DNA of 64,000 nucleotides, taken from Janthinobacterium sp. GW458P. GTDB lineage: Bacteria; Pseudomonadota; Gammaproteobacteria; Burkholderiales; Burkholderiaceae_D. The notes under the pieces were generated by a model. It saw only the letters and a list, made by a program, of their open reading frames with translations. It searched no databases and was not told the DNA's origin. How positions within the stretch are numbered: position 1 is the first letter of the stretch; each line of letters starts with the position of its first letter. The stretch is taken from the NCBI RefSeq assembly GCF_002127585.1, contig NZ_NEGZ01000001.1, positions 310,500 through 374,499 on the forward strand. The letters run 5' to 3'. Shown piece by piece: positions 1 to 64,000 of the stretch. A program made the position numbers and the translations under genes.

Positions 1-118
1 CCCGCCGTTCGGCCGGCAACTGCGCCAGCAGGGCGGCGTGCTCGCCGCCATCATTGAGCACGGCCAGGGCCTGAGCATTTTTCACATACATTTTTTCAGC
101 AACGGTTTTTTCAGGCAT
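1..118 (-). CDS. N-terminal fragment of an unidentified protein
   Basis: An open frame starts at an ATG on the minus strand (116-118) and runs off the left edge of the window. The visible 39 residues begin MPEKTVAEKMYVKNAQALAV and continue with an LNDGG..AALLAQLPAE stretch. This resembles the beginning of small DUF3052-like proteins, but that is only an impression from a short fragment. The gene is divergent from the PadR-type regulator, so the 113 bp between the two starts probably carries promoters for both. The function cannot be stated from this piece. Confidence 0.5.
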   Translation of the reverse strand, partial: MPEKTVAEKMYVKNAQALAVLNDGGEHAALLAQLPAERR

Positions 119-165
119 GGCAGGGGCGTGTCGATTGGGGAACGGCGAGCATAACAAATTTCTCC

Positions 166-218
166 TTGACTTATCGATATATCGTTATAAAATGACGATA
201 CCTACTAACGATATATCT
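166..218 (+). promoter_or_regulatory. Promoter and probable YqjI operator pair
   Basis: This is an AT-rich stretch in a GC-rich context. A TTGACT element (166-171) is followed by a TATAAA (186-191), though the 14-bp spacer is short. Two copies of the half-palindrome CGATATATC lie at 175-184 (perfect palindrome CGATATATCG) and 209-218 (CGATATATCT), about 34 bp apart centre to centre. A further ACGATA lies between them. Paired palindromes over the promoter of a PadR-type regulator fit autoregulation. That the regulator binds here is inferred. Confidence 0.6.
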
Positions 219-231
219 TTAAAGAGAAAAC

Positions 232-924
232 ATGAGAAACTCACACCACGCAGAACACGGCCACGGCGGCCATCACCACCATCACCACCATCACGGCCAT
301 TGCGGCCAGCAGCGCCACCATCACGGCGAGCAGCGCCACGAACACCGCCATGAGCACCGCAGCGACTACTATCTGCACGGCCGCGGCCCGCGCGGCTTCG
401 ACGAGCGCGGCGACGGCATGGGCCATGGCGGCCCCGGTGGCCGGGGCGGACGCGGCGAACGGGCCGAGCGCGTCTTCGGCCGCGGCGACCTGCCGCTGAT
501 CGTGCTGGCGCTGATCGAAATCAGCCCGCGCCACGGCTATGAAATCATCAAGGCCATCGAAGAGCGTTGCGGCGGCGCGTATGCGCCCAGCCCGGGCGCC
601 GTGTATCCGACCCTGACCTTGCTGGAAGAGCAGGACTACGTTACGTCAGGCGAAAGCGCCAGCGGCAAGAAGCTCTACACGATCACGGAGCTGGGCCGCG
701 CCTACCTCGACGAGAACCGCGCCCAGGTGGACGGCATCCTGGCACGCCTCGACATGTTCGCCCGCGTCCAGGCGCGCAACGCCTTGCCCGAACGCGTGCG
801 CCAGGCCATGCACACCCTCAAGCATGCGCTCTTGCTGAACAAGACCAACTGGAGCGAGGCGGAAGCCGAGCGCGTATCGGCCGTGCTGGAACAGGCGGCC
901 AACGCCATCGTCGACAGCCACTGA
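232..924 (+). CDS. yqjI: Metal-responsive PadR-family regulator, YqjI-like
   Basis: A 230-residue protein with two parts. Residues 1-45 are extremely rich in His, with a run of eight near residue 20. A Gly/Arg linker follows, and then a PadR-type winged helix from about residue 80, with the typical HGYEIIKAIEER and SPGAVYPTLTLLEEQ segments and a helical dimerisation tail. The layout matches Escherichia coli YqjI, whose His-rich N-terminus binds nickel or iron and relieves repression of the ferric reductase gene yqjH. Here the yqjH homologue is the next gene on the same strand, 22 bp downstream, so the two look like an autoregulated operon. AAAGAG precedes the ATG. The function is inferred from family and context. 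Confidence 0.85.
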   Translation: MRNSHHAEHGHGGHHHHHHHHGHCGQQRHHHGEQRHEHRHEHRSDYYLHGRGPRGFDERGDGMGHGGPGGRGGRGERAERVFGRGDLPLIVLALIEISPRHGYEIIKAIEERCGGAYAPSPGAVYPTLTLLEEQDYVTSGESASGKKLYTITELGRAYLDENRAQVDGILARLDMFARVQARNALPERVRQAMHTLKHALLLNKTNWSEAEAERVSAVLEQAANAIVDSH

Positions 925-946
925 GCCCACTTTACAAGGACAAGCA

Positions 947-1774
947 ATGACTACTGCCTCACCTGCAACACCACGCCCGCATGCCATCGAGCGCGTGCGG
1001 CATGACTTGAAACTGCGCGTGCTCACCGTCGTGCGCACGGAGCAGCTGACGCCGCACATGCGCCGCATCACGCTGGCAGGGGACGACCTGGACGGCTTTG
1101 TCTCGCCCGCGCACGACGACCACGTGAAACTGTTCTTCCCCGCCCCGGGCGAGAACACTCCCGTGTTCCCCGTGCTGGGCAATGGCGCCAATCCCATCCA
1201 GTATGCCGAGGGCGCCCGCCCCATCGCCCGCAACTACACGCCGCGCCGCTACGACGCCGCGCGGCGCGAACTGGAAATCGACTTCGTGCTGCATGGCGAC
1301 GGCCCCGCGGCCAGCTGGGCGGCGCAAGCGGCGCCCGGCCAGACCCTGGGCGTGGGCGGCCCGCGCGGCTCCATGCTGGTGCCGCTCGATTTCGACTGGT
1401 ATGTGCTGGTGGGCGACCAGACGGCCTTGCCGGCCATCGCCCGGCGCCTGGAACAGCTGCCGGCCACGGCGCGCGCGATTGCCGTGATCGACATCGTCGA
1501 AGACGGCGAGCAGGTCGCGCTGGACAGTGCGGCGCAGCTGGACGTGCGCTGGGTGGCGCGCAATGGCCGCAGCGGCGCCTTGCTGCTGGCGGAACTGGCG
1601 AAGGTGGTCTTGCCGCAGAACGGCGACGGCTACGTGTGGGTGGCGTGCGAGCATGCGCAGGTACAGGGCTTGCGCGGGCATTTCATTGAAGCCGGCGTGC
1701 CGAAGCAGCATCTGCACGTGGCCAGCTACTGGAAGCATGGGGCGGCCGAGCACCACGAGCATCACGACGAGTAG
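947..1774 (+). CDS. yqjH: Siderophore-interacting protein (NADPH-dependent ferric-chelate reductase, YqjH/ViuB family)
   Basis: A 275-residue cytoplasmic flavoprotein of the FAD_binding_9/SIP family, which reduces ferric siderophores with NAD(P)H to release iron. Visible family features are the N-terminal beta-barrel segment LTPHMRRITLAG, the flavin-binding stretch RNYTPRRYD, and the C-terminal NADPH domain with VGDQTALPAIARRLEQLP and WVACEHAQVQGLRGH. The C-terminus ends in a His/Glu cluster (EHHEHHDE), which echoes the His-rich regulator upstream and may bind metal. An AAGGA motif precedes the ATG. It sits 22 bp behind yqjI on the same strand, whereas E. coli has the pair divergent. Confidence 0.85.
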   Translation: MTTASPATPRPHAIERVRHDLKLRVLTVVRTEQLTPHMRRITLAGDDLDGFVSPAHDDHVKLFFPAPGENTPVFPVLGNGANPIQYAEGARPIARNYTPRRYDAARRELEIDFVLHGDGPAASWAAQAAPGQTLGVGGPRGSMLVPLDFDWYVLVGDQTALPAIARRLEQLPATARAIAVIDIVEDGEQVALDSAAQLDVRWVARNGRSGALLLAELAKVVLPQNGDGYVWVACEHAQVQGLRGHFIEAGVPKQHLHVASYWKHGAAEHHEHHDE

Positions 1775-1929
1775 CAATGGCGGTGCCGGGTGATGCGCGC
1801 AGCGCCAGCCCGGCTGACGCCTGAACACGGCCGCGGCGCCCTGGCTGGCGGCGACGCGCTTATTGTCTGGTTTTTAATTTTCCAATTGCATATAATTATT
1901 TTTTTATAGAAATAATATTCAAGGGGAAA

Positions 1930-2436
1930 ATGTTGAAATTACTGTCTTTGAGCGTGCTGGCCGTGGTGCTGATGGGGTGCTCGACCCCGCGCCCGCCGGT
2001 TGTCATGCCGGAATACCAGCAGGCGGAATATGACGCCTTGAGCAACACCGGCAGCGGCGGCGTCAAGGGTCAGGCCTTCATGAAGACCAAGGGGGGCGAG
2101 TTCAAGAAGGCCGGCGGCGAAAAAGTCACCCTGCGTCCGAAGACGGAATATGCGCGCAAGCTGGCCATGCTGCCTGCGTCGCTGTACAAGCGCCAGGTAG
2201 TCGGCACCGTCAGTCCGAAGATCCGTGACTATGACCGCACCACCGTGGCGGACAGCGACGGCAGGTTCGAATTCACGCAGGTCCCCGATGGCACCTACTA
2301 CGTTACCACCAACGTGAGCTGGTCCGTGTTTTATCCAGGCGCATTCACCCCCATTGAGAGCAAGCAGGGCGGAATCCTGACGACGGAAGTCATCGTTGCG
2401 GACGGCAAGGTTTCCAACGTCATGCTGACGCGCTGA
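1930..2436 (+). CDS. Lipoprotein with a carboxypeptidase-regulatory-like fold
   Basis: A 168-residue protein with an N-terminal hydrophobic signal and a clear lipobox LMGC (Cys17), so it is probably lipid-anchored after export. The mature part holds a segment DSDGRFEFTQVPDGTYYVTT typical of carboxypeptidase-regulatory-like or transthyretin-like beta-sandwich domains. No enzymatic motif is visible. The upstream 155 bp is strikingly AT-rich and has a TATAAT at 1891-1896 without a good -35, plus a strong AAGGGG ribosome site just before the ATG. It stands alone between the yqjIH pair and the convergent dctR gene. The family is found widely in betaproteobacteria, and its role is unknown. Confidence 0.75.
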   Translation: MLKLLSLSVLAVVLMGCSTPRPPVVMPEYQQAEYDALSNTGSGGVKGQAFMKTKGGEFKKAGGEKVTLRPKTEYARKLAMLPASLYKRQVVGTVSPKIRDYDRTTVADSDGRFEFTQVPDGTYYVTTNVSWSVFYPGAFTPIESKQGGILTTEVIVADGKVSNVMLTR

Positions 2437-2451
2437 GCGTCCGCGCCACGC

Positions 2452-3036
2452 TTACTTCAACAACCCCGCCAGCTCCACCGCCGTCTTGACCTGCATCTTG
2501 TCGAAGATGTGCGCGCGGTGGACTTCCACGGTGCGCATGCTGATGCCCAGCTTGTCGGCCACCACCTTGTTCATCTTCCCCGCCAGAATCAGGTCCAGCA
2601 CTTCGCGTTCGCGCGTCGACAGGGTGGCCAGGCGCGCGTGCACGGCGGCCAGTTCGCCCGCCTGGCGCGAGTTGGCCAGGCCCTGCTGCACGCGGTCCAT
2701 CAGGTCGTTGTCGTTGAACGGCTTTTCAAAGAAATCGAAGGCGCCCCGTTTCAGGCTGTCGACGGCCATCGGCACGTCGCCGTGGCCGGTGAGGAAGATC
2801 ACGGGCAGGCGCGCCGTCAGGTCGCGCTTGACCAGCTGGTCGAACAGGGCGATGCCGTTCATGTCGGGCATGCGCACGTCGAGCAGTACGCAGTCGCCGG
2901 CGGCGTCGAAACTGCCGTCGAGACTGTCGAGGAATTGCTGCGCGCTGGCGTAGCTGCGCGCCTCGATGCTGCGCGAGGCGGCCAGCCAGGACAGGGAGTC
3001 GCGCACGACTTCTTCGTCGTCGATAATGTGTAGCAT
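2452..3036 (-). CDS. dctR: Response regulator of the FixJ/TtrR family (DctR type)
   Basis: A 194-residue response regulator. The receiver domain covers residues 1-120, with the acidic pair DD near residue 6, the phosphorylated Asp in LLDVRMPDMNG, the Thr/Ser in FLTGHGD and the Lys in FEKPF. A LuxR-type helix-turn-helix follows (LSTREREVLDLILAGKMNKVVADKLGIS split over about 140-170). The gene follows dctS by 23 bp. The pair is divergent from dctPQM, the arrangement known for DctSR control of C4-dicarboxylate TRAP uptake in Rhodobacter and many Burkholderiales. The protein is LuxR-type and not NtrC-type, so sigma-54 control is not expected. Confidence 0.85.
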   Translation of the reverse strand: MLHIIDDEEVVRDSLSWLAASRSIEARSYASAQQFLDSLDGSFDAAGDCVLLDVRMPDMNGIALFDQLVKRDLTARLPVIFLTGHGDVPMAVDSLKRGAFDFFEKPFNDNDLMDRVQQGLANSRQAGELAAVHARLATLSTREREVLDLILAGKMNKVVADKLGISMRTVEVHRAHIFDKMQVKTAVELAGLLK

Positions 3037-3059
3037 GGTGTCTCCGGCTTGTCGTTTCG

Positions 3060-5093
3060 TTATTCGTTATTCGTTATTGCCTGGTGCGGCGCGCGCGGCG
3101 CGGCCGGCACGCTGAATGTAAAGATGGTACCGCCAGCGGGATTGGCGCCGAAGGTCAGCGCGCCGCCGTGAAATTCGATGGCGGTGCGGCAGATGTTCAG
3201 GCCCATGCCCATGCCTTCGGACTTGGTCGAGAAAAACGGCGAAAACAGCCGCTCGGCCACGTCCACCGGGATGCCGTGGCCATGGTCGATCACGTCCACC
3301 GTCACCATGCCTTGCTGCGCGTCGTGACTGGCCCGCAGGCGCATGATACGCCGTCCCGGCGCCGCATCCTGCATCGCCTCGATGGCGTTGCGCGTCAGGT
3401 TCAGCAGCACTTGCTCGATCATCACGGGGTCGGCGCGCAGCAGCGGCAGGTCCGGCGGCAGCTCTTCCTGGATGGTGACATAGTATTTGCGCGCCTGCAG
3501 GTCGATCAGCGCGCGGATGCCGTCGATCAGGGTGCGGATGGCGATATCCTGGCGCTGCGGCTCGCTCTTGCGCACGAAATCGTGCACGCTGCGGATGATC
3601 TGGCCGGCCCGCTGCGCCTGCGCGCTGGCCTGTTCCAGCGCCGGTTTCAGGGTAGTCGGCTCGACGGGCGCGCCGTTGTCGATGGCGCGCCGTATCAGGT
3701 TCAGCGCGCCCGTGGTGTAGCTGGAAATGGCCGCCAGCGGCTGGTTCAGTTCATGCGCCAGCATCGACGCCAGCTCGCCCATGGTAGCCAGGCGCGAGCT
3801 CGTTTGCAGTTTTTCCTGCTGCTGGCGATTGAGTTCCTCGACGCGCTTGCGGTCCGAGATGTCGAGCACTGAGCCCATCCAGCCCGTCTGCTGGCCGTTC
3901 TTGTCCACCAGCGGCGCTTCGAAGATCAGCACGGGCACGCGCGTGCCGTCCGGGCGCTGGAAATAGGTTTCGAACTGCGGCGTCGGATTGCCGGCCAGGG
4001 CCTTGACGAAGCGCTGCTGGTATTCCTCCAGCGCCTCTGGCACCCAGTAGGGCATGGGCGGCAGGCGCCCGAGGATTTCCTCGGGCGGATAGCCGACGAT
4101 CTGGCAGAACGCGGGATTCACGTAGGTGACTCTTCCTTCCAGGTCGCGCGCGCGCATGCCCGTCACCAGCGAGTTTTCCATCGCCGTGCGAAACAGCATC
4201 TGCTGGCGCAGTGCGCTTTCGGCCGTCAGCCGGCGCGAAATATGCCGCCACAGGGCCAGCAAGCTCCACAGCAGGCCCAGCGAGAGGGCGATGACGGAAC
4301 CGACCAGCAGATTCGGCAGCAGCTTGGGCTGGCTTTTCACGCTGTCGGTAAACAGGGTGATGGTGGCGCCGGGCACGTCGAGCGCGCGCTTGTGCGTGTA
4401 CACGCCGTGGCCCGGGCCGGCCGCGGCGCGCCGCGCCAGCACCTTGTCGTCGCGGTCGATCAGCGAAATCTGGTTATCCTGGGCGAACCACCACGGCACC
4501 ATTTCATCGAGCAGGCTGCTGATCTGGTAAGTGGCCACCAGGCTGCCCACGTAGCGCTGGCCCTCGAACACGGGCTGGTGATAGTCCATCAGCATGGCGC
4601 CCGGCGGCGCGTCGGGAAAGCCCGTCTGCTGCGACGGCTGGGCGTACTGGCCCCGGTGCAGGCGCCGCGCATTGTCGGCCGCCGTCAGCGAGGCGGAAGA
4701 AAACGCCAGTGCATGCGGCAGATTGCTGTCGCTGGTGGCCAGCACCTTGCCGCTCGTGTCGAGCCACAGCACGCGCTGCAGCTCGCGCCCATTGCGCAGC
4801 ATCTGCTGCAGCCGCTCGTGCACTTTTTCCACCGACAGGGAGCCGCTGGCGATGTCCACGCCCAGATTGAACAGGCTTTCCTCGTTGCGCGCCAGCTGGA
4901 AGCGGATGGTCTGCTCCACCCACAGCGTGTCGGCGATCAGCTGCTCCTGGCGCTCGTTGCTCTCCATCTGGCGCGCCTGCCAGGGCAGCCAGAACAGGAT
5001 GGACAGGAACAGCAGCAGCAGGATGACGGGCAGCAGCCAGCGCATCGGACTCGATAGCTTGAAGCGGCGCGCAAGGGTGGGGGGAGTCGGCAT
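3060..5093 (-). CDS. dctS: Sensor histidine kinase with extracytoplasmic sensor and PAS domain (DctS type)
   Basis: A 677-residue kinase. A first membrane helix lies at about 18-36, then a roughly 220-residue periplasmic sensor, then a second helix at about 262-282. A PAS domain (RVTYVNPAFCQIVGYPPEE) covers about 300-415. A HisKA segment with the phospho-acceptor in MLAHELNQPLAAI follows, and an HATPase domain with N box NLTRNAIEA, G1 box VIDHGHGIP and G2 box GMGMGLNICRT. It probably senses C4-dicarboxylates in the periplasm, like DctS, and phosphorylates the neighbouring DctR. It is transcribed away from dctP across a 130-bp intergenic region that contains a long perfect palindrome. Confidence 0.85.
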   Translation of the reverse strand: MPTPPTLARRFKLSSPMRWLLPVILLLLFLSILFWLPWQARQMESNERQEQLIADTLWVEQTIRFQLARNEESLFNLGVDIASGSLSVEKVHERLQQMLRNGRELQRVLWLDTSGKVLATSDSNLPHALAFSSASLTAADNARRLHRGQYAQPSQQTGFPDAPPGAMLMDYHQPVFEGQRYVGSLVATYQISSLLDEMVPWWFAQDNQISLIDRDDKVLARRAAAGPGHGVYTHKRALDVPGATITLFTDSVKSQPKLLPNLLVGSVIALSLGLLWSLLALWRHISRRLTAESALRQQMLFRTAMENSLVTGMRARDLEGRVTYVNPAFCQIVGYPPEEILGRLPPMPYWVPEALEEYQQRFVKALAGNPTPQFETYFQRPDGTRVPVLIFEAPLVDKNGQQTGWMGSVLDISDRKRVEELNRQQQEKLQTSSRLATMGELASMLAHELNQPLAAISSYTTGALNLIRRAIDNGAPVEPTTLKPALEQASAQAQRAGQIIRSVHDFVRKSEPQRQDIAIRTLIDGIRALIDLQARKYYVTIQEELPPDLPLLRADPVMIEQVLLNLTRNAIEAMQDAAPGRRIMRLRASHDAQQGMVTVDVIDHGHGIPVDVAERLFSPFFSTKSEGMGMGLNICRTAIEFHGGALTFGANPAGGTIFTFSVPAAPRAPHQAITNNE

Positions 5094-5122
5094 GGCTGGC
5101 AGGGTAGCGGCTTATCGGGAGC

Positions 5123-5150
5123 CGGCTATTGTGGTTAACCACAATAGCCG
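5123..5150. promoter_or_regulatory. Perfect 28-bp palindrome between dctS and dctP, probable operator
   Basis: The left half CGGCTATTGTGGTT is followed directly by its exact reverse complement, with no spacer. It lies 30 bp from the dctS start and 74 bp before the dctP start. A 14-bp half site with zero mismatches is far beyond chance in 130 bp and is in the right place to be bound by the dimeric response regulator DctR. The assignment to DctR is inference. A transcribed hairpin is possible, but no T-run follows on either side. Confidence 0.65.
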
Positions 5151-5223
5151 AGGCAGTTTCTTTGGCACAATATTCAAGTAGACAAATAATAAAGTTTTTT
5201 CAAACACCATTCAGGAGACAAAA

Positions 5224-6231
5224 ATGCAACTGCCACCAATGAAAACCCTGTTCGTCACGCTGTGCGCGGCCATCGGCGCCACCGCCGGCGTGCACGCTTA
5301 CGCGCAGGCGCCCATCGTCATCAAGTTCAGTCACGTCGTGGCGACCGACACGCCGAAAGGCCAGGCCGCCGAGCGTTTCAAGCAGCTGGCTGAAAAAGCC
5401 ACGAATGGCAAGGTCAAGGTCGAACTCTACCCGAACAGCCAGCTGTACAAGGACAAGGAGGAACTCGAAGCCCTGCAGCTGGGCGCCGTGCAGATGCTGG
5501 CGCCGTCGCTGGCCAAGTTCGGTCCGCTGGGCGTGAAGGAATTCGAAGCGTTCGACCTGCCCTACATCTTCCCCACCAAGACGGCGCTGTACAACGTCAC
5601 CGAAGGCGAGATCGGCAAGAGCCTGCTGAAAAAGCTGGAACCCAAGGGTATCACGGGCCTGGCCTACTGGGACAATGGCTTCAAGGTGATGTCGGCCAAC
5701 AAGCCGCTGCACAATCCGGCCGATTTCAAGGGCCTGAAGATGCGCATCCAGTCGTCCAAGGTGCTCGACGCGCAGATGCGCGCGCTGGGCGCCAATCCGC
5801 AGGTGCTGGCCTTCTCGGAAGTGTATCAGGCGCTGCAGACGGGCGTGGTCGACGGCACGGAAAATCCGCCATCGAATATGTACACGCAAAAGATGCATGA
5901 AGTGCAAAAGCACGTGACCGTGTCGAACCACGGTTACCTGGGCTATGCCGTCATCGTCAACAAGAAGTTCTGGGACGGCCTGCCGCCCGAGATCCGCACG
6001 CAGCTGGAAAAAGCCATGCGCGAGGCGACGACGTTTGAAAAAGCCATCGCCCAGCGCGACAACGACCAGGCCCTCGACGCCATCAAGAAAGCGGGCAAGA
6101 CGCAGATCTACACGCTGACGGTGCAGGAACAGGCCGAGTGGCGTAAGGCGCTGGCGCCCGTGCAGAAGGCCATGGAAGGGCGCATCGGCAAGGATCTGAT
6201 CTCGGCCATCAATAAGGAAAGCGCGAAGTAA
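5224..6231 (+). CDS. dctP: TRAP transporter substrate-binding protein, C4-dicarboxylate type
   Basis: A 335-residue periplasmic binding protein. An N-terminal signal peptide is visible (MKTLFVTLCAAIGATAG, cleavage probably after AYAQA). The mature part starts PIVIKFSHVVATDTPKGQAA, which is diagnostic of DctP. The segment LKMRIQSSKVLDAQ contains the conserved arginine that binds the substrate carboxylate, and VDGTENPPSNMYTQK is the typical hinge-region motif. It delivers malate, succinate or fumarate to DctQM. AGGAGA precedes the ATG. The alternative start five codons downstream (MKTL) would also give a normal signal peptide. Confidence 0.9.
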   Translation: MQLPPMKTLFVTLCAAIGATAGVHAYAQAPIVIKFSHVVATDTPKGQAAERFKQLAEKATNGKVKVELYPNSQLYKDKEELEALQLGAVQMLAPSLAKFGPLGVKEFEAFDLPYIFPTKTALYNVTEGEIGKSLLKKLEPKGITGLAYWDNGFKVMSANKPLHNPADFKGLKMRIQSSKVLDAQMRALGANPQVLAFSEVYQALQTGVVDGTENPPSNMYTQKMHEVQKHVTVSNHGYLGYAVIVNKKFWDGLPPEIRTQLEKAMREATTFEKAIAQRDNDQALDAIKKAGKTQIYTLTVQEQAEWRKALAPVQKAMEGRIGKDLISAINKESAK

Positions 6232-6348
6232 GCAGCGCTGGCCGCGCCACCGGGCACGGCTTTCAGGGACCTCCCTGTCTTTCTGTAGCAACGGCACCTG
6301 CGCGTCCTGCGCGGGTGTCAGCGTACCCGCATTCTTTGAAAGTCCACC

Positions 6349-6921
6349 ATGAAATTTCTGGATCACCTGGAAGAGTGGCTGATCGCGACCCTGATGGGCG
6401 CAGCCACCTTCATCATCTTCGTGGCGGTCGTGCACCGCTACCTGGCAGGCTTGCCGATACCGGGCCTGCAAGACTTTTTGATTCAAATCAATACCAGCTG
6501 GGCCCAGGAACTGTGCATCTATATGTTTGTCTGGATGGCCAAGTTCGGCGCCGCGTATGGCGTGCGCACCGGCATCCACGTGGGCGTCGACGTCCTGATC
6601 AACCGCATGAACCCGCGCTGGCGCGACCGCTTCATCGTCTTCGGCCTGGCCGCCGGCGCCCTGTTTACGGGCATCGTCGGGACCCTGGGCGCCAGCTTCG
6701 TGTGGTCGATCGGCCACACGGACCAGACCTCGGCCGATATGGAAATCCCCATGTGGCTGGTTTACCTGGCCGTGCCGCTCGGCTCCTACCTGATGTGCTT
6801 CCGTTTCCTGCAGGTAATGGTGCATTTCATCAAGACCGGCGCCCTGCCGAAACACGATCATTCGCACGTCGAGGGGCTGGAAGAGGAATTGACGGCGGAA
6901 GAAAAAGGAGCCAAGGCATGA
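6349..6921 (+). CDS. dctQ: TRAP transporter small permease subunit
   Basis: A 190-residue membrane protein with four predicted helices: about 12-32 (ATLMGAATFIIFVAVVHRY), 55-75, 95-115 and 138-160. It has the family motif INTSWAQELCIYMFVWMAKFGAAYGVR. DctQ pairs with DctM to form the membrane part of a sodium-driven TRAP transporter. It follows dctP after 117 bp, and its stop overlaps the dctM start (ATGA). The tail after the last helix is charged (EGLEEELTAEEKG), which is normal for the cytoplasmic end. Confidence 0.9.
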   Translation: MKFLDHLEEWLIATLMGAATFIIFVAVVHRYLAGLPIPGLQDFLIQINTSWAQELCIYMFVWMAKFGAAYGVRTGIHVGVDVLINRMNPRWRDRFIVFGLAAGALFTGIVGTLGASFVWSIGHTDQTSADMEIPMWLVYLAVPLGSYLMCFRFLQVMVHFIKTGALPKHDHSHVEGLEEELTAEEKGAKA

Positions 6922-8198
6922 ACGCGCTGATTATTTTTGTGTTGCTGCTGGCGCTGATGCTGACCGGCATGCCGATTTCCATTTCGCTGGGCCTGACGGT
7001 ACTGACGTTCCTGTTCACCATGACCAGCGTACCCATCGAATCGGTGGCCCTGAAGATTTTCACGGGCATCGAGAAGTTCGAGATCATGGCCATCCCGTTT
7101 TTCATTTTGGCGGGCAACTTCCTCACGCATGGCGGGGTGGCGCGGCGCATGATCAACTTCGCCAGCTCCATGGTCGGCCACTGGCATGGCGGCCTGGCGC
7201 TGGCCGGCGTGATGGCGTGCGCGCTGTTTGCCGCGGTGTCCGGCTCCAGCCCCGCCACCGTGGTGGCGATCGGCTCCATCATCCTGCCGGCCATGGTCAA
7301 GCAGGGCTATCCGCGCGGTTTCGGCGCCGGCGTCATCACCACCTCGGGCGCCCTGGGCATTTTGATACCGCCGTCGATCGTGATGGTGATGTATTCCGTC
7401 AGCACGAATACCTCCGTGGGCAAGCTGTTCATGGCCGGTGTGATTCCCGGCATGATGCTGGCCATGCTGCTGGGCCTGACGACGTGGTTTTTGGCGCGCA
7501 AGCATAACTATCCGCGCATGCAGAAGGCCAGCTGGGGCGAGCGTTTCGTCACCTTCAAGAAAAGCGCCTGGGGCCTGCTCCTGATCGTCATCGTCATGGG
7601 CGGCATCTATTCGGGCGCCTTCACGCCGACGGAAGCGGCCGCCATGGCCGCCGTGTACGCCTTCTTCATCGCCGTCTTCGTCTACAAGGACTTGAAGCTC
7701 AAGCAGGTGGGCAAGGTCTTGCTCGATTCGGCCGCCATGTCGGCGATGTTGTTGTACATCATCACCAACGCCGTGCTGTTCTCATTCCTGATGACCAGCG
7801 AAAACATCCCGCAGGCAATGGCTGAGTGGATCACGGGCAAGGGCCTGGGTGTGATCAGCTTCTTGTTGGTGGTCAACGTGCTGCTGTTGTTGGCGGGTAA
7901 CGTCATGGAGCCGTCGTCCATCGTGCTGATCATGGCGCCGATTTTGTTCCCCGTCGCCATGAAGCTGGGCATCGACCCTGTGCACTTCGGCATCTTGATC
8001 GTGGTCAACATGGAGGTGGGCATGTGCCATCCGCCCGTGGGCTTGAACCTGTATGTGGCGTCCGGCATCACGAAGATGGGCATTTCGGAACTGACCGTGG
8101 CCGTGATGCCGTGGCTGCTGACGATGCTCGCCTTCCTCGGATTGATTACCTACGTACCACAAATCTCGCTGTGGCTGCCAAATTTAATTTACAACTAA
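6918..8198 (+). CDS. dctM: TRAP transporter large permease subunit
   Basis: A 426-residue polytopic membrane protein, the usual size for DctM. Family signatures include GMPISISLGLTVLTFLF at the N-terminus, MAIPFFILAGNFLTHGG, AAVSGSSPATVVAIGSI, GALGILIPPSIVMVMY, and a C-terminal MCHPPVGLNLYVASGI. The open frame extends upstream into dctQ, but the ATG at 6918 gives the canonical N-terminus and overlaps the dctQ stop by four bases, indicating coupled translation. It completes the dctPQM operon. A short inverted repeat (ACAACT/AGTTGT, 8191-8207) overlaps its stop codon. Confidence 0.92.
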   Translation: MNALIIFVLLLALMLTGMPISISLGLTVLTFLFTMTSVPIESVALKIFTGIEKFEIMAIPFFILAGNFLTHGGVARRMINFASSMVGHWHGGLALAGVMACALFAAVSGSSPATVVAIGSIILPAMVKQGYPRGFGAGVITTSGALGILIPPSIVMVMYSVSTNTSVGKLFMAGVIPGMMLAMLLGLTTWFLARKHNYPRMQKASWGERFVTFKKSAWGLLLIVIVMGGIYSGAFTPTEAAAMAAVYAFFIAVFVYKDLKLKQVGKVLLDSAAMSAMLLYIITNAVLFSFLMTSENIPQAMAEWITGKGLGVISFLLVVNVLLLLAGNVMEPSSIVLIMAPILFPVAMKLGIDPVHFGILIVVNMEVGMCHPPVGLNLYVASGITKMGISELTVAVMPWLLTMLAFLGLITYVPQISLWLPNLIYN

Positions 8199-8229
8199 AA
8201 CAGTTGTCCCCGTCATGGCGCAAAAAAAG

Positions 8230-8258
8230 TCGATCCGGCCGAATAAATGCGCTATGAT
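8230..8258 (+). promoter_or_regulatory. Candidate promoter for the intergenic RNA
   Basis: TCGATC (8230-8235) and TATGAT (8253-8258) are separated by 17 bp. The -10 is good and the -35 weak. Initiation would be about 8265, at the start of the first long hairpin of the candidate RNA. Confidence 0.45.
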
Positions 8259-8261
8259 GGG

Positions 8262-8512
8262 CAGCCTTACGGGGAAACACGTATAAGCATATACGCCCAG
8301 GTAGCAAGGCTGAAAGACAGAATTGGTGACAAGGTTGGTGGGGGAGTGGTCTATAAAAACGGTATTGATACCGGGGATATATTGAGGAGACACACGTTTC
8401 ACAGAAGTTGTTGAGTCATCGCTGTGTGCGGCCACAAGCCGGTACCGGCGGACCCAAACGACCGGGAACGTGAAGCAATATTTGAAGCGCACCGATTGGT
8501 GCGCTTTTTTTT
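8262..8512 (+). ncRNA. Candidate structured small RNA between dctM and ogt
   Basis: The 425 bp between dctM and ogt have no convincing reading frame, but they contain a run of hairpins that ends in a strong terminator. An outer stem CAGCCTT (8262-8268) with AAGGCTG (8306-8312) encloses CGTATA-AGCA-TATACG (8280-8295). CGGTA-TTGA-TACCG lies at 8360-8373. CACAG/CTGTG pair over 8400-8426. A self-complementary GCCGGTACCGGC lies at 8438-8449. A -10 element lies just upstream. It does not match what I know of 6S RNA, tmRNA, RNase P RNA or SRP RNA. It could be a trans-acting sRNA or a riboswitch-like leader ended by the terminator. Confidence 0.5.
8485..8512 (+). terminator. Rho-independent terminator
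   Basis: The stem AAGCGCACC (8485-8493) and GGTGCGCTT (8498-8506) with a GATT loop is followed by an uninterrupted T-run to 8512. It ends the candidate RNA transcript and separates it from ogt, which starts 112 bp further on. Confidence 0.9.
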
Positions 8513-8623
8513 CGTGCCGGGGAAACGTCCGCCCACCCGGCCAAAGTCGGTGCATAATCGCCTTGGCGCTGTTTCCCGCGCCAGCAGGTTGTATATTTGC
8601 CACACTTGAATAATGATCAGCAG

Positions 8624-9124
8624 ATGAAAAAACAACAGGGCAGTGAGCTGTTCAGCGCCATCGTGGCCGCGCCGTTCGGCGCCATGGGCGTGCGCGCGGA
8701 TGGCGGGCAGCTGCATGAACTGGTCTACCTGCCGCCGCACTTTGCCGAGAAAGACGCGCAGGATGCCGTCTCCGAGCTGGCGTGCCAGCAACTGGCGCGT
8801 TATTTCCGCGACCCCGATCATGTCTTTGACCTGCCGCTGGCCGCGCCGGGCAGCGCCTTTCAGCAGCGCGTATGGGCGGCGATCGCCGGCATTCCGCGCG
8901 GCCAGGTGCGTACGTACGGCGACGTGGCGCGCTTGATCGGCTCGGCGCCGCGCGCCGTGGGCCAGGCGTGCGGCGCCAACTGGTTTCCGGTGGTCATACC
9001 CTGCCACCGCGTGACGGCCGCCGGCGGCCTGGGCGGCTTTGCCCACCATGACGATGCGACGGGATTCCACCTGGGCGTGAAGCGCTGGCTGCTGGCGCAT
9101 GAAGGCGTCGAAGGTTACGCATGA
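8624..9124 (+). CDS. ogt: Methylated-DNA--protein-cysteine methyltransferase
   Basis: A 166-residue suicide repair enzyme that transfers alkyl groups from O6-methylguanine to its own cysteine. The active-site motif is PCHR in VVIPCHRVTAAGGLGGF. The helix-turn-helix segment FQQRVWAAIAGIPRGQVRTYGDVA and the asparagine hinge ACGANWFPV are in the normal order. The ATG at 8624 was chosen. A TTG at 8597 would add nine residues without family support. It overlaps xerD by four bases (ATGA), so the two are co-translated. Confidence 0.92.
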   Translation: MKKQQGSELFSAIVAAPFGAMGVRADGGQLHELVYLPPHFAEKDAQDAVSELACQQLARYFRDPDHVFDLPLAAPGSAFQQRVWAAIAGIPRGQVRTYGDVARLIGSAPRAVGQACGANWFPVVIPCHRVTAAGGLGGFAHHDDATGFHLGVKRWLLAHEGVEGYA

Positions 9125-10038
9125 TGAACAGCCTGCTGGCGCCCGACAACGCCACCCTGATCGACGAATTCTGCGACAGTCTGTGGCTGGAAGACGGCCT
9201 GTCGAAAAACTCGCTGGACGCCTACCGGCGCGACATGCGTCTGTTTTCGCGCTGGCTGGAAGTGGCGCGGCCCGGGCGCGAGGGCCTGTACGAAGTGTCC
9301 ACGGCCGACATCGAGGCGTATTTCGCGGCCCGCCATGACGAGAGCAAGGCAACGTCGTCGAACCGCCGGCTGTCCGTGCTCAAGCGTTTTTACCAGCTGG
9401 CCTTGCGGCACCGGCATATCGCGGCGGACCCGTGCCTGAAGATGGTGTCGGCCAAACAGCCGGCGCGCTTCGTGCACACCCTGAGCGAAGCGCAGGTGGA
9501 AGCCTTGCTGGCGGCGCCTGACGTGAGCACGCCGCTGGGCTTGCGCGAGCGCACCATGCTCGAACTCATGTATGCCAGCGGCTTGCGCGTGTCGGAACTG
9601 GTGGACTTGCAATCCGTGGAGCTGAGCCTGAACGATGGCGTGCTGCGCATCACGGGCAAGGGCAGCAAGACGCGGCTGGTGCCGTTCGGCGAACAGGCGC
9701 GGCTGTGGATAGAGCGCTACCTGAAGGAGGCGCGCGGCGTGATTCTCGACGGGCAGATGGACGACGCGCTGTTCGTCACGCGGCGCGGGGGCGCCATGAC
9801 GCGGCAAATGTTCTGGGTCATCATCAAGAAACACGCGCTGAATGCCGGCATCACGGCGCCGCTGTCGCCGCATACCTTGCGCCACGCGTTCGCCACGCAT
9901 CTGCTCAACCATGGCGCGGACTTGCGTGTTGTGCAATTGTTGCTGGGACATTCCGATATTTCCACAACGCAAATTTACACGCATGTCGCCCGCGAACGGC
10001 TGAAACTGCTGCATGCGCAGCATCATCCGCGAGGCTAA
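9121..10038 (+). CDS. xerD: Site-specific tyrosine recombinase XerD
   Basis: A 305-residue recombinase that resolves chromosome dimers at dif together with XerC. The N-terminal SAM-like domain begins with IDEFCDSLWLEDGLSKNSL. The catalytic domain shows the Arg in YASGLRVSEL, the Lys in TGKGSKTRLVPFG, His-x-x-Arg in SPHTLRHAFATHLL, a second His in LLGHSDISTTQ, and the nucleophile Tyr in IYTHV. Length and motifs are those of the housekeeping enzyme and not of a phage integrase. The start overlaps the ogt stop. Confidence 0.92.
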   Translation: MMNSLLAPDNATLIDEFCDSLWLEDGLSKNSLDAYRRDMRLFSRWLEVARPGREGLYEVSTADIEAYFAARHDESKATSSNRRLSVLKRFYQLALRHRHIAADPCLKMVSAKQPARFVHTLSEAQVEALLAAPDVSTPLGLRERTMLELMYASGLRVSELVDLQSVELSLNDGVLRITGKGSKTRLVPFGEQARLWIERYLKEARGVILDGQMDDALFVTRRGGAMTRQMFWVIIKKHALNAGITAPLSPHTLRHAFATHLLNHGADLRVVQLLLGHSDISTTQIYTHVARERLKLLHAQHHPRG

Positions 10039-10118
10039 ACATTTGGTGTTTGGTCCAATTACGTCATAATGTGCCTTATGTGCTTATCTGTAACAATAAA
10101 AAACTAAAGAGGTAGTAA

Positions 10119-10319
10119 ATGGCCAAGACAAATTTCCAATACGAAAAACGGCAAAAAGAGCTGGAAAAGAAGAAGAAAGCCGAGGAAAAAGCCAGACGCA
10201 AGCTGGAAGCGAAAAACAATCCCAAGCCGGCCGACGGCGCCGACGGTGAAGAGCCGGAGGCGGACGACGCCGACCCAGATGCGGCCGCCGAAGGCGACGC
10301 GCCTGTCCAGCCGCAGTAA
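10119..10319 (+). CDS. Small conserved lysine-rich protein
   Basis: A 66-residue protein whose first half is highly basic and helical (KRQKELEKKKKAEEKARRKLE), with an acidic Ala/Asp/Glu second half. No enzymatic domain is visible. Small proteins starting MAKTNFQYEKRQKELEKK are familiar in Burkholderiales, so I regard it as real. A good AGAGG ribosome site precedes the ATG. A candidate promoter lies upstream (TTGGTG 10043-10048, CATAAT 10065-10070, 16-bp spacer). The function is unknown. The charged coil could bind nucleic acid or ribosomes. Confidence 0.75.
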   Translation: MAKTNFQYEKRQKELEKKKKAEEKARRKLEAKNNPKPADGADGEEPEADDADPDAAAEGDAPVQPQ

Positions 10320-10336
10320 GCTCCTGCCGTTGATCA

Positions 10337-10362
10337 CCGGCGCGGCATCGTTGCCGCGCCGG
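10337..10362. terminator. Strong hairpin between convergent genes, probable bidirectional terminator
   Basis: CCGGCGCGGCA (10337-10347) pairs perfectly with TGCCGCGCCGG (10352-10362) over a TCGT loop. It lies between the small plus-strand gene and the convergent czcC. The T-run on the plus side is displaced by several C residues (GTTTT at 10371-10375), so efficiency is uncertain. Confidence 0.6.
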
Positions 10363-10387
10363 CCCCCCTCGTTTTACCTTCCCCCCG

Positions 10388-11665
10388 CTATAAGCTCGGC
10401 CGCTGGCCGATGGCCAGTTGCAGCTGCGTGCTGGCGATGGCGGCATCGGCGCGCGCCTGCAAATAGCCCAGATACGCGTCATCGGCCGAGTGCTGCGCCG
10501 CCAGCCACTCCAGCAGCGAGGCATTGCCTTTGCCATAGGACAGGCGCATGCCGTCGACCACCTTTTGCGCATCCTGCAGCACGCCGTCGCGGTAGCGCGC
10601 CAGCCGTTCCTGCGCCGAGCGCCATTGCAGCTGCGCCGTGCGCACTTCCGTTTCCGCCTTCAATTCCGCCTGACGCAGGGCCAGCATCGCCTGCGTCGCG
10701 CCCGCTTCCGCCTGCACGATGTCGCCCTTGTCGCGCCGCGACAGGGGGATGGGGATGGCCAGCGAGAGGGAGAGGGCGCGCGAACGGGGCGAACCGTCGG
10801 CGGGATTGCCGCGGCCGTCAATGCTGTCATGGTAGCCGCGCGCGGCGGACAGACCCAGCGTGACAGTGGGATCGACCGAGCGGTTGGCGCGCACCAGCGC
10901 CGCGCCATCGCGCAGATTGTCCACCGTGGCGCGGGCGATGCGCACGTCGCTGCGCTCGCGCAGCGCCTGCGGCACGAGGGTGCTGGCATCCTGCACTTCA
11001 TACGCGGCGAAATCGCAGGCAAGCTGCGCCCCGGGGAACAAGGCGTCGACCTGGCGTCCCAGCGGCGGCGACAAGTTCAGCATGGCGCCTTGCGCCTCGC
11101 TGGCCGCCTGCGCCAGCTCGGCCTGGAACTGGTCGCGTTCCACGCGCGACTGCAGCAGCTCGATGCCGCCCACGTCGCCAGCCTTGCGCCGCACGCCGTT
11201 CGCCTCGACCACCTTAGACAGGGCCGCCATGGTCTGCTGCTTGCGCGCGAAGACCTCGCGCGTGCGGCACGCTTCCGTGAACGCCGCCGCGGCCATGCCA
11301 TACAGTTCGCGCCGGAAGCCAGTCACCGTTTCCTCGGCCAGCGTGACATTGCTCTGCGCGGCTTTGATGCGCGCGGCGCGCTTGCCGCCCGTCTCGATGG
11401 CCATGCTGATGGCCGGCGTCCACGTGACGGGGCGGTGCTCGACGCTGTGCACCGTTTCGCGTGAGGCACCCACGGTGAATTCGGGATCGGGGCGCACGCC
11501 TGCGATGCCGATGCCGGCCTTGGCCGAGGCGATGCTTTCCTGCTGTGCCTGCAGTTCCAGGCTGTGGCTTTCCACGGCGGACAGGTAGGTCTCGAAGGTC
11601 AACGGGGCAGCGCTGGCGCATGGGGCAAGCAGCCAGGCCGCCAGCAATAAACTAAAACGTGTCAT
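10388..11665 (-). CDS. czcC: TolC-family outer-membrane factor of a heavy-metal RND pump (CzcC-like)
   Basis: A 425-residue outer-membrane efflux protein with a cleavable signal (LLLAAWLLAPCASA). Two repeats of long coiled-coil helices are typical of the TolC fold. The first contains SLELQAQQESIASAKAGIGIAG and the second ELKAETEVRTAQLQWRSAQERLARY. The ATG at 11665 was chosen because GGAG lies eight bases before it. An ATG four codons upstream is also in frame. The gene overlaps czcA by 14 bp, so the operon reads czcB, czcA, czcC, with the outer-membrane gene last. It forms the exit duct for divalent metal export. Confidence 0.85.
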   Translation of the reverse strand: MTRFSLLLAAWLLAPCASAAPLTFETYLSAVESHSLELQAQQESIASAKAGIGIAGVRPDPEFTVGASRETVHSVEHRPVTWTPAISMAIETGGKRAARIKAAQSNVTLAEETVTGFRRELYGMAAAAFTEACRTREVFARKQQTMAALSKVVEANGVRRKAGDVGGIELLQSRVERDQFQAELAQAASEAQGAMLNLSPPLGRQVDALFPGAQLACDFAAYEVQDASTLVPQALRERSDVRIARATVDNLRDGAALVRANRSVDPTVTLGLSAARGYHDSIDGRGNPADGSPRSRALSLSLAIPIPLSRRDKGDIVQAEAGATQAMLALRQAELKAETEVRTAQLQWRSAQERLARYRDGVLQDAQKVVDGMRLSYGKGNASLLEWLAAQHSADDAYLGYLQARADAAIASTQLQLAIGQRPSL

Positions 11666-14600
11666 GTGTTTCTCCATCGTGGGTGCGGTGGCGCGCGGCC
11701 TGCCGCGCCTCGATCAGGTAATACAGGGCCGGCAACAGCAGCAGGGTCAGTGCCGTGGCCGTCACCAGCCCGCCCACCACGACGGTGGCCAGCGGGCGCT
11801 GCACGTCGCTGCCCAGGCCCGTCGCCAGCATGGCCGGCGTCAGGCCCAGGGCGGCCACGGTAGCCGTCATCAGCACGGGGCGCATGCGGTCGCGCGCGCC
11901 TTCGAGTACGGCGTCGCGCAAGCTCCTGCCTTCGTCCGCGCGCAAGCGGTTGATCTGCGCCAGCATCAGCACGGCATTCAGTACTGCCACGCCGAACAGG
12001 GCGATGAAGCCCACCGCGCTCGACACGTTCAGGGTCATGCCGCGCAGGTGCAGCGCGGCCAGGCCGCCCAGCATGGCCAGCGGCACGGCCAGCAAGACCA
12101 GCGCGGGCTGGCGCAGGTTGCGGAACTGGCCAAACAGCAGCAAAAACATGGCGCCCAGGGTCATCGGCAGGATCAGGGCCAATCGGCTTTGTGCGCGCTG
12201 CAGGTTTTCGAACTGGCCGCCCCATTCGACGCTGATGCGCTCGTGTTCATTGGCCACAGCCTGGGCCACCAGCGGGCGCGCTTCGGCCAGGAAACCGGCC
12301 AGGTCGCGCCCGCGGGCATTGAGGCGCACAATGATGTGGCGCCGCCCCATTTCGCGCACGATCACGCTCTCGCCCGAGGTGGTGCTGATATTGGCCACCT
12401 GCGCCAGCGGAATCCTGGCGCCGTTGGCAGCGTTGAGCATCAGGCTGGCGATGGCGTCGGGGCTGGAACGCGTGGCGGGCGGGAAGCGCACGGCGATGTC
12501 GTAGCTTTTCTCGCCCACGTACACCTGGCCGATGGGCGCACCGCCGATGCCGGTCGAGATCAGGTCGGCCACGTCGGCCGCGTTGATGCCGTAGCGGGCC
12601 GCCTTTGCCCTGTCCAGTTCCACCTTCAGGTTGGGCAGCGGCGGCTCGACGTCCACCGCCACGTCGGAGGCGCCGGGGACGGTTTTCAGTACGTTGGCCA
12701 CCTTGCCGGCGATGCGCCGCACTTCATCGAGGTCGTTGCCGAAGATTTTCACCGTCAGGTCGCTGTGCGCGCCCGACAATTTATCCTGCACGCCGTCGAT
12801 CATCGGCTGCATGAAAGCCACCGTGACACCGGGCATGCGCGCGAAGCGCTCGTTCATTTTGGCGATCAGCTGCTGCTTGCTCATGCCCGACTTCCAGCTT
12901 TTGTACGGGTGCAGCCCCACGCTCGCCTCGATGTGCGAGGGCGTCCAGTAATCGGTGCCGTCGTCGTTGCGTCCCGTCTGCGTGACGATGGTCGACACTT
13001 CCGGGAACTCCAGCGCGGCGCGCCGCAATTCGCTGGCCATCTCGGATGCCTTGTCCAGCGTGATCCCGGGCGGCATCTGCACCTGCAGCCACAGCGAACC
13101 CTCGTCGAGGTAGGGCAGGAAGTCGCGCCCGATGCTGCCGCCCAGGATGGCCAGGCTTGCCAGCGCGGCGGCACAGGCGGCGGCCACCCAGCGCCGCTTG
13201 CCCACGGTACGTTCGAGGAAGCGGCCATACGCGGCCGCCAGCTTTTCCAGCACGCGGTTGTGGAACGTGCGGCGCGGCTTGCGCAAGGCCAGCCAGGCCA
13301 GGCCCGGGATCAGCACCAATGCCACTACCAGCGCGCCCGCCAGCGCCGCGCCCACCGCATAGGCCATCGGCGAAAACAGCTTGTACTCGATGCGCTGGAA
13401 GGCGAACAGGGGCAGGTAGGCGGCGACGATGACGGCCATGCCGAACATGATGGGGCGCGCCACCTGCAGGGTTGCCTCGATGGCGTCCTGCAGGGTGAGC
13501 GGACGGTCCTGCTCGCGTTCGCGGCGGCGCAGCATGTTTTCCAGCACCACGACGGAACCGTCGACGAGGATGCCGAAGTCGATCGCGCCCAGCGACAGCA
13601 GGTTGGCCGGAATCTTAAAGTGGTGCATGAAGATGAAGGCGATCAGCAGGGCCAGCGGGACCGTCAGCGCGACGATGGCGGCCGCGCGCGGGCTGCCGAG
13701 GAACAGCAGCAGCACGAGGGCGACGAGCAGCATGCCTTCGCCCAGGGTATGGCTGACCGTGTGCAGGGTGGCGTCGATCAGCGAGCTGCGGTCCAGGTAG
13801 GGCACCACTTTCACATCCTTCGGCAGCACATTGGCATTCAGGTCATCCACGGCCGCGTGGATGCCGGCCAGCGCCTCGGACGGATTGAAGTCTTTCAGCA
13901 GCAGGGTGATGCCTTCGATGGCGTCGGGGTTGTCGTCCTTGCCGAGGATGCCGCGCCGCTCCACGTTGCCGTAATCGAGCTTGCCCAGGTCCTTCACCAG
14001 CACGGGCACGCCGTTCTTGCTGCTGACGACGACGTTGCCCATGTCGCCCAGCGAGTGCAGCAGACCCACGCCGCGCACGACATACGATTGCTGGCCGCGG
14101 TCGATGACGCTGCCGCCGCCGCTGATGTTGTTGGCGTTGATGGCGTCCTTCACCTGCGCCAGCGAGAAGCCGTAGCTGTCCAGTTTTGCGGGATCGAGTT
14201 CCAGCATGAATTGCGTCGTCAGGCCGCCGAAATTGCTGACGTCCGCCACGCCGCGCACCTGCTGCAGGCGCGGAATCACGGTCCAGAACTGCAGCTCCGA
14301 CAGCTCGCGCAGGCTGCGCGATTTCGATTCCAGCGTGTAGCGGTAGATCTCGCCCGTTGGCGACGTGTAGGGATCGAGCCCCGGCTTGGCCTCGTACGGC
14401 AGGTTCACGCTGGCGAGGCGTTCCTGCAGCCGCTCGCGCGTGAAGTAGCCGTCGCTGCCATCCTCGAACACCACGGTGATCAGCGACAGCGCGAACAGGC
14501 TGCGCGTGCGCAGCACGTGCATGCCGGGCGTGCCGAGCAGGGCGCGTTCCAGCGGTATCGTGATCTGCTGCTCGATTTCCTCAGCGCCCAGGCCCGGCAC

Positions 14601-14756
14601 CTGCGTGACAATCTGCGAGGTGACGTCGGCGATGTCTGGATAGGCTTCGATGGGCAACTGCTTCCAGCAGTAGACGCCGTAGGCGGTGACGAACAGCAGC
14701 ACCAGCCAGACGATGCCGCGCCGCTGGCAGCAAGTGGCAATGAAACGGTCAATCAT
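11652..14756 (-). CDS. czcA: Heavy-metal efflux RND permease (CzcA-like, divalent-cation type)
   Basis: A 1034-residue proton-driven pump of the HME-RND family, with the usual duplicated 6-TM plus periplasmic-loop architecture. The start resembles CzcA (IDRFIATCCQRRGIVWL, then QLPIEAYPDIADVTSQI). TM4 carries the motif DFGILVDGSVVVLEN, which is characteristic of CzcA/CnrA/NccA pumps for zinc, cobalt, nickel or cadmium rather than CusA pumps for copper and silver. The second half contains DFLPYLDEGSLWLQVQMPPG. It overlaps czcB by 8 bp and czcC by 14 bp, indicating a single tightly coupled operon. The exact metal cannot be told from sequence alone. Confidence 0.9.
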   Translation of the reverse strand: MIDRFIATCCQRRGIVWLVLLFVTAYGVYCWKQLPIEAYPDIADVTSQIVTQVPGLGAEEIEQQITIPLERALLGTPGMHVLRTRSLFALSLITVVFEDGSDGYFTRERLQERLASVNLPYEAKPGLDPYTSPTGEIYRYTLESKSRSLRELSELQFWTVIPRLQQVRGVADVSNFGGLTTQFMLELDPAKLDSYGFSLAQVKDAINANNISGGGSVIDRGQQSYVVRGVGLLHSLGDMGNVVVSSKNGVPVLVKDLGKLDYGNVERRGILGKDDNPDAIEGITLLLKDFNPSEALAGIHAAVDDLNANVLPKDVKVVPYLDRSSLIDATLHTVSHTLGEGMLLVALVLLLFLGSPRAAAIVALTVPLALLIAFIFMHHFKIPANLLSLGAIDFGILVDGSVVVLENMLRRREREQDRPLTLQDAIEATLQVARPIMFGMAVIVAAYLPLFAFQRIEYKLFSPMAYAVGAALAGALVVALVLIPGLAWLALRKPRRTFHNRVLEKLAAAYGRFLERTVGKRRWVAAACAAALASLAILGGSIGRDFLPYLDEGSLWLQVQMPPGITLDKASEMASELRRAALEFPEVSTIVTQTGRNDDGTDYWTPSHIEASVGLHPYKSWKSGMSKQQLIAKMNERFARMPGVTVAFMQPMIDGVQDKLSGAHSDLTVKIFGNDLDEVRRIAGKVANVLKTVPGASDVAVDVEPPLPNLKVELDRAKAARYGINAADVADLISTGIGGAPIGQVYVGEKSYDIAVRFPPATRSSPDAIASLMLNAANGARIPLAQVANISTTSGESVIVREMGRRHIIVRLNARGRDLAGFLAEARPLVAQAVANEHERISVEWGGQFENLQRAQSRLALILPMTLGAMFLLLFGQFRNLRQPALVLLAVPLAMLGGLAALHLRGMTLNVSSAVGFIALFGVAVLNAVLMLAQINRLRADEGRSLRDAVLEGARDRMRPVLMTATVAALGLTPAMLATGLGSDVQRPLATVVVGGLVTATALTLLLLPALYYLIEARQAARHRTHDGETHDTF

Positions 14757-15879
14757 TGAGCAGCACTCCTTCCTTGACGACGATGCGCTCGCCGGCCTTC
14801 AGCCCCGAGACGATTTCCACCTGGTCGCCATGGCTGGCGCCCACCTGCACCGCGCGCGGCTCGAAGCGCAGCGGGCCGTGCTCGACCATCACGCGCGTCG
14901 ACAGCCCGCTTTGCAGCACGGCCGCCGCCGGCACGACGATGGCGCGGCGGCTGGCGCCGGCAAAACCCGCGTGGGCGAACATGCCGGGCTTGAAGGTGCC
15001 GGCACGGTTGTCGATGGCCACGCGCACCTTCACCGTGCGCGTTTCCGCGTCGAGCACGGCACCCACGTAGGCGACCTTGCCTGCGAAGGCTTTGCCGGGC
15101 CAGGCGTCGAGCGTGATGCGGCTTGTCTGGCCCACGGCCACTTGCGCCAGGTCCTTCTCGGCCACGTTGGCCGACAGCCACACGGTGGAGAGATCCGCCA
15201 CGGTCATGACGGGCGCGTTGATATCGTTCCAGTAGCCGCCCTGGGCGCCTTCCATGGCGATCACGGTGCCGGCGATGGGCGAGCGCAAAACGTAGTCGCG
15301 GCGCGATCCACGTCCGCTGGCGCCGTACTGAGCCAGCTTGTCGGCGCTGGCATGCGCATCGCTGCCGGCCTGGTCATAGGCCGCCTGGGCCGCTTCGTAA
15401 TCCTTGCGCGCGGCAATCTCCGCCTCGAACAGCGTCTTCTGGCGCTCCAGTTCCTGGCGCGCCTGCAGCAGGGCGGAGCGGGCCTTGCTGTCGTCCGTGT
15501 AGGCGGCGCTCAGTTCGGCCGAGTCCAGGGTGAACAGCGGGTCGCCCGCCTTGACGCTGTCGCCCAGGGCGCGTTGCAGGCGCGTGATGCGCCCGGCCAG
15601 CGGCGGCGTGATTTTCACCAGTTTCTCCGGCATGGCTTCGATGCTGCCCGGTGCGTCCGTCTGCGTGGCGATGTCCTGTTCCAGTGCGGGGGCGATCTGC
15701 AGGCGCTGGCGCAACGGTGAATTTTTTGCGACTTCGATGCTGCCGTCGTCCAGATGCGCCGCCTGGGCGGTCGGCGTGGCCGCCACCGTTGGCCTGGCGC
15801 AGCCGGCGAGGGCCGTGCAGCCGAGGGCGACGGCGAGGGCGCAGCAGGCGCCCAGGGCATGGGGGTTGGTCGTGTTCAT
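14749..15879 (-). CDS. czcB: Membrane-fusion (adaptor) protein of the metal RND pump (CzcB-like)
   Basis: A 376-residue periplasmic adaptor. The N-terminus has a lipobox LAGC (about residue 27), so it is probably a lipoprotein. A barrel-sandwich/lipoyl half (ITPPLAGRITRLQRALGDSVKAGDPLFTL) leads into a coiled-coil hairpin (ALLQARQELERQKTLFEAEIAARKDYE). The second lipoyl half is LRSPIAGTVIAMEGAQGGYW. Beta-barrel and membrane-proximal domains follow. It links CzcA to CzcC. As first gene of the operon it is divergent from czcR, with a 247-bp regulatory region between them. Confidence 0.88.
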   Translation of the reverse strand: MNTTNPHALGACCALAVALGCTALAGCARPTVAATPTAQAAHLDDGSIEVAKNSPLRQRLQIAPALEQDIATQTDAPGSIEAMPEKLVKITPPLAGRITRLQRALGDSVKAGDPLFTLDSAELSAAYTDDSKARSALLQARQELERQKTLFEAEIAARKDYEAAQAAYDQAGSDAHASADKLAQYGASGRGSRRDYVLRSPIAGTVIAMEGAQGGYWNDINAPVMTVADLSTVWLSANVAEKDLAQVAVGQTSRITLDAWPGKAFAGKVAYVGAVLDAETRTVKVRVAIDNRAGTFKPGMFAHAGFAGASRRAIVVPAAAVLQSGLSTRVMVEHGPLRFEPRAVQVGASHGDQVEIVSGLKAGERIVVKEGVLLND

Positions 15880-16006
15880 CCCGTGTTTCCTTGTTGTTAG
15901 TGTCGATAGGGGGCATGCATGGATGCCGTGCCCAGGCGGGCAGGAGATGGGGCGCAGGTGGCGCGGACAGCGTCACTACAGCGCCGGGAAAGCATAGCAA
16001 TGTCGT

Positions 16007-16046
16007 CCTGAAGAAGCTCCCAAGAACGCCTGAATCATTCTTCAGG
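16007..16046. promoter_or_regulatory. Inverted repeat in the czcB-czcR divergent region, candidate CzcR site
   Basis: CCTGAAGAA (16007-16015) is mirrored perfectly by TTCTTCAGG (16038-16046). A third copy of the core, CCTGAA, sits between them at 16029-16034. The arrangement lies between divergent metal-pump and regulator genes, where the OmpR-type regulator should bind. That CzcR binds here is inferred. Confidence 0.5.
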
Positions 16047-16126
16047 TTTGCTGCGTGCGGGGCGCGGCGCGTTAAAATGGGAGAATGGACAATGCGGGAA
16101 AACGCGGCGCGACGGGAAAGGCAGGC

Positions 16127-16807
16127 ATGAGGATTCTCTTGGTGGAAGATGACCGCAAGGCGGCGCGCCTGCTGGCGCGGGGCTTGCAGGAAGAGGGCTT
16201 TGTCGTCGATGTGGCGCACAGCGCGGAAGAGGGCGAGGATGAAAGCTATGCCGTCGATTACGACTTGATCGTGCTGGACTGGATGTTGCCGGGCAAGCAG
16301 GGCATCGACTTTTGCCGCGATTTGCGCGCGCGTGGCATCCAGACGCCCGTGTTGATGCTCACGGCGCGCGACGCCACGGCCGACCGCGTGGCGGGCCTGA
16401 ACACGGGCGCCGACGATTACCTGACCAAGCCGTTCGAATTCGAGGAGCTGCTGGCGCGCATCCGCGCGTTGCTGCGCCGCTCCGACATCAGCCGCCCGCT
16501 GGTGCTGGCGCTGGCCGACCTGTCGCTCGATCCCGTCAGCCACCAGGTGACGCGCGCCGGCGCGCCGCTGGTGCTCACGCCCAAGGAGTACGCGATCCTG
16601 CTGATCCTGCTGCGCCAGGCGGGCGAGGTGGTCAGCCGCGCGCGCCTGGCCGAGCAGATCTGGCAGGCGGACCTGATCGGCATCGACAACCTGATCGACG
16701 TTCATGTGCGCAACCTGCGGGGCAAGGTCGATGCACCGGGGCTGCTCCAGCTGATCCACACGGTGCGCGGACGCGGCTTCCGCCTGGCGGAAAGCAACGG
16801 TGGCTAG
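16127..16807 (+). CDS. czcR: OmpR-family response regulator of the metal efflux locus
   Basis: A 226-residue regulator. The receiver domain has MRILLVEDD at the start, the phosphorylated Asp in IVLDWMLPGKQG, Thr in MLTARDA and Lys in YLTKPFEFEELLARI. The C-terminal winged helix is typical of OmpR/PhoB (LTPKEYAILLILLRQAGEVVSRARLAEQIW, then DVHVRNLRGKVD). An upstream in-frame ATG at 16085 would add 14 residues, but the start at 16127 gives the canonical N-terminus. It overlaps the kinase gene by eight bases. It probably activates czcBAC in response to metal. Confidence 0.88.
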   Translation: MRILLVEDDRKAARLLARGLQEEGFVVDVAHSAEEGEDESYAVDYDLIVLDWMLPGKQGIDFCRDLRARGIQTPVLMLTARDATADRVAGLNTGADDYLTKPFEFEELLARIRALLRRSDISRPLVLALADLSLDPVSHQVTRAGAPLVLTPKEYAILLILLRQAGEVVSRARLAEQIWQADLIGIDNLIDVHVRNLRGKVDAPGLLQLIHTVRGRGFRLAESNGG

Positions 16808-18203
16808 CTTCCGCAAGCGCCTGCTGCGGGTGCACCTGGCCGTGATACTCGCCATCGTCGCCTGCACGGCGCTGGCCGGCTACTGGGGCTTGTCGCGCGC
16901 CGTGCGCGGCCAGCTCGACGCGGCCCTGCTGGCGCTGGCCGAAACGGAAATGGCCATGCTGCCAGCCGCGCCGCGCCAGCCCATCCAGGTACACGAAGTG
17001 GCGCCGGGCCTGGCGCCGCCGTCGCTGATGCGGCTCGACCGCCTGGTGCAGATCATCGATGGCGAGGGCCGCGTGCTGGCGCGCAGCCGCAACCTCGAGG
17101 CAGCGCAATTGCCGGCGCCACCGGCCCTGCTGACGCACCTGGCGGCCGGCGACACCGTCTTCGAGACCCTGCCCAAGTTTGGCGAAGAGCCGCTGCGCAT
17201 GGTGTCCGTTCCCGTGCCGTCGTCCGGTTCGCGCCTGGCGGTGCAGGTGGCAGGCTCGCTCGACGACGCCAACCACATACTGGCCGCGGCTACCGTGCTG
17301 TTTGGCGCAATGGCCCTGGCTTTGCTGGCGGCCGTGGGGCTGGCCGGCGAAATGCTCACGCGCCGCGTGCTCGGCGCCATCGACGACGTGGTGCGCCAGG
17401 CGCATTCGATCGGCGAGGCCAGCCTGCACCAGCGCCTGCCCCATCCGGGCACTCCCGATGAAATCGGCCGCCTGGTCGATACCCTGAACGCCATGCTCGA
17501 CCGCCTGGAGCGCGGCTACGACGCGCAGCGGCGCTTCACGGCCGACGCCTCGCATGAATTGCGCTCGCCGCTGTCGCGCCTGCGCACGGAAATCGAAATC
17601 ACCCTGCGCCGCCCGCGCGAGGCGCCCGAGTATGTGGGGGCGCTGGCTTCCTGCCTCGATGAAGTGCAGCGCCTGACGACCCTGGTGGAAGAACTGCTGA
17701 TGCTCACGCGCCTCGATGCGGGTCAGGAGCGCAATGCGGTGGAAACGGTGCACCTCAATCCGCTGCTGCGCGCGGCGGCGCAGCGCCTGGAAAAGGCGGC
17801 CGCGCAGCGCGGCATCCGCATCATGTTTGACGAAGGTGAAGGCGCGCCCGTGCACGCGCGGGTGGCGGCCGGGCCTGCTGACCTGGTGCTGGCCAACTTG
17901 CTCGACAATGCCGTGAAGTTCTCGCCGCCCGACAGCATCATCACCTTGCACGTGTCGCGCGACGGCGGTGATGCGCTGGTGGGCGTGGCCGACGCGGGGC
18001 CGGGCATCGGCGTGGAAGACTTGCCGCACCTGTTCGAACGTTTTTACCGGGGTGCCAAGGCGCGCGCGGGCGAGGCGCCCGGTTTCGGCCTGGGCCTGGC
18101 CCTGTCGCAAGCCATCGTCCATGCGTATGGCGGGCGCATCGAGGCATGCAACCGTCCGCAAGGCGGCGCGCTGTTTACCATGCGCCTGCCCGCCTCAGCG
18201 TGA
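16800..18203 (+). CDS. czcS: Sensor histidine kinase of the metal efflux locus (CzcS/CusS-like)
   Basis: A 467-residue kinase with two membrane helices (about 12-32 and 160-185) around a roughly 125-residue periplasmic sensor. A HAMP linker follows (LIG-type PHPGTPDEIGRLVDTLNAMLDRLE), then HisKA with RRFTADASHELRSPLSRLRTE. The HATPase domain shows NLLDNAVKFSPP, VADAGPGIG and PGFGLGLALSQAIV. The start codon is GTG at 16800, inside the end of czcR, so translation is coupled. Its 3' end overlaps the convergent small gene by nine bases. It is the probable periplasmic metal sensor. Confidence 0.87.
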   Translation: MASFRKRLLRVHLAVILAIVACTALAGYWGLSRAVRGQLDAALLALAETEMAMLPAAPRQPIQVHEVAPGLAPPSLMRLDRLVQIIDGEGRVLARSRNLEAAQLPAPPALLTHLAAGDTVFETLPKFGEEPLRMVSVPVPSSGSRLAVQVAGSLDDANHILAAATVLFGAMALALLAAVGLAGEMLTRRVLGAIDDVVRQAHSIGEASLHQRLPHPGTPDEIGRLVDTLNAMLDRLERGYDAQRRFTADASHELRSPLSRLRTEIEITLRRPREAPEYVGALASCLDEVQRLTTLVEELLMLTRLDAGQERNAVETVHLNPLLRAAAQRLEKAAAQRGIRIMFDEGEGAPVHARVAAGPADLVLANLLDNAVKFSPPDSIITLHVSRDGGDALVGVADAGPGIGVEDLPHLFERFYRGAKARAGEAPGFGLGLALSQAIVHAYGGRIEACNRPQGGALFTMRLPASA

Positions 18204-18506
18204 GGACGCGACGCCTTCCCAGCGCACCTGCCGCACCTGCGGCCAGGCGCCCGCGCGGTTGACGAAGCGCACCAGCACGGCGCGCTGCACGGCCTGGCAC
18301 AGCACCGTGGCGATCAGCTGCACCACTTGCCTGGCCTCGTCCCAGCTGCGCAGCATCTGCGACGGCGCCAGGCCCGCGCCTTTCAGTTCGGCCAGCAGCA
18401 GGCGCACGACGTGGTCGGCCTGCGCCGCGGGGCAGGTGACGGTCAGGCGGTAGGCGGCGACGGCAGGGCCACGTTTGGCAAACCACAACAGCCATTTTTT
18501 CATCAT
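18195..18506 (-). CDS. Free-standing copy of the MgtC C-terminal ACT-like domain
   Basis: A 103-residue protein starting MMKKWLLWFAKRG, encoded directly behind mgtC (its ATG shares one base with the mgtC stop). From residue 19, YRLTVTC.AAQ....VR.LL, through the final V..VRWEGV, it follows the same pattern as the last 85 residues of the preceding MgtC protein (YRVTAVCEAEQ...VRKLML to V.AVRWALV). I read it as a diverged tandem duplicate of that regulatory domain. The frame was chosen over an alternative 117-residue frame because of this similarity. It may modulate MgtC, but the role is unknown. The 3' end overlaps czcS by nine bases. Confidence 0.7.
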   Translation of the reverse strand: MMKKWLLWFAKRGPAVAAYRLTVTCPAAQADHVVRLLLAELKGAGLAPSQMLRSWDEARQVVQLIATVLCQAVQRAVLVRFVNRAGAWPQVRQVRWEGVASSR

Positions 18507-19228
18507 CAGACTCCCCGTTCGGCGACAAATTCCGCGTTGTTGACCAGCGCCCAGCGCACGGCCGAGACGCTGCCTTCCAGGCTTACCTGGCTGACGATCT
18601 GCTCCAGCAATCCCAGGCTGGAGGCGGGCGTGAGCAGGTCGGCCCGCACTTCGATGCGCCCGGCCTGCGGCGCATCTTCGCTGTGCAGCGATTGCAGCAT
18701 CAGCGCCGGCATGCCGCTGATCAAGCCCAGCATCAGCTTGCGCACCTGGACTTCCTGCTCCGCCTCGCACACGGCCGTGACTCTGTAGATGCTTTCCGTC
18801 TCGATGCCCGCTTCGCTGCCGTGGGCGTTGATGCGCTGCGCCAGATGGCGCAGCACCAGGTTGGCGACCAGGACGAAGCCCGTGCCGATGGCAGCTTCCA
18901 GGGAAAATCCCAGGCCGCACAGCACGCCGATGGCGGCCGAGCACCACAGCGTGGCCGCCGTGTTCAGGCCGCGCACCGTCATGCCTTCGCGCATGATGAC
19001 GCCGGCGCCCAGAAAACCGATGCCCGACACCACCTGCGCGGCGATGCGCATATGGCCGGCGCTGTCGCCTTCGAGCACGGAAACCATCACGAACAGCGAG
19101 GCGCCGACGGACACCAGCGCATTCGTGCGCAAGCCCGCCATGCGCTGGCGCAGCTGGCGTTCGGCGCCGATCATGGCGCCCAGGGTCAATGCCGCGGCAA
19201 CGCGCAGCGCAAAGTCAAATACCACCAT
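18506..19228 (-). CDS. mgtC: MgtC/SapB-family inner-membrane protein
   Basis: A 240-residue protein. The N-terminal hydrophobic domain (about 1-140, four or five helices) has the MgtC signature GAMIGAERQLRQRMAGLRTN, and GIGFLGAGVIMREG.TVRGLNTAATLWCSAAIG. The C-terminal ACT-like domain covers about 150-240. In Salmonella and Mycobacterium MgtC acts at low magnesium and in acid or macrophage survival by restraining ATP synthase. Many environmental homologues are uncharacterised. The ATG at 19228, preceded by GGGAGAAATT, was chosen over a 59-residue upstream extension of no family similarity. A leader of about 260 nt precedes it. Confidence 0.85.
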   Translation of the reverse strand: MVVFDFALRVAAALTLGAMIGAERQLRQRMAGLRTNALVSVGASLFVMVSVLEGDSAGHMRIAAQVVSGIGFLGAGVIMREGMTVRGLNTAATLWCSAAIGVLCGLGFSLEAAIGTGFVLVANLVLRHLAQRINAHGSEAGIETESIYRVTAVCEAEQEVQVRKLMLGLISGMPALMLQSLHSEDAPQAGRIEVRADLLTPASSLGLLEQIVSQVSLEGSVSAVRWALVNNAEFVAERGV

Positions 19229-19525
19229 AATTTCTCCCGGCTGGGGAGGAACAGGCAAGTGCACAAGGCGACGAAAATTCGCCCGCAAGGGGGCAGTGGC
19301 CGACGCTGACGAAAAGATGAACGATGAGGAGGGAAGTGGCGGCGAATGGACATCGCCGCTGGTAAAACCGCACCTTGCCGAGGACAAGGCGGGCGGAATG
19401 CGCACGTCTTGCCTAAGGCCGATCGCCGATGGTCAATCGACTACTGTCACTGGAACAAGCACCCACGAGTCACTCCATATCATTGATAACGGGGACAGTC
19501 TAGCCAGTGGGGCCGCTTTGGTCAA
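19229..19525 (-). promoter_or_regulatory. Promoter and long leader of mgtC
   Basis: On the minus strand TTGACC (19525-19520) and TAGACT (19502-19497) are spaced by exactly 17 bp, a good sigma-70 promoter. Initiation near 19490 would leave a leader of about 260 nt before the ATG at 19228. The leader holds a 16-codon frame (MIWSDSWVLVPVTVVD) and a frame beginning MSIRRHFPPHRSSF that runs into mgtC out of frame and is rich in Pro and Arg codons. Regulated leaders with short proline-rich frames are known for Salmonella mgtC. Whether this one works alike is unknown. Confidence 0.5.
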
Positions 19526-19554
19526 CTGAAGCTCTCTTCAGGAAGCCGCCGCGT

Positions 19555-19576
19555 CGTCCCCGCCAATGCGGGGACG
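19555..19576. terminator. Perfect GC-rich hairpin behind the RND pump gene
   Basis: CGTCCCCGC (19555-19563) and GCGGGGACG (19568-19576) form a perfect 9-bp stem with a CAAT loop, 22 bp beyond the stop of the minus-strand RND gene. There is no T-run, so it may stabilise the mRNA 3' end or act as a weak terminator rather than a classical one. Confidence 0.45.
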
Positions 19577-19597
19577 GTGAAGGCGACCAGTCGAAAC

Positions 19598-22500
19598 TTA
19601 ATGGGCGGCGGGTGCCTGGTCGGCGTCGGCCTCGGCATGCTCACCGCCGCCGAAGAAACGCGCGGCGCGCTTGCCCAGGCTATCCAGATAGGTGTAGGCG
19701 ACGGGCACCACCACCAGTGTCAACAGCGTCGAGGTGATGACGCCGCCGATGACGGCGCGGCCCATCGGTGCCTGCGATTCGCCACCGTCGCCCATGCCGA
19801 TGGCCATCGGCAGCATGCCGAAGACCATCGCCAGGGTCGTCATCAGGATGGGCCGCAGACGCACCTGCCCCGCTTCCATCAGCGCCTCGAACTGGCCCAG
19901 GCCTTCGCGCTGGCGCTGGTTGGTGAAGTCGACCAGCAGGATTGCGTTCTTCGTCACTAATCCCATGAGCATGATGAAGCCGATCACGGAGAAGATGTTC
20001 AGGGTGCTGCCCGTGATCAGGAGGGCGGCCAGTACGCCGATCAGTGACAGCGGCAGCGACACCATGATGGCGATCGGTTGCAGGAAGCTGCCGAACTGCG
20101 ACGCCAGCACCAGGTAGATGAAGATCACGGCGATACCCAGCGCCATCATCGCGCCGCCCATGGTTTCGGCCATCTGCTGCGCATTGCCGGCCACGTCGAA
20201 GCGCACGCCGGGCGGCAGGTCGATGGACTTGATGGCCTTCTGCACGTCGGCGTCGACGTCGCCGGCAGGGCGGCCCTGCACGCCCGCATAGATGGCGACC
20301 CGGCGCTGCAAGGCCTGGCGTTTCAGCACCTGCGGACTCGATGACGGCACGAATTCGACCACCTGGCGCAGCGGAATCATGATCGGCTTGCCGTTCGCGT
20401 CAAGCTTGCTCGACGCCAGCGACAGGTCGGCCAGGTCGGCCACTTTCTGACGGCCCGATTTCGGCAGCTGCACGTTGACGTCGTAGTTCTGCCCGTCGGA
20501 CGCCAGCCAGTGGCTGACCGTGTCGCCCGCTACGAACGGCCGCAGCGCATTGCCGATCTGCTGCACCGACAATCCCAGGTCGCTGGCCAGCTCGTTGTTG
20601 ATCTTGACGGTGGTCGACGGATTGGCGCCTTCCTGGCTGTATTCCATGTCGGCCAGGCCCTTGATGCCGCGCATCTTGTCCATCAGGGTGTGCGCCACCG
20701 CATCGAGCTTGCCTTCGTCCGTGCCGAGGATGGCGATGAAGATGGGGCGCTGGCCGACGGACAGGGTGATGCCGGCGATCGGCGCCAGGCGTTCGCGGAT
20801 CAGCTTTTCCAGTTCCTGCTGCGAGCGGCGCTTGTGCGTCTTGATGTCCGTCAGCTTCAGGTTCACTTCAGCCGTGTTGCGTCCATCGGGCGTGCCGATG
20901 TTGGCCACCAGGCTGTCGATCTCGGGAAATTCCTTCAACGCCGTTTCGATCTGGCGCACTTTGCTATCCGTGTATTCGAGGCTGGAGCCGACGGGCGTCT
21001 TGAAGCGCAGGTTGACCCAGCCCTGGTCCGTTTCCGGGAACATCTCGCCGCCTATCATGGGCACGAGCATCAGGCTGCCCGCGAACAGCGCCACGGCCGT
21101 GGCCAGCGTGGTCTTGCGCCAGCGCAAGGCGACAACCAGCACCTTGCCGTACCATACGTGCAGGCGGTCGATGCCCGTCTCGATCCAGGCCATGAAGCGG
21201 CCCAGCCACGGCGCGTACTTGAAGCGGTCCTTGACGGGGTCGCGCCAGACGGACGACAGCATGGGGTCGAGCGTGAAGCTGACGAACAGCGACACGAGCA
21301 CGGCGACGGCCACGGTGATGCCGAACTGCAGGAAGAAGCGGCCGATGATGCCGTCCATGAAGGCGACGGGCACGAACACGGCGACGATGGCGAACGTGGT
21401 GGCCATCACGGCCAGGCCGATTTCATTGGTGCCGTCGTTGGCCGCCTTGTAGTGGTTCTTGCCCATGCCCAGGTGACGCACGATGTTTTCGCGCACGACG
21501 ATGGCGTCATCGATCAACAGGCCTATGCACAAGGACAGCGCCATCAGGGTCAAAAAGTTCAGGGTGAAGCCGAAAGCCTTCATGGCGATGAAGCTGGCCA
21601 GCACGGAAATCGGCAGGGTCAGGCCCGTGATGATGGTCGAGCGCCACGAGTGCAGGAACAGGAAGACGATCACCATGGTCAGCACGGCGCCTTCGATGAT
21701 GGTGCGCTTGACGTTATTAAGCTGGCTTTGCACGCGCTCCGACTCGTCGTCGAGCACGCGCAGCTTGATATCGGGCGGCAGCGTCTTTTGCAAATCAAAC
21801 GCCACTTTCAGGATGCCGGTGCCCACTTCGACCACGTTGGCGTCCTGCACCTTGGTGATTTCCATGGTCACGGCCTGCTGGCCGTTCATGCGCGAGATCG
21901 ACAGTTCTTCCTGCTCGCCGTCGACGACGGTGGCCACCTGGTCCAGGTAGACGGGTCCGACGGCGCGGCGCGCGACGATGATCTTGCCGAATTCGCGCGC
22001 GTCCTTGATCTTGCCTTCCACGCGCACCAGCTGTTCGGCCGCGCCATGGCTGATGGAGCCGGCCGGCAGATTGGTATTCGTCGCCTGGATGGCGCGGATG
22101 ACTTCATCGACGCCGATGCCCTGGGCATTGAGCTCGATCGGCTTCATGCTGATGAGGATCTGGCGCGCGCGCAGGCCGCGCAGCTTGACCTGCCCCACGC
22201 CGGCGACGCCCTGGAAGCGCTTGCTGATGACCTGCTCCGTCATGGTCGACAGCGAGCGCAGGTCGTGCCCGGTCGAGGTCAGCACGATGGTGGCGATGGG
22301 GCGCTCGTTGTCGCCCTCGGCGCGCGCGATGAACGGGTCCTTGGCCTCTTTCGGGAAGCGCGGGCGCACCAGGGCCACCTTGTCGCGCAAGTCCTGCATG
22401 GCCTTGTCCATGTTGGTCGACAGCTCGAATTCCAGGTAGACGCCGGCGCGCCCTTCCCACGAGTTGGCGCGGATGGTCTTGATGCCGCTGACGGTGTTGA

Positions 22501-22711
22501 CGGCGTCCTCGATGGGGCGCGTGATGTCGTTTTCCACCGCTTCGGGCGAGGCGCCCGGGTAGTTCACTTCAATGGCGGCGAACGGAAACTGCACGCTGGG
22601 CATGCTTTCCACGCCCAGGCCCCGGTAGGAGAAGATGCCCAGCACCACCAGCGCCACCATGACCATGGTGGCGAAGACGGGGTTTTGAATGCTGACTTTG
22701 GTCATCCACAT
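19598..22711 (-). CDS. RND efflux permease, hydrophobe/amphiphile (multidrug) type
   Basis: A 1037-residue pump of the HAE-1/AcrB superfamily. The start is typical (VSIQNPVFATMVMVALVVLGIFSYRGL, then YPGASPEAVENDITRPIEDAV). TM4 has the proton-relay aspartates in GLLIDDAIVVRENIVRH. The second half contains GEMFPETDQGWVNLRFKTP. The DD in TM4, in place of the DFGxxVDG of the metal pump upstream, indicates organic substrates such as drugs, solvents or bile-like compounds. It follows its adaptor gene by three bases. No outer-membrane factor is encoded next to it, so it presumably uses a TolC-like protein from elsewhere. The substrate is not predictable. Confidence 0.88.
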   Translation of the reverse strand: MWMTKVSIQNPVFATMVMVALVVLGIFSYRGLGVESMPSVQFPFAAIEVNYPGASPEAVENDITRPIEDAVNTVSGIKTIRANSWEGRAGVYLEFELSTNMDKAMQDLRDKVALVRPRFPKEAKDPFIARAEGDNERPIATIVLTSTGHDLRSLSTMTEQVISKRFQGVAGVGQVKLRGLRARQILISMKPIELNAQGIGVDEVIRAIQATNTNLPAGSISHGAAEQLVRVEGKIKDAREFGKIIVARRAVGPVYLDQVATVVDGEQEELSISRMNGQQAVTMEITKVQDANVVEVGTGILKVAFDLQKTLPPDIKLRVLDDESERVQSQLNNVKRTIIEGAVLTMVIVFLFLHSWRSTIITGLTLPISVLASFIAMKAFGFTLNFLTLMALSLCIGLLIDDAIVVRENIVRHLGMGKNHYKAANDGTNEIGLAVMATTFAIVAVFVPVAFMDGIIGRFFLQFGITVAVAVLVSLFVSFTLDPMLSSVWRDPVKDRFKYAPWLGRFMAWIETGIDRLHVWYGKVLVVALRWRKTTLATAVALFAGSLMLVPMIGGEMFPETDQGWVNLRFKTPVGSSLEYTDSKVRQIETALKEFPEIDSLVANIGTPDGRNTAEVNLKLTDIKTHKRRSQQELEKLIRERLAPIAGITLSVGQRPIFIAILGTDEGKLDAVAHTLMDKMRGIKGLADMEYSQEGANPSTTVKINNELASDLGLSVQQIGNALRPFVAGDTVSHWLASDGQNYDVNVQLPKSGRQKVADLADLSLASSKLDANGKPIMIPLRQVVEFVPSSSPQVLKRQALQRRVAIYAGVQGRPAGDVDADVQKAIKSIDLPPGVRFDVAGNAQQMAETMGGAMMALGIAVIFIYLVLASQFGSFLQPIAIMVSLPLSLIGVLAALLITGSTLNIFSVIGFIMLMGLVTKNAILLVDFTNQRQREGLGQFEALMEAGQVRLRPILMTTLAMVFGMLPMAIGMGDGGESQAPMGRAVIGGVITSTLLTLVVVPVAYTYLDSLGKRAARFFGGGEHAEADADQAPAAH

Positions 22712-22714
22712 GGC

Positions 22715-23956
22715 TTAGTCCTTCCGTGCCAGCACGGCTGCCGGCGCGGCGGGGGCGGCTGGTGTCGCTGCTTGCGCGGCGAAGGTGACGCCGTGGCCCG
22801 GTTTCACGCCATCGAGTCTGGCGATGATGACTTTCGCGCCCGGCACCAGGCCGGACTTGACCTCGGCGTAGCCCTCGTCCTCGTTGCGCAGGCCCAGGGT
22901 GACGGGCTGCGCGACGACCTTGTTGTTCACCAGCGCATACACGACGGGGCCCTGTTTTTCATTGCGCACGGCCGTCAACGGCACCAGCGGCGCCACGGCC
23001 GAGCGCTCGGTGACGATGCTGCCCTTGGCGAACATGCCGCCGCGCAGCGCGCCATCGCCATTGTCGACGGCGATGTAGACGAGCATGGCGCGCGAGCCGC
23101 TCTCGGTGGTGGGGTTGATGCGCGTGACCTTGCCGGCAAAGTCGCGCGCGCCGAAGCCGTCGACCTTGAAGTGCACGTCCTGGCCGATGCGGATGCGGGG
23201 GATGTCCGCGCTGGGCACGGGCGCTTCCAGGGTCAGCTGCGCCAGGTTGACGATGGTATAGACGGGCATGTCGGGCGAGACTTTTTCGCCGGCCTGCAGA
23301 TGGCGCTTGCTGACGATGCCGGCCATCGGTGCGCGGATCACCGTGTCGGCCAGCGCAATGCGGGCCAGGTCGAGCAGGGCGGCGCTGGACTTGACGCCGG
23401 CGCGGGCCAGGTCGACCGAGTTTTGCGTCGTGTCGTAGGCCGTCTGCGAAATGTATTTTTGCTTGAGCAGCGCCTGGCTGTTCGCTTCGTTTTTACTCGC
23501 CATGGCCAGGCGCGCCTGCGCTTCGTCGAGCATGGCTTGCTGCTGCGTCAGGCGCGCGCGCTGGTCGGCCGCGTCGAGGCGCACGAGGATTTGCCCGGCC
23601 ACCACGCTCTGGCCTTCCTGCACGGTGGTTTCATGGATGACGCCCGAGACCTTGGCCTTGATGGTGGCTTGCGTCAGCGGGGCCAGCGAACCGGACAGGG
23701 GCAGGCTGATGCTGAGCGCGCGCGCATCGATGGCGGCCACGTCGCCCTGCGCCAGTTCATGCACGGGCGTCCTGGCCTGTTCCTTTTTCTTGCTCGCTTG
23801 CTGTTCGGCGGCTTTGGCGGCCTGTTGCTTCGATTGCATGACGGTCCAGCCGCCGCCGGCCAGGCCCAGCACGACCAGGATCAATACGGGGGTGCGCCAG
23901 CGCCGGCCGCGCTTGGCTGCAAGGGGGGATGCCGGTGGCAGTGTCTCGTTTTTCAT
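22715..23956 (-). CDS. RND periplasmic adaptor (membrane-fusion) protein
   Basis: A 413-residue adaptor with an N-terminal membrane anchor (TPVLILVVLGLAGGGWTVM). The first lipoyl half (APLTQATIKAKVSGVIHETTVQEGQSVVAGQILVRLD) is followed by a coiled coil (ARLTQQQAMLDEAQARLAMASKNE). The second half is TVIRAPMAGIVSKRHLQAGEKV, and a beta-barrel segment follows. The ATG at 23956 was chosen because it has AGAG upstream and gives a normal anchor. The open frame extends a further 50 residues of unlikely composition. It forms a two-gene operon with the RND permease, three bases apart. Confidence 0.88.
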   Translation of the reverse strand: MKNETLPPASPLAAKRGRRWRTPVLILVVLGLAGGGWTVMQSKQQAAKAAEQQASKKKEQARTPVHELAQGDVAAIDARALSISLPLSGSLAPLTQATIKAKVSGVIHETTVQEGQSVVAGQILVRLDAADQRARLTQQQAMLDEAQARLAMASKNEANSQALLKQKYISQTAYDTTQNSVDLARAGVKSSAALLDLARIALADTVIRAPMAGIVSKRHLQAGEKVSPDMPVYTIVNLAQLTLEAPVPSADIPRIRIGQDVHFKVDGFGARDFAGKVTRINPTTESGSRAMLVYIAVDNGDGALRGGMFAKGSIVTERSAVAPLVPLTAVRNEKQGPVVYALVNNKVVAQPVTLGLRNEDEGYAEVKSGLVPGAKVIIARLDGVKPGHGVTFAAQAATPAAPAAPAAVLARKD

Positions 23957-24336
23957 AGGACTCTTCGATGGAGGCGGCGCGAGGGCTCGGCGCCAGGTCT
24001 CGGTGCGGACCCGGCCTGTCGCTGGCCGGGGGAATTCGGGTAGCGCATCGCCGTGGCGGCCGCAGGCAGCACGCCTGCCGCTGCGGTCGTTCACGGCGAT
24101 ACGCATGTTGCCACTTTAGGAAGATTCAAGCCCGGCCGCCATCGCCGTGCGACAGAGTGCACAAAAACGGGAATGGAATGCAAAAAACGCCGACCGGAGA
24201 CCAATACGGCATGCGACGATGCTTGAGCATCGTCAATGAGCCGATTCTCCGGCGCGCAAGAATGGCAGTGATGGTTGCGCCACCGGACGGGCCGCTCGTT
24301 CGCCGGTTGCGGTGTGGCCGCGCAACGGGGGGCCTG
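23957..24336. other. Divergent intergenic region with one perfect hairpin
   Basis: These 380 bp separate the RND adaptor (minus) from the GGDEF/EAL gene (plus). No gene is convincing here. The only clear structure is GACGATGC (24215-24222) and GCATCGTC (24227-24234) with a TTGA loop. It lies 103 bp before the GGDEF/EAL start and could be an operator or an mRNA leader hairpin. No convincing promoter was found. Confidence 0.4.
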
Positions 24337-26859
24337 ATGTCTGATCGGATTGCCGCAGCCGCCCCGTCGCCGGGCCGTTTGCTTGCCGCCGCGCCGCAGC
24401 CGGGGCCGGCCGCCAGGGCGCTCGATTTGCTGTCCATCATCGTTGCCGCCGTCGAGCAGGCGCCCGGCATGGCCGTGCGCGGCATCGACCGCGACGGTAT
24501 CGTGCGCTACTGGAGCGCGGGTGCGGCGCGCCTGTATGGCGTGCCGGCCGAACTGGCCCTGGGCCAGGCCTGGGCCGGCGTGGCCGCCGCCTTGCCGCAA
24601 GGCCAGGGCGGGTTCGACGATGGCCATGCGGAACTGGCGGCCGTCTGGGACAGCGGCAAGGCGCGCACGGCGCGCCTGTGGCGCCTCGGCACCGATGGCG
24701 CCGCGCCGCGCTGCATCCATTCCACCGTGTTTCCCGTCATGGAATCCGGGCGCGTGCGGCAAGTGGTGTGCGTCGACATCGATATCACGGCCAGCGGCCA
24801 GGACGGCGCGGCGCAGGGCGCCCTGCTATTGATGGGCGACAATTTTCGCCAGCTGTACGACAAGTCCGCCGACGCCATCGTGCTGCTGCGCGACGAACAC
24901 ATCGCCGAGGCGAATCCGGCCGCCATCGCCCTGTTTCAATGCGAGGACCGGCCCCGCTTGCTGGGACGCCGCCTCAGCGATTTTTCGCCGCTGCGCCAGC
25001 CCGATGGCGAACTGTCGGCCTTGCGCGGCGCGCAGCTGGCGGCGCAGGCCCATGCCGACGGCAACTGCCGCTATGACTGGCGCTATCAGACCTGCCTGGG
25101 CGAACTGTTCTGGGGCGAAGTGCTGCTCACCTCCGTCACGCTCGACCATAGCTATCTGTTTTACGCCGTGATCCGCGATATTTCTTCCCGCAAACTGGCC
25201 GAACAGGCGTGGCACCTGTCGGCGCAGGTGGTGGAACACGCGCGCGAAGCCATCGTCGTGATGGACCCGCAGCAACGCGTCGTCAGCATGAACCCCGCGT
25301 ACAGCGAGATCAGCGGCTACAGCCCGGACGACATGCTGGGCAAGGCCTTCGTCCCGCACGGCGCGGAAGCGGAGGCGCCGGCGCTGTTCGCGCACGTGTG
25401 GCAGGAGGTCGACGCGAACGGTTATTGGCAAGGCGATATCGTGGGCCAGCGCAAGGGGGGCGAGCGCTATCCGGCCTGGCTGTCGCTGACGGCCATCCGT
25501 GATTCGCAAGGGCAACTGAGCAACTACATGGCCATCCTCAGCGACATCCGCGAACGCAAGAAGCATGAGGAGCACACGCGCCACTTGGCCGAGCACGATT
25601 TCCTCACCGACTTGCCGAACCGGGTGCTGCTGCTGGACCGGCTGTCGCTGGCGCTGGCGGCGGCGCGGCGCAAGCTGAGCATGCTGGCCATCCTGTACCT
25701 GGATCTCGACCACTTCAAGCACATCAATGACAGCATGGGCCACCACGTGGGCGACTTGCTGCTCAAGGAAGTGGCGCGCCGCCTGGTGCGCTGCGTGCGC
25801 GGCGTCGACACCGTCAGCCGCCACGGCGGCGACGAATTCGTCATCATCCTGGCCGAAGTGGGCGGCATCGACCAGGCGGCGCATGTGGCGGCCAGCCTGC
25901 TGCACGCTGTCACGCAGCCCTACCAGCTGGGCGGCTACGAGCTGCAGGTGTCCGCATCGATCGGCGTGGCCATCTTTCCCAGCGACGGCGACAGCATCGA
26001 CACCCTCGTGCACAACGCCGATGTCGCCATGTACCACGCCAAGGAAGGCGGGCGCAATAATTTCCAGTTTTTTAACGCCGACATGCATGCGCGGATACTC
26101 GAGCGTGCCGACCTGGAGCAGGGCTTGCGGGCCGCGCTGGGCCGGGACGAGTTCATGCTGGAATGCCAGCCCGCGCTCGACGTGGCCAGCGGCAAGATCG
26201 TTGGCACGGAAGCCTTGCTGCGCTGGCGCCACCCGCAACTGGGCGTGCTGGCGCCCGAACGCTTCCTTGCCGTGGCCGAGGAGTGCGGCTTGATGGTGTC
26301 GATCGGAAACTGGGTGCTGCAGCATGCGTGCCGGCGCGCCCGCGCCTGGCACGACGGGGGCCAGGCCTGGTGGGTGTCCGTGAACCTGTCGGCGGCGCAA
26401 TGCCAGCGCAATCATTTGCTCGACAGCGTGCAGCAAGCGCTGCACCTATCGGGGCTGCCTGCCGTGTGGCTGGAACTGGAGGTGACGGAGGCGCTGCTGA
26501 TGCAGGGCGGCGCGCGCCTGGCCGACGAGCTGGCGCAGCTGCGCGCGCTGGGCGTGCGGCTGGCCATCGACGACTTCGGCACCGGCTATTCGCGCCTGGC
26601 CAATCTGCGCCAGTACCCGGTGGATAAGCTCAAGATCGATCCCTCGTTCCTGCCGGACGCGGTGGACGGGGCCGCCGACGGGGCCGTGGCCGCCACCATC
26701 ATGGCCATGGCGCGCGAACTGCGCCTGACGGTAATCGCCGAAGGCGTGGAAACGCCGCGGCAGCTGGCGTATCTGCAGGCGCAGGGCTGCCAGCAATACC
26801 AGGGGCGCCATGCCAGCGCGCAAGTCGCGGGCAGTGCGCTGGCGATGTTATTGCATTAA
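24337..26859 (+). CDS. PAS-GGDEF-EAL cyclic-di-GMP signalling protein
   Basis: An 840-residue cytoplasmic protein with no membrane helix. Three PAS-like domains come first (about 30-145, 165-280 and 290-400, the third with VVSMNPAYSEISGYSPDDMLGK). A diguanylate cyclase domain (about 415-575) has an intact signature HGGDEF, and an EAL domain (about 585-835) follows. In the EAL domain the metal and catalytic residues can be followed: EALLRW, VNLS, EVTE, IDDFGTG, KID and EGVE. Both activities are therefore possible. The end of the EAL domain (GRHASAQVAG) departs from the usual GYLFSKPLP. The ATG at 24337 follows GGGG. The open frame begins 369 bp earlier with residues of unlikely composition. 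Confidence 0.85.
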   Translation: MSDRIAAAAPSPGRLLAAAPQPGPAARALDLLSIIVAAVEQAPGMAVRGIDRDGIVRYWSAGAARLYGVPAELALGQAWAGVAAALPQGQGGFDDGHAELAAVWDSGKARTARLWRLGTDGAAPRCIHSTVFPVMESGRVRQVVCVDIDITASGQDGAAQGALLLMGDNFRQLYDKSADAIVLLRDEHIAEANPAAIALFQCEDRPRLLGRRLSDFSPLRQPDGELSALRGAQLAAQAHADGNCRYDWRYQTCLGELFWGEVLLTSVTLDHSYLFYAVIRDISSRKLAEQAWHLSAQVVEHAREAIVVMDPQQRVVSMNPAYSEISGYSPDDMLGKAFVPHGAEAEAPALFAHVWQEVDANGYWQGDIVGQRKGGERYPAWLSLTAIRDSQGQLSNYMAILSDIRERKKHEEHTRHLAEHDFLTDLPNRVLLLDRLSLALAAARRKLSMLAILYLDLDHFKHINDSMGHHVGDLLLKEVARRLVRCVRGVDTVSRHGGDEFVIILAEVGGIDQAAHVAASLLHAVTQPYQLGGYELQVSASIGVAIFPSDGDSIDTLVHNADVAMYHAKEGGRNNFQFFNADMHARILERADLEQGLRAALGRDEFMLECQPALDVASGKIVGTEALLRWRHPQLGVLAPERFLAVAEECGLMVSIGNWVLQHACRRARAWHDGGQAWWVSVNLSAAQCQRNHLLDSVQQALHLSGLPAVWLELEVTEALLMQGGARLADELAQLRALGVRLAIDDFGTGYSRLANLRQYPVDKLKIDPSFLPDAVDGAADGAVAATIMAMARELRLTVIAEGVETPRQLAYLQAQGCQQYQGRHASAQVAGSALAMLLH

Positions 26860-27836
26860 TCAATATTGCCCAGCAGCTTGACGCGCATCAAGACCTGGCC
26901 ATGGTCGGATGCTTGCGGCAGACCCAGCAGCAAATGGTCGTTCAGGTAGTTCACGTCGAGCACGGCGCCGATGGCGCGCGGCGAGGCGGGGTGGAAGTGT
27001 TCGGAAACGAGGATGTGGTCGATCGTCATGTAGGCGCTGTCGTGGATATTCGTGTAGCCCGCGTGGCGCGCCGCATCCTGGCGCAGGGCGATGGCGTTGG
27101 CGTCGTACAGGCGTTCGCGCATTTCCGGCCTGACGCCTTGCGGTGCGCACGGCGCGCCCGCGCCCATGACGATGGACGTGGTGACGGCATTGGCGATGTC
27201 GTTGAAGTCGCCCAGCACGATGCGCGGACGGCCGCTGCGGCCCAGTTCGCTAACCAGTACGCGCAGGGCCACGGCTTCCGCGCCGCGCCGCTGCAGCGAG
27301 CGCAGGTTGGCCAGCGCGTAAGCGAGCGCGTCGCTGCCCTCGCCATGGCGGTAGTCGGGCCGGCGCGACTTCAGATGCAGCACCACCACGTCGGTCAGTT
27401 GTCCGCCGGGCAACATCACCGGCACATGCAGCGGCGCGCGGGCGAAGCGGCAGGGATTGTCGTCGCTGGCGTCGGCTGACAGACTGATGCCGGCGGGAAA
27501 GTCCGCATGGGCCACGCCGGGGCCGGCCAGCGGCAAACGCGACACGAGCGCCACGGTCGGCAGCATGCGTCCGGCAATATCCGTCGCATCGTAGCCGGCC
27601 AGCGCGGCGTCGCGGTAGCGGCGCGTGCGCGACAGCACGTCGCGCAGGGCCGCCTGCGAGAAAATTTCCTGGAAACCGATCACGTCGGCGTCGAGCAGGT
27701 CGATCTGCCGCGCCGTCCACTCCGCCTTGGCCTCGTATTGCGCCGGACTCAACGGATCCAGGTTGTCATACAATTTCGCCCCCGCGGGGGCCAGGTTGCA
27801 GACATTGAAGGTGGCAAAGCGGATTTCTTGCTGCAT
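26856..27836 (-). CDS. Endonuclease/exonuclease/phosphatase (EEP) family protein
   Basis: A 326-residue protein of the EEP superfamily. It begins IRFATFNVCNLAP, with the metal-binding Asn. The Glu is in DVIGFQEIFS, the catalytic His region in VVVLHLKSRRPD, Asp/Asn in IVLGDFNDIAN, and the final Asp-His pairs in TIDHILVS and SDHGQV. All active-site elements are present, so hydrolysis of a phosphodiester or phosphomonoester is expected, with Mg2+. The substrate is not predictable from sequence. No signal peptide is visible. The 3' end overlaps the convergent GGDEF/EAL gene by four bases. Confidence 0.8.
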   Translation of the reverse strand: MQQEIRFATFNVCNLAPAGAKLYDNLDPLSPAQYEAKAEWTARQIDLLDADVIGFQEIFSQAALRDVLSRTRRYRDAALAGYDATDIAGRMLPTVALVSRLPLAGPGVAHADFPAGISLSADASDDNPCRFARAPLHVPVMLPGGQLTDVVVLHLKSRRPDYRHGEGSDALAYALANLRSLQRRGAEAVALRVLVSELGRSGRPRIVLGDFNDIANAVTTSIVMGAGAPCAPQGVRPEMRERLYDANAIALRQDAARHAGYTNIHDSAYMTIDHILVSEHFHPASPRAIGAVLDVNYLNDHLLLGLPQASDHGQVLMRVKLLGNID

Positions 27837-27873
27837 AATTAGGACTCCTCACTGAACGATCAGCGTATCACGC

Positions 27874-28365
27874 ATGGCTAAAAAAGAGCATATTTCCGAA
27901 ACCCAGGCGACGCAGTTGCTGCGCAAGCATCAAGTTTCCTTTGAAGAACACCCGTATCCGTACGAGGAGCACGGCGGCACCAGCGTCTCGGCGCGCGAAC
28001 TGGGGGTGCCGGAACATGCGGTGATCAAGACCCTGGTGATGCAGGACGAGGCGGCCAAGCCGCTGATCGTGCTCATGCATGGCGACTGCAAGGTGTCGAC
28101 CAAGAACCTGGCGCGCGGCATCGGCTGCAAGTCCGTCGAGCCGTGCAAGCCCGAGGTGGCGCAGCGCCATTCCGGCTACATGATCGGCGGCACCTCGCCG
28201 TTCGGCACCAAGAAGGCCATGCCCGTCTACGTGGAAGCGTCGATCCTGGAATTGCCGCGCATCTACATCAATGGCGGGCGGCGCGGTTTTCTCGTCTCGC
28301 TGGCGCCGCAGGTATTGCTCGACTTGCTCAAGGCCAAGCCGGTGCAGTGCGCGCTGCAGGATTAA
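27874..28365 (+). CDS. ybaK: Cys-tRNA(Pro)/Cys-tRNA(Cys) deacylase
   Basis: A 163-residue protein of the YbaK/EbsC family, which removes cysteine mischarged onto tRNA-Pro by prolyl-tRNA synthetase. The family motifs are visible: AVIKTLVMQ near residue 50, CKVSTKNLARGIGCKSVEPC, and GGTSPFGTKKAMPVYVE with the catalytic-site Gly-Gly and Lys residues. Length is normal. It lies 37 bp from the divergent EEP gene, so the promoter region is very short. plsY follows after 97 bp. Confidence 0.9.
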   Translation: MAKKEHISETQATQLLRKHQVSFEEHPYPYEEHGGTSVSARELGVPEHAVIKTLVMQDEAAKPLIVLMHGDCKVSTKNLARGIGCKSVEPCKPEVAQRHSGYMIGGTSPFGTKKAMPVYVEASILELPRIYINGGRRGFLVSLAPQVLLDLLKAKPVQCALQD

Positions 28366-28462
28366 GAAAACCAGACGCCACCCTGTCCGTAGGCTGGGCG
28401 CTGGTGTATATTCTGCTGCGCCAGCCTCGATGCTGGTGTAATAAACACAATAAAGGGAAGAA

Positions 28463-29107
28463 ATGAATCCAGTAATCACAACCGTGGCAATGACAGTGGC
28501 CGCTTACTTGCTCGGCTCGATATCGTTTGCCGTGGTGATGAGCAAGGTCTACGGCATTGCCGATCCGCGCACCTATGGCTCGAAGAATCCGGGCGCCACC
28601 AACGTGCTGCGCAGCGGAAACAAGGGCGCCGCCATCATGACCCTGCTGGGCGATGGCGCCAAGGGCTGGCTGGCCGTGTTCCTGGCCGACCACTTTGCCG
28701 GCGCGCTGGGCGTGGGCGACACGGCCGTGGCCCTGGTGGCCATCGCCGTCTTCCTCGGCCATTTGTGGCCCGTGTTCTTCCGCTTTGTCGGCGGCAAGGG
28801 CGTGGCCACGGCCCTCGGCGTGTTGCTGGGGATCAATCCCTGGCTGGGCCTGGCGACCCTGGCCACCTGGCTGATCATCGCCTACGCCTTCCGCTATTCC
28901 TCGCTGGCGGCCCTGGTGGCGGCCCTGTTCGCGCCGTTTTACTACGGCTTGCTGTTCGGCGTCGATCCCATCTTGCTGGCCGTCATCGTCATGAGCGTGC
29001 TGCTGGCCTACCGCCACAGCCAGAATATCGCGAACTTGCTCTCTGGCAAAGAAAGCAAGATCGGTGGCAAGAAGGATGCGGCCAAGGCCGCCGTCAAGAA
29101 AAAGTAA
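28463..29107 (+). CDS. plsY: Acyl-phosphate:glycerol-3-phosphate acyltransferase
   Basis: A 214-residue inner-membrane enzyme that makes lysophosphatidic acid from acyl phosphate and glycerol 3-phosphate, the first step of phospholipid synthesis. Five membrane helices fit the sequence. The three active-site motifs are visible: [31 protein letters not shown] and [13 protein letters not shown]. The C-terminus is an unusual Lys/Ala-rich tail ([16 protein letters not shown]). An AAGGGAAG site precedes the ATG. Confidence 0.92.
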
Positions 29108-29196
29108 GCGCTTGATTTCCCGCGGCCCGCACGCATATGCTGTGTTTGCGGCGCCGCGCGGTGCGGCCGCCACCGATCGCGCAAAGGCTGCCCACC

Positions 29197-29862
29197 ATGA
29201 GTTCCACTCCCGCCACACCCGTTCCCCTCCGTATCGATGTCGTGTCCGACGTTTCCTGCCCCTGGTGCGTGATCGGCCTGAAATCGCTGGAGCAAGCCTT
29301 GGACAAGCTGCACGGCACCGTCCAGGCCGAGATCCACTTCCAGCCCTTCGAGCTGAACGCCAATATGCCGCCCGAGGGCGAGGATGTGAGCGAACACATC
29401 GCCCGCAAATACGGTTCCACCCCGGAACAGATGGCGCAATCGCGCGAAGCGATCCGCGCGCGCGGCGAGCAGCTGGGCTTTACCTTTGCCATGGACAAGC
29501 GCAGCCGTATCTACAACACCTTCGATGCGCACCGTCTGCTGCACTGGGCCGGGCTGCAAGGACGCCAGAAGGCACTCAAGATGGCGCTGTTCGATGCCTA
29601 CTTCACGCAGGGACAGAATCCGTCCTCGCACGAGGTGCTGCTGAAAGTCGCGGGCGACGCGGGCCTCGATACCGTGCAAGCGGCCGAGGTGTTGGCGTCG
29701 AACGCCTATGCGGACGAGGTGCGCGCGCAGGAGCAGTTCTACCAGCAGAACGGCATCAATTCCGTACCCGCCGTCATCATCAACGAGCGCCACCTGATTT
29801 CCGGCGGCCAGCCGCCCGAAGTGTTTGAACAAGCCTTGCGCCAGATCATCGCCGGCGACTGA
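29197..29862 (+). CDS. DsbA-family oxidoreductase (FrnE-like)
   Basis: A 221-residue cytoplasmic protein of the thioredoxin-fold DSBA/FrnE family. It begins with RIDVVSDVSCPWCVIGLKSLE, where CPWC is the redox motif. A long helical insertion (about 50-165) follows. The cis-Pro region is NSVPAVIINERHLISGGQPPEVFEQAL. There is no signal peptide, in keeping with FrnE rather than periplasmic DsbA. The start at 29197 is chosen over an in-frame ATG 20 codons earlier because the extra residues are poorly conserved in character. The substrate is unknown. Confidence 0.85.
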   Translation: MSSTPATPVPLRIDVVSDVSCPWCVIGLKSLEQALDKLHGTVQAEIHFQPFELNANMPPEGEDVSEHIARKYGSTPEQMAQSREAIRARGEQLGFTFAMDKRSRIYNTFDAHRLLHWAGLQGRQKALKMALFDAYFTQGQNPSSHEVLLKVAGDAGLDTVQAAEVLASNAYADEVRAQEQFYQQNGINSVPAVIINERHLISGGQPPEVFEQALRQIIAGD

Positions 29863-29932
29863 TCCGGGCGCCAATGGCGCGCGCCATGGCAGACTTTTTG
29901 CGCTACACTCGGCGCAGAAGGAGGATAGTCAA

Positions 29933-30223
29933 ATGCCAACAGCCAGATGGAATGGCGCCGTCATCGCGCACGCTGCCGACGATCAGGTGCAAGTCGTTGA
30001 AAACAATGTGTATTTTCCTTTGTCGGCAGTGACGCAGGCGTACCTGCGCCCTAGCAGCCACACCAGCATCTGCCCCTGGAAGGGCACGGCCAGCTATTAC
30101 GACCTTGTCGTCGATGGCCAGACGAACGCCAACGCGGCCTGGTATTACCCCCAGCCCCAGGACGCCGCCAGGCAAATTGCCGGCCACGTCGCCTTCTGGC
30201 GCGGCGTCAGCGTCGAACGCTGA
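29933..30223 (+). CDS. DUF427 family protein
   Basis: A 96-residue protein with the features of DUF427 proteins: ARWNGAVIAHA near the start, VVENNVYFP, SHTSICPWKGTASYYDL, and an end AAWYYPQPQDAARQIAGHVAFWRGV. A perfect AGGAGG ribosome site eight bases before the ATG decides the start. The open frame upstream is not coding-like. The family is conserved in many bacteria and fungi, with a small beta-tent fold. The biochemical function is unknown to me. It is followed at 44 bp by the DUF2157 gene. Confidence 0.85.
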   Translation: MPTARWNGAVIAHAADDQVQVVENNVYFPLSAVTQAYLRPSSHTSICPWKGTASYYDLVVDGQTNANAAWYYPQPQDAARQIAGHVAFWRGVSVER

Positions 30224-30267
30224 CCCGACTCCCCTGATTTCCCCACCCTTCACACAGAAAGCAGACG

Positions 30268-31227
30268 ATGGATCTACGCCTCGCCGTGTACCAGCTCGCC
30301 TCGGAGCATGCGCTCGACGCCCAACAAACCCGGCAGTTGCAGGACGTGGCCGGCTTCCAGCACGAACCGGCGCGCCTGGCCTACTGGCTGCCGCGCGGCG
30401 TGGCCGTGCTGGGCGCCGCCTTGCTGGGCATGGGCCTGATTTTCTGGGTGGCCGCCAACTGGGAAGAGCTGGGCCGCATGGGGCGTTTTGCCCTGTTGCA
30501 AGGCGTGCTGGCTGCCGCCTGCGTCGGGGCGTTTGCCGTGCCCAAGGCGCGCGTGCCCCTGCTGCTGCTGGCCCTGCTGGCCATCGGCGGCCTGTTTGCG
30601 TATTTCGGCCAGACCTACCAGACGGGCGCCGATCCATGGCAATTGTTCGCCCTGTGGGCCGTGCTGGCGTTGCCGCTGTGCCTGGTCGCGCGCAGCGACG
30701 TGCTGTGGACGCCGTGGATGCTGATCTTCGCGACGGGCGCCGCCCTGTGGATGCAGGCGCATGCGCAACACAGCTGGCGCATCGATTCGGCCGACCTGAC
30801 CATTTTCGTCGGCGGCTGGCTGGCCGTGCTGCTCGCATGCGCGTTCGTGTCGCCGTTGCTGGCGCGCTGGACGGGCGCGGGCGTCTGGGCCTTGCGCCTG
30901 GGCCTGGTCCTGGCCACCATCCTCATCACGGGCACGGCCGTCACAGCCCTGTTCGGCAGCGAGGTCGGCTCGCCATATTGGGCGGGGCTGGCCTTGCTGG
31001 CTGTCGCCGCGACGATGCTGGCCACAAGTCAGTTCTTTGATGTGTTCGGCCTGAGCGCCGTGGCGCTGGGCGTCAACACCCTGCTGGTGGGCGGCCTGGC
31101 GCGTGCCCTGCTTAGCGGCGGTGGCGATGGTGTCGGCAAGCTGGTCATGCTGGGCCTGGCCGCCGCCGTGCTGCTGGCGCTGACCGTGCAAGGCATTTTG
31201 TGGCGCGCGCGCCAGGAGGCGGCATGA
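30268..31227 (+). CDS. DUF2157 multi-spanning membrane protein
   Basis: A 319-residue protein with a short cytoplasmic N-terminus and about nine or ten hydrophobic helices. The segment GLIFWVAANWEELGRMGRFALLQG is the DUF2157 hallmark, and GLFAYFGQTYQTGADPWQLFALWA follows. No catalytic motif is visible. The stop overlaps the next gene's start (ATGA), and that gene encodes the DUF4401/GDYXXLXY protein with which DUF2157 proteins are regularly paired. They probably form one membrane complex of unknown role. Confidence 0.85.
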   Translation: MDLRLAVYQLASEHALDAQQTRQLQDVAGFQHEPARLAYWLPRGVAVLGAALLGMGLIFWVAANWEELGRMGRFALLQGVLAAACVGAFAVPKARVPLLLLALLAIGGLFAYFGQTYQTGADPWQLFALWAVLALPLCLVARSDVLWTPWMLIFATGAALWMQAHAQHSWRIDSADLTIFVGGWLAVLLACAFVSPLLARWTGAGVWALRLGLVLATILITGTAVTALFGSEVGSPYWAGLALLAVAATMLATSQFFDVFGLSAVALGVNTLLVGGLARALLSGGGDGVGKLVMLGLAAAVLLALTVQGILWRARQEAA

Positions 31228-32885
31228 GCAATATCAACAGTCAACGGGCCGATGCGCTCGCCACCCTGATCGGCGACGCCACGCGCGCCGGCCTGTTGCC
31301 GGCTGGTACTAGCCGACCGCGACAGGACGTGCGGCCGTGGCCGCTGGTGCTGATGACGGCCTTCGGCGCCTGGCTGGCCGCCATCCCCCTGGTCGTGGCG
31401 CTGGGCGTGGGCCTGGAAAGCGTCGTGCGCCACGGCCCCGGCGCCTATGTCGTGGCCGCCATCGTGCTGGCGGCGGCCGTGCTGCTGATCCGCGCGCGCG
31501 GCGTGGTGCTGTTCGTCGAGCAGCTGGCCGTGCCCTGCCTGCTGGTGGGCGGCGCTTTGCTCGGCTATGCGCTGTTCCGCGATTATTCGGCACAGATGGC
31601 TTCATTGCTGCTGTGTGCGGCCTGCCTGCTGGTGGCCGCCGCCTTGCCGCGCGACTGGCTGCGCGTACTGCTGGGCGTGGTCGCCTGCGGCTTGCTGGCG
31701 CTGGGCATCGTCGACAGCGGGCGCGACTGGATTTTCGCGAACGACCCCACGCAGCTGTACCTGGCCTGGATGCTGGCCCTCGCATGCTGGCTGGCCGTCC
31801 ACTGGCTGCAAAAGCAGGCGTTCAACGACGGCCGCGGCGCGCCCGTCGCCGCCTTCCTGGAGTCGCTGTCGACGGGGTGGGTATTGGCCATCTTGCTGGG
31901 ACTGGTCTTCTGGTCCGGCATGACCTTCATGCTGGGCGCTGCCTTGGGCGGCGGCTTCACGGGCGAAGTGGCGCGCGAAGTGGCCCGGCACCAGGCCGGC
32001 GCCTGGTATGCGCAAGCCTTGAACGGCGTGTCGCTCGTGCTGGCCACGGCGGCGGCCGCCTGGACGGGCTGGCGCTGGCCGGCGCTGCGCCAGCTGCCCG
32101 CCATCGGCGTGGGCCTGGTGCTGATCGTGCTGTCCTGGTTCATGCCGGCGCTGGGCCCCGTGCTGCTGATCCTCGGGTATTGTTTGACGAGCGGGCGCAC
32201 GCGCGTGTCCGTGGCGGCCGCGCTGGCGGCGGCGTGGGTCATCGGCAGCTTTTATTACCAGCTGGCCTGGCCGCTGGCCAGCAAGGCGGCGCTGCTGGCC
32301 GTGGCCGGCGCGCTGCTGTGCGCGCTGTCGTGGCTGGCCACGCGCGGCGCCGTGCTGCACCTGGTGGAAAGCACGCCGGCCGGCGTGGCGGTCGAACGCC
32401 GCTTCTTGCGCCTGGGCGTGCTGGGCGGCTTGCTGCTGGTGTTGCTCGTCGCCAATGGCGGCATCTGGCAGAAAGAGCAGCTGATCGCCAAGGGCGAGGC
32501 CATCTTCGTGGCGCTGGAGCCCGTCGACCCCCGTTCGCTGATGCAGGGCGATTACATGCGCCTCAATTTCGTCAACCTGGGTGTCCTGAGCACATTGGCC
32601 AGCGTGGAGCGGGCGCCGGGCCGGCCCCTCGTCGTGGCCAGGCGCGATGCACGGGGCGTGGCCGAACTGCTGCGCCCGTACACCAAAGAGGCGCTGGCGC
32701 CCGGCGAATTCCTGCTTGAGCTCACGCCGAAGGATGGCCGCTGGGTGCTGGTCAGCGATGCCTGGTTCTTCAAGGAGGGCGAGGCGGCGCGCTGGGAAAA
32801 GGCCCGTTACGGCGAATTCCGCGTCCTGCCCGATGGCCGCGCCTTGCTGGTGGGCATGCGTGGGGAAGATTTACAGGCGCTGTAG
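31224..32885 (+). CDS. DUF4401 membrane protein with C-terminal GDYXXLXY domain
   Basis: A 553-residue protein. The first roughly 390 residues carry about ten hydrophobic helices (DUF4401-like). After a last helix (LGVLGGLLLVLLVANGGIW) a soluble domain has the GDYXXLXY-type motif, here SLMQGDYMRLNFVNLG. The rest is beta-rich and ends RVLPDGRALLVGMRGEDLQ. In related bacteria these two parts are sometimes separate proteins, so this can be read as a fusion. The ATG at 31224 overlaps the DUF2157 stop. An in-frame upstream start is rejected because it lies inside the previous gene. The function is unknown. Confidence 0.85.
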   Translation: MSNINSQRADALATLIGDATRAGLLPAGTSRPRQDVRPWPLVLMTAFGAWLAAIPLVVALGVGLESVVRHGPGAYVVAAIVLAAAVLLIRARGVVLFVEQLAVPCLLVGGALLGYALFRDYSAQMASLLLCAACLLVAAALPRDWLRVLLGVVACGLLALGIVDSGRDWIFANDPTQLYLAWMLALACWLAVHWLQKQAFNDGRGAPVAAFLESLSTGWVLAILLGLVFWSGMTFMLGAALGGGFTGEVAREVARHQAGAWYAQALNGVSLVLATAAAAWTGWRWPALRQLPAIGVGLVLIVLSWFMPALGPVLLILGYCLTSGRTRVSVAAALAAAWVIGSFYYQLAWPLASKAALLAVAGALLCALSWLATRGAVLHLVESTPAGVAVERRFLRLGVLGGLLLVLLVANGGIWQKEQLIAKGEAIFVALEPVDPRSLMQGDYMRLNFVNLGVLSTLASVERAPGRPLVVARRDARGVAELLRPYTKEALAPGEFLLELTPKDGRWVLVSDAWFFKEGEAARWEKARYGEFRVLPDGRALLVGMRGEDLQAL

Positions 32886-32988
32886 CCGCGTGATTGAACA
32901 AACCCAATGGCAGAATCCGGGGGGCGTACCCTGAGGGTAGGACCCCGGCCTTTGCTCTTGAGGTGGCCGCATCCTGTAAAATTGCCCG

Positions 32989-34233
32989 ATGGATAATATT
33001 ACGCATTCGGTCATCGGCCTCGGGGTCGGCGAACTGGTACACCGCAGCCTGCCGCCCGAGCCGCAGCCCCCCGCCCAGCGCACCCGGCGCGCGCTGTTTC
33101 TGTTTACGGCCTGGTTCGCCAGCAATGCGCCGGACCTGGACCTGGTCCTCACGAAACTGCTGCCGCGCCCGTTCGGCTACATGCTGCACCACCGTGGCCA
33201 CACGCATACATTGCTGCTGGCCTTGCCGCAGGCGCTGCTGTTGCTGGCCCTGTTGTGGCTGCTGTGGCCCGGCGCGCGCCGGCTGCTGAAAAGCAGCGTG
33301 CCTGCCCGCATCGGCCTGGCGGCCTGTCTGCTGCTGGGATTCTGCTTGCACATGGGCATGGATTTCCTCAATTCCTATGGCTTGCACCCGTTTTACCCGT
33401 TCAACAGCCGCTGGCTGTATGGCGACATGGTCTTCATCGTCGAGCCCATGTTCTGGGTGCTGCTGGGCGTGCCCGTGATCATGTCCTTGCGCTATGGCAT
33501 CGTCAAAAGCGTGCTGCTGGCGGGATTGGCGGCGGCCCTGTGTTTCTTCACCTATAAGACCTATCTGGCGCCCGCCGCGCTGGCTGTCTTGCTGGGGCTG
33601 GGCGTGGTGCTGGCCGTGCTGCAAGGGCGGGCCGGCGAGCGGGGGCGGCGTCCGCTGCTGCTGGCCTTTGCGCTGGCCGCCAGCTTCATCGGCGCGCAGG
33701 GCGTCGCTTCGGCCATCGGCCGCAGCCGCATCGACGCGGCCGTGCAGCGGCTGGACCCCGGCACGCGCGTGTGGGACGTGGCGATGACGGCGTTTCCCAG
33801 CAATCCATTGTGCTGGATCTATGTGTCGCTCGACAGCAAGACGGACGTGTATACGCTGCGGCGCGGGACCCTGAGCCTGCTGCCCGGGGCGCTGGCGCCC
33901 GCCGCCTGCCCGGCCGGCCTGGCGGAAACCAGCAAGCAAGGCCGGCAACTGGCGCCCGGCATCGCCGTGTCGGCCCAGGCGGCGGGCAGCCTGGCCGCCT
34001 TGCGCGCCTTGCAGGAAGAGAATTGCTATGTCGACGCCTGGTTCCGCTTTGCCCGCATGCCCCGATTGAATGCGGACAAGCTGACGGACGTGCGTTTCAA
34101 CCCCGGCATGTTGCCCAACTTTACGACCGTGGAACTGCAGCAATTCCGCAGCCGCCCGTGTCCCGCCTACGTGCCGGGCTGGGACCGCCCCCGCGCGGAT
34201 ATGCTGACGGTGCCGAAACAGGGCGAACGATAA
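32989..34233 (+). CDS. DUF457/YdjM-type membrane-bound metal-dependent hydrolase homologue
   Basis: A 414-residue protein. It begins MDNITHSVIGLGVGELVHR, with the conserved His of this family, then ASNAPDLDLV and HHRGHTHTLL, followed by four or more membrane helices. HMGMDFLNSYGLHPFYPFNSRWLYGD contains the later conserved His and Asp. These residues are those of the LexA-binding inner-membrane hydrolase (YdjM/YbcI) family. The C-terminal roughly 180 residues form a soluble domain seen in the larger members. Activity is predicted rather than known for most of the family. Confidence 0.82.
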   Translation: MDNITHSVIGLGVGELVHRSLPPEPQPPAQRTRRALFLFTAWFASNAPDLDLVLTKLLPRPFGYMLHHRGHTHTLLLALPQALLLLALLWLLWPGARRLLKSSVPARIGLAACLLLGFCLHMGMDFLNSYGLHPFYPFNSRWLYGDMVFIVEPMFWVLLGVPVIMSLRYGIVKSVLLAGLAAALCFFTYKTYLAPAALAVLLGLGVVLAVLQGRAGERGRRPLLLAFALAASFIGAQGVASAIGRSRIDAAVQRLDPGTRVWDVAMTAFPSNPLCWIYVSLDSKTDVYTLRRGTLSLLPGALAPAACPAGLAETSKQGRQLAPGIAVSAQAAGSLAALRALQEENCYVDAWFRFARMPRLNADKLTDVRFNPGMLPNFTTVELQQFRSRPCPAYVPGWDRPRADMLTVPKQGER

Positions 34234-34365
34234 GGAGCATGTTGCCCTGTGGAAAAAAATCGCATGTACACTTACTGCGCCGTGGCCGTGCATGCGACAA
34301 TTGCCAATTCGGCATAGATGCTATCCTTGCCATTTTTAATACTTTGACGATTATTTAGGATACCC

Positions 34366-36117
34366 TTGGAAGAGCAGCACGCCTTACCGTATCTGCGAGA
34401 AACCCTGCTGTTTCTCGCCCTGGCCGGGATTTTTATTCCGTTATTGCAACGCCTGAAGGTCAACCAGGTGCTCGGCTTCCTGGCCGTGGGCGCCTTGTTC
34501 GGCCCGTTCGGCTTCGGCCTGTGGGCCGGCGAATTCACGTGGCTGACGTATTTCTCGTTCGTCCGCGCCGAGCAGGTCAGCGGCCTGGCCGAACTGGGCG
34601 TGATGTTTTTGATGTTCATGATCGGCCTGGAACTGTCGACGGAACGCCTGTGGGCGCTGCGGCGCTGGGTGTTTGGCGCGGGCGTGGGGCAGGTGGCCGT
34701 CAGCGCCTGCCTGATCGGCGCCGTCGCGTATTACTTCGGCCTGTCGCTGGAAGCGTCCATCGTGCTGGGCCTGGTGCTGTCGCTGTCGTCCACGGCCGTG
34801 GTGATGCAGCTGCTGACGGACCAGCGCTCGCTGCAGACCCCGGCCGGCCAGGCGGGCTTTTCCATTCTGATGTTCCAGGATCTGATGGTGGTGCCGCTGT
34901 TCATCCTGATCGATGTGTTTGCCAGCGGGCGCAGCGACGACCTGGCGTATCTGCTCAGTTTTGCGGCCGTGAAATCGGCGGGCGCCATCCTGCTGATCTA
35001 CCTGCTCGGACGCCGCGTGATCCGTCCGCTGTTCCAGTTTTTCGTCAAGAAACGCCAGCCCGACGTGTTCATGGCCTTGACCTTGCTCAGCACCCTGGGC
35101 ATCGCGGGATTGACCTACCTGGCCGGCCTGTCGATGGCGCTGGGGGCCCTGCTGGCGGGCTTGCTGCTGGCGGAGACGGAATTTCGCCACGAAGTGGAAG
35201 TGACGATCGAGCCCTTCAAGGGTTTGCTGATGGGTTTGTTCTTCATGTCGGTGGGCATGCAGATCGACGTGCGCGAAATCCTCAAGTCGCCCGTGCTGAT
35301 TCCGCTGGCCGTGCTGAGCCTGTTTGCGCTGAAAACCCTCGTCATCAGCGTAATTTTCCGCATCGGCGGCTTTCACTGGGGGCGCGCCGTGGAAACGGGC
35401 GTGCTGCTGGGGCAGGGCGGCGAATTTGCCTTCATCGTCGTCGCGTATGCGCTGGGCACAAAACTGATCGGCCCGCAGGTGGCGCAGTTCGTCATGCTGG
35501 TGGTGGGCCTGAGCCTGTTCGCCACGCCGGCGCTGGCGAAAGCGGCGCGCGCCTTCGGCAACTGGTGGGAAAAACGCCACCACCATCAGCTGGCCGACCT
35601 GGCGCACGGCGCACCGCCGCCGCAGGGCAGCACCGTCATCATCGCCGGTTTCGGCCGCGTGGGGCAGTTGCTGGCCAAGGTGCTGACGGAACAGGATATC
35701 GCCTATGTGGCGATCGAGAATGATGCGCGCCTGGTGACGACCCTGCATCCGCGCGGCTTTCCCGTGTATTTCGGCGACGCGTCGCGCGCGGAACTGTTGC
35801 AAAAGGTCAATGCGGACCGGGCCGCGGCCGTCGTGCTGACCATGGACCACGCGGCGTCCGTCCTGCATGCCGTCAAATCGATCCGCCGCGAGTATCCGCT
35901 GCTGCCCGTGTATGCGCGCGCCCGCGACGAGGCGCACGCGGTGGCCCTGATACAGGCGGGCGCCACCCTGGTCGTGCCCGAGGCGCTGGAATCGGCGCTG
36001 CAGCTGACGGCCACCGTGCTGCACGAGGTGGGCCTGTCGGAAGCGCGCACGAGCGACATCGTGCAGGCCGAGCGCGACCGGCGTAATGCCGTCTTGCTGG
36101 CGAAGAAGCTGTCGTAA
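34366..36117 (+). CDS. KefC-like monovalent cation:proton antiporter with TrkA-N domain
   Basis: A 583-residue CPA2-family protein. About 12 membrane helices cover 1-385, including GFLAVGALFGPFG, MFLMFMIGLELS and SLSSTAVVMQLL, the unwound-helix region typical of Kef/CPA2. A Rossmann TrkA-N domain (about 415-540) begins STVIIAGFGRVGQLLAKVL and contains FPVYFGDASRAELL. It probably exports K+ or Na+ in exchange for protons under nucleotide control. The start is TTG at 34366 with AGGA nine bases upstream. No in-frame ATG occurs before the first helices. No KefF-like partner is next to it. Confidence 0.85.
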   Translation: MEEQHALPYLRETLLFLALAGIFIPLLQRLKVNQVLGFLAVGALFGPFGFGLWAGEFTWLTYFSFVRAEQVSGLAELGVMFLMFMIGLELSTERLWALRRWVFGAGVGQVAVSACLIGAVAYYFGLSLEASIVLGLVLSLSSTAVVMQLLTDQRSLQTPAGQAGFSILMFQDLMVVPLFILIDVFASGRSDDLAYLLSFAAVKSAGAILLIYLLGRRVIRPLFQFFVKKRQPDVFMALTLLSTLGIAGLTYLAGLSMALGALLAGLLLAETEFRHEVEVTIEPFKGLLMGLFFMSVGMQIDVREILKSPVLIPLAVLSLFALKTLVISVIFRIGGFHWGRAVETGVLLGQGGEFAFIVVAYALGTKLIGPQVAQFVMLVVGLSLFATPALAKAARAFGNWWEKRHHHQLADLAHGAPPPQGSTVIIAGFGRVGQLLAKVLTEQDIAYVAIENDARLVTTLHPRGFPVYFGDASRAELLQKVNADRAAAVVLTMDHAASVLHAVKSIRREYPLLPVYARARDEAHAVALIQAGATLVVPEALESALQLTATVLHEVGLSEARTSDIVQAERDRRNAVLLAKKLS

Positions 36118-36198
36118 TGCAAACTGTAGCGCAATCGTGCGTGTCGCCGTGCTTTGTCAATTATCTATACAATAATAGTATATGAGCACACTACCCAC

Positions 36199-37107
36199 AT
36201 GAAGGCCGCGACGAAGAGCGGGGCGGCCCCGTTGACGCCGCAACAGATTGCCGCGCAGGAAACGCAACAGAAATATGGCAAGCCCGAGCGGGGCTGGCGC
36301 GAAAAGATGTACACCGTCATCTTCGAGGCGGAGACGCGCACGGGCCGCGCCTTCGACCTGGCGCTGATCGCCGCCATCCTGATCAGCGTCACCGTGGTCG
36401 TGCTCAGCAGCGTCGCCTCGGTGGCCGAGCGCTACGGCGCCTGGCTGACGGCGCTCGAATGGTTTTTCACCATCCTGTTTACCATCGAATATTTCGCCCG
36501 CCTGTCGTGCCTGCAGCACCCGGTGCGCTACGCCAAGAGTTTTTTCGGCATTATCGACTTGCTGGCCATCGTGCCGACCTACATCGGCTTGCTGTTGCCG
36601 GGCGCGCACGTGCTGATCGATGTGCGCATCCTGCGCCTGCTGCGCATGTTCCGTATCCTCAAGCTGACCTCCTACGTGCATGAATACACGGTGCTGGGAC
36701 GCGCTTTGCTGGCCAGCCGGCGCAAGATTCTCATTTTCTTGTCTTTCGTCATGATGGTGGTCTTTCTGCTTGGTACTGTGATGTATGTCGTGGAAGGACC
36801 GGAGAACGGCTTCAGCAGCATTCCCACGTCGATATACTGGGCCATCAGCACCATGACGACGGTGGGCTTTGGCGATATCACGCCAAAGACCGATTTCGGG
36901 CGCACGATCGCCTCGATGATGATGTTGCTGGGCTGGGGCATCCTGGCAGTGCCTACCGGCATTATCAGCGCCGAAATGACGGTACAACGCAGTTCCAAGC
37001 TCGTTACCACGCGAACCTGCCCTACGTGCCTGAAGGAAGGGCTCGATGACGACGCCAATTTCTGTAAGAACTGCGGCGTCAGGCTGCCGCCGCTGGCACT
37101 CGATTGA
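36199..37107 (+). CDS. Voltage-gated-type potassium channel with C-terminal zinc ribbon
   Basis: A 302-residue ion channel with six membrane segments. S4 is positively charged (RILRLLRMFRILKLTSYVHEY), so voltage sensing is plausible. The pore loop has the potassium selectivity filter TTVGFGD in AISTMTTVGFGDITP. After S6 (MLLGWGILAVPTGIISAEM) the C-terminus carries two Cys pairs, CPTC and CKNC, about 17 residues apart, a zinc-ribbon-like module unusual for a channel. The ATG at 36199 was chosen. A TTG at 36154 would add 15 residues but coincides with a likely -35 (TTGTCA). The ligand of the ribbon is unknown. Confidence 0.85.
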   Translation: MKAATKSGAAPLTPQQIAAQETQQKYGKPERGWREKMYTVIFEAETRTGRAFDLALIAAILISVTVVVLSSVASVAERYGAWLTALEWFFTILFTIEYFARLSCLQHPVRYAKSFFGIIDLLAIVPTYIGLLLPGAHVLIDVRILRLLRMFRILKLTSYVHEYTVLGRALLASRRKILIFLSFVMMVVFLLGTVMYVVEGPENGFSSIPTSIYWAISTMTTVGFGDITPKTDFGRTIASMMMLLGWGILAVPTGIISAEMTVQRSSKLVTTRTCPTCLKEGLDDDANFCKNCGVRLPPLALD

Positions 37108-37157
37108 GCGTGTCCCATTAACCGCATTTTTTACATTTAACCTATATAAAGGCCAAC

Positions 37158-38138
37158 ATGATTCCAGTTCGCCTGATCGCGACGGGCAAAGCCGTGCCCT
37201 CGCATAGCGTGACGTCCGCCAGCCTGGACCTGAAACTGGGCCACCCGCCCGGCTATACCCAGCGCAAGAGCGGCGTGCTGTCGCGCTTTGTCGCCGCACC
37301 CGACGAGTCGCAAAGCCAGCTGGGCGCCGCCGCCCTGCGCGACGCGCTGAAGAACGCCAGCCTGCGCCCGGCCGATATCGACCTCCTGATCTGCGCCTGC
37401 GGCGTGCCCGAGCAAGCCTTGCCAAACACGGCCTGCTTCGTTGCCGAACATGCCGGCTTGCCGCCAGGCACGCAAAGTTTCGACGTCAACGCCAGCTGTC
37501 TCAGCTTCATGGCCGCGTTCCGCGTGGCCGCGTCGATGCTGGCGGGCGGCGCCTACCGGCGCATCGCCATCGTCTCGTCCGATCTCGCCTCGCGCGGGGT
37601 CGACTGGAGCGAGCCGGAAGCGTCGATGATCTTCGGCGACGGCGCCGCCGCCGTCATCGTCGAGCGGGGCGATGGCAGCGCCGGCATCCGCGCCTACAAG
37701 ATGGGCACGTATCCGGAAGGGCGCCGCTACTGCGAAATCCGCGGCGGCGGCACCGAGCGCAACCCGCGCAACGGCTGCGAGCCGGGCGACTATCTGTTCC
37801 GCATGGATGGCAAGGCCGTATTCCGCCTGGCTCTCAAGGTGATGCCGGATTTCCTTGAGGAATTAATGCAGGAATCGGGCGCGGGGCTGGAAAAGGTCGA
37901 CGTGGTCGTGCCGCACCAGGCCAGCCCGCTGGGTCTCGCGCATGCGGCGCGCATTCTCGACGTTCCCGATGCTAAAATCATCAAGATCTTTGAAAACCAT
38001 GGCAACCAGGTGGCCGCGTCCCTGCCCACGGCCCTGCACGAGGCGGTAATGACGGGGCGCGCCGTGGCCGGCCAGCGTTTGCTGATGATGGGGACGGCTG
38101 CGGGCCTGACCATCGGCGGCATGATCGTCGATTTATGA
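37158..38138 (+). CDS. Beta-ketoacyl synthase III-type condensing enzyme (FabH/OleA-like)
   Basis: A 326-residue thiolase-fold enzyme. The catalytic triad is visible: Cys in DVNASCLSFMAAF, His in VVPHQASPLGL and Asn in ENHGNQVAASLPTAL. FabH normally initiates fatty acid synthesis, whereas OleA relatives condense two long acyl chains. This copy is outside any fab operon and heads a tightly packed set of lipid-modifying genes, so a dedicated role is likely. The segment ARGVDWSEPEASMIFGDGAAAVIVE is typical of KAS III. A promoter may lie in the 50 bp before the ATG. The next gene starts 10 bp after its stop. Confidence 0.85.
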   Translation: MIPVRLIATGKAVPSHSVTSASLDLKLGHPPGYTQRKSGVLSRFVAAPDESQSQLGAAALRDALKNASLRPADIDLLICACGVPEQALPNTACFVAEHAGLPPGTQSFDVNASCLSFMAAFRVAASMLAGGAYRRIAIVSSDLASRGVDWSEPEASMIFGDGAAAVIVERGDGSAGIRAYKMGTYPEGRRYCEIRGGGTERNPRNGCEPGDYLFRMDGKAVFRLALKVMPDFLEELMQESGAGLEKVDVVVPHQASPLGLAHAARILDVPDAKIIKIFENHGNQVAASLPTALHEAVMTGRAVAGQRLLMMGTAAGLTIGGMIVDL

Positions 38139-38148
38139 GGGTGAAGTG

Positions 38149-39186
38149 ATGAGGCGGATACTGGTCACGGGGGCGACGGGCGGGCTGGGGCGCAATGCCG
38201 TGCGCACCTTGCTGGCGCAGGGCGTGGAAGTGCGCGCCACCGGCCGCAATGCCGCCGTGGGCCGCGAACTGGAACGCATGGGCGCGCAGTTCGTGGCGCT
38301 TGATCTGGCGCAAGCGACGCCGCGCCAGGTCGATGAGCTGGTGCGCGGCATGGACACCGTCTGGCACTGCGCCGCGCTGTCCTCGCCGTGGGGCCCGGAG
38401 CGCGACTTCATCGCCGCCAATGTCACGGCCACGGGCCAGCTGCTGCGCGCGGCCGCCAGCCAGCACGTGGAGCGCTTCGTGCACATTTCCACCCCGGCCA
38501 TCTATTTCGATTACCACCACCGCTACGACGTGCCGGAAACCTTCCGTCCCGACGCCTTCGTCAACGCCTATGCGCGTTCCAAGGCGATGGCGGAAAAGCT
38601 GGTGCAGGAGTCGGTCGAGCGCCACAGCGGCATGACCTGCGTGATCCTGCGCCCGCGCGCCATCTTCGGCCCGCACGACCAGGTGCTGATCCCGCGCCTG
38701 GCGCGCGTGCTGCAGGAGCGCGGCGGCAAGCTGCCGCTGCCTAACGGCGGCGCGGCCACCATTGACGTCACCTATGTCGACAACGTCGTGCATGCGATGT
38801 GGCTGGCCACCGTGCACAAGACCGTGCAGTCGGGCGCCGCCTTCAACATCACGAACGGCGAGCCGGCGCGCCTGTGCGACATCCTGCGCACCTTGTTTTG
38901 CGAGCACCTGCAGCAGCCGTTCGAAATCGTCAGCATGCCGTACCGCGTGCTGGCGCTGGCGGCTCGCCTGATGCAGTTCGCCTCGCGTTTTACGCGCCGC
39001 GAACCGGCGCTGACGCCCTACAGCATCGGCGCGCTCAGTTTCGACATGACGCTCGACAGCGCCAAGGCGCGCAAGGTGCTCGGTTACCGTCCCGTCGTCA
39101 GCCTGCAGGACGGCATCGCCCGCACGGCGCAGTGGATGCGCCAGGAAGCGGCGGCGCACAAGGTGGGCAAGGAGCGCAATGGCTAG
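38149..39186 (+). CDS. NAD(P)-dependent epimerase/3beta-HSD-like dehydrogenase (OleD-like)
   Basis: A 345-residue extended short-chain dehydrogenase. The Rossmann motif is at the N-terminus (ILVTGATGGLGRNAVRTLL). The active site is YARSKAMAEKLV (Tyr-x-x-x-Lys), with an upstream Ser in VHISTPAIYFDY and substrate-loop features of the NSDHL/3beta-HSD branch (RPRAIFGPHDQVLIPRLARV). In ole-type pathways the related OleD reduces the beta-keto acid made by OleA, so reduction of the KAS III product is a reasonable guess. Start at the ATG 38149, with GTG three bases earlier also in frame. The stop overlaps the next gene by eight bases. Confidence 0.85.
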   Translation: MRRILVTGATGGLGRNAVRTLLAQGVEVRATGRNAAVGRELERMGAQFVALDLAQATPRQVDELVRGMDTVWHCAALSSPWGPERDFIAANVTATGQLLRAAASQHVERFVHISTPAIYFDYHHRYDVPETFRPDAFVNAYARSKAMAEKLVQESVERHSGMTCVILRPRAIFGPHDQVLIPRLARVLQERGGKLPLPNGGAATIDVTYVDNVVHAMWLATVHKTVQSGAAFNITNGEPARLCDILRTLFCEHLQQPFEIVSMPYRVLALAARLMQFASRFTRREPALTPYSIGALSFDMTLDSAKARKVLGYRPVVSLQDGIARTAQWMRQEAAAHKVGKERNG

Positions 39187-40009
39187 CATCACCGCGTTTC
39201 GCGTCGGCCACTGCACCCATCCGTCCTGCATGGTCCTGAAAGGCAGCGGGCTGGCCAGCCGCTGCTTCCCCTCGCGCGCCTATCTGATCGAAACGCGCGC
39301 GGGCCTGTACCTGTGGGACACCGGTTACGCCGAACACTTCCGCGCCGCCACGTCGAAAGGGGTGTACCGCATGTACGCGTGGGTTACGCCGATATCGTTT
39401 GACGAGAATGAATCGCTGCACGGCCAGCTGCGCGCGCATGGCGTATCGCCCGGCGACATCCACACCCTGCTGCTGTCGCACTTCCACGCCGACCATATCG
39501 CCGGCCTGCGCGACTTTCCCGGCGCGCGGCTGATGGCCTCCAGAACGGGCTGGGACGCCGTGCGGGGCCTGTCCGGCGTGGCCGCCGTGCGCCAGGCCTT
39601 CGTGCCCGAGCTGCTGCCGCCGGACATCGCGGATCGTCTCGATTTCGTCGAAAGCGTGCCCGAGACGGCCTTGCCGGCGGCCCTGCTGCCGTTTACGCAC
39701 GGGCGCGACGTCAGCGGCACGGGCGAAATCTACATCGTCGGCCTGCCCGGCCACGCCATCGGCCATCTGGGCGCCTTCGTGCTGCAGGACGGCGGCTGGA
39801 CCCTGCTGGCGTCCGACGCGGCCTGGGTGCCGGAAAGCTTCCAGCAGCTGCGCGGACCGTCGGAATTGTCCTTCCTCATCCAGCACAAGCGCGCGCCGTA
39901 CTTTGCCACCCTGAACCGGCTGCACCAGCTGCACCGGTCGGGCAATGCGCAGATCCGCATCACGCATGAAGATACCAACGATTATTTGCCTGTGGCGGGC
40001 CGCCCGTGA
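39179..40009 (+). CDS. MBL-fold metallo-hydrolase
   Basis: A 276-residue metallo-beta-lactamase-fold protein. The dinuclear metal site is visible: SHFHADHIAG (HxHxDH), His in GLPGHAIGHLG and Asp in LLASDAAWV, with a late His in RITHEDTND. The N-terminus AYLIETRAGLYLWDTGY is like that of AHL-lactonase relatives. In this cluster it could hydrolyse a thioester or lactone intermediate, taking the place of the alpha/beta-hydrolase OleB in ole clusters. That is inference. It overlaps the epimerase gene by eight bases and the next gene by four. Confidence 0.82.
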   Translation: MASITAFRVGHCTHPSCMVLKGSGLASRCFPSRAYLIETRAGLYLWDTGYAEHFRAATSKGVYRMYAWVTPISFDENESLHGQLRAHGVSPGDIHTLLLSHFHADHIAGLRDFPGARLMASRTGWDAVRGLSGVAAVRQAFVPELLPPDIADRLDFVESVPETALPAALLPFTHGRDVSGTGEIYIVGLPGHAIGHLGAFVLQDGGWTLLASDAAWVPESFQQLRGPSELSFLIQHKRAPYFATLNRLHQLHRSGNAQIRITHEDTNDYLPVAGRP

Positions 40010-41301
40010 AGCGTATTGTCTGGCTGTTATTGTCGTACTGGCGCACGCGCCGCCTGCATTTTGCTGACCGCGCGCAGCTGGAACGTTACCAGCAGCGGCA
40101 GCTGGCGCGTTTCGCCGATGTGCTGGGCGCGCGCAGCCGCTACTTTGCGCCATACCGGGCGTTGCCGCTCGATGCCTGGCCCACCATGAACAAGGCGCTG
40201 ATGCTCGAGCATTTCGACGCCATGAACACCGAGGGTGTGACGTTGACGCAGGCGATGGAGGCGGCCATGGCGGCCGAGCATAGCCGCGACTTCACGCCGG
40301 CCGTGGGCGACATCACGGTGGGCCTGTCGTCCGGCACCTCGTCGCGGCGCGCCGTATTTACCGTCAGCTCCCGCGAAAAGGCCCAATGGGCGGGCGTGAT
40401 GCTGGCCAAGGCGCTGCCCGACGGCCTGTTTTCCGGCGAAAAGGTGGCGCTGTTCCTGCGCGCGAACAGCAATCTGTACACGGCCGTGCGCTCGCCATGG
40501 CTGACGTTTGCCTTCTACGATCTGTTCGAACCGTTCGACAGCCTGTGCGCGCAGCTTGCGCAATATCAGGCAACTGTGATCGTCGCGCCGGCCCAGGTGC
40601 TGCGCCAGCTGGCCTTGCGTGTCATCGATGGCAGCCTGGCGCTGGCGCCGAAAAAAGTCATCTCCGTGGCCGAAGTGCTGGAAGCGCAGGACCGCGCCCT
40701 GATCGCGCAGGCGTTTGGCACCGTGCACGAGATCTACCAGGCCACCGAGGGTTTTCTTGCCAGCAGCTGCGAGCACGGCGTGCTGCACCTGAACGAGGAA
40801 TACGTGCACATCGAGCCGCAGTGGCTTGATGCGGAACAAAGGCGCTTCGTGCCCGTGATTACCGATTTTACGCGCATGACGCAGCCCATCGTGCGCTACC
40901 GCCTCGACGATATCCTGATTGCGCGCGCCACGCCATGCCCGTGCGGCCGCGCCACGCGCGCCATCGACGGCATCGAAGGACGCTGCGACGACATGCTGCT
41001 GCTTCCCTCTGCATGCGGCGGCGCCCCCGTCGCCGTGTTTGCCGACGTCCTGACGCGGGCGTTCGCGCAAGCCTTGCCGGCGGACGCCGACTACCGCCTG
41101 CTGCAGTCGGGCGACAACGCCCTGCAGCTGCATGCGGCCCTGGACGACGCGGGCCTGGCCGCCCTGCGCGCCCATCTTGACGCGGTGCTGCGCGGCCTGG
41201 GCGTGGCCGTCGACAGCCTGGCCTGGACGACGAGCGGCGAACTGCCTCCCTTTGACCCCACCATGAAACGGCGCCGCATCCGGCGCCTTGCCAGCGCATG
41301 A
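40006..41301 (+). CDS. Adenylate-forming enzyme related to coenzyme F390 synthetase/PaaK
   Basis: A 431-residue protein of the CoF-synthetase/phenylacetate-CoA-ligase branch of adenylating enzymes. The ATP-binding loop is GLSSGTSSRRAVF, followed by ATEGFLASSC and VITDFTRMTQPIVRYRLDDI with the Arg/Asp pair that contacts the ribose. A Cys-rich CPCGR follows. The ANL-type C-terminal domain is short, ending KRRRIRRL. F420 metabolism is unlikely in this organism, so it probably activates a fatty or beta-hydroxy acid. The start is GTG at 40006, overlapping the previous stop (GTGA). The substrate is unknown. Confidence 0.75.
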   Translation: MKRIVWLLLSYWRTRRLHFADRAQLERYQQRQLARFADVLGARSRYFAPYRALPLDAWPTMNKALMLEHFDAMNTEGVTLTQAMEAAMAAEHSRDFTPAVGDITVGLSSGTSSRRAVFTVSSREKAQWAGVMLAKALPDGLFSGEKVALFLRANSNLYTAVRSPWLTFAFYDLFEPFDSLCAQLAQYQATVIVAPAQVLRQLALRVIDGSLALAPKKVISVAEVLEAQDRALIAQAFGTVHEIYQATEGFLASSCEHGVLHLNEEYVHIEPQWLDAEQRRFVPVITDFTRMTQPIVRYRLDDILIARATPCPCGRATRAIDGIEGRCDDMLLLPSACGGAPVAVFADVLTRAFAQALPADADYRLLQSGDNALQLHAALDDAGLAALRAHLDAVLRGLGVAVDSLAWTTSGELPPFDPTMKRRRIRRLASA

Positions 41302-41936
41302 ATCACTCTTCCATGACTTTGACTTCCCGCCTGCTGCATTTGCTGGCCGGCTGGGGCAGCGTCGGCCTCGTGTATTTTTCCAGCGATGTGCTGCAAGGGC
41401 AGGGGGTACTCCTGCCGGAAACAGCGCTGGACCGCGCGATACCCTACACGGATGCCGCCATCTGGCTGTACCTGTCCTTCTTTCTCCTGATTCCCTACGC
41501 CTACCTGGCGGCCGACGCGGCGCGCGTGCGCTGGCTGGCGCGCGCGATGGCGCTTTCCGCGCTGGCCTGCGGCGTGGTGTTCCTGCTGTATCCGAGCACG
41601 CTCGCGTATCCGCCCGTGGGTGATGGTCATGCCTGGAGCACGCAGGCGCTGCGCCTGCTGCAGGCGGCGGACTCCGCGCAAAATTGCCTGCCCTCGCTGC
41701 ATGGCGCCCTGACATTGCTGTGCGTGTGGGCTTTATGCGACAAGCGCCACCTGCTGCGCTCCGCGCTGGCCATGCTGCTGGGCGTGGCCATCTGCTACGC
41801 CATCATCGCCCTGCGCCGGCACGTGAGCATCGACCTGGCCGCCGGCCTGGCCGTGGGCGTGGCGGGCGGCATGTTGGCGAAAATGCAGGTATTCTGGGCA
41901 GCCCGCCGCACCGTTTCCATAAAAGCCGCATCATGA
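41298..41936 (+). CDS. PAP2-like integral membrane phosphatase/transferase
   Basis: A 212-residue membrane protein with about six helices. The later two PAP2 motifs are recognisable: CLPSLHGALTLL (PS.HG) and RRHVSIDLAAG (R..H.x.D). The first motif is not obvious, as in the inositolphosphotransferase/PAP2_3 branch. These enzymes handle lipid phosphates or transfer head groups on the membrane. The start overlaps the stop of the adenylating-enzyme gene (ATGA) and its own stop overlaps the next gene. A role in head-group processing of the cluster's product is a guess. Confidence 0.75.
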   Translation: MNHSSMTLTSRLLHLLAGWGSVGLVYFSSDVLQGQGVLLPETALDRAIPYTDAAIWLYLSFFLLIPYAYLAADAARVRWLARAMALSALACGVVFLLYPSTLAYPPVGDGHAWSTQALRLLQAADSAQNCLPSLHGALTLLCVWALCDKRHLLRSALAMLLGVAICYAIIALRRHVSIDLAAGLAVGVAGGMLAKMQVFWAARRTVSIKAAS

Positions 41937-43048
41937 TGAATCCCTTTGCCCTTTCTTTCCTTGTCATGCTGGCCTTCGTGCTGGCCGAACTGCTGATCCT
42001 CAAATGGGTGCGCCAGACGCCCGTGCCGTGGAAAGACGTCGTCTTCAACCTCAATTCCGGCCATATCCTGATGTGGGTGTTCCGCGGCGTGGAAGTGGCG
42101 GCGTTCGCCCTGCTGCTGCGCCATGTGAACCTGCACCTCGTCGATCAGTGGCCCGTGGCCGCGCAATGGGCGTTCGCTTTTTTTGCCTGGGATTTGTGCT
42201 TTTACTGGATGCACCGCCTGCACCATAAAATTCCGCTGCTGTGGGCCGTGCACGTGGTGCACCACCAGGGCGAACATTTCAACCTGTCGCTGGGCGTGCG
42301 CAATTCCTGGTATTCGTCGCTGACGAATTTCCCCTTCATCGCCATCCTGGCCGTGCTGGGCGTGCCGCTGGAAATCTTCCTCGTCGTCTCGTCCCTGCAT
42401 TACACGGTGCAGTTCTACAATCACAATGCGCTGGTGAACAAGTCCGGCATCCTCGACAAATTCATGGTCACGCCCTCGCACCACCGGGTCCACCATGGCA
42501 CCGATAAACGCTACATCAACCGCAATTTCGGCGGCACCCTGTTGATCTGGGACAAACTGTTCGGCAGCTTCCAGCCCGAACTCGAGGGCGTGGAAATGCG
42601 CTATGGCGTGAAGGGCATGACACCCACGCACAATCCGCTGCTGGCCAGCAACGGCAAACTGTTCAAGTGGCTGCGCGCGCGCTTTCCCCACTGGCAGTCG
42701 CGCGGCACTTTCGAGGTGCCCGAGCTGTTCATCGGCATCGGCGGCGTGATCCTGTTTGGCCTGGTGATCTATTACGTCAACCACGAAGCGGTGCTGGCCG
42801 GCGCGCAGCAGGCCATCCTGTTCGCGCTGATCTTTGGCGGCACGCTGGCGCTGGGCGGCCTGTCGGACGCGCGCCGCTGGGGCGCCATCGCCTGGGTGCT
42901 CATCGCCTTCGCCATGCCCGTGCTGTTCCTCGGCTGGTATGGCGCGCGCGACGCGTGGGGCATGGTGTTTTTGGCCGCGCTGCTGGCGCATGGCTTCGAT
43001 GGCGCGCGCCGCCTGTGGTGGCCGGCCGCGGCGGGGACGCGCGCGTGA
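41933..43048 (+). CDS. Sterol-desaturase/fatty-acid-hydroxylase family membrane oxygenase
   Basis: A 371-residue di-iron membrane enzyme. The eight-histidine signature is complete: YWMHRLHHKIP, HVVHHQGEHFNLSLGVR and SHHRVHHGTDK, followed by the conserved NRNFGGTLLIWDKLFGSF. The arrangement is like alkylglycerol monooxygenase relatives. It would hydroxylate or cleave a lipid chain. The C-terminal roughly 110 residues add four more helices. The start ATG at 41933 overlaps the PAP2 stop. A longer upstream frame runs antiphase through the PAP2 gene and is rejected. Confidence 0.85.
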   Translation: MMNPFALSFLVMLAFVLAELLILKWVRQTPVPWKDVVFNLNSGHILMWVFRGVEVAAFALLLRHVNLHLVDQWPVAAQWAFAFFAWDLCFYWMHRLHHKIPLLWAVHVVHHQGEHFNLSLGVRNSWYSSLTNFPFIAILAVLGVPLEIFLVVSSLHYTVQFYNHNALVNKSGILDKFMVTPSHHRVHHGTDKRYINRNFGGTLLIWDKLFGSFQPELEGVEMRYGVKGMTPTHNPLLASNGKLFKWLRARFPHWQSRGTFEVPELFIGIGGVILFGLVIYYVNHEAVLAGAQQAILFALIFGGTLALGGLSDARRWGAIAWVLIAFAMPVLFLGWYGARDAWGMVFLAALLAHGFDGARRLWWPAAAGTRA

Positions 43049-44151
43049 GCCAGCTTCCCCCGCTGCGCTTTCAGCCCGCCCGCGATTCCGCCTTCCGCCG
43101 CGAACTGCGCGCGCGCGCCGATGCCTACCTGGCGGCCGAGGGAAAACACCGCTTTGGCGATGCGCGCCTGCATGCGAAAACCGTCTTCCTGGCCGCCCTG
43201 ACGGCGGGGCTGTATGCGCTGGCCTTGAGCGCCGGCAGCACCTGGCCGTTTGTCGCTGCCTATGTCGCCTGCCTGGTGGCGGCCATGACGCTGGCCATGA
43301 ATACCCTGCACGACGCGGCCCACAGCGCCGTCTTCCGCCAGGGACGCCTGAATCGCATCCTGATCCGCCTGGTGGGCTTGCCCGTGGGCGTGGACACGGA
43401 TTTCTGGACCATCCGCCATGTGCACTTTCATCACACGTATGCCAACGTGGAAGGCTATGACCTCGACACGGAACCGAACCCTTTCCTGCGCCAGACGCCG
43501 TTTCAACGCTGGTCGCCCCAGTACCGCTATCAATACCTGTACTGGCCCGTGGTGGCGGCCCTGTCGCTGCCTTACCTGAACTGGTATGGCGACTGGCTGG
43601 ACCGCTTCGGCAAGACGCCCGTGGCCGCGCACAGCCGCCTGCAGGGCTGGCGCGGCTGGCTGTCGTTCCTGGGCTGGAAGGTGGGCCACGTGGCGCTGGT
43701 GCTGGCGCTGCCCATGTGGGTGCTGCAGCAGCACGGCATCGGCTGGGGCGTGGTGCTGGGCGCGTATTTCCTGGGCCAGATGCTCGCCTCGTGCGCGCTG
43801 GTGGCGCTGATTCTCGGCACGCACTGGGCCGAAGTGGAATTTTTCCAGCCGGGCCAGGACGGCACCTTGCCGCACGACTGGTACCAGCACACGTTTTACA
43901 CGGCCTGCGACTGGACGCCGAAACCGCGCGCGCTGCGCTGGCTCGGCTACTGGCTCGGCGGCCTGAATCTGCACCTGACGCACCATTTGTTCCCTACCTG
44001 GAGCCACCGCCACTACCCGGCGCTGGCGCGCATCCTGGCCGAACTGGCGCCGCGCCACGGCCTCGTCTACCGCGAACTGGGCTACGGCCAGCTGCACGCC
44101 TCGCAGCAAGCCTTCCTGCGCGCCATGGGCCAGCCGCCGACACAGTCCTGA
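43045..44151 (+). CDS. Acyl-lipid/acyl-CoA fatty acid desaturase
   Basis: A 368-residue membrane di-iron desaturase. Three histidine boxes are present: HDAAHS, HVHFHHTYANVEGYD and HLTHHLFPTWSH. Four hydrophobic helices lie around them. It introduces a double bond into a fatty chain, with electrons supplied by an unseen ferredoxin or cytochrome. The start is GTG at 43045, overlapping the previous stop. The open frame extends upstream, but those residues belong to the sterol-desaturase gene in another frame. It is the last gene of the tightly packed seven-gene run. The GbsR-type regulator follows after 186 bp with its own promoter. Confidence 0.87.
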   Translation: MSQLPPLRFQPARDSAFRRELRARADAYLAAEGKHRFGDARLHAKTVFLAALTAGLYALALSAGSTWPFVAAYVACLVAAMTLAMNTLHDAAHSAVFRQGRLNRILIRLVGLPVGVDTDFWTIRHVHFHHTYANVEGYDLDTEPNPFLRQTPFQRWSPQYRYQYLYWPVVAALSLPYLNWYGDWLDRFGKTPVAAHSRLQGWRGWLSFLGWKVGHVALVLALPMWVLQQHGIGWGVVLGAYFLGQMLASCALVALILGTHWAEVEFFQPGQDGTLPHDWYQHTFYTACDWTPKPRALRWLGYWLGGLNLHLTHHLFPTWSHRHYPALARILAELAPRHGLVYRELGYGQLHASQQAFLRAMGQPPTQS

Positions 44152-44161
44152 TGAATCGTGC

Positions 44162-44207
44162 TTGACTGGGTTTCTCTTCTGTCTTACATTTCTGTAACGA
44201 CAGAAAT
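44162..44207 (+). promoter_or_regulatory. Sigma-70 promoter with overlapping perfect operator for the GbsR-type gene
   Basis: TTGACT (44162-44167) and TACATT (44185-44190) with a 17-bp spacer make a strong promoter. A perfect inverted repeat, ATTTCTGT (44188-44195) and ACAGAAAT (44200-44207) with spacer AACG, covers the end of the -10 and the start point. Another TTCTGT lies in the spacer (44177-44182). The position fits repression by the MarR/GbsR-type protein encoded downstream. The identity of the binder is inferred. Confidence 0.7.
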
Positions 44208-44218
44208 AAGAGAAAATC

Positions 44219-44344
44219 ATGAAATCAAGAACGCCTGACAGAACCGTAGCGAGCGGCAGTGATTTGTGGCCGAGAAGCGCAGCTGTGCTTGAGCACAGTG
44301 AGCATCGCAGACCGCAAAGCGCGACGCGGAGTAGATTATGGTAG
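44219..44344 (+). CDS. Possible 41-codon leader reading frame before the GbsR-type gene
   Basis: Within the leader of the GbsR-type gene an ATG preceded by AAGAGAAAATC opens a 41-codon frame (starts MKSRTPDRTV, ends RSRLW) that stops at TAG 44342-44344, just inside the regulator's ATG (44338). Such overlap would couple translation. The peptide has no recognisable domain. The same stretch contains a perfect hairpin (CTGTGC/GCACAG near 44283-44298), so the region may matter as RNA rather than protein. Confidence 0.35.
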   Translation: MKSRTPDRTVASGSDLWPRSAAVLEHSEHRRPQSATRSRLW

Positions 44345-44898
44345 GCGTTCTGAGTCCGACGACGCAGAAATATATTCTGCACTGGGGGGAAATGGGCACC
44401 CGCTGGGGCGTCAACCGCACGGTGGCGCAGATCCACGCGCTGCTGTTCCTGGCCAATGAACCGCTGACGGCGGAAGACATCGCGGCCAGCCTGAACGTGG
44501 CCCGCTCGAACGTCAGCAACAGCCTGAAGGAATTGCAAAGCTGGGGCCTGGTGCGCATCACGCACGTGATGGGGGACCGGCGCGACCATTTCGTCGCCCT
44601 GCAGGATGTGTGGGAAATCTTCCGCGTCATCATGGAAGAGCGCAAGCGGCGCGAGATCGACCCCACGCTGACGGTGCTGCGCGAGTGCGCGATCGAGGGC
44701 GAGCATGATGCGGCGATACCGCCGGCCACCCTGGAGCGCATGGGCGAGGTGCTGGCCTTCCTGGAAATGCTCAGCTCCACCTACAGCGACTATAAAAACC
44801 TGCCGCCGGCGACCCTGCAGCGCATGCTGTCGATGGGCGGCAAGGTGGCCAAGTTCCTCAGCCCGGACGACAAGCCGGGCAAGCCGGGAAAAACATGA
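44338..44898 (+). CDS. GbsR/MarR-family transcriptional regulator
   Basis: A 186-residue regulator of the GbsR branch of MarR-like winged helices. The DNA-binding domain covers about 25-95 (VAQIHALLFLANEPLTAEDIAASLNVARSNVSNSLKELQSWGLV, then the wing THVMGDRRDHFVAL). A helical C-terminal dimerisation part follows. GGAG precedes the ATG. It overlaps the DUF4166 gene by four bases. Its promoter carries a perfect inverted repeat, so autorepression is likely. Given its place between the two halves of the lipid cluster it is the probable local regulator of both. GbsR itself senses choline in Bacillus. The ligand here is unknown. Confidence 0.82.
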   Translation: MVGVLSPTTQKYILHWGEMGTRWGVNRTVAQIHALLFLANEPLTAEDIAASLNVARSNVSNSLKELQSWGLVRITHVMGDRRDHFVALQDVWEIFRVIMEERKRREIDPTLTVLRECAIEGEHDAAIPPATLERMGEVLAFLEMLSSTYSDYKNLPPATLQRMLSMGGKVAKFLSPDDKPGKPGKT

Positions 44899-45539
44899 AC
44901 GGCCCGTCCGAAGGGGAGCTGTTCAAGAAGGTCATGGGCGAGCAGTGGCTCGCCCTGCACCCGGACATCCGCCGCCGCTTCGAGAAAAATCCCGCGCCGG
45001 GCCAGCCCCTGTATTACCGGGGCGAGCTCAGTGAACTCACGAGTTCGCGCCTGGGCAAGGTGCTGGGCTGGCTCACGCGTCCCTTCATCGACGGCGCCCT
45101 GATCCCGCATGACGATCACGACTTCCCCGTCGATATCGAAGTGTATTCGCGCCCCGGCTGTCCCTTCATCTTCAAGCAGCGCACCTACCGCCTGCACGGG
45201 CGCGCGCCGATCCGCTTCACGTCCTACATGGCGGAAAGCGCAACAGGCGAAGTGCTCGAATACGTGGGCATGGGCCTGGGCATGAAGCTGGTCCTGCACG
45301 TCGAGGATGGCAACCTGCATTTCACCAGCGACGGCTATTTTTGGGATCTTTTCGGCTGGCGCATGCCGCTGCCCGGCGTGCTCACGCCCGGCAAGACCTA
45401 TCTGTGCCACCGCAACGATACGCCGCAGCAGTTCAACATCCGCATCGAGATCCGCCACGCCCTGTTCGGCACCACGTTTACCCAGGTCGGCGTGTTCCGC
45501 GAGTCCGCCGCGCCGGGAATTCACAAGGAGACACCATGA
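44895..45539 (+). CDS. DUF4166 domain protein
   Basis: A 214-residue protein with no signal or membrane helix. It shows the DUF4166 pattern: GEQWLALHPDIRRRFEKNP near the start, YRGELSELTSSRLGKVLGWL, VDIEVYSRPGCPFIFKQRTY and HFTSDGYFWDLFGWRMPLPG. The family is functionally uncharacterised. Its members commonly sit next to TIGR01777/SDR oxidoreductases and DoxX-like membrane proteins, as here. The beta-rich composition could suit a lipid-binding barrel. It overlaps both neighbours by four bases. Confidence 0.82.
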   Translation: MNGPSEGELFKKVMGEQWLALHPDIRRRFEKNPAPGQPLYYRGELSELTSSRLGKVLGWLTRPFIDGALIPHDDHDFPVDIEVYSRPGCPFIFKQRTYRLHGRAPIRFTSYMAESATGEVLEYVGMGLGMKLVLHVEDGNLHFTSDGYFWDLFGWRMPLPGVLTPGKTYLCHRNDTPQQFNIRIEIRHALFGTTFTQVGVFRESAAPGIHKETP

Positions 45540-46999
45540 ATACGCATCTGCTGGCACTGCAACTGATGGCGGCGCAAGGCTGCCTGGGCGCCTTCGACAC
45601 CATCTACCACCATGAAATCACGGAAGCGCTGCCGCAAAAAGCCTCGGCGCGCCTGGAACTGACCATCCATGCCACGCGCGCGCTGATCTACAGCCTGCTG
45701 TTCGTCGGCCTGGCCGCCTGGGAGTGGCACGGTGCCTGGGCCTGGGTGCTGGTGATCGTGTTTGGCGTGGAAATCGTGCTCACCCTGTGGGACTTCGTTG
45801 TGGAAGATCAAACCCGCCTCTTGCCCGCCACGGAGCGGGTCACGCATACGGTGCTGGCGATCAACGCGGGCGCCTTCATCGCCCTGCTGGCCTTGAACAG
45901 CAGCGAATGGGCGAGCTTGCCGACGGCCCTCGTGTGGCGGCCGTATGGCTGGCTCAGCGTCTTCCTCGCCCTGTGCGGCGTGGGCGTGGGCCTGTCCGGC
46001 CTGCGCGACGCGTATGCCGTGTGGCAGCTGGGCCGGCGCAAGGTGCAGGAGACAGCGGAGCAGGAGGAGCGCCTAAGCTTTGCCGCCGCGCCGCAGTCCG
46101 TGCTGGTGACGGGCGCCACGGGTTTCATCGGCCAGCAGCTGGTCAGCGCCCTGCTGGCCGACGGCCACGCGGTGACGGTGCTGACGCGCCAGCCCAAGCA
46201 GGCCGCGTGGACCTTCGACGGCCAGGTGCGCTGCATCGACTCGCTGGACGCATTGTCGGAGGCGCAGCGCATCGACATGGTGGTCAACCTGGCCGGCGCG
46301 CGCATCGTCGGCAAGCGCTGGACGCCAGCGCGCAAGGCGGCCCTGCGCCGCAGCCGGGTGGCGCTGACGCAGGACCTGGTGGCCTGGATCGCGCGCGCGC
46401 AGCACAAGCCGAGGGTGCTGCTGTCGGCGTCGGCCATCGGCTATTACGGCGTGCAGCCGCAGGGAGACGCCACGGAATTGACGGAGGACAGTGCCCCGCA
46501 AGCCATCTTCATGTCGCAGCTGTGCCAGGAATGGGAGGCGGCCGCGCGCCAGGCGGAGCAATATGGCGTGCAGGTGGGCCGCCTGCGCTTCGGCCTCGTC
46601 TTCGGCCACCAGGGTTCGCTGCCGCAGATGCTGCTGCCGATCCGCTTCGGCGTGGGCGGCCCGCTCGGCAGCGGCAGGCAGTGGGTCACCTGGGTGCATG
46701 TGCGCGACGTCATCCGCGGCATTGCCCACCTGGCGCGCCGCAGCGAAGACCATGCGGTGAACGGCGCATATAACTTCTGCGCCCCGGACGCCATCGAACA
46801 GCGCCGCTTCGCCCAGGTGGCGGGCGCCGTGCTGCACCGGCCCGCCTTCATGCCCATGCCGGCGTGGCTCATGCGCGCCTTGCTGGGCGAGCAGGCTGAC
46901 CTGCTGGTGGAAGGCCAGCGGGTCGCCCCGCGCCGCCTGCTGGCCGACGGATTTAGCTTCCGCTATCCGCAGCTGGAAGGGGCGCTGCGCAGCCTGTAG
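45536..46999 (+). CDS. TIGR01777-family (YfcH/SDR39U1) oxidoreductase fused to an N-terminal membrane domain
   Basis: A 487-residue protein. The first roughly 165 residues form about four membrane helices beginning NTHLLALQLMAAQGCLGAFDTIYHHE. An atypical short-chain dehydrogenase of the TIGR01777 type starts near residue 185 (SVLVTGATGFIGQQLVSALL). It has NLAGARIVGKRWT, LLSASAIGYYG and the FRFGLVFG-like GRLRFGLVFGHQGSLPQML. AAGGAG lies before the ATG at 45536. The open frame upstream is rejected because it runs through the DUF4166 gene. It is probably a membrane-bound reductase acting on the same lipid substrate as the cluster upstream. Confidence 0.83.
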   Translation: MNTHLLALQLMAAQGCLGAFDTIYHHEITEALPQKASARLELTIHATRALIYSLLFVGLAAWEWHGAWAWVLVIVFGVEIVLTLWDFVVEDQTRLLPATERVTHTVLAINAGAFIALLALNSSEWASLPTALVWRPYGWLSVFLALCGVGVGLSGLRDAYAVWQLGRRKVQETAEQEERLSFAAAPQSVLVTGATGFIGQQLVSALLADGHAVTVLTRQPKQAAWTFDGQVRCIDSLDALSEAQRIDMVVNLAGARIVGKRWTPARKAALRRSRVALTQDLVAWIARAQHKPRVLLSASAIGYYGVQPQGDATELTEDSAPQAIFMSQLCQEWEAAARQAEQYGVQVGRLRFGLVFGHQGSLPQMLLPIRFGVGGPLGSGRQWVTWVHVRDVIRGIAHLARRSEDHAVNGAYNFCAPDAIEQRRFAQVAGAVLHRPAFMPMPAWLMRALLGEQADLLVEGQRVAPRRLLADGFSFRYPQLEGALRSL

Positions 47000-47042
47000 C
47001 CTGGCGTAGAATGGGCCATTGGGATGCCTTGGAGCACAATCT

Positions 47043-48431
47043 ATGCCCCGCTTCAGCCATACGATAGACAGCCATGTTTACCAGTTTGCCAGCCTGAAGG
47101 AGCTGCTGGCCAAGGCCACGCCGCCGCGTTCGGGCGACGTGCTGGCCGGGGTGGCGGCCGCCAGCGCGCGCGAGCGGGTGGCGGCGCAGCTGGCGCTGGC
47201 CGAGGTACCGTTGTCGGCCTTCCTCAATGAGGCGCTGGTGCCGTATGAAGACGATGAAGTCACGCGCCTGATCGTCGACACCCACGAGCGCGCCGCCTTT
47301 GCGCCGATCTCCCACCTGTGCGTGGGCGACTTTCGCGACTGGCTGCTGGACGACGCGACGGACACGCCCACGCTGTCGCAGGTGGCCGCCGGCATCACGC
47401 CGGAAATGGCGGCCGCCGTCTCGAAAATCATGCGCCTGCAGGACCTGGTGCTGGTAGCCCGCAAGTGCCGTGTCGTCACGGCTTTGCGCAATACCCTGGG
47501 CCTGGAAGGGCGTCTGTCCGCGCGCTTGCAGCCGAATCATCCGACGGATGACGCCACGGGGATTGCCGCGTCGATGCTTGACGGCCTGCTGCTGGGCAGC
47601 GGCGACGCCGTGATCGGCATCAATCCCGCCACCGACAATGTGGCGCAGGTGATGTCGCTGCTGCAGCTGCTCGACGCCGTCATAGCTCAATATCAGATTC
47701 CCACGCAGTCCTGCGTGCTGACGCACATCACCAACACGATCGAAGCGATACGCCGCGGCGCGCCCGTCGACCTGGTGTTCCAGTCGGTGGCGGGCACGCA
47801 GGCGGCCAACCGCAGCTTCGGCATCGACCTGGCGCTGCTGGCCGAGGGCCGGGCGGCGGCCCTGTCGCTGGGGCGCGGCACGGTGGGCAACAACGTCATG
47901 TATTTCGAGACGGGGCAGGGCAGCGCCCTGTCGGCCGGCGCCCACCACGGCATGGATCAGCAGACGTGCGAGGCGCGCGCCTATGCGGTGGCGCGCGCCT
48001 TTCAGCCGCTGCTGGTCAATTCCGTGGTGGGCTTCATCGGCCCCGAATACCTGTACGACGGCAAGCAGATCATGCGCGCGGGGCTGGAAGACCATTTCTG
48101 CGCCAAGTTATTGGGTTTGCCCATGGGCTGCGACGTGTGCTACACCAACCATGCGGAAGCGGACCAGGACGACATGGACGCCTTGCTGACCATGCTGGGC
48201 GTGGCCGGCTGCAATTTCATCATGGGCGTGCCGGGCGCGGACGACATCATGCTCGGCTACCAGAGTACCTCGTTCCACGACGCCCTGTATGCGCGCCGCG
48301 TGCTGGGTTTGCGCCCTGCGCCCGAATTCGAAGCCTGGCTGGCGCGCATGCAGATCACGGATGCGCAGGGAAATCTGAACGTGGCGCTGGCGCCGGCCTT
48401 CCAGGCGGCCCTGCTGCGCCTGGGCGGCTAG
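47043..48431 (+). CDS. eutB: Ethanolamine ammonia-lyase large subunit
   Basis: A 462-residue coenzyme B12-dependent enzyme subunit that splits ethanolamine into acetaldehyde and ammonia. EutB signatures include SLKELLAKATPPRSGDVLAGVAA at the N-terminus, LQPNHPTDDATGIAASMLDGLLLGSGDAVIGINP, FQSVAGTQAANRSFG and MYFETGQGSALSAGAHHGMDQ. The ATG at 47043, with GGAG nine bases before it, was chosen over a TTG eight codons earlier. eutC follows after nine bases. No microcompartment or reactivase gene lies next to it in the window. Confidence 0.93.
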   Translation: MPRFSHTIDSHVYQFASLKELLAKATPPRSGDVLAGVAAASARERVAAQLALAEVPLSAFLNEALVPYEDDEVTRLIVDTHERAAFAPISHLCVGDFRDWLLDDATDTPTLSQVAAGITPEMAAAVSKIMRLQDLVLVARKCRVVTALRNTLGLEGRLSARLQPNHPTDDATGIAASMLDGLLLGSGDAVIGINPATDNVAQVMSLLQLLDAVIAQYQIPTQSCVLTHITNTIEAIRRGAPVDLVFQSVAGTQAANRSFGIDLALLAEGRAAALSLGRGTVGNNVMYFETGQGSALSAGAHHGMDQQTCEARAYAVARAFQPLLVNSVVGFIGPEYLYDGKQIMRAGLEDHFCAKLLGLPMGCDVCYTNHAEADQDDMDALLTMLGVAGCNFIMGVPGADDIMLGYQSTSFHDALYARRVLGLRPAPEFEAWLARMQITDAQGNLNVALAPAFQAALLRLGG

Positions 48432-48440
48432 GGAGGATAC

Positions 48441-49214
48441 ATGGACAAGAATATACCGAGGCAAACGCTGCGCGCGCATACGGCGGCGCGCATCGCGCTG
48501 GGGCGCAGCGGCGTGAGCGTGCCGACCCGCGCGCAGCTGGCGTTCCAGCTGGCCCACGCGCAGGCGCGCGATGCCGTGCACGCGGCGCTCGATGGCGAGG
48601 CCCTGGCGCGCGACTTGGCCGCGCAGGGGCAAGCCTGCGTGCCCCTGCACAGCGCCGCCGCCACGCGTGCCATCTACCTGCAACGCCCCGACCTGGGACG
48701 CCGGCTCGACGACGTATCACGGGCGCGCCTGACCGGAAATAGCAAGGGCGTGGACCTGGCGCTGGTGGCGGCCGACGGCCTGTCGGCGCTGGCCGTGCAG
48801 CGCCACGCGGCGCCCTTCCTGGCCGCTTTGCGCGCACGGCTGGCGCTGGAGGCGTGGACGTTGTCGCCGCTATACATCGTGGCGCAGGGCCGGGTCGCCG
48901 TTGGCGACGAGGTGGGGGAATTGATCAAAGCGCGGGCCGTGCTGGTGCTGATCGGCGAGCGGCCGGGCTTGAGTTCCCCGGACAGCCTGGGCCTGTACCT
49001 GACGTGGGCGCCCAAAGCAGGCTTGCTGGACGAGCGCCGCAACTGCATCTCGAACGTGCGCCCGGAAGGCCTGGCATATGCGCCGGCCGCGTACCGGCTG
49101 CATTATTTGCTGTCGCAGGCATTTACCCGGCAGTTGTCGGGCGTGGACTTGAAGGATGAAACGGTGGCAGAGGGCGCGGCCCTGGCGGGCGCGCGCAATT
49201 TCCTGCTGGCGTGA
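48441..49214 (+). CDS. eutC: Ethanolamine ammonia-lyase small subunit
   Basis: A 257-residue subunit that binds adenosylcobalamin with EutB. Family features are [52 protein letters not shown]-like [21 protein letters not shown], and [22 protein letters not shown] ribosome site precedes the ATG, nine bases after the eutB stop. The stop codon abuts that of the convergent tsaD with no bases between them. Confidence 0.93.
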
Positions 49215-50255
49215 TCAGACTTCGCGGATTTCGTCCAGCGGCCAGCGCGGGCGCACGTTGAACGAGTAATCGTGCTTGGCGGCGTCCGGGTTGATCTGCA
49301 GGCGCATGGCGCCGGCAAAGGCGATCATGGCGCCGTTATCGGTGCAGAACTCCAGCTCCGGGTAATACACCTTGAAACGCTTCTTGGCGGCGGCCGCGTT
49401 GAGCGAGGCGCGCAGCTGCGCGTTGGCGCCCACGCCGCCGGCGATCACCAGGCGCTTCAAGCCAGTGTGCTTGAGGGCCGACACGCATTTGGCCGTCAGC
49501 ACGTCGACGATGGCGTCGACGAAGCCGCGCGCGATATTCGCCTTGTCCTGTTCGCAGATATTGGCGATGACTTTTTCTTCATGTTTCTTGACCACCGTCA
49601 GTACGGCCGTCTTCAAACCGGAGAAACTGAAATTGAAATCCTTCGAATGCAGCATGGGGCGCGGCAGTTTATACGCCAGCGGGTCGCCGAATTCGGCCAG
49701 GCGCGAAATGGCGGGGCCGCCCGGATAGCCAAGGCCCAGCAGCTTGGCCGACTTGTCGAACGCTTCGCCGGCCGCGTCATCCAGGGTTTCGCCCAGCATC
49801 GTGTACTGGCCCACGCCGTCGACGCGCATCAGCTGCGTATGGCCGCCCGACACCAGCAGCGCGATGAAGGGGAATTCCGGCGGCTCGGAGGCCAGCAGCG
49901 GCGACAGCAGATGGCCTTCCAGGTGGTGGATGCCCAGCACCGGCTTGTTGATGGCCAGGCCCAGGCTGCAGGCGACAGACGACCCCACCAGCAGCGCGCC
50001 GGCCAGTCCCGGCCCTTGCGTGTAGGCGATGGCGTCGATCTCGGGCAGGGTGATGCCGGCCTTGGCCAGCGTTTCATCGAGCAGCGGGATGGCGCGGCGG
50101 ATATGGTCGCGCGACGCCAGTTCGGGCACCACGCCGCCATATTGCTCGTGCATGGCGACTTGCGAGTAGAGGGCGTGCGACAGCAGGCCGCGTTGCGTGT
50201 CGTACAAGGCCAGGCCGGTTTCGTCACAGGAGGATTCGACGCCAAGAACAATCAT
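49215..50255 (-). CDS. tsaD: tRNA N6-adenosine threonylcarbamoyltransferase
   Basis: A 346-residue ASKHA-fold enzyme that, with TsaB and TsaE, installs t6A37 in ANN-decoding tRNAs. It starts [14 protein letters not shown], the classic N-terminus. [12 protein letters not shown] carries metal-binding histidines. [27 protein letters not shown], and [14 protein letters not shown] follow in order. The open frame extends upstream, but the start at 50255 gives the family N-terminus. It is an essential housekeeping gene, found near rpsU in many betaproteobacteria. Confidence 0.93.
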
Positions 50256-50465
50256 GAAGGTACTGAATAGGGAGGAGTAATCCGCCATTGTAAAGGAAAG
50301 CCGGGCAGTCCACCGTGCGGCCGGCGCACCATTTCGGCGGCAGTGTGCACTTGCGCAGTGCGGCGCGGGCCGGTTTTGGCCGGGATTTCGCCCGCCTTGC
50401 GCCTGGGCCGGCACTGGCACCGCTCTTGCTTAGACAAGCGTGTGCCTTTTTCAAGGGAGCTTGCG

Positions 50466-50876
50466 ATGCCGGAACAATGGAAAATGATTTGCCGCCTGAA
50501 GGACATGCCGCTGGCGGGCGCGCGCATGGTGCAGCGGGGGCTGGCGTGGCAGGATTTGCCCGGTGTGGCGCTGTTCCGCGCGGCGGACGACACGGTGTAT
50601 GCGCTGCTCGACACGGTGCCGTGCCTGGGCGGCCCGCTGGCGCATGGGGTGCTGATGGAGAAAAACCTGATGGGGCCGAAGCACGGCTGGATCATCGAGC
50701 TCGATTCGGGCCGCCTGGTGGCGCCCGTGCAGGCCATGGCGCGCATGTATGCCGTGCGCATCCAGGATGGACGCATCTACCTGGACGTCAATGAACTCAA
50801 TATCCCGGCCAGCAAGGCGGAGCAGGCGCTGGCGGGATCGTACGCCGTGCTGCCGCATGTGCAGATGGCAGTATGA
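50466..50876 (+). CDS. NirD-like (nitrite reductase small subunit type) Rieske-fold protein
   Basis: A 136-residue protein with the NirD pattern: WKMICRLKDMPLAGAR, VALFRAADDTVYALLDTVPC, GPKHGWIIELDSGRLVAPV, and MYAVRIQDGRIYLDV. NirD subunits have a Rieske fold but usually lack the cluster ligands, and here the CxH/CxxH ligand pairs are also absent. No NirB or nitrate transporter is near, so it is an orphan. It may be encoded apart from its partner or be a different Rieske-fold protein. GGGAGC precedes the ATG. The aroG gene is convergent. Confidence 0.72.
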   Translation: MPEQWKMICRLKDMPLAGARMVQRGLAWQDLPGVALFRAADDTVYALLDTVPCLGGPLAHGVLMEKNLMGPKHGWIIELDSGRLVAPVQAMARMYAVRIQDGRIYLDVNELNIPASKAEQALAGSYAVLPHVQMAV

Positions 50877-50877
50877 A

Positions 50878-50905
50878 GAAAAAAAACGGCGCACAGGGCG
50901 CCGTT
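50878..50905 (-). terminator. Rho-independent terminator for aroG
   Basis: Read on the minus strand, AACGGCGC (50905-50898) and GCGCCGTT (50892-50885) form a stem with a five-base loop, followed by eight T residues. It lies 75 bp beyond the aroG stop and directly after the stop of the convergent NirD-like gene, whose transcript it could also end. Confidence 0.85.
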
Positions 50906-50979
50906 CATTGAGGGGGGCAGGCTAGACGACGCCAGCCAAAACCGCAACTACCGACGCGCAGCAGGTTTTGGCAGGCGTA

Positions 50980-52041
50980 TTACGCCGGGCGGCTTAGCAG
51001 GTGCGCATGCGCATCGCGCAGCATGGTGGCCGTCGTGTCCCAGTCGATGCAGCCGTCCGTGACGGAGCAGCCGTAGGTCAGTTGCGACAGGTCTTGCGGG
51101 ATCTTCTGGTTGCCGCTGACGATGTTCGATTCGATCATCACGCCCACCAGAGAGCGGTTGCCCTGGCGGATCTGGTTGACCACGTCGCCCATCACCAGCG
51201 GCTGCAGTTCCGGCTTTTTATAGCTGTTCGCGTGCGAGCAGTCGACCACCAGGTTGGCTGGCAGCTTGGCCTTGGCCAGCGCCTGTTCGGCGATGGCGAT
51301 CGAGACCGAATCGTAGTTCGGACGGCCGTCGCCGCCGCGCAGCACGACGTGGCCGTAGGCGTTGCCGCGCGTGCGCACGATGGCCACATTGCCTTCGCCG
51401 TTAATGCCCAGGAAGGAGTGCGGGTGCGCCGACGACAAAATCGCGTTGACGGCGATGCTGATGTCGCCGTCGGTGCCGTTCTTGAAGCCGACCGGCGTCG
51501 ACAGGCCCGACGACATTTCGCGGTGCGTCTGCGATTCCGTCGTGCGCGCGCCGATGGCCGTCCAGGCGATCAGATCGCCCAGGTATTGCGGCGAGATGGG
51601 GTCCAGCGCTTCGGTGGCGGTGGGCAGGCCCAGTTCGCACACGTCGAGCAGGAACTGGCGCGCCTTTTCCATGCCTTCGTTGACCTTGAACGAATCGTCC
51701 ATGTACGGGTCGTTGATGTAGCCCTTCCAGCCCGTGGTGGTACGCGGTTTTTCGAAATACACGCGCATCACCAGCAGCATCGTGTCCTTGACTTCCTCTT
51801 GCAGCGCCTTCAGGCGGCGCGCGTAATCGAGGCCGGCGACGGGGTCGTGGATCGAGCATGGCCCGACGACGACGAACAGGCGCTGGTCCTTGCGGTCGAT
51901 GATGTTGCGCAGCGCTTCGCGGCCGCGGCTGACGGTGTCGAAGGCGCTTTCCGACAGCGGCAGTTTGGCGTGCAGTTCGGCTGGCGTCGGCATGGGCGCG
52001 AAGGAGGTGACGTTGATATTTTCGATGTCTGGCGTATTCAT
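50980..52041 (-). CDS. aroG: 3-deoxy-7-phosphoheptulonate synthase, class I (AroG/F/H type)
   Basis: A 353-residue enzyme that condenses phosphoenolpyruvate and erythrose 4-phosphate in the first step of the shikimate pathway. Signatures are VVVGPCSIHDPVAGLDYARRL, MRVYFEKPRTTTGWKGYINDP, ARTTESQTHREMSSGLS and VVDCSHANSYKKPELQ. The ATG at 52041 gives the usual N-terminus. The frame continues upstream without family support. Which of the Phe-, Tyr- or Trp-sensitive types it is cannot be stated with confidence. A good terminator follows. Confidence 0.92.
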   Translation of the reverse strand: MNTPDIENINVTSFAPMPTPAELHAKLPLSESAFDTVSRGREALRNIIDRKDQRLFVVVGPCSIHDPVAGLDYARRLKALQEEVKDTMLLVMRVYFEKPRTTTGWKGYINDPYMDDSFKVNEGMEKARQFLLDVCELGLPTATEALDPISPQYLGDLIAWTAIGARTTESQTHREMSSGLSTPVGFKNGTDGDISIAVNAILSSAHPHSFLGINGEGNVAIVRTRGNAYGHVVLRGGDGRPNYDSVSIAIAEQALAKAKLPANLVVDCSHANSYKKPELQPLVMGDVVNQIRQGNRSLVGVMIESNIVSGNQKIPQDLSQLTYGCSVTDGCIDWDTTATMLRDAHAHLLSRPA

Positions 52042-52191
52042 GATTCTGGCTCGGCTTTCGCTATTGCGTTCTTTAAGAGGCAATAGTGTAGCGGAAATGC
52101 GGCCTGGCGGCGGGGATGGGGCCAAAACGGGAATGCATGAGTTGTTTTTATGGCAGGGCCGGCACGCCGCCGGCCCCTTGCCGCCGGACGC

Positions 52192-52869
52192 TCAGTGGCC
52201 GCCGGCCAGGCTGGTGCCGGCGCTGTAGCGGGCGATGCGCTGGTAGTTGCCGGCCAGCTCGGGCGGCCGGGCCAGGCCGGGATGGCGCCGCACATGCGCG
52301 AGGATGGCCGTTTCATGCTGGCGTATCTGCGCGTCCAGGCAGGCGATTTGCTGGCGCAACAGGGCGTGCAGCGCGTGCTGGCCAGCCCGCAGATAGGCGT
52401 CGAGGCGCGCCGACTCCTGCTTGCGCACGCCTACGATGGCGTGCAGGCGGCGCAGCCACAGGCGCAGTTCCACGTAGGCGGGCGAGGGCGGCGTCCAGCA
52501 AGCGGGGCGTTTGTCCTCGCAGTAATTGGCCAGCACCACGGCGCCGTGCGCCGCGTTCTCGGGCAAGCCTTGGCCGTGCAGATAGCCTGCCAGCTGCGCG
52601 GGCTGGGCATCGCAGACCAGCATGCCCATGTCCGCCAGCGCGCGGGCCGGCGCCTCGCTGTACGGGGCGTCGAGGCGCATGCAGACGCGCAAGCCCATGA
52701 CGGGCACGTCGTTCCTTTGCAGCCAGCTGCGCAGCCAGCGGTAGCCGGCCACGTCGTTTTCCAGCACCTTGCACAGTACGTCGCCGCCCGAGCGCAGCAC
52801 GGCTTTCAGCAGCAGTTTGCCCGTTTCGATGCCGACAAAGGCAGTTTCCTGTTTGATCGCGTGTTCCAT
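52192..52869 (-). CDS. IS110-transposase-derived protein without catalytic residues
   Basis: A 225-residue protein that follows the plan of the IS110 N-terminal RuvC-like (DEDD) domain: TAFVGIETGKLLLKAVLR at the start (GIDVSK in active enzymes), APARALADMGMLVCDAQPAQLAGYL, AAHGAVVLANYCEDKRP, then a long helical part (IVGVRKQESARLDAYLRAGQ). The active-site positions appear changed: D to E in GIE, no Glu in the CMRLDAPYSEA segment, and no KTD..DA motif. The C-terminal serine-containing Transposase_20 domain is missing. Yet the frame is intact and has a strong GGAGGA ribosome site, so it may be domesticated. No inverted repeats were seen around it. Confidence 0.65.
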   Translation of the reverse strand: MEHAIKQETAFVGIETGKLLLKAVLRSGGDVLCKVLENDVAGYRWLRSWLQRNDVPVMGLRVCMRLDAPYSEAPARALADMGMLVCDAQPAQLAGYLHGQGLPENAAHGAVVLANYCEDKRPACWTPPSPAYVELRLWLRRLHAIVGVRKQESARLDAYLRAGQHALHALLRQQIACLDAQIRQHETAILAHVRRHPGLARPPELAGNYQRIARYSAGTSLAGGH

Positions 52870-53027
52870 GATGAGTCCTCCCTGCCATCTTGTACGCTGG
52901 CGCGGCGCCGGCGGATTCAGGTTTTTTCGGGCGGCGGGCGGGCCGCGCATGCGCGTGCCCTGTTGCATCGGCGCCAATCACGGCGCCAGGGTAGCGGCCC
53001 CGCGGAAAATCCGTGTAAGCTGGCGCC

Positions 53028-54020
53028 ATGACGACTGTACCCATCCCCCATACCGACGTGGCCGGCGAGCCATTTCCCGCCGCGCGTTTCATTAAAGAAA
53101 TAGGACGCGGCAAGAACGGCGCGCGCAGCATGACGCGCGATGATGCCCGCGCCCTGTACCGCGCCATGCTCGAGGGCCGCGTGTCGGACCTGGAGCTGGG
53201 CGGCATTTTGTTGTCCATGCGCATCAAGGGTGAGTCCGTGGACGAGATCGCCGGCTTCCTCGACGCTGCCGAGGCCTCGTTCGCGCCGCTGGCCGCGCCG
53301 GCAGGCGCGTTCGCCCCGATCATCATTCCCAGCTACAACGGCGCGCGCAAGATGGCGAATCTGACGGCCCTGCTGGCGCTGCTGCTGGCGCGCGCGGGCG
53401 CACCCGTGCTCGTGCATGGCGTGACCAGCGACCCGGGCCGCATCACGACAGCCGAAGTGCTGGCCGCGCTGGGCGTGCCCGCTTCGCTCGACCATGCGCA
53501 AGCCGAGGCGGCCATGGCGCGCGGCGAAGCGGCCTTCCTGCCGATCGAAGCGCTGGCGCCGCGCATGGCGTATCTGCTGTCGCTGCGGCGCGTGCTGGGC
53601 GTGCGCAATTCCACGCACACGCTGGTGAAAATCATGCAGCCGTTCGCCGGACCCGCCCTGCGCCTGGTGTCGTACACGCACCCCGAATACCTGGAAATGC
53701 TCGGTGAATATTTCCTGAGCGCCTGTGATCCCGCGCGCGGCGACGCTTTCCTGATGCGCGGCACGGAAGGCGAAACGGTGGCCAACGCCAACAAGGCGCA
53801 GCAGATCGACTGGTTTCACGACGGCGAGCGCACGGTATTGGTGGAAAAGCAATTGCTGGTGGAAGAACTGCCGCATTTGCCGGCCGAGCGCGACGCGGCC
53901 ACCACGGCCGCCTGGATCGCCGCCGTGCTGCGCGGCGAGGTGCCCGTGCCGCCGTCGATCGCGGAGCAGGTGGAACAATGCCTGATGGCATCGCGGCAGA
54001 TTGCAGCACGGCCGCGCTAG
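53028..54020 (+). CDS. ybiB: DNA-binding protein YbiB (TrpD2 family)
   Basis: A 330-residue relative of anthranilate phosphoribosyltransferase. It starts with FIKEIGRGKNGARSMTRDDARALYRAML and continues with the helical N-terminal domain LELGGILLSMRIKGESVDEIAGFLDA. The nucleoside-phosphorylase-like domain contains IIIPSYNGARKMANLTALLALLLARAG, where the PRPP-binding glycine motif of TrpD is replaced. E. coli YbiB is reported to bind nucleic acid without sequence specificity and is LexA-regulated. The enzyme function appears lost. It stands alone here. Confidence 0.85.
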   Translation: MTTVPIPHTDVAGEPFPAARFIKEIGRGKNGARSMTRDDARALYRAMLEGRVSDLELGGILLSMRIKGESVDEIAGFLDAAEASFAPLAAPAGAFAPIIIPSYNGARKMANLTALLALLLARAGAPVLVHGVTSDPGRITTAEVLAALGVPASLDHAQAEAAMARGEAAFLPIEALAPRMAYLLSLRRVLGVRNSTHTLVKIMQPFAGPALRLVSYTHPEYLEMLGEYFLSACDPARGDAFLMRGTEGETVANANKAQQIDWFHDGERTVLVEKQLLVEELPHLPAERDAATTAAWIAAVLRGEVPVPPSIAEQVEQCLMASRQIAARPR

Positions 54021-54076
54021 CCGCGCCGCCGCAGTTTACAATGGCGTCTTTGTAATCAGCGGTGACCGGAATTCTT

Positions 54077-55291
54077 ATGGCAAAACAATTTGATGTGGCA
54101 GTGATCGGCGCGGGCGCGGCCGGCATGATGTGTGCGGCTGTTGCCGCCCAGCAAGGCAAGCGCGTGGTATTGATCGATCACGCGGCCAAGCTGGCCGAAA
54201 AGATCCGCATCTCGGGTGGTGGGCGTTGCAACTTTACCAATATCAACGCCACCCCGCAAAATTTCCTCTCGGAAAATCCGCATTTCTGCAAGAGCGCGCT
54301 GTCGCGCTACACGCCGCAGGATTTCCTCGCGCTGGTGAAAAAATACCGGATCGGCTACCACGAAAAGCACAAGGGCCAGCAATTCTGCAATGAATCGGCC
54401 GAGCAGATCATCGACATGCTCAAGGATGAGTGCGCCGCTGGCGGCGTGCATTGGCGCATGCCGTGCAAGATCGACAATGTTGCCCAGCAAGCCGACGGCG
54501 GCTTCGTGCTGCAGACGGACAGCGGCGACATCGAGACGGCCAGCATCGTCATCGCCACGGGCGGCCTGTCGATCCCGAAGATCGGCGCCACCGATTTTGC
54601 CTACCGCATCGCCAAACAATTCGACTTGCAGATGGTCGAGCCGCGTCCGGCCCTGGTGCCGCTGACGTTCGACCCGGCCAGCTGGGCGCCGTTCGCGGAA
54701 TTGTCCGGCATCGCGCTGGAAGTGGACGTGGAGACGGGCAGCCTGAAAGGCCGCAAGGCCACGGGCGCGCGCTTCCGCGAAGACTTGCTGTTCACGCATC
54801 GTGGCCTGTCGGGTCCGGCAATTTTGCAGATTTCCAGCTACTGGCTGCCGGGCGAGCCCATCGTCATCAACCTGCTGCCGGAAGTGGACGTGGCGCAGAC
54901 CTTGATTGAAGGCAAGGGCACGCTGAAGAAGCAGCTGGGCAATATCGTCGCCCAATGGCTGCCGCAGCGCCTGGCCGACTGCCTGCTGGCCACGAACGGC
55001 CTGGCGCCGGACGCGCGCATCGCCGACATGCCCGACGCGCAGCTGCGCAAGCTGGGGCAGGCCATCAATGCCTGGTCCATCGTGCCCAACGGTTCCGAAG
55101 GCTACCGCAAGGCCGAAGTGACGCGCGGCGGCATCGACACGCGCGAGCTGTCGCAGCAGACCATGATGGCCAATAAGGTGCCGGGCCTGTATTTCATCGG
55201 CGAATCGGTGGACGTGACGGGCTGGCTGGGCGGCTACAACTTCCAGTGGGCCTGGGCTTCCGGCGTGGCGGCAGGTATTGCCTTGCAGTAA
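54077..55291 (+). CDS. HI0933-family NAD(P)/FAD-dependent oxidoreductase
   Basis: A 404-residue flavoprotein. It begins with the dinucleotide-binding motif VAVIGAGAAGMMCAAVAAQQG, then EKIRISGGGRCNFTNIN, diagnostic of the HI0933/BaiN family. It ends with the second FAD motif VPGLYFIGESVDVTGWLGGYNFQWAWASG. The substrate is unknown for most of the family. The ATG at 54077 is chosen, and another at 54062 would add five residues. It sits 56 bp after ybiB. The 182 bp downstream carry the rpsU promoter region. Confidence 0.85.
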   Translation: MAKQFDVAVIGAGAAGMMCAAVAAQQGKRVVLIDHAAKLAEKIRISGGGRCNFTNINATPQNFLSENPHFCKSALSRYTPQDFLALVKKYRIGYHEKHKGQQFCNESAEQIIDMLKDECAAGGVHWRMPCKIDNVAQQADGGFVLQTDSGDIETASIVIATGGLSIPKIGATDFAYRIAKQFDLQMVEPRPALVPLTFDPASWAPFAELSGIALEVDVETGSLKGRKATGARFREDLLFTHRGLSGPAILQISSYWLPGEPIVINLLPEVDVAQTLIEGKGTLKKQLGNIVAQWLPQRLADCLLATNGLAPDARIADMPDAQLRKLGQAINAWSIVPNGSEGYRKAEVTRGGIDTRELSQQTMMANKVPGLYFIGESVDVTGWLGGYNFQWAWASGVAAGIALQ

Positions 55292-55473
55292 GCAAGTCTG
55301 TAGGATGGGGTTCTGGCGCCCGGTGCGCCGCCCCCGGTGCGTGGTTTACGCCACATTCCGGCAATGACTGCAGGCTGCATGCCGCACGCAAGTGGGGAGG
55401 GGCTTCCCTTTCGCAATAAAAGCTGCTACTATCTATCTCTTCCTATACACCACCTCAACGGTTTGAATTTTAC

Positions 55474-55686
55474 ATGACCACTATTCGCCTTAAAGAAAAC
55501 GAGCCGTTCGAAGTCGCAATGCGTCGCTTCAAACGCACCATCGAAAAAACGGGTCTGCTGACCGAATTGCGCGCACGCGAATTCTACGAAAAGCCAACAG
55601 CTGAGCGCAAGCGCAAGCTGGCAGCTGCTGTCAAGCGTCATTACAAACGCATCCGCAGCCAACAACTGCCGAAAAAATTATTCTAA
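55474..55686 (+). CDS. rpsU: 30S ribosomal protein bS21
   Basis: A 70-residue basic protein with the complete S21 pattern: [49 protein letters not shown]. It joins the 30S platform near the anti-Shine-Dalgarno helix. The ATG is not preceded by a purine-rich Shine-Dalgarno site (AACGGTTTGAATTTTAC), which is notable for a highly expressed gene. A possible promoter is TTCCCT and TACTAT with a 17-bp spacer about 50 bp upstream. It begins the rpsU-yqeY-dnaG-rpoD block. Confidence 0.93.
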
Positions 55687-55704
55687 GACTGTTCAGTCAG
55701 AACC

Positions 55705-55747
55705 AACCCGGGTAGTTCGGCGCATTGTACGCCACGGGTTTTGTTTT
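55705..55747 (+). terminator. Probable terminator behind rpsU
   Basis: AACCCG (55705-55710) pairs with CGGGTT (55735-55740), with an inner GGCG/CGCC stem, and is followed by TTTTGTTTT. It would let most rpsU transcripts stop before yqeY-dnaG, as the attenuating terminator does in the E. coli operon. Confidence 0.65.
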
Positions 55748-55782
55748 GATTCGCCTGGAGTGATACTTCAGATGAGTCGCAT

Positions 55783-55811
55783 ACCCGCTCCGGTTCGCCG
55801 CAGCGGGTTTT
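55783..55811 (+). terminator. Second terminator-like hairpin before yqeY
   Basis: ACCCGCT (55783-55789) pairs with AGCGGGT (55802-55808) and is followed by TTT, CGC, then TTTT. It lies 72 bp before the yqeY start and could attenuate read-through from rpsU. Confidence 0.5.
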
Positions 55812-55882
55812 CGCTTTTGTGGCCCTTACTTGTTTCTGGCCGCGCACGAGCACCGTTCCCATACTGACCAACGAGGATTGCC

Positions 55883-56335
55883 ATGAGCTTGAAAGAACAA
55901 ATTACCGAAGACATGAAAAACGCCATGCGCGCCAAGGAAGCGGGCAAGCTGGGCACGATTCGCCTGTTGCTGGCGGAAATCAAGCGCAAGGAAGTCGACG
56001 AGCGCATCGAATTGACGGACGCCCACGTGACGGCCATCGTGGAAAAGATGATCAAGCAGCGCAAGGATTCGATCACCCAGTTCGAAGCCGGTGGCCGCGC
56101 CGACCTGGCCGACATCGAAAAAGCCGAACTGGTGCATTTGATCGGCTACATGCCTGCCGGCCTGTCGGACGAGGAAGTGGCGGCCGAGGTGGCTGCCGCC
56201 GTGGCCGCCTCGGGCGCCGCCGGTCCGCAAGACATGGGCAAGGTCATGGCCATCGTCAAGCCGAAGCTGGCCGGCCGCGCCGACATGACGGTGGTGTCCG
56301 CCCTGGTCAAGAAGGCCTTGACGCCGGCAGCCTAA
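55883..56335 (+). CDS. yqeY: GatB/YqeY domain protein
   Basis: A 150-residue protein matching the YqeY family: SLKEQITEDMKNAMRAKEAGKLGTIRLLLAEIKRKEVDER at the N-terminus and PQDMGKVMAIVKPKLAGRADM at the C-terminus. The C-terminal domain is shared with GatB and can contact tRNA, but no amidotransferase core is present and the function is not established. Location between rpsU and dnaG is common in betaproteobacteria. GAGGA lies upstream of the ATG. Confidence 0.9.
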   Translation: MSLKEQITEDMKNAMRAKEAGKLGTIRLLLAEIKRKEVDERIELTDAHVTAIVEKMIKQRKDSITQFEAGGRADLADIEKAELVHLIGYMPAGLSDEEVAAEVAAAVAASGAAGPQDMGKVMAIVKPKLAGRADMTVVSALVKKALTPAA

Positions 56336-56354
56336 GCCTCATATGCAGTGTATT

Positions 56355-56378
56355 GGCTGCCGGCCCAGGTCGGCAGCC
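56355..56378 (+). other. Perfect hairpin between yqeY and dnaG
   Basis: GGCTGCCG (56355-56362) and CGGCAGCC (56371-56378) form a perfect 8-bp stem with an 8-base loop, without a T-run. It may be an mRNA-stabilising or processing structure ahead of dnaG. TATAGT (56430-56435) and TATAAC (56442-56447) further on could be -10 elements but lack good -35 partners. Confidence 0.4.
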
Positions 56379-56464
56379 GCTCAATCGCCCACACGTTGAC
56401 CTGGCTCAACCTCCGGCCACGTGCGGTAGTATAGTCTGACCTATAACAAGACCCGCCCTCGCCA

Positions 56465-58261
56465 GTGATACCTCAATCCTTCATTTCTGATTTGCTCAAC
56501 CGCGTCGATATCGTCGATGTCGTGGGCCGCTATGTGCAGCTGAAAAAAGGCGGCGCCAATTTCATGGGCTTGTGCCCGTTCCACAGTGAAAAGTCGCCCA
56601 GCTTTACCGTCAGCCCCACCAAGCAGTTCTATCACTGCTTCGGCTGCGGCGCGCATGGCACCTCGATCGGCTTCCTGATCGAGTACTCGGGCATGGGCTT
56701 TGTCGACGCCGTCAAGGACCTGGCGCAGAACGTGGGCATGGTCGTGCCGGAAGCGGACGACAAGATCCCGCCGGCCCAGCGCGCGCAGATCCAGGCGCAG
56801 AGCCTGGCCCTGTCCGACGCCATGACGCAGGCCTGCGATTATTACCGCGGGCAATTGCGCCACGCGCCGGAAGCCATCGCCTACCTTAAAAACCGGGGCT
56901 TGACGGGCGAAGTGGCCGCGCGCTTCGGCATGGGTTTCGCGCCCGGCGGCTGGGACAACCTGCGCTCCGTTTTTCCCGACTACGACGTGGTGGCCCTGGC
57001 CGAAGCCGGTCTCGTGATCGACAAGGTCGATGAAGAAGGCAATAACCGCAAGCGCTATGACCGTTTCCGCGAACGCATCATGTTTCCGATTCGCAATACC
57101 AAGGGCCAGGTCATCGCCTTTGGCGGCCGCGTGCTCGACCATGGCGAACCGAAATACCTGAACTCGCCGGAAACCCCCTTGTTTTCCAAGGGTTTCGAAC
57201 TATATGGGCTGTTCGAGGCGCGCCAGGCCATCCGCGACGCCGGCTACGTGCTGGTGACGGAGGGGTATATGGACGTGGTGGCGCTGGCGCAGATGGGTTT
57301 CCCGCAAGCCGTGGCGACCCTGGGCACGGCGTGCACGCCCACCCATGTGCAAAAACTGCTGCGCCAGACCGATAACGTGATTTTCAGCTTCGACGGCGAC
57401 AAGGCCGGCCGCCGCGCCGCCCGCCGCGCGCTGGAAGCGAGCCTGGCCCATGTGTCGGACAATAAAACGATCAAATTCCTGTTCCTGCCCTCGGAACACG
57501 ATCCGGACAGCTATATCCGCGCATTCGGCGCCGAGGGTTTTGAGCAGCAGGTGCATGAAGCCATGCCGCTGTCGCAGTTCCTGCTGAAAGAAGTGTCGGG
57601 CGAGCATGATCTGTCGGAGCCGGAAGGGCGCGCCCGCGTGCAGTTCGACGCCAAGCCCCTGCTGCAGCTGATGGCGCCGTCGTCCCTGCGCCTGCAGATC
57701 GTGCGCGGGCTGGCGCAGCTGACGCAGTCGACGCCGGCCGAGATCGAAGCCCTGTTCGAGCTGGCGAAACCCGTTGCCGTGGCGCACCGCGCGCCGCCGA
57801 AATCAGGCCGCCCCGTACCCGTGGGACTGGAATTGAAGATCATGCGCATGCTGGTGGCGCATCCGCCGCTGACCTTGCAGATCGACGAGGCCGCGCTGAC
57901 CGCCTTCCAGCACCTGGGGCCCGACGCGGCGCACAGCCTGGGGCAGCTGGTGGCCGTGGGCCAGGCGCTGGGCGAGCACGGCAGTTTTGCCGCGCTGGCG
58001 CAGCAGTTGAAGGAACTGGGCAGCGAGTACGACGAGATCATCGGCGAGATCGCGGCCGGTACGGAATCCGATTACGACAGCGAATTGTCGTGGCTGGTGA
58101 GCACCATCCGCGAGATCAAATTGAATGCCTTGAAGGCGGAATTGCAGCAATTGTTTGCGTCGGGTTTGCCATCGGAGAAAATTGGTGTACGCTACCGCGA
58201 AATCATGCAGGAGCAGGGGGAGCTGGAGCGCCAGCGCGATGCCGAGTTGGTGAATCGCTAA
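56465..58261 (+). CDS. dnaG: DNA primase
   Basis: A 598-residue primase. The zinc domain has CPFHSEKSPSF and CFGCGAHG (CHCC ligands, about 37-65). The RNA-polymerase core follows with GFGFAPGGW-like MGFAPGGWDNL and IAFGGRVLD. The TOPRIM acidic residues are in TEGYMDVVALAQMG and FSFDGDKAGRRAA. The C-terminal helicase-binding domain (from about 450) is less conserved. The start is GTG at 56465, without a clear Shine-Dalgarno site, which is common for dnaG and keeps expression low. The next in-frame methionine would remove part of the zinc domain. Confidence 0.93.
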   Translation: MIPQSFISDLLNRVDIVDVVGRYVQLKKGGANFMGLCPFHSEKSPSFTVSPTKQFYHCFGCGAHGTSIGFLIEYSGMGFVDAVKDLAQNVGMVVPEADDKIPPAQRAQIQAQSLALSDAMTQACDYYRGQLRHAPEAIAYLKNRGLTGEVAARFGMGFAPGGWDNLRSVFPDYDVVALAEAGLVIDKVDEEGNNRKRYDRFRERIMFPIRNTKGQVIAFGGRVLDHGEPKYLNSPETPLFSKGFELYGLFEARQAIRDAGYVLVTEGYMDVVALAQMGFPQAVATLGTACTPTHVQKLLRQTDNVIFSFDGDKAGRRAARRALEASLAHVSDNKTIKFLFLPSEHDPDSYIRAFGAEGFEQQVHEAMPLSQFLLKEVSGEHDLSEPEGRARVQFDAKPLLQLMAPSSLRLQIVRGLAQLTQSTPAEIEALFELAKPVAVAHRAPPKSGRPVPVGLELKIMRMLVAHPPLTLQIDEAALTAFQHLGPDAAHSLGQLVAVGQALGEHGSFAALAQQLKELGSEYDEIIGEIAAGTESDYDSELSWLVSTIREIKLNALKAELQQLFASGLPSEKIGVRYREIMQEQGELERQRDAELVNR

Positions 58262-58286
58262 TCTTGCCCTGATGGTATGGCGCGCA

Positions 58287-58315
58287 CTGGAAAAACATTT
58301 TTCGCGTGCTATAAT
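58287..58315 (+). promoter_or_regulatory. Extended -10 promoter for rpoD
   Basis: TGCTATAAT (58307-58315) is an ideal extended -10. The -35 region is weak (CTGGAA 58287-58292, 17-bp spacer), as usual for extended -10 promoters. Initiation near 58322 would leave a leader of about 400 nt before rpoD. Confidence 0.65.
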
Positions 58316-58725
58316 TAAATGCTAAGTATTGTGTGCTTTGGCAAGCTAGTTCTGTTTCGTAAATAGTATTTGTTTTCAGTAAGTTAGGCTCTTGATCGGC
58401 GCGGTGGATCGTGTCGGCAGCCAGGGCCAACTGGCGTTTTCGGCGTTGCGGGCAAGGCTCGCAGGCGCTGGCAAGCCGCGCCAGGCTCTCGCTCCCAACG
58501 CGGTCGATGCAGGAATTTTTGCCGAGGCGGCTGGCAACAGCCGGTGGACAGGAATTGCTGCGCTTCCCGCGGATCGTGGCCGATGAGGTGTAAGTAACGT
58601 AACAGTGTCGAACCTGAGTTGTCGGCAGGTTCGGAGATGGTGGTTCCCGCAGGTAGACAGGGAACTGGCAGCAAACTTTATCCTAATCCACCGTAAAGCA
58701 AGTCGTTGTGTAATCGAAAGCGCCT
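58316..58725 (+). other. Long structured leader of rpoD
   Basis: About 400 bp without a convincing gene. Two clear hairpins lie near the 3' end: CGAACCTG/CAGGTTCG (58609-58633) and GTTCCC/GGGAAC (58643-58665). Short frames in this stretch have no family character. It may hold further promoters (heat-shock or stationary phase) or RNA control of sigma-70 synthesis. No known riboswitch was recognised. Confidence 0.45.
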
Positions 58726-60966
58726 GTGCCAATCAAGAAACCCGAATCCAAAGCGGCTGCAAAGCCCACCAAAGTTACCACGAAAGCCGAAAAGGCGCTC
58801 GACCGGCCCGAAGCGCGCGTCACCAGCGCGCCCGTGGTCAGCCAGACCACCGACGCCGCCACCCTGGCAGCCATCGATACGTCCGGTTATGTCTTGCCAT
58901 CGGTAAAGGTGCCAGGCCGCCGCGGCCGCAAGCCAAAAGAATTCCAGCCAGAAAATGATGAAGTCGCCGCCCTGAACGCCGTCGAGCGGGCCGAACTGAA
59001 GGCCGTCGACAAGGCCAAGGCCAAGGACCGCAAGGCCAAGGAGCGCGCGCTGCTGAAAGACGCGTTCTCGTCCGACACGGAAGCGAGCGAGGAAGAACTC
59101 GAGCGCCGGCGCCAGAAACTCAAGACCCTGATCAAGTTCGGCAAGGAACGCGGTTTCCTGACGTATGCGGAAATCAACGATCACTTGCCCGAAAACATCG
59201 TCGATCCGGAAGCCATCGAAGGCATCATCGGTACCTTCAATGACATGGGCATCGCCGTCTACGAACACGCGCCGGACGCGGAAACGTTGTTGCTGTCCGA
59301 TAACGTTGCCGTCGTCACCAGCGACGACGAGGCGGAAGCGGCGGCCGAGGCCGCATTGTCGACCGTCGACTCCGATTTCGGCCGCACCACCGACCCCGTG
59401 CGCATGTACATGCGCGAGATGGGCTCGGTCGAGCTGCTGACGCGCGAAGGCGAGATCGAGATTGCCAAGCGCATCGAAGATGGCTTGAAAGACATGATCC
59501 AGGCCATTTCCGCCTGTCCCGTGACGATCGCCGAGATCATCGCCGCCGCCGACCGCATCGCCAACGAAGAGATCAAGATCGACGAAATCGTCGACGGTCT
59601 CGTCGATGAGAACGAACCGGTCGCCGCCGCCCCTGTCGTGGCCGCGCCCGTCGAGGAAGACGAGGAAGAGGGCGAAGCGGAAGAAGAGGAAGAAGAGGAA
59701 GAGGAAGAAGCGAGCGCTTCGGGCGCCGCCGGTTTCTCCGCTGAACAGCTGGAAACCCTGAAACGCACGGCGCTGGAAAAATTCGCCGTCATTTCGCAGC
59801 AATTCGACCGCATGCGCCGCGCCTTCGAGAAGGAAGGCTACAACTCCAAGCCCTACGCCAAGGCGCAGGAAGCCATTTCGCAAGAGTTGCTGGGCATCCG
59901 CTTCACCGCCAAGGTGGTGGAAAAGCTGTGCGACACCCTGCGCGGCCAGGTGGACGAAGTGCGCCATATCGAGAAACAGATCCTCGACGTGGCCGTGAAC
60001 CGCTGCGGCATGCCGCGCGCCCACTTCATCAAGGTCTTCCCCGGCAATGAAACCAACCTCGATTGGGTCGATGGCGAAGTCAACGCAGGACACGCCTACA
60101 GCGCCATCCTGGGCCGCAACATTCCAACCGTCAAGGAACTGCAGCAGCGCCTGATCGACCTGCAGGCGCGCGTCGTGCTGCCGCTGCCGGACTTGCGTAA
60201 CATCAATCGCCAGATGGCGGCCGGTGAAATGAAGGCGCGCAAGGCCAAGCGCGAAATGACGGAGGCCAACTTGCGCCTGGTCATTTCGATCGCCAAGAAA
60301 TACACGAACCGGGGCCTGCAATTCCTCGATTTGATCCAGGAAGGCAATATCGGCCTGATGAAGGCCGTCGACAAGTTCGAGTACCGCCGCGGCTACAAGT
60401 TCTCGACGTATGCCACCTGGTGGATCCGCCAGGCGATTACCCGTTCGATCGCCGACCAGGCGCGCACGATCCGCATTCCCGTGCACATGATCGAGACGAT
60501 CAACAAGATGAACCGGATTTCCCGCCAGATCCTTCAGGAAACAGGCGCGGAACCCGATCCGGCCACCCTGGCGATCAAGATGGAGATGCCCGAGGACAAG
60601 ATCCGCAAGATCATGAAAATCGCCAAGGAACCGATCTCGATGGAAACGCCGATCGGCGACGACGACGATTCCCACCTGGGCGACTTCATCGAGGACAACA
60701 ACACCCTGGCCCCGGCCGACGCAGCGCTGCACGCGTCCATGCGGGGCGTGGTCAAGGACGTGCTCGATTCCCTGACGCCACGCGAAGCGAAAGTGCTGCG
60801 CATGCGTTTCGGCATCGAAATGTCCACCGACCACACGCTGGAAGAAGTGGGCAAGCAATTTGACGTGACGCGCGAGCGCATCCGCCAGATCGAAGCGAAG
60901 GCGCTGCGCAAGCTGCGCCACCCATCGCGCTCCGACAAGCTGAAAAGCTTCTTGGAAGGCAACTAG
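58726..60966 (+). CDS. rpoD: RNA polymerase primary sigma factor (sigma-70)
   Basis: A 746-residue sigma factor. A Lys/Ala-rich N-terminal extension comes before region 1.1 ([24 protein letters not shown]). Region 1.2 is [28 protein letters not shown]. The non-conserved region has a long Glu-rich run (about residues 307-327). Region 2 is [25 protein letters not shown], then [15 protein letters not shown]. Regions 3 and 4 end with [22 protein letters not shown]. The start is GTG at 58726. Only four sense codons lie between it and an upstream stop. The Shine-Dalgarno site is weak (GAAAG). Confidence 0.95.
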
Positions 60967-61076
60967 AAGCCAATAGGGCTTGACGTGCGCCCCTGATACC
61001 CCTATCCTCGCGTGTCCGTTTCCAAAACGGCCGCGCGAGGCAGGTTTCAATAGCGCCGCCACGCCGCAGTCCCCCT

Positions 61077-61400
<324 letters not shown>

Positions 61401-61425
61401 AGTTATTTCCTGTTTGCAATTTACA

Positions 61426-61478
61426 CGTTTGGACAATATTATGTGTTTGTCCAAACGCGCAAATGCTTGTCCGTTTGG
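61426..61478. promoter_or_regulatory. Repeated operator sites between phage repressor and structural operon
   Basis: CGTTTGGACA (61426-61435) is repeated inverted as TGTCCAAACG (61448-61457), 22 bp apart centre to centre, two helical turns. A related TTGTCCGTTTGG follows at 61467-61478. The sites overlap a likely -10 of the repressor gene and a possible -35 (TTGTCC, 61467-61472) of the rightward operon. This is the arrangement expected for a phage switch. The binder is inferred. Confidence 0.6.
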
Positions 61479-61638
61479 GTAAGTAAACGATAGCACATCT
61501 AGGTTGAATGTAAACCGCTCAGTCTCCGGCCCACGGGCCGCCTGTTTGCCCACTGGTACGCCTTGGGAGGTTTTTTCGGCTGCTGATCCGTGCAAAACAC
61601 AATCGCTCTAGCGGGCGACTTACTCCAAGGAAAAGACC

Positions 61639-61980
61639 ATGAAAAACACTATCCAAATTTTGCACGTCACCCAAGTGGCTGGCCGTTCGAAAAAAACCGG
61701 CAATGACTACGATATGCGCATGGCGCAATGCATCGTCCATAAGCCAAACCGCGATACCGGCGTCATCGAGCCGTTAATCGGTGAGCTGGTCTTGCCGGAG
61801 CGCTTCAAAGATACGCAACCGGGCATGTATGAGGTTGAGTTCGAAGTGTCGATCTCGCAGGACAAACGTGTCGGCGCGCAGGTCTTTTCTATCACTCCAA
61901 TTTCCGCTGCTTCCCAAGCAAAACACGCTGCAGCGGCTCCCGCCGTCAAAGCGAACCCAGGTCAACAAGCCGCCTCGTAA
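61639..61980 (+). CDS. Phage single-stranded-DNA-binding protein (gpV-like)
   Basis: A 113-residue protein in the position of gene V of filamentous phages, just before the small coat-associated genes. The core (IQILHVTQVAGRSKKTGNDYDMRMAQCIV, then IGELVLPERFKDTQPGMYEVEFEVSISQDKRVGAQVFSI) suits an OB-fold ssDNA-binding protein, and the C-terminal Ala-rich tail is flexible. It would coat the single-stranded genome and switch replication to packaging. AAGGAAAAG lies before the ATG. The assignment rests mostly on position and size. Confidence 0.75.
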   Translation: MKNTIQILHVTQVAGRSKKTGNDYDMRMAQCIVHKPNRDTGVIEPLIGELVLPERFKDTQPGMYEVEFEVSISQDKRVGAQVFSITPISAASQAKHAAAAPAVKANPGQQAAS

Positions 61981-61986
61981 TTTCCC

Positions 61987-62220
61987 ATGCCTTCCTGCGT
62001 CGATTCCACACAAATGACCGGGCCGGATGCTCCGTCCGGTGCCGTGCTGTACACGGTGTCTAGCGCTCCTACTGAGTTGGCTGCATGTGCCTATGTGGTT
62101 GAGTCAGGCCCTGAGTATGTGGCTGCTGTGGCGGCGCAGGAAAAGGCTGTTGATATATTTTTTGTGGCGGCGGTGGTGGTGCTGTTCGCGTTGGGCTGGA
62201 TTGCAGGGGCGCAACGATGA
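61987..62220 (+). CDS. Small phage membrane protein
   Basis: A 77-residue protein with a polar first half and one clear membrane helix near the C-terminus (IFFVAAVVVLFALGWIAG), starting six bases after the ssDNA-binding gene. No domain is recognised by name. Similar single-helix proteins occur at this place in many beta- and gammaproteobacterial inoviruses, where minor virion proteins are encoded. It overlaps the next frame by four bases. Confidence 0.7.
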   Translation: MPSCVDSTQMTGPDAPSGAVLYTVSSAPTELAACAYVVESGPEYVAAVAAQEKAVDIFFVAAVVVLFALGWIAGAQR

Positions 62221-62324
62221 TGCTGCTTGAAAGTCTTTGGCCGATTCTGTTTTTAGCTGGCCTGTTCTTCTGTGCTGTGCACTTGGTTAAGTACATCATT
62301 TCCCGGTTTTTGGAGCATAAATAA
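62217..62324 (+). CDS. 35-residue phage membrane protein (pVII/pIX-like)
   Basis: An ATG overlapping the previous stop opens a 35-codon frame, MMLLESLWPILFLAGLFFCA followed by a basic end (KYIISRFLEHK). It is a single membrane helix with a positively charged cytoplasmic tail, the form of filamentous phage tip proteins pVII and pIX. It ends at TAA 62322-62324, whose last base begins the next ATG. Confidence 0.65.
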   Translation: MMLLESLWPILFLAGLFFCAVHLVKYIISRFLEHK

Positions 62325-62431
62325 TGACCGTTGCCGCTGCTGTTGGTTACGCCTTGAGTGCGTTTGGCATCGGGTATGCCGCTGGTGCGATACAGCGAGT
62401 TATTCGGCGCTCTATCGAAATTTTGGATTAG
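62324..62431 (+). CDS. 35-residue phage membrane protein (pIX/pVII-like)
   Basis: A 35-codon frame, starting MTVAAAVGYALSAFGIGYAAG and ending with a basic amphipathic stretch (IQRVIRRSIEILD). The small-residue helix with GxGxxxG spacing suits tight packing in a virion tip. It shares one base with the preceding stop, so the three small genes are translationally linked. Assignment is by size, composition and place before the coat gene. Confidence 0.65.
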   Translation: MTVAAAVGYALSAFGIGYAAGAIQRVIRRSIEILD

Positions 62432-62494
62432 TAGTCTTTTGGCGCAGGGTCGTCGTCAATCGTATGTAGACCGTTATTTTTAAAGGATGTGCAA

Positions 62495-62710
62495 ATGAAC
62501 AAAAATATCATGCGTGGTTTGGCTTTGGTGGGCGCGGTTGCTGGTTCGGGCGTCGCTGCTGCTGCTGATGATCCGGGCGTGGCTGCGATCACGGCGTTGT
62601 CCGGTCAGGCTACGACCTACATCACGGCGGCCTTCGCCGTCGCCGTTCTGGTCGCCGGTGGCTTCTGGGGCATCAAGATGATGAAGAAGGCGTTTTCGAA
62701 GGCTGGCTAA
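62495..62710 (+). CDS. Major coat protein (pVIII-like)
   Basis: A 71-residue precursor. A signal peptide of 23 residues (ends GSGVAAA) is followed by a mature protein of about 48 residues: acidic N-terminus (ADDPG), a hydrophobic helix (TAAFAVAVLVAGGFWGI) and a basic C-terminus (KMMKKAFSKAG) that contacts the DNA. This three-zone plan is that of inovirus coat proteins. AAGGA is positioned for the ATG at 62495, and a GTG two codons earlier is rejected. A strong terminator follows, consistent with very high expression. Confidence 0.9.
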   Translation: MNKNIMRGLALVGAVAGSGVAAAADDPGVAAITALSGQATTYITAAFAVAVLVAGGFWGIKMMKKAFSKAG

Positions 62711-62731
62711 TTCGTCGGCGTTCGGGCGTAC

Positions 62732-62756
62732 AGGGCGGCTTATGTCGCCCTTTTTT
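62732..62756 (+). terminator. Central phage terminator behind the coat gene
   Basis: AGGGCG (62732-62737) and CGCCCT (62746-62751) with an eight-base loop are followed by TTTTTT. A rho-independent terminator at this point is a hallmark of filamentous phages. It separates abundant coat mRNA from the minor virion genes. Confidence 0.9.
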
Positions 62757-62767
62757 ATTGGATAGAA

Positions 62768-63994
62768 ATGAAAAATATTTTATTCCTCTTGATGATGGCT
62801 TTTTATATTCAGCCAGTCTCTGCTGGCGGCATTTATTTCCAGGGTTCTGATGGACTGATATATACAAGCGTTGAGGAGGCTTGCCAGAAATATGCTGCCC
62901 CGGCCGGGCGCCAAAACGAAATAGTTAGTGTTAAAGAATATGAGGAGGATAAATTTTATTGCGAGGTTAAGCCATATGGCGGCACCGTTACACGCGGTGT
63001 ATATGTCACTAAAGTTGGTGACTGCCTAGATGGTGATAGTGCTGGAACGTATAAAATTTCATCTGCCTATTACAAGCGGCTTCCTAACGGTGAATATAAA
63101 GTAGTTCAACAAATTATTCAGGATAGTAGTTTGTTGAATACTTCATATTGCATTGATAAATGTATAGCCAAGGTTAGGTCTAAAGACGATTTAGGCAAGT
63201 CGACTGAGGGGCCTGCTGATCCTAATGGCGTGTTCTTGTTTTCTTGGAATATGAAGCTGACGCAAAACGGTGCACGCTGTACCTCTAAAAAATTACCTGA
63301 TACGGTCGTTCCGCCTTATACGGGGTCGGGTGACCCGCCTAAGCCGACTGATCCTACTGATCCGACTAAGCCAACTGATCCGACTAAGCCAACTGATCCG
63401 ACTAAGCCGACTGATCCGACTAAGCCGACTGATCCGACTGATCCGACTAAGCCGACTGATCCTAGTAATCCTGGCGGCACTCCTGGCGGCACCCCAGGCG
63501 GCACCCCAGGCGGAACTCCTGGCGGAACCCCAGGCGGAACCCCGGGCGGAACCCCAGGCGGAACCCCGGGCGGAACCCCGGGCGGAACCCCAGGCGGAAC
63601 TCCTGGCGGAACCCCTGGCGACAATCCTGGAGGCAGTAAGCGCGGTTGCGGCTTACCGGGTGATGCTCCATGTCGCATTGATGAAAGTGGTATGCCGGAT
63701 GTTGATAGGGCTTCGGGGGATGTGTGGCTCAAGGAAGTTAGTGATACCAATGAAAAGGGATTGGAAAGAATCGGTTCTCTTGTTAAGGAGAAATTCGGTG
63801 CTGGTGATTGGTTCCCGACAATTAGTACCGCTGTTTGTAGGAATCCGATCGTAGCTAATCCGGTGACTGGTGGTTCATATGAGGTAGATGTTTGCACGTA
63901 TGTAAATATATTTGCTAGATTTATTTCAGGCGTTATTTGTTTCTTCGCTCTTATTGGTTCAATTCAACAAATTTCTTCAGCTTATAAGGCTTAA
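62768..63994 (+). CDS. Phage adsorption protein (pIII/TspB-like) with low-complexity linkers
   Basis: A 408-residue precursor. A signal peptide (ILFLLMMAFYIQPVSA) is followed by a Cys-containing N-terminal domain (about 18-190), presumably the receptor-binding part. Two repeat linkers come next: Lys/Thr/Asp/Pro hexamers (about 192-233) and twelve GGTP tetrapeptides (about 236-283). The C-terminal domain begins CGLPGDAPCRIDESG, a signature of the TspB family known from Neisseria filamentous phages, and ends in a membrane helix (FARFISGVICFFALIGSI) that anchors it before assembly. Gly-rich linkers between domains are a pIII feature. Confidence 0.82.
   Translation: MKNILFLLMMAFYIQPVSAGGIYFQGSDGLIYTSVEEACQKYAAPAGRQNEIVSVKEYEEDKFYCEVKPYGGTVTRGVYVTKVGDCLDGDSAGTYKISSAYYKRLPNGEYKVVQQIIQDSSLLNTSYCIDKCIAKVRSKDDLGKSTEGPADPNGVFLFSWNMKLTQNGARCTSKKLPDTVVPPYTGSGDPPKPTDPTDPTKPTDPTKPTDPTKPTDPTKPTDPTDPTKPTDPSNPGGTPGGTPGGTPGGTPGGTPGGTPGGTPGGTPGGTPGGTPGGTPGGTPGDNPGGSKRGCGLPGDAPCRIDESGMPDVDRASGDVWLKEVSDTNEKGLERIGSLVKEKFGAGDWFPTISTAVCRNPIVANPVTGGSYEVDVCTYVNIFARFISGVICFFALIGSIQQISSAYKA
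63341..63466 (+). repeat. Tandem repeat encoding (TDPTKP)-type hexapeptides
   Basis: An 18-bp unit (AAGCCGACTGATCCGACT) and a 9-bp sub-unit are repeated about seven times with few changes, inside the adsorption protein gene. Near-identity at DNA level suggests expansion and contraction by slippage. Confidence 0.85.
63470..63620 (+). repeat. Tandem repeat encoding twelve GGTP units
   Basis: A 12-bp unit GGCGGAACCCCA (with C/G and T/C third-position variants) is repeated twelve times between 63473 and 63616. Length changes by multiples of 12 bp keep the frame, so linker length can vary between isolates. Confidence 0.88.
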
Positions 63995-63996
63995 TC

Positions 63997-64000
63997 ATGC
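63997..64000 (+). CDS. Start of the next phage gene (cut by window end)
   Basis: An ATG follows the adsorption gene stop by two bases at the very end of the window. In related phages a pVI-like membrane protein follows here. Nothing more can be said from four bases. Confidence 0.3.

Follow-up and report, generated by a model that had tools for sequence, protein, structure and literature searches.

The closest relatives of solved structure for the condensing enzyme reported here are MxnB and CorB of the myxopyronin and corallopyronin pathways, which couple two beta-keto chains made by PKS/NRPS megasynthetases (PMC5724707). The product of this chain joining is an alpha-pyrone. The photopyrone and pseudopyronine synthases PpyS and PyrS are bacterial KAS III-like enzymes that also condense two acyl chains. 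A published tree placed MxnB and CorB within the FabH clade, and the same source gives the catalytic glutamate as E117 in OleA, where it reaches the active site of the neighbouring subunit, and as the base E105 in PpyS (PMC4578411). Here we describe a seven-gene cluster from the soil bacterium Janthinobacterium sp. GW458P, located at 37158-44151 of the analysed window (the whole stretch of 64,000 nt), which resembles these systems in part. Like CorB and MxnB, its condensing enzyme (KAS) lacks the catalytic Glu, but compared with their pathways the cluster has neither a PKS module nor a carrier protein gene among its seven genes, and it contains an extra SDR, metallo-beta-lactamase-fold (MBL) hydrolase, ligase and membrane oxidases. 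PpyS and PyrS differ in using a Glu base, whereas the cluster KAS has Leu/Ile at the corresponding OleA position. With the ole system (OleABCD) the cluster shares a thiolase-superfamily condensing enzyme, a distantly OleD-like extended SDR and an adenylating enzyme, but a TIGR02304 protein stands in for OleC, OleB is missing, and the MBL hydrolase and membrane oxygenases are added. In PQS (alkylquinolone) synthesis, PqsA, PqsD and PqsE are a ligase, a KAS III enzyme and an MBL thioesterase, a logic that the cluster resembles, but PqsD is a distant relative and the SDR and membrane oxidases have no PQS counterpart. Open-access full-text searches, in which the matches listed were judged by title and abstract, yielded no description of the seven-gene cluster, and the statement of the first-pass annotation that it knew of no described pathway with this gene set stands for the literature searched. 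The features are as follows.

37158..38138, plus strand: core gene 1, KAS III-type condensing enzyme of a CorB/MxnB-like group, 326 aa (ACP_syn_III domains)
38146..39186, plus strand: core gene 2, extended SDR, distantly OleD/HpnA-like, predicted ketone reductase (Epimerase/3Beta_HSD)
39179..40009, plus strand: core gene 3, metallo-beta-lactamase-fold hydrolase (Lactamase_B)
40006..41301, plus strand: core gene 4, F390-synthetase-related (PaaK-like) adenylate-forming enzyme (TIGR02304)
41298..41936, plus strand: tailoring gene, membrane phosphatase/phosphotransferase (PAP2_3)
41933..43048, plus strand: tailoring gene, sterol-desaturase-family membrane oxygenase (FA_hydroxylase)
43045..44151, plus strand: tailoring gene, fatty acid desaturase, GTG start (FA_desaturase)
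44188..44207, no strand: perfect 8-nt inverted repeat ATTTCTGT-N4-ACAGAAAT before the GbsR gene, candidate operator, outside the seven-gene cluster
44338..44898, plus strand: GbsR/MarR-type regulator, gene 1 of a separate three-gene operon (MarR_2)
44895..45539, plus strand: DUF4166 protein, gene 2 of the separate operon
45536..46999, plus strand: membrane oxidoreductase, gene 3 of the separate operon (TIGR01777)

All ten reading frames between 37158 and 46999 are intact and lie on the plus strand, and the overlapping or near-overlapping gene ends reported in the first-pass annotation were confirmed, with frames open, positions correct and each junction measured. The seven-gene cluster is tightly packed: a 7-nt gap separates the KAS and SDR genes, the SDR and MBL genes overlap by 8 nt, and the four following junctions (MBL/F390, F390/PAP2, PAP2/FA_hydroxylase and FA_hydroxylase/FA_desaturase) each overlap by 4 nt. 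The desaturase gene is followed by a gap of 186 nt before the GbsR gene, and GbsR/DUF4166 and DUF4166/TIGR01777 again overlap by 4 nt. The dN/dS values across all ten genes were 0.06-0.37 in three same-genus comparisons, indicating purifying selection.

The order KAS-SDR-MBL-TIGR02304 was found in all 25 fetched regions around TIGR02304 matches. Among the best 80 named loci the first four genes occurred together in 77 and all seven in 54, whereas at least one of the seven was missing in the other 26, partly through contig ends, with some of these loci consisting of the core alone. Since the core is ordered in 25 of 25 regions and together in 77 of 80 loci, the association of these genes is not due to chance. 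The seven genes occur together in Enterobacterales, Pseudomonas and Burkholderiales, which upholds the suggestion that a lipid-type locus is co-conserved in beta- and gammaproteobacteria, and the full set is present in Serratia, Pectobacterium, Pseudomonas and Ralstonia. As a unit, the four-gene core ranges from Bacillota to gammaproteobacteria and includes Xenorhabdus and Snodgrassella. In E. coli CFT073 all seven genes lie between narI and tRNA-Tyr/purU, a site that is empty in E. coli K-12 (the locus tags of the cluster we take, possibly wrongly, to be c1690-c1694), and 671 of 5426 complete E. coli genomes, Nissle 1917 included, carry at least 80% of the stretch. A conserved seven-gene pathway in Nissle 1917, CFT073 and hundreds more would mean that the chemistry recorded for even well-studied bacteria is clearly incomplete. 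Its product is worth seeking because the cluster is widespread and occurs in roughly every eighth E. coli with a complete genome. Pairwise identities of the core proteins co-vary across 109-111 loci (r 0.92-0.94), and the tailoring genes follow the core less tightly (r 0.65-0.91), shared host descent not being subtracted from either value. The KAS of Snodgrassella sits among Enterobacterales rows at an open node of the tree, hinting at transfer, and the patchily distributed seven-gene cluster has probably spread horizontally. Copies with a split frame were seen for the KAS (L083), MBL (L122) and SDR (L074) genes, and on a Pseudomonas plasmid a TIGR02304 gene occurs without other core genes nearby.

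The first four genes form the core, and the tailoring genes next to it vary. In the named loci examined the core is most often extended by PAP2, hydroxylase and desaturase, and in other loci the same core is accompanied by a GT21 glycosyltransferase (L098), a Rieske oxygenase (L064), an acyltransferase/AMP-binding fusion (L141), a 1037-aa AMP-binding protein (L146), or genes annotated as ATP-grasp and GNAT (L157 and L162). The motifs of the membrane proteins are well kept. In PAP2_3, residues S133, H135, R174, H175 and D179 are invariant in 81 rows, and the histidine boxes are invariant in the 76 hydroxylase rows and, for all three boxes, in the 74 desaturase rows above the score thresholds. 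A PDB sequence search gave no match for the desaturase or hydroxylase.

Judged by sequence, tree and fold, the KAS is nearest to CorB/MxnB, with limited support in the tree. Its triad, Cys114-His253-Asn283, is kept in all 40 cluster KAS rows examined, in agreement with the KAS III Cys-His-Asn described before. Among solved structures its sequence matches were CorB/MxnB with 194-195 bits, the best FabH with 161, PqsD with 85 and OleA with about 59 bits. In the fold comparison CorB/MxnB were neighbours with 36%/35% identity and TM values of 0.91-0.93. G32, N111 (37 of 40 rows) and S256 are common to the cluster KAS and CorB/MxnB. The best NCBIfam match was PRK07204 (NF005541), with 338.1 bits against a cut-off of 402, and in an NF005541 scan the cluster KAS from four genomes ranked top, all below the cut-off. 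The first-pass annotation had suggested a phylogeny of the KAS with FabH and OleA, and in a tree with Pseudomonadota FabH and four OleA-like rows as references, PpyS not being included, it fell outside the FabH clade (99/98) and was split from the OleA-like rows (100/100). It joined CorB/MxnB with 90/90 support, which is below the tool's mark of 95/80, and two Bacillota rows leave the order unsettled.

In the other core enzymes the catalytic residues are likewise conserved: Tyr142/Lys146 of the SDR, the zinc ligands of the MBL protein (HxHxDH plus H192, D213 and H263) in the 112 rows above the score threshold, and Lys421 of the TIGR02304 enzyme, which is invariant. The latter matches TIGR02304 over its full length (491.4 bits, cut-off 251.9), and a Pfam scan gave no match, PF00501 included. 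No tested function for this family was found in the open-access literature searched; an F390-synthetase-annotated gene does occur in the FASII clusters of Desulfotalea, in a different setting (PMC2649909).

We give an even chance to the reading that 37158-44151 is a lipid natural-product pathway with four enzymes in its core and three membrane enzymes for tailoring. We infer the following reaction steps, order and product. The KAS would join or extend thioester-bound chains from fatty acid synthesis to a beta-keto product, the ketone of which the SDR would reduce. The MBL enzyme may then hydrolyse a thioester or lactone to a free hydroxy acid, and the PaaK-like enzyme would adenylate this acid for ester, amide or thioester formation. 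In the membrane, the desaturase and hydroxylase would oxidise the chain and the PAP2 protein may remove or transfer a phosphate-bearing head group, so that the product would be a hydroxylated, unsaturated lipid, possibly glycosylated or amine-coupled instead in other hosts. More tentatively, the cluster might make an undescribed, horizontally spread lipid class, a hydroxy lipid with two chains, alpha-branched or resembling a pyrone, that swapped cassettes would oxidise, glycosylate (GT21) or couple to an amine (ATP-grasp/GNAT); here a two-chain scaffold is proposed on the assumption that the KAS is a member of the CorB/MxnB group, which joins chains. The cluster provides the TIGR02304 family with a recurring set of partners and is a setting other than PKS antibiotic synthesis for an enzyme resembling CorB/MxnB.

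A pure lipid product fits less well with the adenylating enzyme, because its closest folds and sequence relatives are the PaaK-family proteins NatL2, AjiA1, ClxA and PaaK (TM about 0.5-0.6), and NatL2, AjiA1 and PaaK act on aromatic acids. Together with the presence of PqsD among the structural neighbours of the KAS, this suggests a PQS-like route with an aromatic starter, in which the ligase would activate an aromatic or short acid, the KAS III enzyme add a malonyl or fatty chain, the MBL enzyme act as thioesterase and the SDR reduce the ketone, after which the membrane enzymes would oxidise an aryl- or pyrone-headed lipid. We regard this as rather unlikely, since PqsD scores far below CorB/MxnB and FabH, the nearest solved relatives of the MBL protein by sequence are AiiA-type lactonases, with PqsE named in none of 23 matches, and a hydroxylase and a desaturase point to a long chain.

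An ole-type pathway is improbable, despite the lactonase-like MBL protein and the possibility, in principle, of beta-lactone formation by an adenylating enzyme. OleD is indeed the best NCBIfam match of the SDR, but the score of 171.9 bits falls short of the model cut-off (580), so that the earlier label of NSDHL/OleD-like reductase holds for an extended SDR of distant OleD likeness and misses the OleD model itself. On sequence grounds the KAS is not OleA-like: it lies in a different clade, and the position of the OleA Glu (Leu88 here) is Leu or Ile in all 40 cluster rows, whereas all four OleA-like (PRK09258) rows have Glu. It scored 115.5 bits with PRK09258 (cut-off 285), a family that presumably represents OleA, given that an OleD-like SDR gene adjoins it at two of three fetched loci (L255 and L256) and is absent beside L257. 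Tree, catalytic Glu and family cut-offs thus rule out ole logic at the condensing step, which the first-pass annotation had proposed; it was right that OleB and OleC are replaced, as the hydrolase is a Lactamase_B protein and neither a PF00501 OleC nor an alpha/beta-hydrolase OleB is present among the ten proteins.

It is also very unlikely that the KAS is an ordinary decarboxylating FabH-type enzyme in a cluster that alters bulk phospholipid acyl chains, and thereby membrane fluidity, with no distinct metabolite. The fold is FabH-like with the CHN triad, and phospholipids are possible substrates of the desaturase and hydroxylase, but the KAS lies outside the FabH clade, scores 209.5 bits with TIGR00747 (FabH; cut-off 292.1), and the conserved adenylating enzyme, MBL hydrolase and SDR would be superfluous for bulk modification.

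Finally, the earlier view of all ten genes as a single pathway, here under GbsR control, fails because GbsR-DUF4166-TIGR01777 (44338-46999) forms its own operon in relatives, and we consider it hardly tenable. Of the 12 DUF4166 loci fetched from Oxalobacteraceae, 6 have the three genes together without the seven, and 2 more have the DUF4166-TIGR01777 pair. Conversely, E. coli CFT073 and 76 of the 80 best named loci have the seven genes without the last three. At a distance of up to 6.5 kb from the TIGR02304 gene, 4 of these 80 loci contain DUF4166 and TIGR01777 and 3 contain GbsR, loci truncated by a contig end being counted too. CFT073 and this survey contradict a conservation of the whole ten-gene set beyond the genus. 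Within the genus a single gene order was found in 11 of 11 fetched loci, but a named Janthinobacterium locus (L152) gave no GbsR match. In G190, a genome of the same genus, the entire block is missing and the ion channel gene adjoins tsaD, but this loss does not tie the ten genes together because the absent region, 37158-49214, also includes the EutB/EutC neighbours. The TIGR01777 protein scores 320 bits (cut-off 207), and the closest NCBIfam family of the GbsR protein is CudC, at a score below the CudC cut-off. An inverted repeat was also sought before the KAS gene, where none was found; the candidate operator listed above is one of three inverted pairs in the 186-nt gap before GbsR.

All ten reading frames that the first-pass annotation had joined into one lipid biosynthesis locus are present and intact in the window by sequence, and three same-genus comparisons indicated purifying selection on every one of them. 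Family assignment of the ten proteins was based on Pfam and NCBIfam, and the genes are arranged as follows.

37158-44151: seven tightly spaced genes (one 7-nt gap, then overlaps of 8, 4, 4, 4 and 4 nt), namely a core of condensing enzyme (KAS), SDR, MBL and TIGR02304 adenylating enzyme, and the tailoring genes PAP2, hydroxylase and desaturase
44338-46999: GbsR, DUF4166 and TIGR01777 genes joined by 4-nt overlaps, 186 nt after the seventh gene
47019-49214: EutB/EutC-like genes (ethanolamine ammonia-lyase, by eye), directly after this block

The adenylating enzyme is a clear TIGR02304 member in NCBIfam (491 bits against a cut-off of 251.9) and gave no match in Pfam. Above this cut-off, and counting the window's own genome, TIGR02304 was found in 17 of 195 genomes of the family, including 12 of the 13 of the genus, and in 7 of 398 of the phylum. 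The genus exception, genome G190, lacks the whole block 37158-49214, EutB/EutC included, between the ion channel gene and tsaD; a search for EutB in this genome, run with no control, gave no match. For the analysis of gene order, regions of 20 kb (one shorter because of a contig end) were taken from all 22 other genomes above the cut-off and from the next three below it. KAS, SDR, MBL and TIGR02304 occurred in the same order and on one strand in all 25 regions, with the SDR split between two frames in locus L074. All ten genes were found in 11 regions, every one from the same genus, and the PAP2-hydroxylase-desaturase set in three further ones (G415, G525 and G565).

A second sample consisted of loci from named genomes, the best 80 of at least 576 confirmed relatives, which leans towards gammaproteobacteria since the query used for the ranking came from that group, and which shares at least five loci with the genomes of the 25 regions. 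Counting genes on the same strand and at most 6.5 kb away from TIGR02304, these best 80 of at least 576 contained KAS in 77, SDR in 79 and MBL in 79, and PAP2 in 64, hydroxylase in 59 and desaturase in 57; the core was complete in 77 and all seven genes were present in 54. The first-pass annotation had proposed a search for the gene order in other beta- and gammaproteobacteria; the core recurs outside the genus in both samples. KAS was not detected in L118 and L133 of the best 80, and it is split between frames in L083, as is MBL in L122. The 26 loci without the full seven include some cut by contig ends (e.g., L084, L119, L143 and L147) and, in Xenorhabdus, Snodgrassella, Buttiauxella and Leminorella, the core alone or with other tailoring genes. 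Loci L133, L135, L136, L139 and L141 have their desaturase upstream of the core. The core was also found on plasmids of Rhodobacterales and of Bacillota (Paenibacillus urinalis and Pontibacillus); in the Bacillota plasmids an annotated ATP-grasp gene separates KAS from SDR. The P. amygdali plasmid pMPPla107 carries TIGR02304 without the other core genes. Pairwise identities of the core proteins co-vary strongly (r 0.92-0.94, 109-111 loci), and those of core and tailoring proteins less so (r 0.65-0.91), with host kinship contributing to both ranges.

The last three genes behave differently, and the ten-gene unit did not hold up: in the best 80 of at least 576 relatives, GbsR was near TIGR02304 in only 3 loci, and DUF4166 and TIGR01777 in 4 each. 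DUF4166 is present in 39 of the 195 family genomes. Among 12 DUF4166 loci from outside the genus, all three genes were together in six, DUF4166 and TIGR01777 in two, and DUF4166 alone by profiles in two, while L194 and L204 gave no profile match; none of the 12 contained a protein of the seven-gene cluster. In three of these genomes (G067, G111 and G192) the core is on a different contig. Because the three genes occur together without the other seven, GbsR-DUF4166-TIGR01777 is an operon of its own that adjoins the cluster in Janthinobacterium.

Of 5426 complete E. coli genomes, 672 have the TIGR02304 gene and 671 contain the seven-gene stretch over at least 80% of its length; by record, identity was at least 99% in 102, 95-99% in 568 and 90-95% in two. 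Carriers include Nissle, CFT073, LF82 and ABU 83972, which we take to be phylogroup B2 strains. The site was inspected in CFT073, KE48 and K-12 MG1655. In CFT073 (L163, 6200-13081) the cluster is flanked by narI and tRNA-Tyr/purU, with the same neighbors in the KE48 record; in MG1655 the interval from narI to the tRNA-Tyr genes contains ychS, rttR and tpr only. The cluster, which adjoins tRNA-Tyr genes in CFT073, is nearly always whole in carriers (671/672 at ≥80% coverage). The KE48 copy (L156, NZ_CP141085.1) is on a 386-kb "plasmid" record, where it is surrounded by narGHJI, purU, rssAB, galU and hns. These genes are chromosomal elsewhere in E. coli; this is perhaps an assembly or labelling matter.

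The condensing enzyme had been likened to that of the ole pathway. Among PDB sequences it scored highest against CorB (194.8 bits) and MxnB (194.2), followed by FabH (at most 160.6), PqsD (85) and OleA (about 59), and its best NCBIfam model, PRK07204, remained below cut-off (338 versus 402 bits). A fold search with an AlphaFold2 model (pLDDT 88.8, pTM 0.89) ranked CorB and MxnB highest (36% and 35% identity, TM 0.91-0.93), ahead of many FabH entries with similar TM values (0.87-0.91). In a tree of 83 rows (40 cluster KAS picked from the loci, 37 FabH, four OleA-like, CorB and MxnB), the cluster rows and CorB/MxnB were on one side (support 90/90), with FabH apart at 99/98 and the OleA-like rows at 100/100, FabH and OleA being the families that the first-pass annotation had suggested for comparison; CorB/MxnB adjoin the Bacillota rows at a node that was not resolved. 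Two published trees place MxnB otherwise than this small tree, either between FabH-like and chalcone-synthase-type enzymes (PMC5724707) or, with CorB, inside the FabH clade (PMC4578411). The catalytic triad is invariant in all 40 cluster rows. At the position of the OleA glutamate, all 40 have Leu or Ile, CorB and MxnB have Val, the 37 FabH have Phe or Tyr, and the four OleA-like rows have Glu, which together with the tree argues against an ole-type enzyme. According to PMC4578411, the catalytic bases are E117 in OleA and E105 in PpyS, with Val in MxnB and CorB, and according to PMC5724707, MxnB forms an alpha-pyrone from two beta-keto chains, taking thioesters bound to a carrier protein or to NAC. 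Outside the cluster, two further adjacent KAS III-type genes on contig C56 of the window's own genome (41814-44088) possibly mark another biosynthetic locus.

Active-site residues are likewise kept in the other enzymes. The SDR, which bears only a distant likeness to OleD, retains Tyr142 and Lys146 in 111/111 rows; the MBL protein has canonical Zn ligands in every row compared, with AiiA-type lactonases and 4-pyridoxolactonase as nearest relatives; and Lys421 of the TIGR02304 enzyme is kept in 114/114 rows. The latter resembles PaaK, AjiA1 and NatL2, with a fold that superposes in part only (TM about 0.5-0.6, large rmsd). Catalytic residues are kept in PAP2 (81 rows), hydroxylase (76) and desaturase (74), rows below the score thresholds being left out. 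Read from families and conserved residues, the pathway would comprise condensation, reduction, hydrolysis, activation and membrane oxidation, in an order and on substrates that we infer. A lactone or aryl step could also be accommodated, given the lactonase-like MBL and the ligase fold of aromatic type. All enzymes of the cluster come from known families; new are the gene combination, its spread, and a CorB/MxnB-like KAS in a non-PKS setting, and no published description of the seven-gene cluster was found in the open-access literature searched.

Other tailoring genes accompany the core in several loci. In L098 (by Pfam) and L116 (by eye) a second SDR occurs with a GT21-type glycosyltransferase, a protein of 190 aa and a further glycosyltransferase-like protein with weak matches (UDPGT just over and EryCIII-like under cut-off). 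The core is joined by an acyltransferase/AMP-binding fusion in L141 and by an AMP-binding protein of 1037 aa in L146. L064 has a Rieske oxygenase and two proteins lacking a Pfam match; profiles linked these two to proteins that are annotated as ATP-grasp and GNAT in L157 and L162. Such exchangeable decoration around a common core looks like the pattern of a natural-product pathway. A second core architecture with an ATP-grasp-like protein, recognized partly by eye, was seen in L063-L066, L071-L074, L157, L159 and L162, with a GNAT-like protein in L064, L066, L157 and L162 and a Rieske oxygenase in L064, L072-L074 and L162; it is perhaps a sister orphan pathway.

At the right end of the window, a sigma-70-like gene (58726-60966) precedes a drop in GC to 0.57 and then 0.51 across 61098-64000. 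Judged by eye from the translations, the frames there include a small protein (61639-61980) that resembles an ssDNA-binding protein of inoviruses, and another (62768-63994) that looks secreted and has TDPTKP/GGTP repeats. A filamentous prophage may begin in this stretch.
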